Shown: positions 1 to 64,000 of the stretch, one piece after another
Numbering within the stretch: the first letter of the stretch is position 1
How the letters are laid out: every line of letters begins with the position of its first letter
NCBI GenBank assembly: GCA_019843655.1
Contig: JACDQD010000011.1
Span: 13,682,604 to 13,746,603, forward strand
From: Lethocerus indicus
Lineage: Eukaryota; Arthropoda; Insecta; Hemiptera; Belostomatidae
DNA length: 64,000 bases
Direction: 5' to 3'
Notes under the pieces: generated by a model
What the model saw: the letters and a program-made list of their open reading frames with translations, nothing else
Database searches by the model: none
What the model was told of the DNA's origin: nothing
Translations under genes and position numbers: made by a program

Positions 1-791
1 GCCAAACAAAAATTAATTCAATAAAATAAATTTCAAAATTCACAGCAAGACAATGACAATGATCTCAACAAAATGAACAAATAACATTTCTTTTTTCTCT
101 AAACGAAATGTATCTGTTCACAACCCAAATCTCAATTTGGAGATTGAACCTGAAAATTTGTTGCAACTGTAAAAAATGGCATTTTTGTAGTTTTGTTTAA
201 TTATAAAATAAATCTAAATGATATTTTTTTTAAATAAATAAAATGTGATATATCATATTTAAAAATATGGTAGCTTTAATTATAAAGAAGGTGGATTGTG
301 ATAATTAAGAGCATAAAATAAAAAAATGAGAAAAATTGGAGAATTTGTAAGCTCCATGCATCAAGGATCCTGAAGTCATCCTCCATTCAAGCAAAACCAT
401 TGCATAGAATTAGGAGAAAGCAGTTTGTTTAATTTGATTAATGTCTTTAAAGAAGAACAGTTTTTATATATAATCATAAATATATAAATATAAAATTCTT
501 AAAGACAATTCAAATAGCACAAACTCAACTAAACGACTCAAATAACAATCTTTACAGATGCCAAACATTACATTCAATAACAATAAAGAGCTTCAAATTC
601 CTTTCAATACTCAGTTCGTACAATCCTCTTATTTTCCTTCTTATTCCATATATTTTAAAGTCGAATGCAACATTGAAATAAAAGAAAAACTGCGAATTTA
701 ATTTTCAATTTATTTAATGACCAAAAATTAAAAATAGAAAGAAAAAATAATTTAATTCTTAATCTAAAATTCTGAATGTGTACCGACAAAC
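1..791. other. Left edge: SON intron, no exon seen
   Basis: AT-rich sequence immediately 3' (in gene sense) of the SON exon at 792-905, whose donor AAG|GTTTGT is at 792/791. No GC-richer conserved block, no G-patch-like peptide and no repeat were recognised. It is read as the 5' part of the next SON intron. Confidence 0.6.
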
Positions 792-3700
792 CTTTTTCAC
801 CCAAGCCTGCTGGCCAGAAGCCAACTCAGCCTGCGAGAGGATGCGCACTCCTGTCGTTCCGGTGAACAACCCTGGTTGAGACTTTGACTCTGCCCACATT
901 TTCATCTGTTAACAAAATATAAAACAATGCCAGATTTCTGTCAGACTCATATCTAATATGTCCTGTTTCCGTATGGCCTGTCCCAAAATGGGGTAACAAA
1001 AAAGCCTTGTAATCTGTAAATTCAAACAAACTGAAAAGTTAAATATAATAAAAATTTACTATTGGTATAAAAACTTGTATCTGTCGCTTGCAGTATAAAA
1101 ACACAAAATGGACCATCGATTCATTTTCAATCTGTGTTTAACTTAATTTTTTATCTATTTGCATTATCATAATTAAATATGGCTTATTTTATTCTCCATT
1201 TTGAAATTTTAATTCACTAAATTATGAATAAACATAATATTGTACTAATAAGAGGCAAACAAAAATTAAAATGGTTTCTACCAAATTTAAAAATACACTT
1301 CCCGGATACCGAGCAACAAAATAGGTTAGCAGATCAGACAATAACTATGATGAAAACTCAACATTGTTTATTTATCAAAGCAGTGACATTATGATATAAA
1401 TATGAATTTATAAAACTAATAATAAAACCTGAACATAATAGTAACACTATTTTCATAAAATAATAAGTTAGCAGAATTTGATTTTTGAAAGGAAACCCCC
1501 TGTATCTTTAAATTCACACAGCACAATCAATGTGTTCATCCTCATATCTTGAGATATTTTCTTCCTGGACAAATAATTATAATTTTTAAAACCAAGATCT
1601 TTGATTATTAAACTAATTAATTAATAAAAAGGGTTGAAACCCTTAGTTTATGGAATCAACTGGGAATTATGGTACTCATGTTTACTAGAATAATAATTAT
1701 AATATAAAAAAGAATGTTTATTAGTAATGCTATTTGTACCAAACGTTTCAGATGCCCTGTAGAAAACATAGGCAATGTTAAATAATATCTTCATTTTTTG
1801 TCTATACAACATTAAATCACTAAAAACAGATAGGACAAATAAAATTGAAATCTACCTTATTTTGTACATCCTGGAGTTCTTCATTAGCTAAGGGATCATT
1901 GGGATCATCCTGTAGCTTTCTCATTGCTGTCAACCTCTGGGTAACAATTTCCCCAATATCAATGTTTTTCTGAAATACAATTAATGGGGATCGTTTCACT
2001 AAGGACTAATAAACTAATTTTGTCAATTAGTCATTTGTGAAATACAAAATAAGTAACTTACTTGAGGATTGTCACAAAAAACTGAGGGAGGTTCTGGCAG
2101 AGGAGGCGGTGGCGGAAGTAGGGAGTTGGGCAGACTCTGAGTCTGAGAGTTTGAATTCTCACCGGTATTCTTTTTGTCATCTAAACTTAACTGATTGACT
2201 TGGACCAGAGGTTTTTCTGACCTTTTCGGAGATACAGGTACCCAATCATTCTCTAAACAAAATCGAATGCAATATGTCAACAACAAATTAGAAAACAACA
2301 AACAATTTGTATATTGCTTTGAATTAGGAAAGATCATTGTCATGAGACGCAAATGTTTCATTGTAATAACTAATCAGGTAATTCTTTTTTTCTTTTATTT
2401 AGTGATAATAAGAACATAATAATTATAATAGCCAGTAACAGTTTTATTGCCAACAACTGAACAAAACAATTATGAAATTGAAATTAAAATTTCAAATATT
2501 AAACTGGGAGTGAAAATTGAAATTTTATGCTATATAAGTCAGGCCTCCTCAACTGTTTTCAAATTAACAATGATTGAAATCATAATTTTGTTATTGTTGT
2601 TATGTTTTGTTGATCATGCATTAGTTTATAATTGTAAATATTAAATGGTTATAACTGAATCCAGAATATATAAGAATCATATACTTAAACTAGAACAGAT
2701 GAACTAATTGATTTTTTCAATGTCCAAAAAATTAAAGAAGTAATACCATTTGATCAGTGCAGGACTCATGCTGAGAAACCAAACCAACTCTTTTTGTCTT
2801 GTTCATTCATTTTTATAATTCAATTTACTTTAATATTTAATTAACTAACTTAACATTATTAATATTTACTTAAGTTATTGATTATTTAAATAATAATTAA
2901 TTGTAATTATTATTTAATTAAGAAAATATTAATTATTGGTGATGGACTTCAGGAACTTGTATTAATTTTGTATTTTCTTTCCATTTATTTAATTTCCAAG
3001 TTTATATGTTTATCATTACAGGTATATATTATTATAAAATTAATTTGATGCATATCATCCCTTCATATTTCGGCATTTTACATTTAACAAAATACCAGAA
3101 ATTATTTTCACAGATATTCACCAGTTTTTCTATGTTGCTGTCCACTGGATACGGGAAACTGCAAACGTAACTGTTGAGCATGCTCAGCTGTTTTTTCCTG
3201 GTGTGTTTTCACTGGAATGGCTACACAGTTCTGTAACGGGAAATACAGTCACAGTATAGTACACTTTCATAAAATAACACTTACTGTTTTTTTATATACA
3301 TATAACACTGTATATAATAGTATCTGCCATTTCTAAACAAGCTAGATATAAGAAAAGCTAAGCTAAACCCCACTTAAAATCTGCAGCATGAAAATTGAGG
3401 TTACAGCTGCGGCTATCTACATTGTTTGAAAAATATACCTCTACCTCACCAGTGTGATTCCAGTTTATAAAATTATAACAATAAAAAATGTTAATTTATT
3501 CATTAACATCATTTTATTCAATTTTAGAAACTGATATATTTATTTATGAATAATTATCTCTCATCAGACATCTAATAAATACGTCTTAAAAATTAAATTG
3601 ATCAACTAAAAATATTCAATACTGTATTAATGTAAATTGTTCAGAATTGATAATTAATTAATTAATGTAAGATTTATTGAATTAATTAGTAATAAAACTG

Positions 3701-6700
3701 TTTCTGTTAATCAATAAATATGTTGATTTCTGTTTGCACCTCTACAGGTAAAATGTTTGTCTGACATTCTTTAATTCTTTTAGTTGACAGAAAAGAACAA
3801 ATAATTATATTAATTTATTATTTATATTAGAAACAAATATTTTTAAATAATAAAATATACTTTAGCAGAAATTTTATTTTAACACAGAAATATAATATAG
3901 AGAGAAAGAGAATACATGTAATACATACCCTTATATTCATCACTATACTATTTGGTCGATCTTTAATCAGGAATGGATGATGGAAAGGTTTTTCACTTTC
4001 ACTTTCACTTGAATGGCAACTCCCTGAACTTATTGATTCTTGGCCAGTGGCATCCTTCTGAGCCAGCAGCTTACAGAAATCTATAATGTTGTTTCATAAA
4101 ATCTAACCTCCAAGGAACCAATAAATAATCTAATTTGGTAGATTTATAAAACATTTTTATACAAAATTTAAACATAACAAAATTAATTAACTACTGAATA
4201 ATAAACAAAATAGTTTATAATATAACAAACATAAAACTAATATAAATGTATAAACTTGAACTGTAGAGGTAATTAGAACCACAAAATATTCACAAAAAAA
4301 CATTTGCTACAGTAAATAATTCTCAGATAAAAATTCCCCTCCAGTTTCAAATTATAATTTCCATACTGCCTTTAAAATTTACTACATTTGTGATTCATCA
4401 TCTTTGCATCACCAGTTTCACTTTTAGTTAATGCATAACATTTTGCATTCTCTAATTACAAAACTATAATTAACAGTTAAATTTATTTACCTGTTAGTTC
4501 ATCAACAGTTTTTCCACCAGCTGTTATCGCGGCCATTTTATTCAGATCAGTGCCAACAGTACCCTGTTTTATCATGTTCAACGCGTTCTTTCTTGCAATT
4601 TCGAGCAGTTTATTTTTGTCAATTGAAAGTTCAACTCGACTTCTGCTTCTACTCCTGTTATTAAAATTCACGTTATTAAACAGAGTGATATACTACTGAG
4701 GCTGTATTTTAAGACTGTTAAGTTTTTGTTCAATTTCTAATTTTGAAACAATTTCAGCACAAGAGGCATAACTGCCGCAAATGAAAGACTGCACACAACC
4801 CTAACTGGAGTGTACGGTATAGGTTGTTATGCTGAATTCAGAAAAAATTCAGGCACAAAGTAATATAAGTGAGTGACATTTTTTGAAAGTTGTTGAGGAG
4901 TTGTGTGGGGCAATATTTCTGTTTTATGGAACGATTTTAAACCTGGTTCTTTTTCTCGAACTGGAGTGGCTATGCCTCCTGCGAGAGTGCCTCCTCGGAG
5001 ACTTGGACTTGCGATAGGGCCTATCTCTTGATCTACCTCTCCTCCTTTCATCCTTTCTCCTGTCGACGCTACCCCTCCTCTTCTCCTCTTTTGACCTAGA
5101 CCTGACCCTGTGCTGTTGTGGTTGCTGCTTCTCCTTGTCTTTTGAACCGCTCCTCCTTGACTTCTGATCCTTGGATCTGTTTCTGTCGCGTCTCGATTTT
5201 GAACTGTCCCTTGATCTGGAATGCGAGTGTTTATGGGCGGAAGATTTTTTGCTGTCCTTTTCAGGACTTTTCGACCTGTGGATCACATCCCATTTTAGTC
5301 ATACTGGACTGATACATGTGCACATGCATTAATAAGGTATATAAATTCATTAATTAATGGTATATTTAGATTTCATAATCATTAGTTAATTGTAGATTTT
5401 TTGACTATTTTCATTATGTAATTTCCATTCTTTAACTGTATTTTTATAATTATTACATAAACTATCACTGAATACTATGAATAAAACTTGTTTCAGGGAA
5501 ACAAAAAGAAGGAAAAAATTATCTGGCAAAACAGAGAAGCTTTGAGCATTAATTAAAATTTAATGTATATAAAACACCTACAAGCAATGTATTTTGATAA
5601 ATAAAAAAAATTAAAAATTAAAATTCCCTATTTAAAAAAATATATAGTTATGATCCTTAATTTCCTAGTATTTCTTATGCCTGTTCTTTTAACTTTTTTG
5701 TCAAAAATGTTGACATAAATAATTATTAATAAAATAACTGTAACATATAAAAAAGATAACAACTCATTGTGAATTCCATTCCATAAAATGATACATATAT
5801 GAAATTAAGATACTAATGCCGTGCAATTCACTAATAAAGCATGTTTTAAAGAAAACAAAAAAAACCTTATTCATAACACAAAAGCTAAAATGACAAATGA
5901 AACATGCGACAGAAAAACCAGTTTTAAAAGGTTCTGTCAACACAATAGTACTCATGCAATACAAATTGGATTATACTAATTTGAATGTCCATAATAAATA
6001 AACAGTATGACTGGGTTTAAAATTTAAAAACAAATTTATTATAATTGTTTACCTGTCAGACTTGTGATGTTTACTGTGTTTATGCTTCTTTTTTTCTTTT
6101 TCGCTGACTTTAACAATCTCTTTAATATCAGTTTCTTCTAAAACATAATGAAATATCATTTTAATTATACCAAAAATGAAAAACATATATATATCCACAC
6201 ATACATAAATACTTACATGCGTATGCACACTTATGATATTTATTTATAGAAATGGGTCAAGTTATTGAAAACAATATATACTAATAAAATAGTGAAATTA
6301 TATTTGTTTAAAATATCAATGTTGTGATGTTATTTGAGAGGTGTCCATTCCCAATTCAAATCCACTATCAAAGTGAAACCAATTAAAATAAGTTGAAATA
6401 TATATTCAAAATATTTTAAATAAAAATTTACCATTACTTGGTGGTTTGATTTTATTGTTTGCATCGCTCAGGCTGTGACTAGACTGTCGACTGCTGTCGC
6501 TGATTTCTCCTTCTTCATATTTTTCCGCTTTCAGTTTGGCTTGCGCTTCGGCGGCCTCAAGAACACTGCTTTTTTTCAAGTCGGTTATTTTTATAGCCGT
6601 CTTTGGTTTATCTGTTAAACAGAAGCAAAAGTATCTCAGAGAAATTAAGAATATAAAACATAAGAATAATGTTTTTATTTTTAATTATAGAGTTTGAAAA

Positions 6701-7923
6701 GAAATACAGAAAGCAGTTACAAGTTCACCAAGATGTTTTGAGAGTTGGTAGAATGTAATAATTGTTTCTAATAACAATTGTTGCATCACCAATGCTAACA
6801 CATGGGATGATTGTGGTGAGGTCCGCAATAGATCAAAGCTATTAACAAATGATTTTCTTCAAGATGGATGAACTGAATTGGAAGAAATATTAAGCGAATT
6901 TTTTCCAATGGCAGAATCTTTAAAATACTTTAAAAACTATTACATTTTCCAAAAATGCAATTTAATACAATACGAATATTATTTCTCGGTGTTACTGTAC
7001 ACTGTTTAGTTATTTAGCTGTATGCAACCCAACATTAAACCATCTTAAGCTAAATTATTGTACCAAACAATTGCACAAGAACCAACTGGCAATTTTGTGT
7101 TGGCATATGACAATGACTTAATACTTAATTATGCGCTATTATAATCTTACAATTAATGAACATGAATAATCAGAGAATACTTCTAACCGATATGATTAGT
7201 CAAAGAGACAACAGTATCTTTGTCTCCGCTTGCCAGGAGATCTTCAACGAAAACATCAGCGACTTTCAACGGAGGGTTGTCACTGGTCTTTTTTTCAATT
7301 TTAGTTTCAACAATGATCTTTGGTGCTTTCATAGAATCGGGTTCTGGTGCCTTGAAGGTGTTATTCTCTTGAAGGGCCGGAACAGATTCTGAACTGCCTT
7401 CGACAATTTTCACTTCCGCATTTCCGTTGTGCTTGGAGAAATCACTCTGTTCGGGTTTGTTGGTGAGAAGCGTTGAACATTCAGTGGTCAATTCAGCACT
7501 GAGTACATCCATTGCGGTCATCTGTTTGTCAGATTCTTTCTTACTTATTTTAGGTGGCTGTTGGCTCGAATCAGATGATTCGCTGTGACTTCTTTTCCTC
7601 CTTTTCCTGGATTTGTTCTTCTTCAGTTTGTCTGGTACCTGCGAATCTGAATCGCTTTCCGACCCACTCGATTTACCCTTCTGCTTCTTTCTTTTCTTCT
7701 TTTTCTTTTTCTTCCGTTTCGAAGCATCGCCGTTCTTCGCTTTCTTCTCCTTCTTGCTCTTCTTTTCCTTCTTCTTCTTATAATGTTTTTTGTCGGCCGA
7801 CTCCACGCGAGTGTTGCTTTTGGGCGAGCTAACACTCTCCGAAGGGGAACTCGGGGGATCGACGTCGAACGAATCGAACAGTTCAGTAAGTATTTCTTTA
7901 GACGACTTCGTAACTTCACCCAT
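792..7923 (-). CDS. Son: SON splicing cofactor homologue (3' end off window)
   Basis: SON is an SR-like nuclear-speckle protein that promotes splicing of weak introns. Ten coding exons are placed by GT-AG sites and matching phases: 7188-7923 (ATG), 6432-6611, 6053-6137, 4943-5275, 4491-4654, 3929-4080, 3122-3230, 2062-2252, 1856-1969, 792-905. Residues 45-112 are Lys-rich with Ser/Asp patches; exon 2 has EEGEISDSS; exon 4 is an RS domain of about 111 residues. Exons 5-10 follow the conserved C-terminal SON order: KLLEIARKNALNMIKQ, KTVDELTDFCK, HHPF, FPVSSGQQHRK, DWVPV, then PGLFTGTTGVRILSQAEL and GQQAWVKK. In vertebrate SON the G-patch and double-stranded RNA-binding motif come next, so they should lie left of position 1. 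I found no further exon in 1-791. The gene is head to head with IK. Confidence 0.9.
4943..5275 (-). other. Son: SON exon 4, RS domain
   Basis: This 333-nt exon encodes about 111 residues dominated by Ser-Arg, Arg-Asp and Lys-Ser dipeptides, for example RSRDSSKSRRDRNRSKDQKS. RS domains recruit proteins to nuclear speckles and are regulated by serine phosphorylation. The acceptor CACAG precedes 5275 and the donor GTTTAA follows 4943; an arginine codon is split across each junction (AG|G), which fixes the frame with exons 3 and 5. Confidence 0.85.
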
Positions 7924-8740
7924 GGTCCGAAACTATCGCGCCACCTTAACAAAATTTAAGACACACGCGCCGCAGTCACCGTACACTAAAAATAGCTCGA
8001 AGCCGACGAATAAACATAACTCGACTATATCTGTACATTCCTCGGAGAACGCTCTTATTTTAAACCGACGATTCGGCTCATTACCGAAACTTTAGTCACG
8101 AGTCACAAGTCCGGTGGAGAAAAGGGCGTAAGCAACGGTAAGAAAACAAACTCGGATTGTTTATAAACATAGTTGGAGCGGTGTCCGATATAACCTAAAT
8201 TACCCGATAAGTGTAACATTCGTAAGTGTCCAATGTTAAATCGTTGCCTACCTAATAATCAGGCACCAGATACGGCTCAACGATTGTTCGAAATACTGGA
8301 CAAACCTAACGAATTTATAAATGGGGGTAATACTTTTAAATTACGAAATATATTTTACACGGTCAGCGCACAAGTATACAGTCAATATCGAACATGAAAG
8401 ACGGCCTCATGTTGGCAACACTGTTGAAATTTACTTCACCGATGTTAACTACTGAAGATATCTAACCTAACTTAGTTTCAGCTGGGGAACTGTTTCGAAT
8501 TAACGTTAACTGGGAATTTTAAACCGATTTGACCAGTTATATTTCTATTTTCTTAACGTATATATGTATAGATTTTGAATTTTTGAGTTTTTGAAAGGTT
8601 TGGTGTTTGGATTCCACAAAGGTCTGAAACAGCGGCGGGTTCACTGCAGAGGTATGTGGTAATATTGGAGAAGGCGGTAGGATGTTTTAATTTTAACGCG
8701 TATTGCCGGCTGAAAGTGTTTTCGGCTGTTACAGGTGACC
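7924..8740. promoter_or_regulatory. Divergent SON / IK promoter region and 5' UTRs
   Basis: 817 bp separate the SON start codon (minus strand, 7923) from the IK start codon (plus strand, 8741). The stretch holds both 5' UTRs. On the IK side a UTR intron is visible: donor GCAGAG|GTATGT after 8651 and acceptor TGTTACAG|GTGACC before 8735. No TATA box at a sensible place was recognised, which fits a housekeeping promoter. Exact transcription starts cannot be read from sequence. Confidence 0.7.
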
Positions 8741-10901
8741 ATGCCGGAGTACGATTATAACGATGACGATCGGTCGCACCGATTGACCAACGATGATTTC
8801 CGACGCCTGCTAATGACGCCCAGATCGTCGGCGCCGCCCTCCACCCCCGCCTCCTCCACGCACACCCCCACCGCCGAACCCGTAGACACCAAGAAGCCCC
8901 TGCTGGTAACGATCAAGGATGACAGGGGCGAACGGCGTAGGAAAAAGAAAATATTCTACGCCAAGCTGAAGAAACAGGAGGAAGACAAGTTGGCCGAACT
9001 CGCCGAAAAGTACAGGGACAGAGCGAAAGAGCGCAGGGATGGCGTCAATCCTGATTACCAGGTGGAGGACCCGATGTCCACCTCCAGCGGGTACAGAGCT
9101 GTCGCTCCGGACATCAAATCCGGGATAGACGCGGCCGAAAGGAGGCGGCAGATGATTCAGGAATCAAAATTCTTGGGCGGTGATATGGAGCACACCCATC
9201 TTGTGAAAGGTCTCGATTACGCCCTCTTACAGAAGGTCAGAAGTGAAATCCAGATGAAGGAACAGGAGCAGGAGGAGGAAATGGAAAAGATTGTCGCCAA
9301 ACCTAAAAAGGAGAAAAAGGTGAAGGAAGAGGAAGAGATGGAATTTAAAACTCGTATAGGACGCAACGTGTACAAAGTTGCGATGGGAAATAAAGATATT
9401 GAAAAGAATCCGCTTTACGCACCCGGAAGGATGGCCTACGTTGTAGAATTGTCGGATGAGATGGCAGACAGTGATATCCCCACGACGCTGCTAAGAAGTG
9501 TCGCCGATGTTCCCAGTCAAGAATCAACCACGACGCTCACTACCAATGATATTGTCATTAACAAATTGGCTCAGATTTTGTCGTATCTCCGCCAAGGGCC
9601 TCGTCATCATAAAAAATCTAAGAAGAAAGATAAACAGGTAAATACGACTTTTTTAATTTTCTTCCGGGGGATAATATAAATTAAATTAGCACCCTCCTCA
9701 ATTTAAAGCCCTAAAACCTTATCAAACCTTGGAATTCTACAGTTTTTACATTGTGCGATTTTTTTAAAATGTTAACATACAATTCCACCATTAATTTTAT
9801 GCTACACGATATAAATCAAAATCCTCTGATGTTGCAAAATATAGTATCTCGTAGGTTCGTGATGTTTCTGTCTCCTCTCAGCGGTTTGGTCTTTTGCCAG
9901 ACCGGTCTAGCAAAAGACCAAACCCGACAGAAACATCACGAACCTACAGTATTTGTCGCAGACCACAAAACAGGTAATTATTATAAGTATCTCATTATTT
10001 TGTGAAGCCTTTGGCAATATATTCTTTGGCATTTTTATACCTGTATTATTTGTCCATTTGTACACGATTGAAGTGCTAGGCATTTGGAGGTCGGTAGTTT
10101 CAAATCTGCCTGGATGTTAGTGTGTAAATGTTAGTCATAAGTATGGATAATGGAGAAAAGTACTCCTTCCAATGGCAAGAACTCGAATGGCACATTATAA
10201 AACTGAAAAGAAAAGGGGGGTCGATTGGTCCCTAAGGATCATACACGGTAGGTAATTTGCATTCAGTCAGAATAACAATTCCCAATTTTACAGATCGAAG
10301 ACGGAATTTTCCCCGACGCCGGAGATTACATTCCGACGAGCAGCAAGAGTAACGAACAGCGCAAGAAATCGTCCAACTATTTCAAGGACAGCGACAACAA
10401 GGCGGGAAGTCCGGTCGCGAGGTCTTCGGGAGAGGAGCGGGCGAAGAAAGGGTCGGGCAGGGGGCAGGGTCCTGCGGGCCGGCGAAGAAGGAGTCGCGAG
10501 CCGCCGGCATACTGTCGAGGCTAGCCGCCGAGCCGACCGGCTACGCCGAGTGCTACCCGGGACTGGACGAGATGCAGGACGCCATCGACGACTCTGACGA
10601 CGAGGTCGACTACACGAAGATGGACCAGGGCAACAAGAAGGGGCCGGTCGGCCGGTGGGATTTCGACACGCAGGAGGAGTACAGCCAGTACATGAACACG
10701 AAGGAGGCGCTGCCGAAGGCGGCCTTCCAGTACGGCGTCAAGATGGCCGACGGCCGCAGGACAAGGAAGCACAACAAGGAGAAGAACGAGAGGGCCGAAC
10801 TCGACCGAGAGTGGAACAAAATCCAGAACATCATACAGAAAAGAAAGGGACCCGACAACGCCGATCCCGGAACTCCTCAGTTCAAAATGCCTAGATATTA
10901 A
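8741..10901 (+). CDS. IK: IK/RED spliceosomal B-complex protein, frameshifted in last exon
   Basis: IK (RED) is a nuclear protein that partners SMU1 in the spliceosomal B complex and is needed for its activation. Coding exon 1 is 8741-9637 (299 codons; ATG follows UTR acceptor ACAG at 8731-8734). Coding exon 2 is 10294-10901 (acceptor TTTTACAG, stop TAA). The N-terminal RED region is clear: LTNDDFRRLLMTPR near residue 20, then FYAKLKKQEEDKLAELAEKY, DYQVEDPMSTSSGYRAVAP and ESKFLGGDMEHTHLVKGLDY. The C-terminal RED region has GYAECYP, DDSDDEVDYTKMDQGNKKGP, GRWDFDTQEEYSQYM and KEALPKAAFQYGVKM. About 500 residues compares with about 557 in human. The frame set by exon 1 meets TAG at 10522-10524, while the conserved C-terminus is in another frame, so one base appears to be missing before it. 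Poly(A) signal AATAAA at 11012-11017. Confidence 0.92.
9638..10293 (+). other. IK: IK intron
   Basis: Intron of 656 bp between coding exons 1 and 2, donor CAG|GTAAAT and acceptor TTTTACAG|ATC. It carries the palindromic repeat at 9851-9974 (separate entry). Around 10065-10140 there is a block with a weak tRNA-like B-box (GTAGTTTCAAATCTGCC) that could be the decayed head of a SINE. Confidence 0.85.
9851..9974. repeat. Palindromic copy of the ribozyme repeat in the IK intron
   Basis: The left arm, from GTAGGTTCGTGATGTTTCTG at 9851 to about 9902, and the right arm, about 9903-9947 and ending CATCACGAACCTAC, are near-perfect reverse complements; the right arm lacks about 10 bases (AGCGAGAGGA). 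The centre is AGACC|GGTCT, the palindromic stem III of the hammerhead-like motif. The tail CAGACCACAAAACAGG (9959-9974) is shared with the copies ending near 14213 and 31837. Each arm corresponds to the part of the family 3' of the predicted cleavage site, so this looks like two downstream halves joined head to head. Confidence 0.8.
10294..10901 (+). other. IK: IK last exon with apparent -1 frameshift
   Basis: The exon opens in the frame continued from exon 1 (IEDGIFPDAGDYIP, matching the family) and runs to TAG at 10522-10524. The conserved C-terminal half (from about 10500, including GYAECYP at 10539-10559, to MPRY then TAA at 10899-10901) is one base earlier in register. The switch must fall in the GC-rich stretch about 10430-10510, which contains runs such as CAGGGGGCAGGG. 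A hidden short intron was considered: the GT-AG pairs I tried here do not restore the frame. A missing base in the assembly is the simplest reading; a real null allele is the alternative. Confidence 0.8.
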
Positions 10902-11950
10902 ACTACCTCACTGTGTAGAAAGTACGATTGTGTAAATAATTACATTCGTTTGTGTCGATATAGAAATTATCTAATTATTTTTTATATTTAAAGTGAAAAA
11001 CTGATAATTATAATAAATCAGTTAGCACAACCACGGATTGGCTGCCCTAGTTGATTAAGGTGTTAATATTTTTTTTTTAAATCGATATGTTTCTTTACTT
11101 ATTGCTTGTACCTATGTAGGCTAAATGTCAATTTTGAATGACCGTTATCCGGTAATCGGTTTGTATATTTCAAATTTGATGTAATACACGGATTATATAT
11201 AATCCGCGATATTTGTTGTAATTAGAATATATATTACTATCCATCATAAATTAAAGTACTTGGAGACAAATCATTTGTAATAACGAGCTATGCTAATTTT
11301 AGATTGCATTTTTTTCTGTCCTTTTTTTCTTGTTAATAAACTCCAATTAGCAACATTATTTTACATTTGTCTTTCTTATTGATTTGATGTATTTAAATAT
11401 GTTTTTAAATATTACTACCTTTAAATAAGTAATATGAAGTAGATACAAATTCTTAATATTTATAAAGAAAGGTATAAAAAAATAAAAATTTCAATAATTT
11501 TCTTAGTTAAATTATTATTAGTTAAAATTGGTTTTTATCTGTTGTTTGGTTATGTGAAGCTCTATGCTAAACATATTTTCAAACAGTATTAAATATCGGT
11601 AAAAGAATAATTTAATTTAAAAGGGTTATATGGGATCTTCTTTTACATGATTTAAACTCGAATGTTGTAAGAAATGCATGCTTCAGTACAATACTGCTGA
11701 AATTATGATATAAATTATTTTATAGATCAAGCAATAGCATAGGCCAAAACTGTTTTCGTTAATTTTTTAAAATTTCTGTTTACCAGTCATAACTGGAATG
11801 AAGCCTTTTTTTGATTGAGTCCTTAGTGTAAAATCAGCCATCTCAATCAAGCAATCTTTCAAAGGTGCTAACAGAACTGTAGCTGGTCGGTGCGGAGCGC
11901 GCGCCAATCAATGGAGAATCGTTGAACCTTGGCCTTCTATTACTGAACCA
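10902..11950. other. IK 3' UTR and convergent intergenic DNA
   Basis: Strongly AT-rich sequence between the IK stop and the motif cluster at 11951. Apart from the IK 3' UTR signals no gene, RNA or mobile element was recognised. Confidence 0.5.
11012..11017 (+). terminator. IK: IK polyadenylation signal
   Basis: Canonical AATAAA 111 bases after the IK stop codon, in an AT-rich 3' UTR. A second AATAAA lies near 11334, so a longer isoform is possible. Confidence 0.5.
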
Positions 11951-12310
11951 CCAGTGCCATCTAAATCTAACAGCTGATTTGGTTTCTACGGTATAATAGC
12001 CCACGCCATCTAGCGGCGGACTCGTAGAACTTCGACCGCCAATTTCTGTGATCACGATCTAGATGGCGCTGCCAGAAGTCGGGCGGTCGAGGTTCCAAGT
12101 TTTTCCGCTAGATGGCGCTGTCGACTCATAAATCTGCGGTTGAGGTTCCAACGTTCTCCGCTAGATGGCGCGCGCTGTACCGTAAAAACAGGAGGTAGGC
12201 GATTTGAATCCTGATAAACGGGCCTGGTAGTTCAACCCGCCGCTATTAGATGGCGCTGTCGTCCCAGAAGTCGGCAATCGAGGTTCCAACGTTCTCCGCT
12301 AGATTTAAGG
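11951..12310. promoter_or_regulatory. Cluster of CTCF-like sites in a degenerate tandem repeat
   Basis: Seven occurrences of an AGATGGCGC-type motif: minus strand at 11951-11966 (AGATGGCACTG) and 12004-12017 (GCCGCTAGATGGCG); plus strand at 12057-12070, 12105-12120 (CCGCTAGATGGCGCTG), 12158-12174 and 12242-12260, and a broken one at 12297-12305. The best sites differ from the published CTCF core CCASYAGRKGGCRS at one position. Plus-strand sites sit at the end of an imperfect unit of about 50 bp containing GAGGTTCCAACGTTCTCCG (12081-12120, 12142-12172, 12279-12305). The cluster lies between the convergent 3' ends of IK and bedraggled. An insulator is possible; a decayed minisatellite or mobile element containing this common insect motif is the alternative. 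Confidence 0.55.
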
Positions 12311-12974
12311 CACTAATGGAAGAAATTATTTTCATAATATATCACTACCCAAAGTTTGAAAAAAGCTAAAGTTCATATAAATTCTTCTCTTCTGATGACT
12401 CAAATCTGATCCCACCTCCTTCTAGTTCCCTTATTTATATGGAAAGCGATAAGAATATTTAAAATAACGAGGTATGTTGTTACGAAACACATCACACTTT
12501 GTACGTATATTTAAATGCTTTTTACAATATACTATGAAACAATGCTACATACAAGCTAAAAAAATAAAAAAAAAAGATTAAAGGACTAGTTCAATAAATA
12601 CCGTTTTTGGGCTGATTGTTGCAAAAACAAGAACAGAAATAGAACAGTCAGTCATAGTACCAAATTAAATGGTTCGTTCAGAATCAAAATAAAATAAAGT
12701 AATTACAACTATTTTTATAGGAATATAACAAATATCATTCCCTGATATGAGTCATCTATGTACAAGAAAAAATACAATAATAAACTCTCGAATTATAACT
12801 ATATTTCGGGAGCTATCTATTCGTCTATAAGTAAAATTTTAAAAAATTAATTTTTTTTTATACGATGATTTGATTGTGCCGAAGTATTAAATATTAAAAG
12901 TTAATTTAATGATGTATGTTACATTAACTATCTATCACAGAAAAAAAGTTAATACTTTCATTATTATTAAATGG
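12311..12974 (-). other. bdg: Probable bedraggled 3' UTR
   Basis: AT-rich stretch just 3' of the bedraggled stop codon (TAA, complement of 12975-12977). A minus-strand ATTAAA, a common poly(A) signal variant, is at 12905-12910. No repeat or gene recognised. Confidence 0.4.
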
Positions 12975-15073
12975 TTAGGTAGCGCTTTCGACACTTTTGT
13001 CGACCTCGGGCTCTTCGATGATGACGGAGTCCTGGCTGATGGGCACGGCCGCGTCCACTAACCTCTGCGAGCTCGAGCTCTGCTCAATATTGTCTCTGAT
13101 GGCACGCCTGAAACTGTTCCTCAGTATTTGGGCCACATCGGTAGCGGTCAGGTTGGAGCTGGTGGCCGCCGCCGCCGCAGCCGCCGCCGCCAAATCGTTC
13201 CTCCTCAGTTCTGTGCCGCTTTCGCTGATCACTATCGCCACTTGGTTCCTGTCTGCGGCTCCGGTCAACGACTGGTTGATCTCGACTAGGACGGCGGCGT
13301 AGTCCGGAGGCGGAGGTAGCGGCGCCAGCAGCTGGGGGCCGCCGCTGGCCGCCCCCTCCCCGCTGTTGCCCAGCACCGAAGTTATGCGCCGGACGCTCCT
13401 CCTGAAACTCTGTCGCAGCAGTTTCGCGATCCTGAAACCGAATCGTCGATAAGAGCAAATGGGTCACGGGTACAAGTGATAAAGAGATACGAATAAACTA
13501 CATTTCGCGTTTTTCTGTCCCCTCTCGCTGGTTTGGTCTTTTGCTAGACCGGTTTCGGCTGCTCGCCATCTTCAGTAACTTTTTGGCACTTTCGATGTTT
13601 TTTGGGCATCCTCACTGCACTGTCACTTGTACTGTGGTGGTTGTCATATACCTGTCTTGTTATTGTGTTTTTGGGGATGTTGTTGGTCTTCTTTGTGTTG
13701 GGGGGGGGGGTTGGGATTTTGTTAATCCGCTTAAGTCATGCCGGATTGTCCTTCAAAAGGGGGAGGTTCTTTAGTGGGATTAGCTGGCAAATATAGAGTC
13801 ACTTTGGGAATTTATCTTTTGATTTATTTTGTTGCTTTGTTTATTCTTGAAAATCTCCATATTCTCTATTACATCCATCTCTTTCCCTTTCTTGCCCCGG
13901 TGTATTAATTTTAAGGATTTGTTAATATTAACAAATCCCCTCAACACAAACAAGACAAAAGCAACATCCCCAAAAACACAATAACAAGACACCTATATAC
14001 ACAGGACAAACGGACAACCACCACAGTACAAGTGACAGTGACAGTGCAGTGAGGAAGCCCAAAAAACATCCAAAGAGCCAAAAGTGACTAACACCGCTAC
14101 TGAAGATGGCGAGCAGCCGAAACCGGTCTATAAAAAGACCAAACCGGCGAGAGGAGACAGAAACACACGAAATCTATGGTATTCCAACCCCTCACAGACC
14201 ACAAAACAGGTATGTTGTTTTGTATGAATAAACTGTAAAAGCGGATACGAATACGTTCTTAGCCCACAAGTTTCGCGTAATATTTTGTAGTCATAAGCTT
14301 TAGTAAAGAGTTGACAGACGGGGGATGAGAAGGTGATGAAAAATATTTATAATAAATGTAGGCCAGGTGGATCAAAGCCTACAAATTATCCCGATATAAC
14401 TGCATCCTTAAGCTACCAACCGATACATTGACTTAGCCAACTGTGCAATCTTCAGCTCGGATAATAGCAATAACTTGGCCCAGTGCTATCAGAGTCCACA
14501 GAGTTAAACTCACTGAAGCCTCTCAAAGAAGCCCACACTTATCCCATGTGGGCTATTTTAAGCGTTTGGATAAATTTCGTGATAGAATAAAATAATGTTG
14601 TATACGAATGTACGTAGAAAATACATTATGCGAAAATTAAGGATATTAAAATTTCCTTCAACAATAATTTAATAAAGTATAATACCTTGCGCCAGTGGCT
14701 GTTGTATATGAAGGAGGCGGTGTATATTTTGGAGGGGGATCTTCGATTGTCGCTAATGAAGGAGCTGCCGTTGAACTAGTTTCTACATCATTGGCAGTCA
14801 ATTCTGGCACTGAAGATGCCGTTTCTAACGGCGGTCTGTACAGCAGTTGCATTCTCTGTTGGGAAATTGGAAATGTACAGTAAAATATATTTGTTAAATT
14901 GTTGTAAATAATAGAAGAAGATCTGGCTCTTCCACTATCTCCCCCTGCAGTGGTCACCAGAGGTGTCCTACATAGGAGAATGTGTAGACACTAAGAAATA
15001 ACACCCTACTAGATTTTCAGTACACTGCAGCCAATATCATGAATGATTCGCAATTTTATTTTAATGTAATACA

Positions 15074-15128
<55 letters not shown>

Positions 15129-18100
15129 TATAAATATATTTTAAATCAGAAAGGTAATAAGTTGAACACTGGGTTCAACTTAATAAACTCTACATATAAG
15201 TAAAATGGGTGCTGCAACTAAATTCTTCATTCCTTAAGGGTACATCTAATATATTATGTATAAAACACATACATAAATTAATTAATACACATATATTAAA
15301 AATAATTTCTAATACTGTATGAGCATCTTAAATTGCACCACCCATGGAATTTTTGTAAATGGAATACTGATGGAAATTACTGTCTTTGTTTGTATTGCCT
15401 TTCTTAAAAAACTATGTTTATTTTTACTCACATCGAAAATGTCGGGTGGCCCTTCAGACAGATACCTGCAGCTCTGAATTATGCTGACGAATGGAACCGT
15501 TATGAGTGGAATTAGTTGAAGCATAGAACCAATTTCACGGCTCCACGAAGGCCAGAAATCATACATCATCGGTGATCGCCATTTGTACAAGTCCCTGAAG
15601 TTTCCATTTTTAAAAACTGTTATGGACAAGACCTAGAAAACAAATGATAATATTTTTATATATTATTTTTTCTTATTTTCTATGTAAATTTAATTAGAAA
15701 GATCAGATATATGTATGTCAAAAACTGACATACTTGTAAACCCTGTGCTTAATTAATTAATGGAAATAACGGCAAAATAAAAAAGAATAATATAATGAGG
15801 GAAGAAGTAGACTGGGGTCAAATAGACATTATATTAATTTTACATTAATACAGAGAGTAAGTATAAACAAACTAAAGAAAAAATAATATTAATTCAGCTT
15901 GATCACCACTAAAGATCAATGCATCATCCAGAAATTAAACTTGAATAATTTAAATGAGCAACAAAAATTTATAAATGCAATTAACATATAATCACTACAC
16001 TGAAATACATTTATAAACCATAAGGAAGGGAAATAAAAGATATATCAATCTTCAGATTGTGTTCTAGAATGAATTCAAGATAAGTTGATAAATTTCATAC
16101 TTTTTGCAAAAGTAACACCCATCATATTGTCATTATTGAGTAATACTTACAGTTATATGACAAAACTAAGTTAATATAATTTAAAATTAATCAGTTAAAT
16201 ATCACCTTTGATGAGGTATGTCAATATAAAATATAAACTATAAAAAAGAATAATTAAATATGAATATAATCTACAATTTATGAGCAAATATTTATTTAAA
16301 TATGTACGCTTTTTTGCGAGGAATGTCTATTAAGGTAAAAATTATTTGGCACGTATAATAAAAATTTTCTATTTGGCAGCATGAAAATATATACCATTAG
16401 GATAACAGGTACGACAACATTCCAAGTGAATGAGAGCAACGGAGCAGCCCAGTTGTGAAAGAAAGCGCTCGCTCTGCTGAAAAGTGTTGCCACTACAGTC
16501 TCGCCGCTGTATGGACGTCCTCTCACCATAAACACTGCTCCAATTTCCACCAGGTACAGCAGTATAATCCACCAACCCCCTCCCACACAATAGTCCAGGA
16601 AATATACCACGAATATACCCAGCTGAAAAAAAAAATATTTTACAATATAGCATTCCTAAAACTGGAACTATTTTATGCACGAGAAAATAATTTACAATAA
16701 TGAATTACAGTCTTTACTGGTAGGTACAAAGGATTAAGAGAGTCATGGTGAAAATTAAACAGTCTATACTGGGATTTTTTAAATAATGAAATGTAGTTTA
16801 AAAAATTGATTTAAAAGGTTTATATCTAAAACCTTTACTGGGAGTTCTGGAGGAAAGTAAACCAAAATTATTTTCTATCAAAATTTGGAACTGAACAGTT
16901 TTTTGGGACAATACAGGAAATCAAATTTGGACCAATGCCTTCAAGGAACTCTTGTTTATGTGGTCAGCTCAGATTTGGTTCTGAGTCAACCACAAGATGC
17001 CCAATTGAACTTCAGAAATGTTTAAAATAAATTTAAGATAAATTTACCTCGGTAGTCATCGGGAGGCCCAATATGAAACCGCAGGCGCATGTGAAAAATG
17101 TTATTGTCGTTTCCCAGTTCTTTAGTGTTTCCACCTTAATGGCCATTATACCAGTGATCACACAGTGCATTATTGCCAGCTGAAATAAAGTCAATCAATT
17201 ATCTAAGTATATAAGTTTGCTCTTTAATGTTATTAACAAATGCCTGCATCCCATTAATAATTTATAGTGTATCATTCATTAACTTGAGGGACTTTTTAAT
17301 TGATTTAATGCACACTGCAAATATAATGGAACATTTTTTGTTTCACAAAGATGACTATGGAAATAAAAAATAATTTTCAACCCATTATATATTTATCAAA
17401 ATAAATGAATTCAATTCCAGATATATAACAAAACAAAACATCTTGTGCAATAAAAAATGTCAGTTTTTAGAAGAAATGTAAATGAATAACAACTGGTTTC
17501 TAAATGACATATCAATAAATAATATGGAATTTGCAGTATCCACATATGGGACAAAACATAAATATATGATGGGGACATTTGAATAGTTCTAATATGCATT
17601 ATTTATATCTACTTGTAATCTGCATAATGTTTTCTTAATGAGTATTTACATTTTGTCATGACCATACATAAGTAGTTCTTATTCTTACAATTGTAATATG
17701 TACAATTATAATTCTTGTTTATTTTTCAAAGGTTTATAAAATTACCTGTTGAGCTATCCCAAAAAGTATCAGGATAAAATAAAACAAGATTGACCAAAAT
17801 GGGGAGAGTTTTTCAGCTCCTATAGCCGCCAAAGTTGCCGGTACAAGCTCTGTCGCCAGTCTCAATGCCTGGTAGCCACTCTGCTGTTTCGGGTTGGTTC
17901 CAGGTTTCATGATCCTCTCCCCCATCAGAAATCTAGTCTGGGGCAACCACCGGATCGGAGTGCCATCAAAAGACGTGGGCAGAGGCGACTTCGAGGGGTG
18001 AAGAAATGTGTAAGACGATTTACGCTCTGTAAAAAGACGATTCCTGGTGATATTATTTACACCATTTCTCATTTTTGCAATTTTCTGTCCCCACTCAGTC

Positions 18101-21100
18101 TCTACAAATATTAGTAAATATTACAGAAAATAAACAGTTATTTGTATTTCTAAAAAATATATGAGACCTTACTTTCAGGATTTATCCTCCTATATTATTT
18201 TATTTTCCCCTTTTTCTCACTAGAATAAAGTAGAGTAACTGAGTGCATTCAACTGTATCTAAACCTAGTCTTAACCTACTTCTCGACCTTAGTCTAAACA
18301 ACCATGATTTTTCATATCCTCAGTAAGAATCCAACTCCTGCAGCCGGCAGCCTTAATGGTTCAAAATCTAGGTTTCTAGTCAATGAGCCACTGCAACCCC
18401 CCATATTATATAATTGCTCTTGAATATTACTGTTTAAAGTTACTTGTTATTTTATAAAAATGAAAAGAACACATCTTACCGAAAGAACTGGGTATGTAGT
18501 TAAAGCCACTCGCTAATAGTATTTCACTGCAGACGTTGGCCAACAGTGCGGCCACCAGTAGAATAGCAAGTGTGAAGATTGTCACTAGAGTTGTGTCCCT
18601 GTGAAGAAAATGTTTCGGACGGTTGTGCGAAGCTATCTGCATTGCGGAAGCACCGAGAAGTCCCCAAGTGTAGAATGACTCTACAATTGCAGCGGTCCAA
18701 CTCTAATTTAAAACAAAATCGAGTGCGTTAATTTTTATTAAAAACTAATCACATATAGACTGTAATAAAGCCGGAATGCCTGTATCAATTTATTTCATAT
18801 CATAAACGTATATCTGATGTACTTTCAGATCGATAAAAGGGTTGATTTAAGTAATTTGTAAGATTAAAAGATTACAATTACCTTAGTATTGAGGAAAAAT
18901 TCACTCCAATCTGTCTGCGGAAAGATAATGAACAATCTAGAATCTGTTGGAGCTATACCCAGAAGCTTAGAGATAAGGACTAACATACCGAAGACTGGCA
19001 GCAGTGAGAAGAGATAAACAACTTTGCCATATGATTTGAGACCTGAAAACAAACAAAACTAATTATAGAACAATATATTTCAGAAAGCTTACAGCAATTG
19101 ACATTCCATATTTTGTAGGTACAGCTTCACTGATATAATAAGCATAAGATAAACTCATTAAAAATATATGTAGTGAAGAACAAAGAGGACACTCAAAGAT
19201 AGCAACTGTACAATATAATGTCCTATTTACCCTCTAATAAGCCAGCTGGTAGACAACATTTCTATTATGTTAAAATCCAAAGTTTAACTAATAAATACTT
19301 ATCTATATAATTATAAATACTGAAGATAATTAATGGTAAGATAATTAATTTAATATCTGAGAGTTCTTTCAAGGATTTTACTATTGGATTATTGTTCAAG
19401 TAATTTTTATCAGAAAATAATGAATGGGAATGAAGATTTGAGTTTAAATTTTAATACATTTTCTGTACAGTATTCTATTACAGAATGTACCTACCTTTAC
19501 TCAGACAAATGAAAACAATCATCCAAACAACAGCAAGATTAAATGTAACTTGAAACTTGAGCCGTCCAGGTGTATGAGGAGGAGCTTCAAGGTGGTGCCT
19601 CTGAAGAACAATGCCACTGAAATAGTCAGAAACAGTTTCCTCTAGCCTTGCACTCATGTTGAAATTTAAACTTGCCCCTGTGAAATACAGATTCATTAAT
19701 CAAAATTGCTATAGTGTTTGTCAGTCAACATAAAAAGTTGGGTTCAGTTGAATAACAATGTTTTCAACCAACAATGTTTCTCATAGAATGGTTCAGTTGT
19801 GATTGCACTAATATATTATCTGTCCTTTATATTAAGATAAACATTGTACTAAAAATGTTATGAAAAGTAGATTATCCATTCTGTTATCAATTGCAATCTA
19901 ACACAAACAAATTCTTTGATTTGATAGTATACACAATGAACTGTATTAAATATAAAATAGTGTTATGATGTATGCAGATACATTACTCACCAGGATACAT
20001 GATGTCATATGGTTCAGCCCATCCATAAGCATCTTGCTTAGTAATAAAAGAGTCTCGGAAGTAAACAAACAGCCATGACACTCCCACAATACTGTATATT
20101 CCAATGAACGCTTGAGAGACCAACAGAGCAATCCCAATGCCCTGAAAATAAGAGCGAACACTTTAAAACATGAAAATTACTGTTGTTGACTGTCAAAAAT
20201 AATATTCATAATATGTAATGAACGATTATAGTTAAATTCAACAGTCATTAAAACGTTAATACAGTACATAGACTCAACAAAATGCTATACTTGAAAAATG
20301 GGCGATATTTTCCACATGTCCATTGTTCCAGCTGCCAAAAGTTGACCCAGAGATACGTGAAATGTGAAAAGTGGAATACCCAACACTAGCGACATTATCA
20401 AAAACTGTAGAATGAAGTTAACTGAAAAAGGGAAAGAAAGAAGTGTTAATGTTTCAGTTTAAAATAAGTGAGTAATAACCTGACAGAACTAGCATGGAAA
20501 CAAGTTATAAGTAACTGGTTCTTTGGCTTGAATATTTTGCACTTTTACCAGTAGGCTATTTTAATTTGTATTCCCTTCCAAAATACATTTGGAAGCAATT
20601 GTTGCTAAACAGATTACAAATATTTCTAAACAAGACCAAATGGAAATAGAAATCATTTATAGGTTATAAATAATTCCGCAAACATATTTATACAGTTTTA
20701 TAAAACTATACTGAAAACAATCCTTCACTAAACAAAAACTTTTCTTGAAACTTGAACAAACACAAATTCTGTAGGATATTAAAGGGTTATTGAGTAACAA
20801 TCTATTATGATATGGAATTACTAAACAACTAAAAAGACTGTGTTATTAACAAAGTGGTTTGTTAACGCAGAATTATTTGTGCATTAAACACTTTTGGTGA
20901 ATGAAACCTATCAATAGGACTATTATGTTTTCCATAATTCAATATAAGAGAACCTAGAGCTGAAAACTATTCCAGTTGATGAGAAGTAAAAAATGAAGTC
21001 ACTGACTAAGGAAGAACATATTTGAAATAACTTCAGAAATATCGTACTCCAATATTAGTTTCTCGAAGGGGGCGTATATTATTTGAAATGTTAAAAAGAG

Positions 21101-24100
21101 AGTATACCTCCGAATTGAATGCTGAGTAAGGCGAATCTTGAAATGTTGAAGAGGCCGAGGGTGCACGCCAGGCTGGCCAACACGAAACTGAGGCTGTGCG
21201 GCCACTGGCCCAGAGGGCTGAGCGCCGCCGACTCTTCGGCCATTTCATGTTCTCTGAAATAGTGAAAACATACTATTGTTACAATTTAAAATATTTGACA
21301 ATCAACAAAAAAAAACTTGTCATAATCCCAAGAGCTTTAACGATACCCCACCTCTAGGTATGAATAGGACCGACCCAGTTAGAGTTCCGAAACTCCCAAC
21401 AGATCCTACCAGAAATTAGTGACAATTCAAGTTCTATTCGCGGAAACATTACCTCATTTATCAATTTACGAAGTATTCGAATTATATTTTTTTCTTTATT
21501 TGTACAATCAATTATACCATAATTATATGCACATGTGTTGAGTGTATGTTTCTCACTTGAATGGCTTGACAAAAGAAACCATCCGATGACGGCACTTTTC
21601 ACAATGCGTGAAATAATTTATGGCTCGGTAAAGCAATTCTACGGGCTAAGAAGATCTCCGGGCCAGCGGCGTTTAAGCCGACGCGGGGGGGAGAGTGGAT
21701 GGGTGACAGAGGAAAGGGACCGAACGACTGGATTGGGATGAGGAGAAAGGCGGGAGTGGAACTTCGGGAACCGGGATTTTGCGACTTCGTCGACTGTTGG
21801 TATGTTGAGGTCGAATTATATAGACGGTAGAATAATTAATCGAGACGTTATCCATTAAGGTTATGTCGACTGTTCCTTGCGCCTTCCCAATAACGACCGT
21901 TCATAGATAAGCATTGACCGATCAACATCCGAAAAAAAACTCGAAGAGACTTTTAATACGGTGGTAGATGGGCACTTACTTCATTTTAAGTCTATTTGAA
22001 ACAGTTGATCAGTTAATTTGCTTGGGGCCCCGAAATTAGGGCCACGATTATAGTCAATATATTCTGCCCCAATTCGCCTATTTGATAATTGTTGTTTTCC
22101 CTAACGGCGCTTCGTTAATAATATAGTGAGATATTTACGCCTGTCGGCTACCGAAGAAGCATCCTGCCATTATAGTCACCGCGCAGTAATAATAGGCGGG
22201 GATGACAGGAAATCGAACAAGCGAAAATAGATAACTTATTTAACCATTCAGTATTGATTTATTTGCATTCTTAATTCAAACTTGTATCAATCGTTATTTG
22301 ATTAGGAATCTGAACAAGCGCACTCCCTAACAACGTATTTTGTAGGCACGATGGAAGAATACAGTTGCAGAATCTTGGATTTGGATATAATAATGACAAT
22401 GGCGCTTAATATTCGTTGTGGTTTGAAACAAACCGAGGGTCTTTAGGTGCAATATCAACGTCAGGATAAAGTTAGTACATCGTCCATGACAGTATCAGTA
22501 TTAAGGAGTGCTTTCTATTCAAGTCAGGATGCTCTTATGTCCAAGTTGGAGGAATTAATGGAGGTGGCCTAATGTTAAGTAATGCTAAGAAACTGATGTG
22601 CAATTTTTAAATACCTATCAGTCATCACGGCGTTTTATTACGCACTGAAGAAAGGTTGTGTAAGCATCATTTCATGGAATGTATTCAACAACTGCCAAAT
22701 TTTCAAACCGAAGCCCCAATAGTATATTAGGCGTAACTTATTTATTTATTTGATTTAATACGTCACAAAACAATATTATGGTAACAAAAAGCTAACCTAT
22801 ATTATTAAAATAATAAAACGATTGTTAAACGTAGAATGTGTTTTAATGGCAAAGGAAAACTATTCTAGAAGAGAAATAAATCAATAAAGGAAGACTAACA
22901 ATGTGGTAAATATTTACAGGTATATGTACTGAGTCAGTATTTCGATTTCCGAGTGGGCAGCAATTTTGTTAAATGCGTTCCACTTTCAGCAGAACGGTAT
23001 TGTTTAGCAAGTCCCATTTGTGTACAAACAGCAAGAAGCTCTGCCCCGCACAATCGACAATTGTCCGCCGTCCCCAAGGAGACCGCCGCTCAAAACAAGC
23101 CCAAGTCCTTTCAGAATACAACGGCTTAACGCCTCAACGAAACACCCAGACACCGGTCAAAACTGAAAACGCATCCACTTCCATTTGTCGCCGTGTAAAA
23201 ACTCGAATTTAAAACATTCGCGATGCTCGGTATTACAGACCTCGGTCTCGGAAGCGCCCGTTCTTTTTTCCGCGTTCAATTAGCCCCAAGGAATAAATTG
23301 AACAGCGAGAACGTTAATAACAATGAAACGAGAACACGGGATAAGGATAAAAAAAATAGAATACGCTATCGGTTTGAAGGTGAAACAATATTTGGGAATC
23401 TTTTTCGGCCGGCGCCTTCACACGGCTTCGACAAAGGAACTGGGTGAGCGGGGCTTGCGAAAACCCGGTGGGTGTCGCAAATCCAGTCTAAGAGACTCAA
23501 CTGTGGAAAGAGCGATCAGAAAAAAGACTATGCTAGCGCGGAAAGAGGAGGGAATTGGGGTCAGATGTATTGAGAAGTGTGCCGGGAGTGGAGAAGGGGA
23601 CGGCCGGCGTCGCTGTTTCTCTTTCTCCCCCGACTTTTCTAACCGGCCTCGGAGATCGCTAGACTTCTAAAAATATCAACCGGCCGTCTACTAAGTAATT
23701 ACGGTCGTCCTACGGATATGCCATTCAGGAGGTGAAATTAAGCCCCGATCTCCAGGCCTTCTACAATACTATTGGGCTGGCTACCAAATATTCCCATCCG
23801 CGGGTTATGATGCACCCATAGATGTTATAAAAGTTCTATATCGGTTTTCACGAGTCTATCTCTCGTGTTGTACTATGACCATCGGTATCGATTATGGATT
23901 TCATTTGGTCGTCATCGACTTCAACCGGACGGTCACCCTCTTTTAGTGAAAACTCGCCCGAACGAAATTTTAGCAAACCGGTTTCGACAATGACGTTCTT
24001 TTAAGGCTTCATCACCGTAGACGGCGCACAGGGTTTTGTGAGCTTTGGATGCATTTTTACTGTTACGGAAATAAAAACGAGAAAATATGAAGAAAAAAAA

Positions 24101-27100
24101 ATTCTTTCTGTTACAATTGATGTCGCACACACACCGTTAAGCAGATCGGGGCCAGTTTGATACTGAATGTTTCGTAGAGCACCAGGTAATTACATATCAG
24201 AATACCGTATGTAAACGTGTGTGAAAATATAAATAATCGGTGAAATCCGCAACGATTTAGTCGCCAGCCCAATTATATTCGGGCGAAACCAAATTTCGGG
24301 GGGCCAAAATTCGGGCTGAAAGGCGCTTTCAAGTAGCAAATTTTGATTGATCTCCATGTCGATATCAAGAGCATGAATGGACGACGTTGTTCGACCAACT
24401 ATGGCCAAAAAAAAGATTATGCCCCTGTGTATCGGCCGGTGATTACCACTACTTCTACTTGGGACAATTCAGAGTTACATACGAGCTAACGCTAGAAAGG
24501 TATTAAGAATCTGGTCCGCCGTATGAAAGCTAGTCTGAGAAAGACGAAATACGAAAGAATGAGGTGAAGAGCCTGCAACGAATATTACCGACAACCGAAT
24601 GTAGCCCAGTTCTGCGAGTGTTCAGCGCTCGGAAAGTTGTTCCGGCCGCCCGCAGCGATGTTGTTGTTCCACTTGGGCGGAACATTAATTTCACATTGGA
24701 AAAACCTCAACCCACCTGAGAGAATATCTATGGGGGTCGACGACCAGTTATTTAAACGAGCGCCCGTTTTTCCCGAACCCACGACTCTTCCCCCGTACTT
24801 AGTAGAGCGGTTAATGGACAGTAGGCAAAACACTGGAACAGAGGGAAGGTGGGAGGGGTTTGGGTTTCTTACCGTAGAAAACTTTGCAACCCGGTCACGG
24901 CGTTTCGAATTCTCCCATTGTAGATATTCCGCGTCTTTTCTACCGATCGAAAAGGCTAATTAATCACCTTTTCGAAGGGACGCTTCTTCCCCGGGCCCCT
25001 AAAAATGGGACCGGGCGTTTCGTAACGACCAAAAAGCTGTTGCAATAACCGCGAGGTCGATAGAAATGATATGAAACAACGCAATAAGGTAGGAACAAAT
25101 TAGAATATTGGCAAATTTCAGGCCTGCTCCCAATAAAATGAATTATATATATACAATATTCGAATATATATTTTTCCTCTATTATGAGTCGCTTATTCCC
25201 TCCGTAGTGCACCACTGTGCTTTCTGTTTCGAAAGGGTCCAACTTCTTCCCCCTTCAGAGGCCGCTGGCCAAAGCTCGGGGCTGGAACAACTTTGAAACT
25301 GGGGACAACAACCTTTAGCAGCTTAGCCACGAAACGGACTAATCGATAATAACTAGTGCGATTTTCTGCCTTGCACAGCTCAAAACTATCTGGCGAACTA
25401 TTAAACAAATCGTTAATTGATTGAAATGAATTGCCAGGAATCCGTTAGCTGTATTCTCTTCGTGGGAATGTCTTGACCTCCGGGATATTGTATGGAACAG
25501 TGTACTTACAGCCGCTTCCCCTTCCTAGTCGACTAGCATGTAAACACTTTGACACTGCAGTTTTTTCTATAGAAATATTAGATCACCTACGAAATGCTGC
25601 TGAAGATATTTCGTGCAGCAGAAAAATTCGCGGTACCGTGCCTTCGATGCCTTCGTAAAATTACGCTTAATTAGCAAACACTTCTTTCATAAGACCGGTT
25701 GTGTTTATTCGGAAATTCTCAATGAAATTGGAACTTCATTAAAATATTCACCGGGGGGCTAATTTATTATAAAATTTAATTGTTATTGTACACACAACAT
25801 CCTTGTCCGACGGGTGAAGGACACAAAGCTCATTATAAAACAGTTCAGACATTACATTACCCTCCTTACAGATACCTCCGTTTAAACATTCAGTGAAATG
25901 CCAACATAGCAAATTTAAATAAGGACGTAAATAAATTAAGGGAAAAAGACCGCGTCGCAAAGTTCGCGGACATAATTATATATTTTGAAAAATAATAAAT
26001 ACGGCGACGTTTGTACAACTAATATTTGATATAAACTTCAAATTAAATACAAGACATTTAATGAAAAATAGTATTTATTCATCCAAGTTGCTTTAAACGG
26101 TAAAATGCTGTGGAATCGTGAACATTTTTTCTCTCAGTAATCTCTTGAGCGGTAATCCCCGGATTATTATTCACTAAATCACGTATCAAGTCATTATCAA
26201 TACCGGAAGGTATTCAGAGCGAAGTTTATCTTTCAGATTGAAGTCGCCATTTCAAAATCGTCTGAACCACTTTTTAACTGTCCCAAGGGTCAAATAAATT
26301 AAATGAATTAAATTTAACCACTTCTTCATACGGCCATATTGACTCAGGAAAGTGTCCTATGAAAATCGGGCAAGAATTTTCTCCCCAATATAATTGAATC
26401 TGAAAATCCCCCCAGGGACATAATTCCACACTCGCTTCGTTGATTGGCACGCATTGTCTTAACGCGGTAACGCCCGTCCGAATCCGAAGGTCGGGATGTA
26501 TTAAATAAAAACAATAGGTAAACAGCCGTTGCATTGTCGTCGGGGTCGAAATTCGAGTTCATACCAACCGAAAAGGCTTAATTAATCTCGGCATTAATTA
26601 CGCGCGTGCCGAAATCATGCGAAATCCCCTTGTTGGGAACGCGGACGGTTTATTAGTGTTGTGTAATATACACGAAAGAGGTGCGGGGGATACACGCTAG
26701 TCACAAGTCAACGTCTTGTGTGTGTGTGTGTGTGTGTGTGTGTGCTCTCAACCTTGAAAAAGCAGCAGGCAAGTCTCGCTTCCTTGCACGTTTTTCGATC
26801 AATTCCCCGCAGTGGCCCGTCGTCCTGTGCCAAACGGGGCCCACCTAATTAGAAGCGGGCCGAAAAGCGTTCCTGAAAAATGACGCCCACTTTGAAATAA
26901 TCATTCCAAACGAGATTCTGTCGTCCGGGCCAGACAAGTTAGTTTTTTCTAACAAAATGTATATCCGAAAATTAATTCTGTTCTACGACCGTTATTCGGG
27001 AGCGATTAATAATTTTTATAGAATTAAAAAATGAAAGCATAATAAAATGCATCGCTATCAATGGGGTTTCCTATCCCTAGCTTTATTCAACGTAATGTGA

Positions 27101-30100
27101 TTTTACATAAATATATAGCAATAAATAGAAATTCCGTCTCTAGCAGCCGATTTGGTACTGATCTAGACCGGTTTTCGCCGTCTTCAGTACCACACCGGGA
27201 CTGTGGCAGTGCAGGCAGGATGCTTCCCTTTAACCGGCACGGCCGGCGGCCAATCCAAATAATAATTTCCCGATAGCGTTACGGCGACGTTTGGTCGACG
27301 TTTTTTCCCGAGTAAGGGGCCCGCGATACTAAACACGCACAACGGCGATACCCCCGCTCTTTCAAAGTCATAAATGATAAACCGAAGAAATAGTTGTTAA
27401 ATATTGGACCGATACTCCAACTTGAGTAGTATATTTATCAATCAACAGGGGGCTATGAAGCGATTAGGTATAAACTTAACCAATAAAAGTAATTATTCCG
27501 AGAACTTCAGTTGGCGTAGACATTCGGCCGAGGATAAACGCGATTCGCGTAGGTTTTTTTTTACTGTAAAATAACTCTTATATAATGTCAAGCGCTATTT
27601 TCCGCTCCACTCAACGCCGGTTTCGAATTATCGCCATTCAGCCAGTAGCATGCCGATCTTAATAGAGCGAGGTACCTACGCGGACAACAGTAGCAGTGTA
27701 GGGACAGATGTGGATCTTCTATAATCTGAAGTTGAGGATGGCGGGAATCCGAAACCGGTATAGGGTCAGGATCGAAAAAACCCCACGATTTATAACTTTT
27801 ATTCAACTTTTTTTCAGAAACTACGAATCATGCGGACGACCTTTACTCTAACTAGGAATCAGCTGTTAAACCCTTGTATATTGTCCGTACGCGTGTGAGG
27901 TCTGTTTATCGTACAATGTTTCTAATTCAAAGTATTAAAATAAAAACAAAATTGGAATTTTTTTTAATACTTTTCCCTCCTAGCGATTAGTAATACAGCC
28001 TTATCACTCCAAGGTTGCTTCATATCACGGGAACCGGGAGAATAACAAAGCCGATAATACGACTTTCGGTTTTGTTCGGAATAGTTCTCAGTTATATCTT
28101 AAGATATGACAGACTAAACGAAGAGCGGTATATTTTAACGGTTAACCGTAAGGATAATGCTAAATTAATTTATTGTAACCACAGAAAACCATACGTAGGC
28201 GGATAAGCCTTTTGAACGTTCATTCAAAATAAAAAAAAAACAAACAGTACACGCGGCTATCACCACGTTCTGATATATTTTTTGTTTTAAACACAAAATG
28301 GCTTTTAACCGGTCTTTTTTAGGTCAAAGTATGCAACAGGAGACGACTTCGTTACACTGCTGATATTGAATTTCCTTTACAGCGTTTTAAATTGTAAATT
28401 TTCTGACCCCGGCGGTCCCGGGGATTCCGAACATGTACAAGTCGGTAGGAAAAATCGCACTAGCGATGGTGATTCAAAAATAAGTATTCATAATTAAGTA
28501 CAGAAAACTTAACGACCCGGGCAGGCGGAGGGTGAATTTTTTAGTTCCGCTACGCATAACAGTTTAAAGCGCAAAAAGCGCATTTACTCGGGCCCGACCG
28601 GAGAACCACAAGCGTAACAGAGCTGCCACAATCCGCCGCGATCCGTGAAAACAAAGAGGGAAAAAACGTTGGACTGGAAATAAAATTGAATTTACCTTCA
28701 TCTTGAGCGATATTGAGTGGCGACTATCCGCTAGCCGGCCAAAGACTGGCTTCACCGTTAGCCTGTCCCGTTGGGCGACCCCTACCACCAGATATATCCC
28801 ATCCCCCCCTAACTACTACAGCTTCATCGCCGTTCTCACCCCACCGTTTCGACTTTCCGCCAGCGTCAGTACCATTTCGAGAAAACCGAGGTTCGCGGTA
28901 TGATCCGATACGCTGGAGCTGACCAACAATCCGGTCCGAAATCGTACCGATTGCGTGGTATACCTGTTGGTGCCAGGAAACAGTTCACTAAACCTGATAC
29001 ATACAAGAGCAAAGCTACGTAATAAAATTGTAAAATAAACTTCATATTCAACCCGCTATTCAAACTTGTCGACAACATCCACCCGATAATCCAAAAAAAA
29101 GGCCTCAGCAATGACATTCCGAAACGCCAAAACAACGAGAACTACCGTCCCCATACAAGTGGACTGAGGTTTTGCCAGGAAGCGAGTGTTGACCCCAAAG
29201 TGGAGTCGACAAAGGGACAAAGGGATACCAAACCCCGATCGCCTTTATAAGGACACGCACAATCTTGAATGTGTAACACGTAGGGTTGTCCCTCCTTATT
29301 AACACTCGATTAACAGCAGGACGGTGCGAACGTAATTATTTTTCTACTCGGCAAGGCGGGGAGCAAACTATTCTGGGAAACAGCTTCGGACACTGAATTT
29401 GAGAGATTCTTTCGAGTAATTCTTTCTCAAAAGGGCGAGAAAACGAACAGAACAAGAGGCTACTAGCGAAAATTACCCTACTGGAAGATTACTGAAAATA
29501 ATTAACAAAATAAAAGGCCGAGGGCTGTGTTAAAATGAACACTACAATACAACTAAAACTGAACTACTGAAATGTTAGTAACAAGGTATTCCGCAAACGA
29601 AAACCGGGCGGTGTTTTTTTATTTTTAAACCGCCCAACGATTTTAGAATACAGACCGTTGCGCTCACGGTAGGTTTAAGATCGGGGGTTCAGATAGAAGA
29701 GGAATTATATCGGGATCGTTTAAACTGGAAATATGAATGAAGTTATACCAAATGAATCGCGCGCGATCGATATGAATCTAAATTTATAATCGCGTTTTGA
29801 TATCCCGACTGAATTAAAATTATCCGCGGACCATATTAGAATTTGATGCCGGGCCAGATAATGAAAAATTATCTCCGACATAGTTAGTAATCGTGTATTA
29901 GCTGCAGTGTGTAGGTGTGTCGCGTGAAAGTAACGGGAAACAGCTCTGAGTTTAAATTTATTTTCTCATAATGTATCTGTTAAATGGCTGAATTGACTTG
30001 TTCTCTCTGATAATTATAACTTCTAATACAGTAGAAAAACAATAGATTGTTAATACGATTTCATTAATTAAGAAGTTACATTTTATTTTTTCTCGCGGAA

Positions 30101-33100
30101 AATTTCGCTCATTATTACTGTTGTAGAAACAAATTGTTACATATTTATTGGGTCGATAGTTGACCACGTGTGATATGAACACTATATAATAGCGCCTAGC
30201 GTAATACGTTCGAATTTCTTCCCAAGATATTTTTACTTAATTTTTAAAGTTGAAACTCCGAGTTGTGGAGGACTCGACTGATTATTTGTGCCCATAATTA
30301 TGAAAGTGGTCTAAGTCATATATTTCTGGTTTCGAGATATTTAATGAATTGCTTTCGAATAAATTAACAAATATTTTTATATTATGCAACATTTTAATTT
30401 AGAATTTTATTAGTCTAATGATTAATGGAAGTTTACTATGAATATGAAATTCTGTGTGAATTTCATATGAAAATGTTGTATTTAAAGTTTGAATTGACTT
30501 AGACCACTTTCATAATTATGGGCACATTTATTGATTCACCGAATCGGTAAATTTTTATACGCGATAGGAATCCCCCAGGTGTACAGTTGATATACTCGAA
30601 TGGAAAAACCTTCGAAGCCCAGTTCCTTTTTATTTTTTCGGCCTCTCCTAAAGGAATCAATTTTTTAATTCCTTATACAAATTAATCGACGCGTTGGTAT
30701 TATTTATCTTATTCGGGAGAGGAATCTTAGAAATGGTGAATTCTCTGGTTGATCTCTACCAGTTGAGGCCTCCCGGTTGAACGTCCTCTCGCGCTAATCT
30801 CAGCCATCTCGTTTCCTGTTGCCCGTCTTTTCCTGTTCTGGCGTAGCGGGCATTATCCCCGGTAATTAATTGGCTAGGACTCCGACTGGAGGTAATCAAC
30901 CTAACCCGCTTCGGGATTCCTCCCGGCCGTTCTCACGGACTCCGATAATAAGAGGAATATGAATATAGAAGACAAAAAAGGGGCATGCCGATGGCCGTTT
31001 CTCACGGGTCCCCGGGGCCCTAAATTTTCCGGGTAGGTCAACACTACTGTACTGAAAACACTACTGTGTATTGGCTCAACCGGCTATTGACGTTCCATCG
31101 CTAATAGCTTGTGTGCAATCAATGATAATAAATTGGCCAATAATCAACTGGCGAACTGCCATAGTAAAATATGCGGGTTTCACCTCAATCCACCTCAACC
31201 GAGTAAGGATTGCGAAAGAAATAGAATTGATTAAATTCAATATTCGAAAATCAATAGGCTCGTTGGAAGTAGTTTTATCTCTCATCTTAATTGCCAGCAG
31301 GAGACCCGACGGTCGATGGGGGGGGAGAGGGGTTCTCCGGGTCTGTTCTCGACATGAAACAGTTTACGAGTTGTCTGTTTTGTTTGTTGTTCGTTGTCAA
31401 TATTGTTTGGTCTAGTTGGAGGGAAAGGGGATTAAGTATTTACAGCGCTGAGGGGAGATAGGCCGCAGGACGGCGTACACGTGGTTGTCTAGAACTTGAG
31501 GTAAAAAAAAAATAATTTTTTTTCATACCGTAGGTTTGTGTTGCCTCTGTCTCCTCTCGCTGGTTTGGTCTTTTGCTATGTTTGTAGTGTTTCTGTCTCC
31601 TCTCGCTGGTTTGGTCTTTTTCTTTTTCGGCCGCTCGCCATCTTCAGTAGTTAGTCAGTTTCGGCACTTTGGATGTCTTTCAGGCATCCTCACTGCACTG
31701 TCACTGTCACTTGTACTGCAAGTGCTACAGCAGCCGAAACCGGTCTAGCGAAACCAAATCAGAGACCAATCCAGCGAGAGGAGGCAGAAACACCACAAAC
31801 CTACCGTATTCCAACCCCTCGCAGACCACAAAACAGGAATTTTTTTTCATTTTTAAAAAAATTTCAACTAAAATGACCAAAATCGAAGAAAATCCATAAC
31901 GAGTCATCGCTCAACACAGCTCACCGGGACACTGATAGAAACAGACAGGAGGTCCCCCATTTCTCGGGGAATACTAATGACGATGGCGAGAAGCCGAAAC
32001 CGGTTTTTCGCCGCAGGAGCCGGGAGACAGACGGATCCATTCCAAGACTGGTTCCAAACCATCACGGAGCCCGAAATAGTAACGAAATTAATTCCCCTTT
32101 CTACTGTCAAAATGTTTATAACATACATACTGCACATTATTGAGTCTAATTCGTGATTAGATTAAACCCGAATGCCTCTGCCCGAAGCGTATTCCCAATG
32201 TTTAGGTCTGGACCTTGGCTTCAACAAAGTTCAAGTGGCACAACGAGGGTAGAAAGGTCAATTTAATTGAACAGAAAAACCACTATCGCCGAGGGTCATT
32301 TTTCAGTGACAAACAAAGATTTTTTACACTTAGCAAAACGTTATAGTAAAACCATTCGAGTGCTATTTCGATTCGTCGTGTCGATAATATTGCCGCATTC
32401 TTGACGTTTCCATCGGCCCATACCTTTTACCAGGTCACCTTCCCAGGTTCTTTTAGTACATTTCTGGTTGCTGTAAAACTGTACTTAATTCATGCTCTAA
32501 ATCAAGGAATTTAACAGAAAGTAGTTGCGGTTAAATTTTAGGAACTGCGCCTGCGGGTATTGCCAATCAAATCAAAATAAATCTTAAGCAATCCTCAGGA
32601 TAGCGGGTAAAATCGAACCCTGGACACGGGGGTTGAAATTCGTTGATAATTAAAATAGATTGTGTTGTAATTCGACACAATCTGGTGAATTTACTCATTT
32701 TTTTGTTCGACTCAGTTTGGCCACAATCCAGCCTACGTCGCTAATATCGCAATTAGTAACTGAATTAATGCCATTGCAAAATAATGACAAGGAAAGTCAA
32801 AGCTATTATTATTTCGCTCGTGATTGAATAAATACAGGTAGTGTATTACATGCCTAGGTATAATGGGAAATGGGCCATTTCGTTAGAATTTTTCCTTCGG
32901 GTATTCAGGACAAAGTGCGTCGGGTCGCAGACTGACCTTTACGCCCACCCAGGGAGCTTTATTTAATGAATCTACGCATATATCAGATAATGCCGACGGA
33001 CCTAGAATTAATTTTTATTTTGAAAGTTTCTTTTCACGACGGAATCTGTCCCGTTGTGAAGAGAAACACTGGAGAATCCGAGTTACCGTTGTTTTAATTT

Positions 33101-36100
33101 GAACTGTCGGAGGCCGCTCATTCTCTTTTGCCCCCCTCAAGAAATTAAGGTGTAAAAAGTGTTTTCACCGTTCTCCGAATAACTCCGAACGGGCTACCTG
33201 TTAACAAGACGAGATAAGAACTTTTTCCCAGATAACATTTCAATTCCCTAATTGGGAAAATTTTGCTCTTGAAAACATTAGGGCGACACGTTCGGGGGTG
33301 TTGAAAATTTCTCATTACTACGGGACAGAATGAATTAAGCTACTCTCGCACGGTGTACGCTCGAATATCCCCAAGCTAAGACCTTAATTGGGCGATTGAT
33401 TCTGTGCAAGTGCGTGGGAATATTGTACGAAATATGCTGTACAATTTATAGGAATAAAGATGTCTTCAGCACACGTTTCAAACATGCACGCTTGAAACGT
33501 CGACAGCTTGAAACATACCGGTTTGCGAAACCCAGACCCGGGATAAGAAAATTGGAAGAAAATCCCTGTCTATAAATTCGAGGAAAGGTCTAATTGGTGA
33601 ACAGAGTTGTCAGTGCCGTCTTGATAAGAGTTACAGGGAAGTGCAAACGAATATAAACAAGGGAGCAGAACAGTTGACCAAAACAGGACGAAATACCGAA
33701 GGGCGGGTTTCCATTTGTGACTTTGAACGAAACATTTTTTATGCCACTCATTTCAACGAGCGGTCATGTTGAAATTCCGGGCCGGATTCTCAATCACCGT
33801 AGCGGTCGCTTGCCTAATTGAATTATTAATGGTTATTATGGAATTTTTTAACCGTCTTTTTTATATTCAAATTGTCTACATAGGGTTCGATTTCGTCCAT
33901 CGTTCACTTCCTTTCTCCGCGGATGAATGTACATCTAAATATCCGCGCGTATAAATTTTCAAATTTCCGACGAAGTGGAAACAGGAACTAGTAAATTTAT
34001 TGCATTGTCCATTTCATCATCGCTATCGAATCCTACTAGATGTAGTAATTTTATATTATCAAATCACAATGATGTGGGTTGGGGTAGTTTTCTATAGTAC
34101 CTGTAGTATTCTCATTGACATGGTCGTTCGTTTACTTGTATACGTCTCAACTGTTGTCTATTGTTTCTTGTCCCTTCGGTAACTTATATGCATATATTTA
34201 TATTGCTGTCAATATTATTAATATTTATAAATCGAATAGACACGAATAAAGAATCCAATTAAGGGTCCAGCTGTAGATCAAGAATACGCCGTCTCCTAAA
34301 CGGTCGCTCGGATATTCAAATGCCTATCGAATACGTGAACATTTACAGAACGAAGGTCTCAATTAGACAATCGGAGGGGCCGATGCGGTCGACATACGGG
34401 CGGGATACTGAGGAGAGCCACCGGCCGAATACTGATGAGAACCACTGTCGGCATTCAGAGCGCTCGAATCTAGGAATGCTGTCCAGGGGACCCCGCGGAC
34501 CTTGGGAACTTTGTCCCCATTGTTTCCGATCGCCGGGACAATTTTCACTGTGCAAGCGGATTGGCACACTTTCGGTGGGGAGGTCCCCCGCAAAACAGCT
34601 TCGGGGTCAGGATCACAGGGCGCCCGCAGCCCCATTAAACCGATGGGGGACGAAGGATACGGGGACATTGTATTCTATACATTGATAATTTATGAATGTT
34701 CACAGCTGTTGGCTACAGCCGAACCACAACATCCCCTCGGTATATGTACGGTAACTTAACGCGGTTCCGAATTCCCGATCTTGAATTTCTATCCTTCTTC
34801 CATCGCTCAGTGCATTCGTCCGGGTCAATTACGACTGAATGTTAGGATCAAGAATATTTCCATTCTTGAAACCATTTAGCTCTATATTTAGGATATTATT
34901 CGAGTGTATGACGTCAGTCAAGACTGAATTCGGTTTGAGTATCGAGCTATAAATACCGTAAATAAATCAATAATCGTTCTTTAAAAACTGATTTAGATTT
35001 GTAGTATTATTTTAGAATTCGTTGAACCTGATCGCAACCCCGACGAACTACCGCACACGAGTTTCGACTTTGAGCTAAACACGAGGACAAATTAGGGCAT
35101 ATTATTATAGTCGTTTTTCGTCTAAGAACTATTCAGCACGAAGAGTAAACTATCATGGAAAAAAGTGGCAGCAGAAGACGACTCGAACAATGGAACGGTG
35201 AATTAATGCTAGAAAGAAGCACATCTCTTCTCCCACTACTGTGAATGGGTAACGGATCGTTCAGACAGGAGCCTTCAGATTACGACAGAACAGTAATAAT
35301 TACTAGTCTTATAATGTCTACAACTACAGGTGTAAGCTTCAATCTACGAAGATATAACGGGATACAATTTTCAACACTACTCAGATGTATTACTTCCACT
35401 TGGCTAGACAGATTTCGGGTTCTCACCGTCCACGGTAACACAACGTTCGTAGTATAGTTAGAATATGGTATCGTACTTTTAGATTTAAATGTATCTTCAT
35501 ATTTTAAAAATTGCAGGAACCCGGAAAACCGGCCTAACTTACTACCGACATTTTCGTTTCTTAATGTAAGCAATTTTGATGGACACAAGCGAAGATTACG
35601 CCAACCAGGTGTAACCGGCGCGTTTTGTGATCGGTTGCTCTTCACTTTTTTTTTAAAACCGGTTTTAGAGCGTTTTCATTTTTCAATTCGGAACCCGGCC
35701 GTCAAAACGGGAACCGTAAAACCGACAGCAGTTCGGGTTTCGTCAAGGGTTTTAGACGGTTTGAGAAGCTGTTAAGGGGAAGATGGGAGCGCACTGAAGC
35801 TACTGTTGCGTGGAGCGGAGAGGGCGATGGCCCACCCGCTCCAGCTCCTTTCAACAGTTCATCAAAGAAAATTATGCCCCTGCGTTTTCTGTACAAAAGA
35901 ACCATTTTTTTAACAATATTTGTCTTTTGATAGGGCACAATGAATTTTTAACAGAACAATTTGAAATGTATTAATTTGATTTCATCAATGGGATTATTTT
36001 TATTTCAGCCTTTCGTCCTATTAGTAAGGTTATTTAAACGTCCTGTAAGTCAATTATTTAGAACAATATGAACAAATGTATTGTAAACCTATATTAGATA

Positions 36101-39100
36101 TTTATTAGTGTTACTTAAGAAGTGACATTGTGACATTTGTCTGACATCGGTTAGTAAATAATAGCAACAATGATACTATGTTTAATACAACTAATTTTAA
36201 GCAGGAAACCCTAAGAAAATGGTTCACAGACGCAGGAAAAATTAACAATCGTAACCGTACGGATCACACGGAGGGGTGTGATACAACCTCCGTTTCTTTC
36301 TCACCGCTCGTGTATAATAGACACGAGCATTATGCCTCAGGTATAATTATATTTACAGTTTCTGATTCTATACGCGCAGTTAGACGCTATAAAGTCCAAA
36401 CTCAACCGGGTATTTTGTTTTGTTTTTCATCATTCCAGTAAAATCATTAAAAATTGTTCTAATTACACGTTTCTATATACGTATCTATAAAACGGTTCTA
36501 CACACGTTCTATATACTCTCTGTATATATAAAACTATCTAAGGCGTTGTAAGGCCTGTCTTGTAAGGATATACGAGTGTCAGGGTCTGTATGTCGGACGG
36601 TCAGATGTACGTCAGATCCCTTTAAATAAATAACCATAGAAAATTTGATTTTCATGAAAAATAGTATACGTTGTTGTCACAAACGAGGATGTCTGACACT
36701 CAATAAAGTCCTTCGAAAGAAAGGACATAGTTTATTTAAAACATTCCCATATTTTCAATGCGCAGAGGCGGAGAGCTGAATCCTGCAAACAGTTCTGGCC
36801 GTCATGATAAGCTCATATTTTGTTTTTTCCCTCGTCAAGCCGAAAGGCTCTATTCGGGCTATGAGCAAATACGGAAGCGCCGGCGGTCCGGAACAATGCC
36901 GCGAAAGGCCAAGGACAGATAAGAGCAAATACCCGAGAGCGTTTCCACTTAGCCCATTCCCACGTGACCTAGATGGGAGAATAGTATTTGAAAACTATAG
37001 CGAGATTTCCCTCGAAATAAGCGTGCACATTATAAGGCCGAACTAGGAATTAATTTTAGGGCTCCAAAAATTTTGTCGGAGTACTTTATCACAGCGATCG
37101 TCGCCAGCATTTAGCTAGTGATACAAAATAAAGACCGTGACAATGTCTAAAGAGACTAACTCTCCTTCGTTATTCTCTACTCGTCAATAGTGCTAATCAA
37201 ACATCAATGTCGCATATTGTATTTTACAGGTGTGGTAATAAAGCAGTTATGAAAAAAATTCGACCGCCTCTGACATATCAAGTCGCTGAGGTATTATATA
37301 TAGTACCGGGTACTTTATATTGGTTCAGTGTAGTGACAGGAAGTTTCATCCGCAGCCGACATGCCTAAGCACCTTAATATATTACAGATGAACGCCTCTA
37401 ACCGGAAGCAGAAACCGGTTTAGGCTAAGACCAGAAGAGCGAGAGGAGATCGCAGTCATGATAACAGAACGTAAATTGAAGACAGTTCACAGTCGATTAG
37501 ACTTTTTTCGAAGGATACCCTCATTTCAGTTCGAAATTCACTATGTCCTGAATAAAGTCAGGAAAGTTCTAAATCTTACAGCTCACAATCTATGGACTAT
37601 AAAGCGTGGCAAAATTTTTTTATTATAATAAGGAATAAATAAGGATACGTGTCGTTTATATATTAGTAGTAACTACAACTTATACGACACAGCATTTTAA
37701 TGATTGACTATAGAGTTATGCTAGGTACCGGTTTAGAACGACTTTCTAGAATGATTCACAGCGTGAATATAACGAATGGATTTTATTACGTTTGTAAAAA
37801 TGGATAAAAAGAAGTTATTATCCAGTACTACGACTTCGATATCGGAGCCACCAGACGTACTTTGAGGTAACTGATAAGGCGCCACAGCCGCAATACAAGA
37901 TGCGATATTGGAACCCGCAATATTTTTTTTCGATAAGCACTTTTTTTTACTGATAAGGAAGTATAAGCCCGATAAGTGCTAAGGCGAACTAAGGACTGGA
38001 TTAAGTGTGGGGCGAAGATTTCTACCGTTTTGTAACCTTTACGTAACCTTTAAACACATAAGACCGAAGGTGAATTTCTGAATGAAAATGTACTCACGGG
38101 CCTGGATCGTCGTTGTCGGATGTGGTCTGCTGAGTGGTTCGGTATTCGGGCGCTTCTTGACGCGGTGGTAGAGGCGGCGGCAGGCGGATTCCTCCGGAGG
38201 CGGCAGAGGGTCGGTGGGTCGTTGAGCCTGAAATGGGTGAGCCGCCTCATAGAGGCCCTCAGCCAGGGCTGGCCCTCGGAGGCGGGGTCGTCTCGGCCGG
38301 CGGCCGCCTCTACCGTGGCCACGCTGGCAGTGGCGGATGACCGCAGCTGGTCGGTGGCCGGCACCGGCGGCCGGCTCTCCGCCGTGGCGGTTCCACTCTT
38401 ACTACCGGTCGTCATAGCACTGAGGCTCCTCGAGCGTCGGCCCGTAGCCGCCCCCACCACCCCCGCTCCACGCTCCCCTCTCCGACCCGCCCCCGCATAG
38501 CTGCAGCTGCGCCGGTGCGAGCCTGTTACTCTCCTGCAACAAAATATCTTACTATAGAACATATAGAATACAACATGCCTATGATTATCATATGTTACTT
38601 AAACCGAAAACCGACTCCAAAATTGCTTTTGAGTAATTGTTTTGATAAGTTCTTCCGCATCGAAGAACCAGTAACATTACCTTAACAAGTTCGTAATACC
38701 AGCCATGTGGTCTGCGAGGGTTTTGAACAAAAAGTTAAAAAACAAAAACTGACATAAGCCGCTTAACGAACATCTCTCCTCTCATTCCTTCTAAAAACAA
38801 TACATGAGATAAAATATATATATATATATATACATACACATACACACACACACAAAGACAGAGAAAACACAACAACACACACACACAACAGATGCAGACA
38901 GGAGTCCCCACAAATCAGAGTGACTCACCAACGTACTATACTAGGCACAGCTGCGGATGGCGAGCAGCTCAAACCGGTCTAGTCCTAATCAGCGAGAGGA
39001 GAAGATCGAGAAAGGTGATACAAATCACACTTATTTTTATAGTTAAAAGAAATGACTTGAAACTACAATGGAGAGAGATTTAATTAATTGTAAGTACCCT

Positions 39101-42100
39101 ATTTCCAATTATTCAGTTTTCAAATTATGAAAGCGAGACTATAAAAAAATCGGACGCACGTATCCTGGGTATCGGTCTCAAGGGACACCTCTATAAGGGA
39201 AGAGGAAAGGGATTGAAGCCATAATGTCGCACACCTGGCTCCCTGTGTTCTATGGCCGAGAAAAGAAAAGCGTGATTTATAAAGGGAAGGGGTTTAAATA
39301 ATAAAGGGGGGATTATTAAGAACGTCCAGGCGGGCTACGGACGCGTGACCGGGCATACGGACGAACCGGATGACCAAGCTCTGAACCACACAAGATAGCT
39401 AGTTCCCGTTACCCGTTATTTGTCAAACCGAAGCAGGAGAATTATTATTTAAAATCTGATTAAAATGCCGCCTGGCAGCAGAAGCCCACATTTAACATTG
39501 AAAAATTGACAAGAAAAATTCAGAAATATCGTTTCAGTTCTGCAGATTTAAGAGACCGAGGTTAACAGCACCTCCGATCAAAGAAACGGATCAATTGAAA
39601 AGTTCGGCTCCAAACGCATTAAACCATATTCTTAAGGTCGTTGCGTGAAGTCAAGAGATATGCAAATGGCCAAGTAGGGAGCGCGTACAGAACTGGAGGT
39701 ATATTTACTGGATATTTCGTGAGGGTCCGAGGGGTCGCGTGATAGAGCAGTCGCCGCTGCCCTTACGCGGAGGTGAAGCCCCGATGCCTTAAAATAATGA
39801 TTTCGGCGGCCGAGAATATTTAAAACAAAAAAGGAAAGAAAAAAAAGGATCTCAAAACCACTTATACAATACCCCGGCCGGGAACAAAAGCCCAGGTTCA
39901 TCGGCCCGTGAAACCCTAGCGGTGTCCTTACATAGATATCTGGTGTCCGGAAGCCCAGATGACACACATTTCCGCCATTGATCATATAGCGACTCCGAAA
40001 AAAAACCCCTCATGAGCTATGAAATTGGAGATATACATAACCCGAATCAATTGAATAGTGTCTATCCTATTGCTTTCAAACTGACGAAAGCCACCGCACT
40101 TTCATTAATTTTCTAATAATATTCCAGTGAAATCCTTTAAACCTTGGTATGTCTCGAACGGCATAATCATTTCTGTTCCGAAAAAACATAGTTCGATGTT
40201 AAATAAATGTGTATTTATGCAGCATTCGTTAGATTGGCGACTTTCAGGGCTGGACATCAAACGAACGCGGCGACTTGTTGCGCAACAATTAACTGAAATC
40301 GAGCGGCTGGAATTTCTGTTTATCAATCGTGCCGCCCGCGTTTCGCGGAACTGCCGGCAAGGTAATTGGCGTTAAGTGGCTTCAAGAAGCGGCCCACCTC
40401 GGACGAGCGATATTACGCAGTGACAGGCCGGCAAATGACCAATGATTGTATCATTCACCTCCCCCATTCGGCTAAAAATAAGCAGGTATTAAGCATTCGG
40501 TGCGCGGGGAAGCGACCAGCCCAGAAAGTTGTAAGAAACTTGAATAGAGTAAATTCATCTTACGATAAGAGTTATTTGTGGAATAGGAAATCGAGCCATT
40601 AAATTCTCGTCTGATTGCCATCGTAATTAGAATCGATTTCCCTCCCCCTGAAAGTGGGGAAATAGTCTGTATTGATTGTATGAACAGGAATTTCAATTAC
40701 ATACAAATTACTGTTATATACATGTACAATTATTGAGTGTACTGTCAGTACCGTAAATGCTACTGATCTGATACAACAGTCGTAGTTTGGTACACAGCTT
40801 ACTATTTTACCATTGTCGAAGATATTGTCGAATACAAATAAACAATTATAATCGTCTTCAATTGTAAATTTGAATATCTGGCCTCTTGGGTTTTCTCAAT
40901 GAATTAACCAGTTCTGTGACAGTGCTGACGGGATGCTTAATCGAAAATCAGTATGTTATGTTGTTTCTGCGTTAGTTACTTTTTTTCTTAACAGCGGCCC
41001 CAATCGAGTAGGAACATATAACTTAGGCTCGCCCATTGTAGCGCGGCGTTCCCATATGCAATTAGGTCCGAGGACGTCGAACGGGCTACTTCGACAGTCC
41101 TTCCAATTAGTGACACTGAGCGTGCTACGTCACCGTGTCAAGGTGTCACTGCTGCACAATCGGCCCTCGTCAAGTTTAATAACATTTAAATACAATTTTC
41201 ACGTACCATTATACGGTGAAATTAAGCGAACCGGGGAATTTCGCTTCTTCGTACGGAACTGGCACGGGGTTGGAAACGTCCTTAGATTGTTCAGTTGAAA
41301 ATACATCGCAACTTCTCACTCGATACAAGGGTGAGTTCATGAAGTGTATGGCGTAACATCGGACAACCGTCCTCCTGACAAACTTTATATTTATTACGGT
41401 ACACATTACAGACAACCGACATGCGATTGAAGGTGGCGAGCAGCCGAAAACTGCCTATCAAACGACCAAACTAGGGTAGACATAAGTTCGAGAAAACAAA
41501 AGATAAGACCACTAACCGGGTAATACAATTTTATTATTATGAGGTTTTGAATGAGGAATATAATGACTCGTCCTAATTTCAGTCCCCTCTATGATTATTT
41601 GATCCTAAGCCAGACCGGTTTAGATCACTATCGTCATACGATTCTGTTTTTGTTTTTAAGAACAAAAATGTTAGTCAATCCTACACGAAATGGACTAGGC
41701 GGCAATAGAAGCGACGAATTCAAATATGTCCTGTTATGTCAGAGGCTCTCGGGCCGGCTCTAATATAAACGCTGACCGCCAGACCCAATAAATGTCGAGG
41801 GCGGCCCTGAGAATTGGCCTAAATATAACTTCTTTAATTTGTTTTTGTTTTGAAACTGCATAATTTTCGCCTCTGGACCGGTTTCAATAAATGAAATGGA
41901 TGAGTGGCTCGGGTTGGGCCTTGTCATAGGCGTCCGACTAGTTTTCATAATTTGTTTACTCACGACTCAGTAACATTTTTTGCAATTTCAAGAAGAGAAT
42001 AGAATCTGTTTAAACTTGTTCTGTAATCTGTTGACCCGAACGTCGAAATTAAGATCTGCCAATAGAAAAGACACGTATACAGATTTTCTCATCAGAACAC

Positions 42101-45100
42101 GACATCTGAGTATGGTTTCAAAAAATGGGTATGAAATTCATAGGGAATGTGTTTATTCCGAATATCTCGAAATATGTGAGTTATTCTGATGATATATGTT
42201 TTAAAATAATAACTGTATGCTAAGTCTCTCCCTTGTTTACCTCTAAGATAGACCTGTTTCAGCTTCATGCCGTCGTTAGTAGTATTCGGCTTGTAAAATA
42301 GCGAAGTACATGCAACGGCGCGTGTCAACATTGTTACTAAGCTATTACTCAGCAATCGCTACTCCGTGCAATTTAGTAAATAACCGGTGGTGAATACACA
42401 TTCGGCCCCTGGAATACGTTTGACAGAAATCCGCCAATCACTAGAGCAATAGAAATGCTTCCATTCATTTGGAGGTCAATAACAACCCTCGGTCGGGTAT
42501 AGGAGGGATCGTTTTTTGAGGCCCGGGTCATTTTCGGAGCCTTGGAGGTGATTTTATTCCGTTATTTTGGAAAGTCAAGGTAATAAGCGCTACGGGCGGT
42601 ATGGGTACCGAGAGTTTTCGGTATAGAGAATAATGACCTTCCATTCACGAAGAAACCTGTGTCAAGAATTACTCGACGTTAGTACGTTTTTTGCTGCCCA
42701 TGAAGTAACAAAAATAGGCACACGCTCGATTTCATACGAACGGCCTCATATGGCCATAATCCAGTAATTACATTCCGTACAGTGATATATAACATCGTGA
42801 CTGTTACTGGCCAGGATGCCTCAGTAATTCACTGAGCTTATACGCTTATACGATAACATAAATGAGTTTCGAAAACAAACTACAATACATGTCAATAGCT
42901 CTGAAACTCAGTACCAGAGACACGGCGAGGCTTATATTTTTTTCCGTGCACAATATCCACGGGAGACGGGTCACGACCGACTTCCATTTCTTCCGGGCAG
43001 TACCCCATTTTACGGACAATTTAGAAACAGTCGCCTAAAAACCGAACGTTTCTCGTTTCAACGGGCGTCAAGCCCGTGTAATTGCTAATGGGAGAAACCG
43101 AAACAAAACAATCCCGCTTGCGTGCAACGGGAGGGAGGGGCTCGCTCGTGCTTCCTCTGGGGCCGTCGTCCAATAAAGGCCGACTCGCGCTCTCGGTAAT
43201 TAATAATTTATTTACAACGCCAAACGAATTCTGATATTCTGCCCGTCGCACAGATCGACGAAAGTGAGTTTATTAAATTTATTTCTCGTATCTTAACATT
43301 CGACGCGTTAATGTTCTTCGTTAATCTCTCAAATTCGATATTAGTCGGTTTAAAAATTGGGTATTATCATAGCGAATGTAAATTGCATATTTTACGTTCG
43401 AAGAGTAACAATTTTATTTCGCTCCTACGATTTTTTCTATCCTGCAATATAGAGATGTACAGGCGCCCGTCGACCGGCCATAAATCACAATGAATTACAC
43501 GTTAATTTTAATATTATTTTTATTTCACCAATGTAAAAGTTTTAAATGTTAGTAATGTGACAATAAATTCTATGCCATGTTCGCAAATTTGAAATATTAC
43601 GACTTTTCGGTTTAGTTTGATCCGCTAGAAACCGTGTTTCGTCGAGAAACCCTATCTTCCCGCGAGGGGGGACCTCTTAAGGAGGCCCAGAAGGACTCTG
43701 GAGGACTTTGAGGTTTATCATCTGTGTCGCTGATACAAAACCGAGGGTGGAAGTCGTCATTCCTTTTGTAGGGTAAATTTGACGCCGTCGAGTAGTTGCG
43801 TCGTTATTTAATTATCGTAAAGCTTCCGACGGTGGGGCAGAAAACGGGGAAAATTTCGCAAATTTCACTATTTTTACGAGACAGACCGTGAGAATATCGA
43901 TCGGACCGATATCTTTCGGGTACAAGCCGAGTTTTCGGAACGTCCGCCCGACCTCCAAGGTTCCCTCTCACGAATACCAATTAACTCTTTTCCTTTTGCC
44001 GTTCCCCAGCGAAAGTGTTCACCGGGAGGCGCCGACAACGGCTGACAGAAAGGTACAAATAATAAACCGGAGCGCGAGTCTGAAGACGAGCATTGACTGT
44101 GAACACAATGGGCTCTGACTAATGGCCCCACCGACCCCGAGGCAAATTGAGCTCCGGATTGACCCCGATTTTTCGTAAGGGGATTTCATATTCGAGGTTT
44201 ACATTTCCGACAGAGGAATATTTCTACTGGGCCCAATTACACCCATAATCTTATAAAAATAACATTCAATAAAGATATGCGCGCCCTGTCTATAAAATGC
44301 CGTCTTTGATCTGCCGATACCCTATAAAAGTAAATAAAGAACGAGAAATGCATTCCACGGCTAAAGAGAATGGTCGAAGAACTTACACTGTGAACGATTC
44401 CATGCTGGATACGACTGATGGCATATTGTGACTATAAAAATCGGGTATTTTTATCAGGTAAATTCCCTAATCCAGGAAAATCGAATTGAAACGACGATAA
44501 TTGAAAACACGACCGATTGTAATTGGTGTGGTGAATAATCCCCCCTTCCTCCATTGTGACGCCTTAAGGTGATGCAATTACGGCAAAATCGATTGCGGAC
44601 CTATTTTTAGAGTCATTTAAATTTTGAATTGATTATTTATCTTGTCGATTATGTATTAACTTGATTTCAAATGTAAGAAAAGAACGCATATCGGCTGTGC
44701 ACTGTTGCGCTTCATAAATCCAGTAAAAAGAAATGTTATATTTCTTCGTCTAAATGTTTATATGTAGAATCGGTACTGCAGAAACCCTACGAAATGATAA
44801 CATATTACATAGTGACATTATCCGTAATGTACATGAAAAATACGCTTTCACATTTTCGAGAAGCTTAACGTCAGCAATAGTCTGGACGCTGGGCATGAGA
44901 ATACTGAAAGAGAATGGTCCCCAACAGCGAGGAAACCTGACCAGCCACCTGACAAGCCAGGCCACACATAGCCCGTTAGTTTCAATGGCATATCTGTACT
45001 CCATTTCCGACTGAAAGTTGTGCTTAACAAGTAACGATCGACGATTATATATATCGAGCGCAATCATACGTTGTTAATATTAATCGGTGTCGCTGTGAAG

Positions 45101-47743
45101 GATAGATGTAACCTTCGGAATATTTAGTGTTTCCTGTTGAGCCTAGATCGGCCGTGCCACACGAGGCTCATCTCGTTTAAGCCGGTCCCAGTTTGGTAAC
45201 ACAGCTTTGGACTTTGTTTATTGCCTTGGGACTTACTTTCAAGTACCGGGAAAACTGAATAGGGCCTCACAATGACGCACGGCAGTTAAACTATATTTCC
45301 AGAAACTCTTCTTAATTGACCTCTACTTTGTTGATAACATTTCCTCCCTACGCTCTAACTTTGAGCCCGTGATAGCGCTCGGACAATTGGCGTGTGTATT
45401 TTGTCCAGCGATCCACTCAGTTTCGCTGCTTTACATAATGTAAAATACGTTCGAAAATGTAAGACACAGTACCCACATACACAGAGATAATTAGGCACCC
45501 TATTTTCATAGCAGTAAAACTACGAAATGATATCTTGCTACATTGTTACCTTATTTACTAGCAGTCTACCAGAAAAAAGATGTCAAGCGAGTCGACTGAA
45601 TTAACCACTGAATTATCCTAAGACAAATGTATACCCATATGAATATTTTGTTTGTGACGTCCTGTCTCAGATGTGTTTGTCGGATATCGTAATATATATT
45701 CCGCCCCTATTAACGGCCGTTCGATTTTCTCATAAAACTCACAGACGAAATTAGAGGCCTACCTCCCCCTCGCAACAGCACGTAGCACACCCGGGGCGGT
45801 CGTCGAAGGGTTGAACGAACCCGTGCGTTCAACCGCACGAAATCCGCCTATCGATCGGCAACGTACGCCCCGACGAAAAACTCGCCTCTCGGTTGTATCT
45901 TGTATTAAAGAGGAAAACGAACGGCATAAAAGGGGAAGTTTTATAATGAGCAACAAACCCAAACCGGAACGGGGTTCAAGGACCGCGCCGAGGGTTCCTC
46001 GCCCGGGGATTGGAGAACTAGGGCAGCCCAAGATGTTTGGAATTATTTCAGTATTTGGACAGCAAACGATGTTGAATATAGAACAATTGCACACCGATAT
46101 ATGAAAATACAAGAAGAAGGCGTTAACGGTATAAATCACTGAAGGGTCCTGCCCGTTGTAAGATAGAAAGTCCGTCGGAAGATACGGGGAAAACCCAGCG
46201 GAGGCGGCCGTCCTACGTTGGGACCACTTTTGAGTGCGACCCGATACTCTAAGAACGATTGTCCTTTCCTTTTGTCCCGCGTTTGAAGGATTTCACGGTC
46301 TGTCTTGTCGAGATTTTTTCAAAAATACTGCATAACATCGAGGCCCACAAGGAGCTCTATTATGGCGATACGCAGCTTATTTCTACGGGGAGTTACGAGC
46401 GGGATCATGACTTGAAACAAACGTTGACGCCCAAATTCAAATTTTTTTCTTCTCTAACAAATAAAATTGTACATAAATGCTTACGAGTTTTATTTAATTA
46501 ACGTTTAGCCCTTTTAGTGCCGGAGGCCGATATATCGGCTCTTGCTGCACTGGCGAGAAGTGCCAGAGCCGATATATCGGACCGCGCCTTGTAGCACTTT
46601 ACTATTCGCATTGCGGGAGAACTCAAAATAAATTTATAATACGTTATAAATGATCTAATGTCATTACGAGAGAATTAAAAAAATTATATCACAAATATAT
46701 TTACGACAACATAATTTTCGGAACAGATAATCCGCCCGGCGCTTACCATGTACCTTCGAGTTATCTTTTATTTTTGTTATGTAATATTGTTTATCTTGTT
46801 ACCAAAAGACATTGGAAATGCAAAGTATATACTTCGTAATAATTGGTCCACATAAAATTATGATGAAAAGATGACTTTTTGTGTGTGCAAATACGTTTTG
46901 TAAGAGAAAACTCAACTTTTACTTTTTTTATAAACATTTATACCTTTGTTATTTATGTAATTTTAAATGAGTAGAGAAAAACTAGTGTCATTTTTTGTTC
47001 TCTATTTCATCCTTAGTATACTGCTTTTTGAATAATGTAAATATTGTTTCTCGTTTGGTTTTTATGAGCATTTTCCCAAACCCTAGTAAAACTTAAATTC
47101 GGCCGGTTATTCTCGCATAGGCACCTCTTTTTCGCCCGGCACTAAAAGGGTTAAATTTATGTTCCGGCATGTGTGAAACATAGGTTCAGAGATGAAATGA
47201 GACGAAAGAAAGAGATAATGCCATTTACGTACCTCCGTCTAGGCGGTGAGGATTCCAGGGGCGGAGCGCAGGGTATCTGAGGACAGAGGGCCGGTATACC
47301 GTCGGAAGGGGGCGGGGGCGGGGGCGGTGGCGGCTCCTGGGAATTGCAGCTGTGGTATTGGGACGAGGCGGTAGAGAGGCGGTCGTCTTCGGTGAGGGAG
47401 AGGTAGGGCCAGGCGGGGGCCGATGGCTGGGGCAGGGGCTCGGGCGAGGGCAGCAGCTGGCCGAGTATGGCGTCGAGGTAGTTGGCGTCGTCGCCCAAGC
47501 TCTCCAGCCTGTGCGGCTGGGCGGGGGGCGGCGGCCGTCCCGGCGACCGGCTCCACCAGTCCTCCTCCAGCCCGACCAGCAGCCGCCTCCGCCCGCCCGC
47601 GCCCCGACCGCACTCGATCGACTCGTCCAACAGATCCAGAGCCGACTGGACTTGGGCGTGGAATTCCTCCTCGTCGGTCGCCTCCCGCGTGCTCCCTCCC
47701 TCCAAGTCTATTAGGTCTACCTCCTGAGCCATTACGATTTACT
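12975..47743 (-). CDS. bdg: SLC6-family transporter, bedraggled homologue
   Basis: Multi-pass membrane protein of the sodium-coupled neurotransmitter/amino-acid transporter (SLC6) fold; bedraggled is an orphan member whose substrate I cannot infer. Exons from 5' to 3': 47233-47743 (ATG 47732), 38098-38533, 21108-21253, 20291-20421, 19991-20141, 19495-19677, 18882-19042, 18480-18702, 17746-18101, 17048-17179, 16395-16622, 15432-15632, 14686-14855, 12975-13431. All junctions from 21108 to 13431 are GT-AG with matching phases. Recognisable parts: TM1 LACTLGLFNISRFALLSIQF, TM2 LIMSLVLGIPLFTFHVSLGQ, TM6 SFYTWGLLGASAMQIASHN, TM8 FWSILFYFILILFGIAQQ. A long hydrophilic N-terminal region (about 310 residues) precedes the core, as in fly bedraggled. 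The tail carries PPxY motifs. Exon 2 has frame breaks. Bedraggled fits better than a canonical SLC6 transporter because of the divergent TM1. Confidence 0.8.
13543..13579 (-). ncRNA. Hammerhead ribozyme-like motif, best copy
   Basis: Read 5' to 3' on the minus strand: GUUA (stem I), CUGAAGA (core CUGANGA), U, GGC-GAGCA-GCC (stem II, 3 bp), GAA, ACC-GGU (stem III as a loopless palindrome), C (position 17), UAGC (stem I). Stem I pairs over 4 bp with one U-G wobble. All core residues of a type I hammerhead are present and the cleavage triplet is GUC. The loopless stem III implies activity as a dimer, as proposed for motifs in Penelope-like elements and retrozymes. The unpaired U after A9 is a departure from the consensus. 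Activity is inference. Confidence 0.6.
14096..14132 (+). ncRNA. Hammerhead ribozyme-like motif, stem I partly lost
   Basis: GCUA, CUGAAGA (14100-14106), U, GGC-GAGCA-GCC (14108-14118), GAA (14119-14121), ACC-GGU (14122-14127), C (14128), then UAUA instead of UAGC. Core, stem II and stem III are identical to the copy at 13543-13579, but only two of four stem I pairs remain. It lies in opposite orientation to that copy, within the same foldback. Confidence 0.5.
14240..14640. other. Intronic segment, no clear identity
   Basis: Rest of the last bedraggled intron. It includes an 8-bp stem hairpin AGCCCACA ... TGTGGGCT at about 14534-14559 and a block at about 14360-14520 that resembles SINE-type sequence without a confident tRNA match. 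Confidence 0.3.
15075..15124. repeat. (TA)n microsatellite
   Basis: About 25 uninterrupted TA dinucleotides followed by TAAATATA interruptions, in a bedraggled intron. Confidence 0.95.
15432..21253 (-). other. bdg: bedraggled SLC6 transporter core (10 exons)
   Basis: The ten exons from 21253 down to 15432 encode about 590 residues with the expected 12-helix SLC6 pattern. TM1 has GLFNISRFA where most family members have GLGNVWRFPY, so the W and the FPY end of the signature are changed. The extracellular loop between TM3 and TM4 is short (SFITKQDAYGWAEPYDIMYP, then SARLEETVSDYFSGIVLQRH). TM6 and the following loop keep the family layout (SHNRP where others have SYNKF). TM9-TM12 include TTITFFTCACGFILGLPMTT, VYFLDYCVGGGWWIILLYLV and TWNVVVPVILMVLSITVF. 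All introns are short to moderate (about 0.1 to 0.8 kb) and AT-rich, with no repeats I could name. Confidence 0.85.
18322..18400 (-). repeat. Possible tRNA-derived SINE fragment
   Basis: On the minus strand the order GTGGCTCATTGACTAGA (A-box-like) then GGAGTTGGATTC (B-box-like) occurs at tRNA-like spacing in a bedraggled intron. There is no intact cloverleaf, so a decayed SINE or tRNA pseudogene is the reading; chance is possible. Confidence 0.3.
26717..26744. repeat. (TG)n microsatellite
   Basis: Fourteen uninterrupted TG dinucleotides in bedraggled intron 2. Confidence 0.95.
27135..27222 (-). repeat. Decayed ribozyme-repeat copy
   Basis: On the minus strand: GGTACTGAAGACGGCGAAAA then CCGGTCTAGATCAGTACC. 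The CUGAAGA core and GGUCUAG cleavage region are kept but stem II has lost about eight bases. Flanks retain the GCACTGCCACAGTC block seen upstream of other copies. Confidence 0.5.
27616..27774. repeat. Decayed head-to-head pair of the ribozyme repeat
   Basis: The left copy on the minus strand (27616-27656) reads GCTACTGGCTGAATGGCGAT then TTCGAAACCGGC. The right copy on the plus strand (27724-27774) reads CTGAAGTTGAGGATGGCGGG then ATCCGAAACCGGTATAGG. The inverted arrangement is the same as at 13500-14213, but both cores have insertions and should be inactive. Confidence 0.55.
30288..30525. mobile_element. MITE with perfect 31-bp terminal inverted repeats
   Basis: A 238-bp AT-rich element. The ends at 30288-30318 (starting GTGCCCATAATTATG) and 30495-30525 (ending CATAATTATGGGCAC) are perfect reverse complements over 31 bases. 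The interior has no reading frame. Flanks are ATTATTT and ATTTATT, giving no certain target-site duplication, so the superfamily is undecided (a Tc1/mariner-like or hAT derivative is possible). It looks younger than the surrounding intron. Confidence 0.8.
31525..31837. repeat. Composite foldback copy with internal duplication and split ribozyme
   Basis: The left arm (minus orientation) repeats the block TCTCCTCTCGCTGGTTTGGT twice in tandem (about 31548-31570 and 31596-31617) and ends in a copy whose CUGAAGA core and stem II survive but whose stem III is replaced by an A/G run. The right arm (plus) has GTGCTACAGCAGCCGAAACC then GGTCTAGC: stems I and III are intact but the CUGAAGA core has been deleted. 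The outer ends CCGTAGGTTTG and CAAACCTACCG pair. The tail CAGACCACAAAACAGG ends at 31837. Confidence 0.75.
31971..32075 (+). repeat. Ribozyme-repeat copy next to the composite
   Basis: AATACTAATGACGATGGCGA then GAAGCCGAAACCGG, with downstream CCGGGAGACAGACGG and a tail CGGAGCCCGAAATAG resembling the family tail. The core reads AUGACGA instead of CUGANGA and stem III lacks its second half. Confidence 0.5.
37387..37450 (+). repeat. Decayed ribozyme-repeat copy
   Basis: GAAGCAGAAACCGGTTTAGG, CTAAGACCAGAAGAGCGAGA and GGAGATCGCAG align with the stem II to downstream part of the family; the CUGAAGA core is not recognisable. Confidence 0.45.
38098..38533 (-). other. bdg: bedraggled second coding exon, with frame breaks
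   Basis: Acceptor TTGTTGCAG before 38533, donor CCC|GTGAGT after 38098. One frame is open throughout and joins exon 1, but it ends in phase 0, which does not fit exon 3 (that exon needs two preceding bases and then reads EHEMAEESAALSPLGQW). The frame that does fit exon 3 (PPPLPPRQEAPEYRTTQQTT, then DNDDPGP) is closed upstream by TGA at 38247-38249. A third frame gives a plausible start (ESNRLAPAQLQL, GPTLEEPQCYDDR) until TAG at 38402-38404. The natural-looking peptide thus moves between frames at least once and probably two or three times, in very GC-rich DNA. Assembly indels are the likeliest cause; exon boundaries remain plausible. Confidence 0.6.
38813..38889. repeat. Compound TA / CA microsatellite
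   Basis: An (AT)n tract grades into ACATACAC and then (AC)n repeats with interruptions. Confidence 0.9.
38949..39004 (+). repeat. Ribozyme-repeat copy
   Basis: GCTGCGGATGGCGAGCAGCT, CAAACCGGTCTAG and CAGCGAGAGGAGAAG follow the family order. CTGAAGA has become CTGCGGA and GCCGAAAC has become GCTCAAAC. Confidence 0.55.
41424..41480 (+). repeat. Ribozyme-repeat copy
   Basis: GATTGAAGGTGGCGAGCAGC, CGAAAACTGCCTATCAAACG and ACCAAACTAG follow the family order, with the core and stem III mutated. Confidence 0.5.
46509..47150. mobile_element. piggyBac-like MITE
   Basis: A 642-bp AT-rich element ending in perfect 15-bp inverted repeats, CCCTTTTAGTGCCGG at 46509-46523 and CCGGCACTAAAAGGG at 47136-47150. 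The right flank is TTAA (47151-47154), the obligate piggyBac target site; the left flank is TTAG (46505-46508), one base off. Ends beginning CCCTTT next to TTAA are typical of the piggyBac superfamily. The left subterminal region has two copies of CCGATATATCGG in an imperfect hairpin (about 46527-46580). No transposase frame, so it is non-autonomous. It ends 82 bp from the first bedraggled coding exon. Confidence 0.85.
47233..47743 (-). other. bdg: bedraggled first coding exon
   Basis: Acceptor TGTTGCAG precedes 47743; eleven UTR bases lead to ATG at 47732, so at least one 5' UTR exon lies at higher coordinates. It encodes 166 residues starting MAQEVDLIDLEGG, acidic at first, with EEDWWSRSPGRPPPP, a nine-proline run and CAPPLESSPPRRR. 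The donor is CGGAG|GTACGT, leaving two bases (AG) for the next exon. It is GC-rich and open in one frame, unlike its flanks. No domain is recognised; it is read as a disordered cytoplasmic N-terminus. Confidence 0.75.
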
Positions 47744-50700
47744 CTGCAACAGACATACTGCGTTGAAGTAAACGCTACAATAATTGATATAGCATTAAGT
47801 AAGGCCGCTCCGACAGCTTATTAGCGTGGAGGAATTATATTGTATTAGAATCATCGATTACCTCGTCTAAATCTCCTGAAAATCTCTTTAAATCAGTTTT
47901 ACGCAAACGATGAGTGTATTAGAAAGGACAAAACTCTGGTTTATGTTACAGAAATAAGAGGACATGGGAGAGAACCAAAGGGAAAAGCAGTCTCGGGGTG
48001 AAAAAATCGCACTTCCAGGAACCGAAGTCCGGTACCCGGGTACCTACGTGACCGATAGCACGGCACTTCTGACGTATTTGTTATTAAACCGTTGCAGTAA
48101 CTTCTCTTTCATCACCCGTTTCCAATCATTCCAACGTGTGGTGTCAAACAGGGAAACCGATCGTTCATGGAATTCTGCCGCAATAAGAGTTATCTTCATT
48201 TGTTTCTGTGTAATATATATATAAAAAGGTTCTAACGTAGAGATGATTGACGAAATTGGAAATTAGAAAATCCAGTCTTTTCTCACCCCCTCCCTGAGAT
48301 TTTCCCCATTTCCCTTTTTTCCGCCGCTTCTTACAGGTTCGACTCCAAAACCGCAACTCGTGGTTATTACTTCTGGCTTAATGCAAAACACACTTTGGAG
48401 ATGTTTCGTTACCGCAATCGTTTAAGCGAATTTCCTTAATGCCCAATTCCCGGACCGCCGCATCGTCGGAGTTACTTTCCTGCAGAATTGCTCTGGCAAA
48501 ATAAATTGAACGAGTTGGAATCGAACTGAAATTGGTGGGTCGTTTAATGCAACAGAGAATGTTTAGAATCCACCCATGTGATAGGATTGTTCAATCGGGG
48601 ATCTCCTGAACTATCCATTGAAAATTTGTTTCGATCTTTTTCGTATTTTTAGCCGGTCTGGTCTTTTGCTAGAAAAGGGCCCTAAAAGGAATTCGAACGC
48701 CTACGAACGTTTCCATATTTCACAACTGGCGACTGTGGAGCAATTAACAAAAGGTGCAATAACCACTATTGGCAATGTTTGCCGTAATTCGGCCGCATAA
48801 CGGGGGGATCCAGGCGGTGTTTTGCAATATGATAATATCTAGAACTTAAAACATAAGGGTGACGCAAGCTGTTGTGCCCGTGTCATTTTCACAGGCAATT
48901 CTTTTGTTGCCGCCGCCTCCTCCCGCTATAAAATTCAGTTAGGTTTTATAGTTATCCATCCGTGTTGAGATTTATACGTGCGTCGAAAGCGCACTGTAAA
49001 GTTCACCTCCATATGCAACTCAAGACGAGTTTTGAACGGGGATCAAGCCCTGCTGACCGAGGTTCTTCCCACAGCTTATTTAGGGATAACTCAATTTCTG
49101 GTCGCGGAAACCTTGGCTCATTCAGTTTATTTATTATCTTGCAATTCCCCTATCTCCACATGATGTACTTTAACCCACTTACAGAAATACAGAACCCCGT
49201 CTCGGCTGGAATAATTCGCCCGCCGGAGAGCGTTGGCCTATGCAAATCCCTCGCGGGCATAACCGGGACAGATTTGCATATCCCTTTTTGTCGCCGTTTG
49301 AGTTTTATTACAGGCGGCTGAGAAATTATCCCCCGACAATAAATCAGTACCGAGTCGACTCGTTTCAATCCTATCGACCCCAAGATTAATAACGGTCTCT
49401 AACAATGGCTTCAACAGAATTTCAGAGCAAAGCGACCGGGGAACAAGGGCGACCGATTTCGTGAAATCGAGGACTGGGTCATGACCCCTTCCTCTTTATA
49501 TCCGTGGAATGAAATTATAACAGACTCGAGGTCGGGCTTTTTTCAGACGGAAATTCTATAGGTAACGACTGTGAAGGGGAGGGGACGTGAAAATCACAAA
49601 CATTTTTCACCTGGTTTGGCGGTTCTAACCACTGAACTACTTCGGAGAAGATAGAAGCGATGGAAGTAACAGAAGTCGCCAGTGGTTAACTAGGGTTGGT
49701 GTCTTCCGAGGGTGGACCAAATTTTCTTTCGAATACGAATTCTAATTTATTAATGAGAAGATCTCAAGAGCTCAAGAATACTCATTAAAATTGATATACA
49801 AGTTTTCTCAAGAAATAGACCCGTTGAGAATAAGAGAAACGATTTTCACCCCATTAACGCAGCTTAACGGGAAGGTCGCTAACAGCAAATAGCCTAGATT
49901 AAAAAAAGGTATAAGCCTTAACCAAATCCATATTGATTAAACAGAATAATGACATTCCCAAACACCAATAACAACTGGAACACTATTTTAACCCATTTCC
50001 CGGTGTGGTAAGAAACTCAGCTCACTTCAGAAAGTTTATTCTTTGTGCAAAACAAACGTCCCGCAGCTAAATCCGGCGTTAAAAACAGCTGATTAAAAAC
50101 GACGCCTATTAAGGGCTGGGGGGTTGTAGTAAATTGCGGTTTTTTTTTCCTGCCTATAAATAGGAACTGATGTTGGCCGACATGCTAATAAGCGAAAAAC
50201 CTGTTTTCAAACTCATTTGAAAATGCGGATCCGATGCCAGCCAGTAAGTAAGGGCTTTGTTGCAACAGCCGAAGAGATAATACCTTGTCTTATACAACCG
50301 ATATGTAAAACCGAGATAAACATCCTATTGGAATGACTGAATTCATAACATAAAATAGAAACTGATTCCAGTTCCCAACCGGACCGCCTTGATATTGAAT
50401 AGGCTCCATTCAATTAACACTAATTACGATTCGTTGGACTGATTTTATTCGATAAAGAATGAGATTTTAGGATTACGACAAGGGCTGTCGTAGGGACCTT
50501 CCCTTTACTGGTTTGAACCGTAAGCGGGACAAAACAGAAAAGAAATAAATCAAGTTTATAAATGAAACAGATAATGACAGACATTATTGAACAGTCTCTT
50601 TGTGTTGAAAGTTGTACTTTCACCCGGATCCCCGATACTTCATGCTTCGATAACCGAGCATAAAAGGAGGAGAAACCTCAAGTCGGTAACACGAAAATAT

Positions 50701-52140
50701 AGAAAAAACTAAAAGAAAAAAATAGTATACCAAATAAAATAATACACACTGGCTTAATTAATTCTGTTTGTGTTATATCTACGATATTATCTGTTCGAAG
50801 GGAGCATGCAATTTTTGAATAAGCTCACGACCCATTGTCAATAAATCGACAAAAATCTCCACCATGGGGACATATCGCTGGTGACTATGAAAGCCCCTGA
50901 CGATGGCAAAATCCCTAAACGGATAGCGTAGGGACAGAGGATGTTTATCTATAATAAACTTGAGGAAACTTCTATTGCACATTTTATCCACGCGCGGATA
51001 TTATTTACCATTATATAAGGCATTTATATAAAGCCGACTCGGAGACCGGACAATCAACGAAGTCCGTCACGGCTTCTCCTAGTTGACAGTCCACGGCCGT
51101 TTACAGTTCACGAAACAGTTAAGTGCATTTGAGCCATATTTTTGTCCGCTATAGGGCACTTATTTCGGATAGAAATGCGGATAGAACGGCTCGATTCAAT
51201 TATATTTTTTTTATTGTCCGACTAATTTTCCGTCGCTATTACAGTTGTGAAACCGAGTTCCCGACAGGGATATTTTGCAAGATTTATGTAACTATGACTT
51301 TTCACACTTGTGTTTCACCAGTCGAGACGGTTCTCATGCTCGACGGTCCGAGAAGTGCTCCGTAAACGGTGCAGATATAATATTTAGGAACATAAGAAAA
51401 GAAGTATTTCTCCTAAATGCGAAAGTCCGTTTGTATCGTATTTCGAAACATCCCTTAAACTGTGGAGGATTCGATTTTCCCCCAGTTACGTATCATTGAC
51501 AAAGAATTATCCGACACTCGGTGAAGTATTCCTCCCTACCGTAATAACAAATCTGTTACATTTCCAGTTCGAAGATGTTTTTACTGTGTTTCTAGCATTA
51601 AAACCGATTCGAAAGTGGCACTCTATAGAGAAAGATGCAGACCGGACTGTTCGTTAATGAATGATCTTGAATAGACCTTCTATTCTATTATAGTATCGGT
51701 TATACGCTTAACAAGGGTGAACAGCAACCCCCCTCCCACCTACCGGCGGATGGGTCGACTTCGGTGATTGGGCCCGCTCAGAAACAGAAATAGAACCGAG
51801 ACCGAATTGTGAAACGGTTTTGTAACAGCCCCAAGGAAACGTGAACGGCACTAAAGGTCAATTGAAAAGGCGGGACGGGCATTTCTCCACTTTACCGTCT
51901 ATTTGATGCAACACCCCATAGACCAACATTGGGGTTCGGCCTTTTAAAGTATTTTCTTTTAGTTCATCCTACCGTCTGGTTGGCATCACTGAAAGTTTTG
52001 CTTTCATATTGCCCGGTTCCTAGAAATTGGGCTCTCAACCAATATATTTCCTTTTCGTCGTGGGCTCAATATCCCCGCGAATGAGTAATGCGCCCTAACA
52101 GAGTCCAATCACGCGGAGGTGTCCACGGGGAGAAGATCTA

Positions 52141-52190
52141 TGGGGTCAAGCGACCCCACGGTATAAAAAGCAGGGTGTTTGCTCATTCCT
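52141..52190 (+). promoter_or_regulatory. Hairpin followed by TATA-like box
   Basis: A perfect inverted repeat TGGGGTC-AAGC-GACCCCA (52141-52158) is followed by TATAAAAA (52162-52169) and an initiator-like TCATTC (52183-52188). The TATA to initiator distance is shorter than usual and no gene follows, so this may be a relic promoter of a mobile element or chance. Confidence 0.25.
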
Positions 52191-52989
52191 TCTGGGGCCC
52201 TCTTACTCAAAATACTCAAAAACAGTGTTAAAACTATTTTTTGTCATAATTATGAAACCACCCTCGAGTGAATTGAATCCGCTCATATTTCTATGACTCT
52301 AGTAGCACCGAAAGGTCCTTGGACTCGGTCGGCGGCCTTCGAACCCGTTCTGCTTTTCTGGGTTAATAAGTTTGACTAAAATTGTTCTTTACAATAGGCG
52401 ACGTGGGAAAAAATCCCAACAATTTTCGCCGCACCGAAAGCGGAGCAAATTTGTTCCCTCGCGTTTTAAATTCGCCGTCGAGAAAAATTCGGAAGCGGCC
52501 GCGGCCGAGATTCACCGCCGGAAATGAACGGTTGTTCACAGTCTGGTCGGACATATTTTCAACGGGCAATTGAAGAAATACTCAAGGAAGAGCTCAAAAC
52601 CGCCGAATGTTCGCTAATGAAACGGTTCGCTCGTTACGGCGCCACGGCATTAACCCTTAACCCGATTCGAGCCTTGGGAAAAATACTGTCCCGCTTCCCA
52701 AACGTGTCGTGCCAGTACGAAATTTCGCGAGTGAACACTCAACCCTTAAGCGTTTTCACGAAACAGTATCCTATTCCCACAGGAATCTAAAACGGCAGCG
52801 ATCCTCATAGCTGGCGGTTCAATAGAATTGCCAAATTTTTATGTATCGATCATGCAATTTATTCCGTCTTATTTGGACTGGGCTGGTTTCACCCTTACTA
52901 CAGGTTGGTTATCATTTACTGTTCAGAAAAAGTATTCGCTACAATAAATTATAATAAATCACTGATGACAATGAACGACCGAAATTCAA

Positions 52990-53033
52990 ACTGGACGGCC
53001 GTTTCGGGTCCTCTCCTTCTTCAGTAGCATTCG
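52990..53033 (-). repeat. Divergent ribozyme-repeat copy
   Basis: On the minus strand: GAATGCTACTGAAGAAGGAG, AGGACCCGAAACGGCCGTCC. It keeps CUGAAGA, GAAAC and a GUC triplet and has a longer palindromic stem III (ACGGCCGU), but stem I no longer pairs. Confidence 0.5.
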
Positions 53034-54087
53034 TACAGTAATTTAGTGACCCGCTGCCGTTTTATAAATCGTACAACTGAAACATCTGCGCTCAAATATC
53101 AACAGAAATATGCGTCAGGCTCTGTCCGACTTATGACCTCCAGTGAATTGTGACCTCACTAAGGAACAGTCGTTCCGCGATTACCTCATGTCGGTGCACT
53201 TTTGAAACGATGATGCTATTGGAAGTAATACTAACCAACCTTTGGTTACAAACATGCCGCTTTCGATCATAATATCAAATATGAAATTGTGAACAATTTT
53301 ACAATTCAAAATGCAGTCTAAGGTATCTGTAGTGTGGTTGGATGGGGAAAGCTCGCATGAAATTGTCGTTAACACTAATTAGACGTTATTAACAATAAAA
53401 TATCAATGTCTCTATTTGAAAAGAAACAATGAAAACACGAATATAAATGCTACATCGTACAACAATAAAATGAGCCACTGTACTCCTTTTTAAATATCCC
53501 CTTTTAGGTTTTTATCAGCCTCGGTTTCGTCATAAGACAGAAATGGAAATTACATTACAGCAAGCAAAGATTAAGGAGTGAATCATAGACACAAATCCGA
53601 TTCTGTTTTTGTATTGTTGACAATAAAATGGAAACGATATGGGAATTGAAAGAACGGTTTTTGTTTTTAAACAAGTAAGGACGAATTCGTTTTCGGTATT
53701 GAATGGTGGTGTGCATCCCATGTTCTCAAGTAACTATTAATTATTTTTCGTATATATTAGCATTTATTTTATAACATTCACTTCATTTTAATGTAAGAAA
53801 CATTAATCTGGCAAATTTCTAATACTATGGAGAAACAACAATTTTTAAGATAGTTAACACGGTTTACAATATCAACTAGAGTCTTATCAACCGCACTCAC
53901 ATCACTGACTGAAAATAGAAACAATCTTTGTAATAAGCGTTCATCATGAATCTGTACCGTTTTATATTCGGTAATGTTTTCGGGTTAACACGAAGAACTA
54001 TTTTCCACTTCGCGATGCTTTGATTGCCCGAAGTGCTTACATGTTTCGCAGAAGAATTCGCAATTTTCTTCAACCATAACGAAGCAT

Positions 54088-54345
54088 CAAATGAACGGTA
54101 TTTGCGACACCGAGTTATCGGGTGAGCGGGGGCCCCCTATTGGTCAAGTAGGAAGAGCTTCAAGGTGGCTGTCAATTGACACCTGAGTGTTGCCCTTTGA
54201 AGCCGTCATATTCCACTGCTGGAAAGGTCAAGATTGGAACGGTAAACATCTGTCCGACTATTACCGTAAATAGACTGGGCAGCGACGATACAGAATTCCA
54301 ACCTTTATAAACGTATCTACAAACACTCTTGAATGTACAATTTAT
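54088..54345 (+). repeat. Second dispersed repeat family, copy 1
   Basis: Shares with 62980-63240, in order and at similar spacing, AAATGAACGG, TGGTCAAGTAGGAA, CAATTGACAC and ACCTTTAT with AAC following. No coding capacity or terminal repeats seen. Confidence 0.55.
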
Positions 54346-57300
54346 TTAATTTTGTTTTTTAGTTCTTAGGAATACGCATCGGTAGTGTGATTATACGCAT
54401 CTAACCCTCCGATCAAATGCTAACAGCCTGCTCTAATAACCGATTTCACGCTTCTTTACCGGTTTTATTCTAGTGAAGATGGAGGAATATTTTATATTAA
54501 TAAATAATTTTATATTTTTGTCCACAGACATTGCCAGCTTACAAGAAATAATAATTATGAAATATACAATCAGCGGAATATTGGGTTGGCGATAACCAGA
54601 CAGGATGCGACCCACGCGTTCCGGATGACGAAGGCTTTTCCAACAATCCGACTTCGATTTTCTCCCTTGTTTATTATTTAATTGCCCCGCCTATTCTGGG
54701 ACTGTGCCCATTCCATGTTCTTCCGTGACCGACACGTCGGTTCTATTTGCCGATAGATATTGCGGGTTGCTTTTACTAAGAAAACTAATTAGGGAGCACA
54801 ACGTCATGTCCTTCACGTGTCTCGCCAATTAAATAATGGTGTCAGATTTAGCAAGACTATTAACTGGTGGACAGATGTCAACCATTGTAGGGAACACGTG
54901 AAAAAAACTTAGAGATAAAAATATTAAAGCAAGTAAAAATACACGAAAAACGGACCGGACATCATTTAGCCGCTTTTTGTCCACGAATTTGATATCTTAC
55001 TACGCAGCTACATTATTTTTTTTATTGCTTGATTGACTTTGCATATTTGTCCATTATTATTTAACACTTAGTATTTAAATGAAAAAATGAAATAATTATT
55101 GAATTTTAGTCCCAACTCATTCACGTGAACCTTTGCCATTATATATCAGTTTAGATGACACTAGGAGGTATACATTTTATCTGTTCAGAACATAGATACA
55201 GTGTTCTGAATTTACTCTCAAATGTGTTAATACGAAATAAGGTACAAAAACTGCCTTTTTTCAAGGTAGTTACAATAACGTCCAGATCTATGATATTTGA
55301 AGTAGGACAGGGAGATTAAAGATTTGTTTAAAGTCATGCAGACTCGAAAACGGCTTAATTTATTATTGATAAGGCCTCCTCGGCATGAAACGCCGGCGAT
55401 GAACGGTTCATTAAGATAATACCGGGTAATTTTACGGACGGTCACGGGATAATAATAAATAGGGAAAAAATGAAGGATACGCCGGGGGATACGGCGTCCT
55501 CAAAAGGACTATAAGGTCGGAGTGTCCTGAGGTCCTTGAAATTCAATTGTGCCGTGAAACACTTAAGTAGTAGTCATTGGCCGTTGACCAGAAAGGATTC
55601 TGACCCCGTCCTGTCTCACGCCCCTTCTAATAAGGTAGAGGAACCATTCAGATTATCAGTCACCGAAAATTTTAAACTATAATTCGACAACCACTACTAA
55701 TAAAAAACATGAGGTAATTAATCCAGGCAATTTATCTACCGTGATCTAGACCCAGGAAACAACAGCAGACCAGTATATTTGTAACAATATATTCATATTC
55801 TGAACCGTCGCTGATTTTCTTCAACTTGGTCTCGGCAAGTGGTAACAGTTGTTCCCGACTATTGGTTTATATAAGAGAATGGCCGCGAGTCGTTTCTTTT
55901 CCACCACTATAATAACCAGCATCATACTCCCGGTCTAAATGTGCCCTTCTAGGGGAAGTTGAAATTTCACGACCTAAAAACCAGTTCGTTAAACCGCGAC
56001 GGAGTTGCGACACGAAATCCGCAATTAGCCACCGACTGCCAATAACAGGCGGTGGCGTATCGGACTGGGGGTAATAAAAAAAAATAAGAAATTACAGTCC
56101 AATAAATGGAATTCCTCGTTGTGGGGGGACTGAGGAGGTTCCCACAGAGTTTTATGACCGCCTAATAACACACTTTGTCTCGAGTGTCGTCTCGGCTATG
56201 AGAGAGACAGGGGCCGTGCTCTCGTCGGCATTCCCACAGTGCTCCTGCCGAAGCAGCTGTCAGCTGCATTAGCGTGTAGGCAAGTCGATGTATCGAAGCC
56301 TGGTGGGACTGAATCGATCGAAATTGATTTGTTCGAACCATCCGTCTCGTACAGGGGAGTTTTTAATATTACTCATATCAAACAATGGACACTACTCTGT
56401 TACTGCCAATGCTACTGACGATGGCGATTGTTCCATCGCTATGTTTGCATAACCAAAAAAAAATCGCATGGCCCATTTAAAGATCGGAGGCATTCATCGG
56501 TCCTTTTGAACACTCCTGGGCGGTACTCCTCACAGGCCTATTGTGAGGCCATTTCGGATGGCCTAATTGACACTTTCAGAGGGTTCAAATTTTACAGAGT
56601 TCAACGATTCAAGTGTTTAATTGGCCCCGAATGTCAGGGGTCAGAAGAGAGAGTTTACATCGCCGTCTCCCCGCTCAGTGTTGACTCACCGTGTAACGGA
56701 CAATGAGTTCGCAGAACCGAACCCAGTGATAGGTTACATCCGGTCGTTTGGATTAAAACATTAATTAATTCCTATAGTAAAATTGTCTACATTTCTTGAC
56801 CAAAACAATTACAGAGAAGCGAAACTAGGGTCGGCCACCGACAGACAGGATTTTTGTTTAAAATGTTTGTTAAAATCCGGAACACAGTATAATTGTCCAA
56901 CAAACGTTTACTGCTGATGAGTCACATGCGTTGCTCCCTATTTAATTCTTGTTATCTTAATTATATTATCGCTCGAGTAAGATATTTCAGTCGGTTTAAT
57001 GTAATTAGCACAAAGGCCCCGGACACGCATTGAGTGGACTCGGTTATTTGCCTGCCAGTGATTCGTTACCAATATCGTTTTATACCATTAATTATTGGGT
57101 TCACAAGTACGATTTCCTTGACCTTTCGTATCGCCTTCACCCTTTCATTTAATTTCAAAACCTTTGTCCGACCAAAGTTAAAAGCGTTCTACGGGGAATT
57201 CCGTTTTTGTTGAAAATTCTAGCGGGGAACGAATTTCGTGAAGAAAAAGTTTTAAGAAAAGAAAGTGTCCGCTAATTATTGCCAGAAAAAAATATGCGTG

Positions 57301-59647
57301 CAAATGTAAAAACATGTTAACTGATCTAGATTTTAAAAATGAACCGTTCTCTAAAGGCGAGGTAATTTATTTTTAGCTTTAATGTCGCTGGCGTGCCGGC
57401 TCCTTGTTGGCATGCAAATTCGACGGCTTTATCGTTCCCATATCTGTCTTTAATTTGAATGCCGTTTGAGTCGAAACTTTTTTTTTCTTTTTGAATTGCA
57501 GTCCGGCTAAAATAAATATTTAATACACGCTCCGCGGTACTTCCCGGTTTAGCAAACGGACAACTTCCGCGATGCATGAATTACATTTTCGAATATTCGC
57601 TCCTGTCCCTTTTCCTGGTGCACATTTTCGTAAGCCAACATCAAGAATTTGTGACACCCCGAATTCCTTCCTCCTTTATTTTATCTGATCAAAATACGAT
57701 TCCCGAGCAGGTTTTAATTTCTAATTAAATTACTCGGGGTCCAGAATAAAGAAAGTATATTTTACGCCAATTTTTTTATCTTTCATCAAACGGCTCCGGT
57801 TTTAGTCCTCATTATTTTTGCACCGACCTAAACTGCGATTTAGAATCTGAGAAGTGACAATAAGTGTACGATATTTTGTGACCCACGCGTTGTTATACCC
57901 AGCAACAGTTTTGTACCAATACATACGGTATACTGTACCGTAACGTATCGATTTGAAACACCCCCAATCGCTCTCGAAACCGAACATTGGTGGAGGCTGG
58001 GCTACACGTGCTGAATAAAAGGGGCACTAAGAAGCATGCCCCGGATACGGAATAACTCCGAAGTGACCGACACTATTTAGAGGGTGGAAGCAATCGTAAA
58101 TTAGATTCATCAATTCAACCGACAGGGCCAAATAACACTGCGTTTGCGACTGTGACACCTGAAGATTGATTGGTATAGTCGTTGTAGATAACATCCGATA
58201 GGGGTGACAATAGTGTTAGCGAGAGCAGTATACTCAATAGTTATCGGAGGACCGTCATATGATCTGGCCCGATCATTGTTAAGTAGCCCTGGCATTGAAC
58301 CGAGTCACGTGGTATCGTGGACCGCGGCGTTCGTAACCACGTTTTGCCTCGTCACCAAACCGAAAAGGTCGTTCGGTTTGTTCAGAACTACTTTCAGCAC
58401 AACCCACGAAAAGCGAGAGAAACTCGCGTATATGAACTCTTGTCCGGGCATACGATGGACCCAGCTCACTTCAATATAAATACAGAACATTTAAACATTG
58501 TTGGGAATCCGACAACAGGTATTTCCAGGCGAGCTGCACTTGGCTCTATAAAGGAATGTTGAAAAATAGAAAAAATTTGTATTTAACGGTTTTGTCCCAT
58601 AATAACTCCGTGAGAAATGGTCCCCAGTTGAGATATATTTGCCCTCCTAAATAATAAAGAATTAAGGGTACAAATCTCAAGACTGGCTTTTTTGAGATAG
58701 CGCGGAAATCATACCTTCTTTAAATGTCTTGAGACGTTGATGGTTAATTAGGAACCATAGGCCAATGTTTACAGCAAACAAATTGTTTGGTTATATACAT
58801 CTACATGCATATGGTGTATGTTCCCGATTATAATAAAAATTTGTTGCATTTTAATTTTAATAGATTTTATTAGGTGCAATTTTAATGTTGAAATCGACTG
58901 AAACAAGACATAGAAGTTGGCAAGCGCCATCCTAGATAGTGGGTAATCTCAGCATACTTCTCTAAAACTTCGTGAACTAACCAATAAAATTTTCGTACCT
59001 CTGAACTAAACACGCAGTTGTTAGTTTAATTAGAACTAGCTTAGTGTACTCGAGTGGTGGCACCGTCCGAATCGCAGCTGCTATGTGGTTTCATTACACG
59101 AGCGCAGGTCCGGCCGGAAGCAGGTGCCCAGGTAATGAGTCCCGCAGAACTGTATTCATTATCACGGCGCCCCTTTCTGCACGGTTCAGAGACTAGGCCC
59201 GGGGGTACTGAAACATCCTTCTGTCTTACTGTATGCTACCCGTGCGGGGATCCGCGCGGGTTTGGAATTTAAACACTCTTAAGGCATACGAAAGCGTAAG
59301 GGACAAGCACGCAAACCCCATCGTCTGACTCGGTCACGAATAACTCAATTATTGAACCAAACGAGAAATTGTCACAGGAGAAAGTATTTGGGATTTTTAA
59401 CGTTATTATCAAACCAGTTGTTCGGAATTAAAAACCGCAATGAAAACCTCTTAAGGCTGTACATAATCTCATGGTGGGACAGTCATAGGGTGCAATGCTT
59501 GGAAACGAGGAAAAATCTAATAAGAGAAGTAATAAGAGAATGAACTAAAGAAAACTGTGCATAGACTCAGCATACGGGAAAACCACCTGCGATGCCAAGA
59601 GTCTCCATAAACGGGCATCAAGTTAAAGTACTCACTACTTTATGGGC

Positions 59648-59692
59648 GTAATGCTACCGACGATGGCGAATGGCCGAAACCGGTTCGGTCCA
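59648..59692 (+). repeat. Ribozyme-repeat copy
   Basis: GTAATGCTACCGACGATGGC, GAATGGCCGAAACCGGTTCG. The core is CCGACGA (one base from CUGANGA); stem II GGC/GCC, GAA and ACCGGU are intact, but a T replaces the cleavage-site C. Confidence 0.55.
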
Positions 59693-60565
59693 TGACAAAA
59701 GGGAGCAGAGTGAGATCGTAAGACTGATGTCCTTCCGTCTCTTATTACCCGTTTCCTTGCCACACAATGCCGACTCGGTGTTTAATGTCGAGGAAAGACA
59801 ACGTACTTGTATAAGCTCTTTTTAATTCTAAGTACATACGACAAATACTACGACGCACCTAAAAGACGGCTATAGGTCGTTAGTCAAGCGCAGACCTTAA
59901 ACAACTACTTAACAAATATTGCAATTATTTAAGTAGAATGATAATTTTCTACCTTTCGCCTTTATTTCGGCTGTTGGACCTTCATTAAAACCTTTGGTGC
60001 CCGCATATTCAACGGAACATAACACAAAAGCGTTCGACGCGATAACTGCCCACAACTTTGATCTAATATCTAGCGGATTTCCTACAAATGTTTTATTTTG
60101 CTAATAACACACCGAGTCTTATATCAAACCATGCTTAATCCTGGAGCTCTTCCGGAATGGAGGGTGAACGTTTAAAAGGACGATAATGTAATGTGAGAAG
60201 TACATTGACTGAATAACAGCCAAGAGGAAGAGGAACCGCAATAGAATTTGCCCTATGCGGTATTGAATCAGATAATTGCATCTTGAAAATACCCATTTTA
60301 TAGCCTGGTCCATAAGGTCACCATTGGATTAGCCAATATCGCCTTCTGTGGTAACTTCACCAACCAACTTCCTCGGGTATAAGGAGGTTGAAGTCACTTG
60401 TCATTCGATTAACTTGCGGCCTTTGATTTGCGGTAATATTTATGTGTTTGCCACAAATCATCTAAACAGTAGACTGAATAGTCTTCCGTCAGTTCAATTA
60501 TTACTGAAACACCTAAGTCTGTTTCTCCGGTCTACAAACTCATTACATTTTACAATCAGTAACTG

Positions 60566-60606
60566 TTTGTATTGAAGATGGCGATAGGCCGAAAACCAAT
60601 CTGGCT
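60566..60606 (+). repeat. Ribozyme-repeat copy
   Basis: GTATTGAAGATGGCGATAGG, CCGAAAACCAATCTGGC. The core is UUGAAGA, stem II is GGC-GATAG-GCC, and stem III is broken. Confidence 0.5.
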
Positions 60607-62047
60607 TCTTAGAGAAAAATCAACGAATGGAGATAGAAGATGGTAAGAACAATGGTATTCTATCAAACCGCGTGATATCGGTTAATAAAATTTCGTGAAG
60701 ATTCAGTAATGTGACGAATCTGCGACCATCGGTCTTCAGTTATGCCGATAACAAAACTGGCTTTCGAACATTTTCAAAAGTCGGCAGTTGTATTTTTAAC
60801 TTCCAATTTCCATATCGAACAATCCCTGGGGGCACCGTCTCGTTTTACATCGAATGAGCTCGTGACTTCTCAGAGGACTAAGGCCGTCCTCTTACGTAAA
60901 CCGTTATCTGAAGTTACCATTGTTAATTTTCATCCTGGTCAATTAGAATTCAGCTCCCGAGAGAGTGAAAAGATTGTTCCGCTTAGGAACAATATCGTTC
61001 GAAAACAATTGGATCCTCAAGTCGGGACCTAATCAGAACAACTGACCGTGGTCCTTTCTATTCAGACTTGCGGGCGCCGATGTACGGAACGATAGGTACA
61101 GACGGTGGGTAGAACCCGAAACTGGTTTAAGATATAAATTAATATTAAAGCCCCAATAATGTCAATGTCATCTCAGAATTCAGGTAACCCTTAGAACGAG
61201 TACACCCGTGGTTAAAGAAAGAATTCTTATTTCTGCCAAGCTCAAAAAAAGTGATATTACTAGTGATGCTACTACACCAGGAACTTGGACATGTGGCTTA
61301 CATAACGAGTTGATTGTGAGTTGACTGAGAAAAATTATTGAACACTCTTTGGACAAATTATTCTACAAAAGCGAATTACCGTCCAATCAGTGAGATATAT
61401 TTAACGCCCATACGGAAATAAGCGCTGCGTTGTGAAACGGACTGAATTTAATTCAAAGTATTAGCCATCAATAATTTGCCAGGAAAATGCCGGCCAAGGA
61501 CGATTTTTTACTTCAACAAAGTTAAATGGTAGTTTCCGAGATTCATACGCTGGGTATTTAAACACTAAGCGGCGGATTTAAATTTCAACTTCGTCCACAT
61601 CCGTGTGTTGAAACCAAATTATTCAAACGTGCCTAGATTTGATAAATTAAAAAGAGGGATTTGACAGCGTCTTTTCCATATTTGAAGGACGGCCGCGCCT
61701 CTACCAATACGCCCAACATCAAAGGATAAAACCCAGACCCTAACCTGATGGCCAGGAAAAGTTAGAAGTATCGAACGAATTTTACAAGCGTTGGAACAAT
61801 TAGAATTGGGCATATTTATTATATATAGTTGTCATTCGGGCAATGCACAGTTGCATGGCATATGCAATAAGTGATAAATAGCGAGAAAGACCATCAATAA
61901 TTATGCCGCAGCAAGAACTGAACAGGAAGGCTGGCTATCCATTATGCCTAGTATGAAATATGACATAAACTTGCTTGACAGGCGATGCCGCAACAACAGT
62001 TTTATATAAAACGAAATAAAGGAAAATAATTCAAGGAAGACGAACAA

Positions 62048-62051
<4 letters not shown>

Positions 62052-62089
<38 letters not shown>
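62052..62089. repeat. (TA)n microsatellite
   Basis: About 19 TA dinucleotides without interruption. Confidence 0.95.
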
Positions 62090-62094
<5 letters not shown>

Positions 62095-62979
62095 AGATTA
62101 AAGAGGATGGTTTAAGCGGGAAGTTGCCTTCAAGGTAGGATTGTAGGAAAACGGAATAAAAAAAGTTGAATCATAAAACTTTATATAGAATCGTATGGCC
62201 GCTAGACATTTGTCGAGTAGTTATCAATCTCTAATAATTCAAAAATTAAGAATAATTAATAATATAATTCATGAAATAAACTTGTCTAAATTGTGCAATT
62301 TAAGAGGGATTATTTTTGTAATAAGTATTTTCCTAAAAGTATGTTTTACAGTTGACCCAACTATAGAAAATTTTCTTTATATCTGATATTATATTAAAAA
62401 GTCTCATCTTACTGTTCAACATATCATGGTACATTTTATTTAGTAATTATTCTATACTAACTATATTATTTCCCTACCCGAGGTATAAATACCGGATATT
62501 CTTTGGATTCGGTGTCCCAACAGAGCAGCTTGGCGACACCGACAATCGAAACTTACTAAAAATAAATCAGGGTTCATGACAGTAGCTTTTAAGAGTTTTA
62601 CAAGAAAGAAAGGCAAGAAAAACAAACGGCGATAAAAAAAAGAGCATGCCTTATCCATTGTAACATACGTGGTCGTTTCGCAAACTCAAAACAAGGTCGA
62701 ACAGATTTCCGCCCTGGGAGGCACTGAGGCGTAGTCCCAGATTTGAATAATTCGGAATAATGCGCGAATATTTAACCAGTGAGAGCATGAACATTACTCG
62801 CGTGTGAAGCGCACGACCAATCTAGAACGGAATTGGAAATTATCCTAAACTAACAAAATGAATCTCGACGTAGAGCGTCCGTTTCCCATTTCGCAGGAAA
62901 GTGTCGGGATCGACTATTTTCCTATGAGCAACCCATTATTCATCTGCCATACTGTTGCACGTTTCCCTCACCGAGGATT

Positions 62980-63240
62980 AAATGAACGGGACTCGGCACG
63001 GTAAATGGACACCTGAGGGTGTTGGCGGTTGGGAAACTGTTGGTCAAGTAGGAATGACGGGAAGACGGGACACCAATTGACACGTGAGTATTTTTCATTG
63101 AATGTCGACCCATTGAATAGGTCAAAACGGTAACGGTCAACAGCTGGCGTTGAATCACCCCTGGACAGAAATACGATACGGGGACAGGTAGCTTCGGTAC
63201 CTTTATGAACCGTCCTATGTATCTCTATACTCTTCTGACA
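62980..63240 (+). repeat. Second dispersed repeat family, copy 2
   Basis: Diverged partner of 54088-54345; the shared blocks AAATGAACGG (62980), TGGTCAAGTAGGAA (63041) and CAATTGACAC (63074) keep order and spacing. No open frame or named element. Confidence 0.55.
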
Positions 63241-63814
63241 AAAAAACAAACAAAAACGGGTCCAATCCGTCCCAAAATTGGTAGGAATAATCACCTCCGG
63301 GACACTGAATAAATGTTTCAAAGAAATACCACTGGTCCATACGACTGAAGAGGATTGAATCGAATAGAGGCGGTATTACTACTCAGAGTGTTATTACTAC
63401 CACCCAGAAAACGAGTTAAGGTAGCTTAAAATCCACAAATAAATTAAGCCATCTCCACAACAAAGGTTTCAATGGTCACACGGTACAGAACTGTCGAGCT
63501 CAGCCAAAAATACCGTTTTTGGCGTCACCAGAGGAAAACGCCCGTCGCCTAATCAAATGCACGTCCTTCGCACGACATATTCGGTTTGTCGACCCTGCGG
63601 TACACCAGGAGTGCCGGACACCGGCAGAGCCCATCTCGTTCGGCATGTTGGATAGGAATCAATACTATTTATGGTACTTGCGATATTCCGTACCGTCTAT
63701 AGCATTTGGTGAGTCACCTGTGGTATTGGACGCCCGTGTGGCATGCCTGAAGTTTTACTGCAGTTAAAAAGATTACAGGCAACCGACTTGAGTGAATCAC
63801 CAGCTAAGAAAGAG

Positions 63815-63860
63815 TTGTGTAGATGGCGAGCTGCCGAAACCTGTCTAGCACAACCCTCGC
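63815..63860 (+). repeat. Ribozyme-repeat copy
   Basis: GTGTAGATGGCGAGCTGCCG, AAACCTGTCTAGCACAACCC. Stem II, GAAAC and the GUCUAGC side are kept; the CUGA part of the core is lost. Confidence 0.5.
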
Positions 63861-64000
63861 GGACCAGGGAAGAGGTGTTCAAAACTTCAAGACAGTATAT
63901 TTACTTACTTAGGGTTCAAATTCTGATTGTCTTAACGTTATTTTTTCTTGTTATAGATACAATTATAAATTTCAAAAAAATCACAGGGAGAAGGGAAAGT

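Follow-up and report, generated by a model that had tools for sequence, protein, structure and literature searches.

A hammerhead-like motif in a dispersed repeat of Lethocerus indicus and its probable origin in the pLTR of a Penelope-like element

Introduction

What kind of element has spread a short repeat with the core of a hammerhead ribozyme through an insect genome, and is its RNA likely to be cut and closed into circles? The question was raised by a stretch of Lethocerus indicus DNA of 64,000 nucleotides (the window, by which we mean this whole stretch), which is eukaryotic nuclear DNA. The initial annotation described the interval 13500-14213 as a dispersed repeat with a type I hammerhead motif and attributed it to a non-autonomous family, related to Penelope-like elements (PLEs), whose RNA may self-cleave and circularise. 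The locus thereby touches upon two unsettled questions, namely how PLEs integrate and what purpose their hammerhead serves. Traits that have been ascribed to PLEs are a hammerhead that lies across the start codon, two alternative 3' ends, head-to-head pairs and target-site duplications (PMC11167929, PMC3846280).

Results

The minus strand from 13579 to 13543 reads GTTA-CTGAAGA-T-GGC-GAGCA-GCC-GAA-ACC-GGT-C-TAGC. All core residues of a hammerhead are present, stem II comprises 3 bp, stem I comprises 4 bp (one being G-U), and the triplet is GUC with C17 at 13547, after which the cut is predicted. The elements of a type I core (CUGANGA...GAA...N-UH) thus occur in order and with three helices, apart from a single inserted base between A9 and stem II. 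The core, the 4-bp stem I and the GUC triplet, all claimed in the initial annotation, were confirmed by the sequence as well as by a descriptor scan of both strands of the window, in which 0 or 1 inserted base was permitted between A9 and stem II. The motif at 13543-13579 was the single match and was found solely in the form with one inserted base; a descriptor without the insertion gave zero matches in the window. In Markov simulations the descriptor matched nothing in 20 runs when no core mismatch or one was allowed, and it matched once in 8 runs with 2 mismatches. A second hammerhead-like motif is located on the plus strand at 14096-14132 (predicted cut after C at 14128). Its core is the same, and as read from the sequence just the two inner pairs of stem I form, which is why it escapes the descriptor. 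A regular expression for the core alone was rejected because it matched unrelated sites in the window too.

In Rfam no hammerhead family is listed for the window at the curated cut-off, and a relaxed search of 13400-14300 (E up to 10) yielded no hammerhead and just weak matches to other families. The minimum-energy structure of the isolated 37-nt RNA is not a hammerhead (z -0.20). Two such RNAs of the motif ending at 13579 are predicted to pair via ACCGGU with both stems II formed; no such dimer was predicted for two RNAs of the motif at 14096. The proposal of a hammerhead-like motif with a minimal, self-complementary stem III is supported. We conclude that the observation of the motif is confirmed, and that self-cleavage by intact RNAs of the family would be plausible. 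The single pattern match on a viral contig (L001:7765-7788), which has the same extra U, was set aside as chance-like, and Rfam calls no hammerhead there; this contig carries, by our own reading, bacterial or phage-like genes and was excluded throughout.

The motif is present far above chance. An ungapped scan with the 37-nt motif at a threshold of 22/34 detected 18 sites in the window, where 40 second-order Markov simulations gave 0.075 on average. The diverged copies on the plus strand are found at 31973-32009 (29/34), 59653-59689 (28/34), 63813-63849, 41423-41459 and 38947-38983 (27/34 each), 27728-27764 (26/34) and 61095-61131 (24/34, with GGG/CCC as stem II), and those on the minus strand at 42247-42283 and 35403-35439 (26/34 each) and 52992-53028 (24/34). 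The alignment of the 18 window copies includes four doubtful rows (50893, 34404, the truncated 31713 and the deleted 31651). For the genome we searched the 427-Mb assembly of 209 contigs. A pattern in which the core and two stem II pairs were fixed gave 8,504 + 8,556 = 17,060 matches, a count that is somewhat inflated since the assembly seems to retain duplicated haplotypes, versus 0/0 for the reversed pattern. The haplotype duplication is suggested by 3.1-kb loci that are identical between contigs (C100/C9, C99/C4 and C99/C8); six of the 30 loci of the first genome sample were exact duplicates. When N7 was set to C and the stems were left free, the pattern gave 461 + 447 matches versus 8 + 7 in the control. 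The loci examined from these pattern searches were the first 30 among 100 places listed, all on contig 1. The claim of a dispersed repeat is borne out by the counts in window and genome alike.

Conservation was scored by leave-one-out ascertainment, each column being scored on the copies that were found without that column. It peaks at G8 and A13 (18/18 each) and is high at stem II, G5, A6, G12, A14 and A15.1. Weakly conserved positions are N7, H17, one in the loop and the outer one of stem I; C3 and U16.1 are poorly retained (12/19 each). The mean over the ten core columns is 0.85, versus 0.61 over the 21 columns outside the core and stem II. The third codon position occupied by A13 is free, and G5, A6 and G8 lie upstream of the AUG described below, so that coding alone does not account for the conservation. 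Among 30 loci of the commonest genomic form all four stem I pairs are found in 21, ACCGGT in 19 and a C at H17 in 22.

The initial annotation had also named covariation in stems I and II across copies as a check, and this gave a divided outcome: none in the window and weak signals among genomic copies of greater diversity, at a power that is low considering that the copies are decayed and the families few. In the 18 window copies 63.9% of the cells were paired versus 64.5% after shuffling, and stem I of the commonest form (30 loci) had 100 of 120 cells paired versus 100.5. The N7=C sample gave for stem II 224 of 300 cells versus 217.7 in 100 listed rows out of 908, a value attained by 331 of 5000 shuffles, and 186 of 261 versus 181.8 in the distinct rows (846 of 5000 shuffles), and for stem I 66 of 120 cells versus 58.8 (204 of 5000 shuffles).

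The inserted U next to stem II forms the middle of an AUG (CUGAAG-AUG-GC), of which the A is A9; in the left copy this start codon lies at 13567-13569 on the minus strand. The AUG opens a short frame (MASSRNRSSKRPNQRE...) that is common to many copies, and the predicted cut is located, by our own count, 23 nt past the start codon. The first codons of an open reading frame are thus combined with the hammerhead, as in a pLTR. In the right copy the AUG is followed by 35 open codons (MASSRNRS...) that reach the tail (14106-14210, plus strand; tblastn), and no Pfam family matched this frame. By our own count just 10 of the 18 window motifs have retained the AUG. A frame of 49 codons on the minus strand just upstream of the left arm (13783-13929) is reminiscent of the C-terminus of a PLE. 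Database searches with it gave no match, and in one comparison, with the copy L012, its differences were evenly spread over the codon positions (7/6/5), which gives no indication of coding constraint; it was therefore not relied on.

The locus itself turned out to be composed of two opposed copies of the repeat, joined head-to-head as pLTR-like arms at 13491-14216, close to the interval annotated before. Its limits, like the other arm ends given below, are the ends of local alignments with a single genomic copy (L020) and are accurate to a few bases. Inverted arms of 87, 62, 47 and 28 nt are among the nine listed, and a perfect palindrome of 24 bp is found at the arm junction (13915-13938). 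In L020 coordinates the left arm ends at 289 and the right arm at 321; the difference corresponds to an AC-rich tail on the right arm only (approximately 14185-14216, plus strand). The direct repeat TACGAATAAACT/TATGAATAAACT at 13488/14223 overlaps a decayed arm end and was for that reason not counted as a firm target duplication. The predicted fold of a transcript of 13491-14213 is mostly arm-to-arm, with 194 of 267 pairs formed between the arms for the plus strand and 160 of 260 for the minus strand. Two further head-to-head units occur in the window. In the unit at 9850-9976 both arms start at the hammerhead GGTC and meet exactly at its self-complementary ACC/GGT, and the unit at 31525-31843 is flanked by an exact repeat of 13 bp (AATTTTTTTTCAT) of low complexity. 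As to the surroundings, exons of a RED/IK gene extend over 8714-10901 (Pfam RED_N 350.7 bits, RED_C 186 bits), and the twin insertion at 9850-9976 sits between the RED_N and RED_C exons, in a presumed intron.

The same anatomy was recovered genome-wide. For the 3' ends 40 of 1796 first-look candidates were scored, which gave 30 loci and, after removal of six exact duplicates, 24 unique ones. The arm ends are bimodal, with preferred positions near +75 and, for the tailed form, near +105 to +119: in the 24 loci 12 fall at +73 to +83 from the AUG (short) and nine at +107 to +125 (tailed), and the remaining three run into other repeats and are unclear. The repeat thus has the two alternative 3' ends of a pLTR. 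Adjacent arms within 300 nt were arranged head-to-head in 57 cases, tail-to-tail in five and on the same strand in ten, at irregular spacing. We collected 56 distinct head-to-head pairs, five of which have an arm with an intermediate end and were excluded, leaving 51 that could be classified. One tailed arm was combined with one short arm in 45 of these, six had two short arms and none had two tails; a one-tail count of 45 was reached by 0 of 20,000 shuffles. Moreover, a word of at least 8 was shared by the two flanks in 28 of the 56 pairs, versus 4.1% when flanks were swapped between pairs, which indicates that a pair is, at least often, one insertion; the other 28 are without a flanking repeat of at least 8. 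Inverted pairs and short target duplications, both known from pLTRs, occur in this family.

Of 112 arm 5' ends, 19 cluster on two neighbouring positions some 69 nt upstream of the AUG (around 1513-1514 of L020), perhaps the transcription start of the element. Just two lie exactly at the cut site, where there is no clear peak. The 10-nt bin near the cut site (reference 230-239) holds nine 5' ends versus three and two in the neighbouring bins, so that a slight excess there is possible. A weak match at 48676 (E 3.4), which apparently begins at TCTAGC, was not used. Arm lengths on the junction side vary widely, and the short arms start at many places, as in 5'-truncated retroelements. In the copies L009, L014, L021 and L028 we observed a common upstream stretch unlike that of the window copy, with short tandem repeats ahead of it in some cases; these copies possibly belong to another subfamily.

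An autonomous PLE gene was not found in the assembly by a GIY-YIG profile and by the one RVT_1 locus examined. The GIY-YIG profile gave no match in the whole assembly (three candidates scored), a weak test because introns and divergence defeat such a profile. For RVT_1 150 matches were listed from 611 candidates, and the one locus opened among them showed no similarity to the repeat. The full-length element with a reverse transcriptase that the initial annotation suggested looking for was thus not encountered in this search, and the assignment to the PLEs is based on an anatomy that is specific rather than on the enzyme.

Discussion

Taken together, the start codon within the motif, the two 3' ends and the head-to-head pairs lead us to interpret the repeat as the pLTR of a hammerhead-carrying PLE and the unit at 13491-14216 as one twin insertion of it, a reading to which we assign a probability of roughly 0.8. 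The PLE relation put forward in the initial annotation is thereby strengthened, in contrast to the separate, non-autonomous circularising family, which is not supported for this locus. According to the latter proposal the repeat would be a retrozyme-like element: tandem hammerheads would cut the transcript, the piece would circularise and the circle would be reverse-transcribed. It is true that the type I core, the abundance and the lack of coding capacity of the copies fit such an element, and that animal retrozymes are short type I hammerhead repeats often found alongside PLEs (PMC7229834). However, the excision of a circle needs two ribozymes on the same strand, and same-strand tandem hammerheads are not what the family displays: the head-to-head arrangement prevails by 57 to 10 over the same-strand one, with irregular spacing. 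Circles are therefore unlikely at this locus. In addition, the arms end where the reverse transcription of PLEs starts and not at the cut site, and in the predicted fold of the unit's transcript the two arms mostly pair with each other. We consider the circular route very improbable, and the copy at 13491-14216 is probably a defunct insertion from which no circles arise. A foldback (inverted-repeat) DNA transposon or MITE in which the motif is coincidental would likewise have inverted arms, direct repeats at its flanks and a high copy number. Its termini should match, whereas here the tail usually lengthens just one of the arms (45 of 51 pairs), and neither the variable arm lengths at the junction nor the many starting places of the short arms agree with it; this explanation we regard as the least likely.

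A more serious question is whether the motif in a PLE pLTR is still a ribozyme. It could be a relic, or a signal for protein binding or the start of translation, in an RNA that no longer cleaves. The U inserted between A9 and stem II, the missing Rfam match, the weak covariation and the absence of a distinct cluster of 5' ends at the cut site, where just 2 of 112 fall precisely, are all in line with this, as is the case of the Poseidon-type PLE of Anolis carolinensis (PAc), a lizard element whose ribozyme shows no activity unless protein is present and is not required for insertion in vitro, protein-aided cleavage having been reported (PMC11167929). On the other hand, core, stem I and GUC have been retained jointly in the commonest genomic form, G8 and A13 show no variation among the window copies but N7 does, and 9 of the 112 5' ends fall within the bin near the cut site versus 3 and 2 beside it. 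Nor is an extra base in itself foreign to hammerheads: the plus hammerhead of the CChMVd viroid has an extra A, which we take to be located beside A9. The extra A itself is documented in PMC3705267. On balance a motif that has lost its cleavage seems rather unlikely to us, and intact RNAs of the family may self-cleave after GUC, either as dimers through ACCGGU or aided by the protein of the element.

Within the PLE interpretation, the one-sided tail bears on the mode of insertion. We propose that the RNA of the element templates two reverse transcriptions, which would be primed from both ends of a staggered break in an AT-rich target and would each start inside the beginning of the reading frame. 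The far ends of the two cDNAs would then be joined, in some cases through short self-complementary sequences, one of which would be the ACCGGT of the hammerhead, as suggested by the unit at 9850-9976. Two-ended priming with two start sites would explain both the absence of pairs with two tails (0 of 51) and a target duplication around the whole pair. A plain snap-back of one cDNA would be expected to give two tails, and the lack of such pairs argues against it. Moreover, the PAc protein cuts and extends both strands, which points to two-ended priming (PMC11167929). That two-ended reverse transcription is the rule for these PLEs, with two start sites producing a tailed and a short end and with head-to-head fusion of the cDNAs, is nevertheless advanced tentatively, with a confidence that falls somewhat short of even. 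The roughly 17,000 core matches and the many twin insertions provide the numbers to test the model of two start sites. The same numbers could show whether cleaved RNAs get inserted, of which the 112 arm starts give no clear sign; with PAc, too, it was mainly uncleaved RNA that was inserted in vitro (PMC11167929).

The combination of a hammerhead with the anatomy of a PLE makes the family a member of a kind that has already been described; the one-sided tail is known as well, and the count given here sharpens it. Among hammerheads, those of Lunse et al. 2017 reportedly share the type I core and the minimal stem III and were proposed to act as dimers; the one-base insertion beside A9 distinguishes the present motif. 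Like animal retrozymes, the repeat is short, abundant and non-coding and has a type I hammerhead, whereas retrozymes are arranged in tandem on the same strand and form circular RNA, and the pairs found here are inverted and end elsewhere (PMC7229834). For the Penelope families of the rotifer Adineta vaga, inverted pLTRs, palindromes at the junction, a tail on one pLTR and short target duplications have been described (PMC3846280), the same anatomy as in our head-to-head units. The authors favoured self-priming on an antisense template, and their elements have open reading frames of 830-842 aa, in contrast to the end pieces in very many copies that we observe. A close resemblance is also seen to PAc, where the hammerhead extends across the start codon, C3 and G8 being located upstream of it, where reverse transcription starts in an AC-rich stretch 111-118 nt into the open reading frame, and where the optional tail corresponds to what lies between two start sites (PMC11167929). 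The Lethocerus repeat likewise has its hammerhead across the AUG with G8 just before it, a presumed start stretch that is AC-rich, a tail between two presumed start sites and AT-rich targets. The two differ in the position of the cut (26 nt past the start codon in PAc, 23 here), in the open reading frame, which was not recovered here, and in the use of the start sites: with PAc both strands used the same ones in vitro, whereas the genomic pairs of Lethocerus mostly combine one tailed and one short arm.
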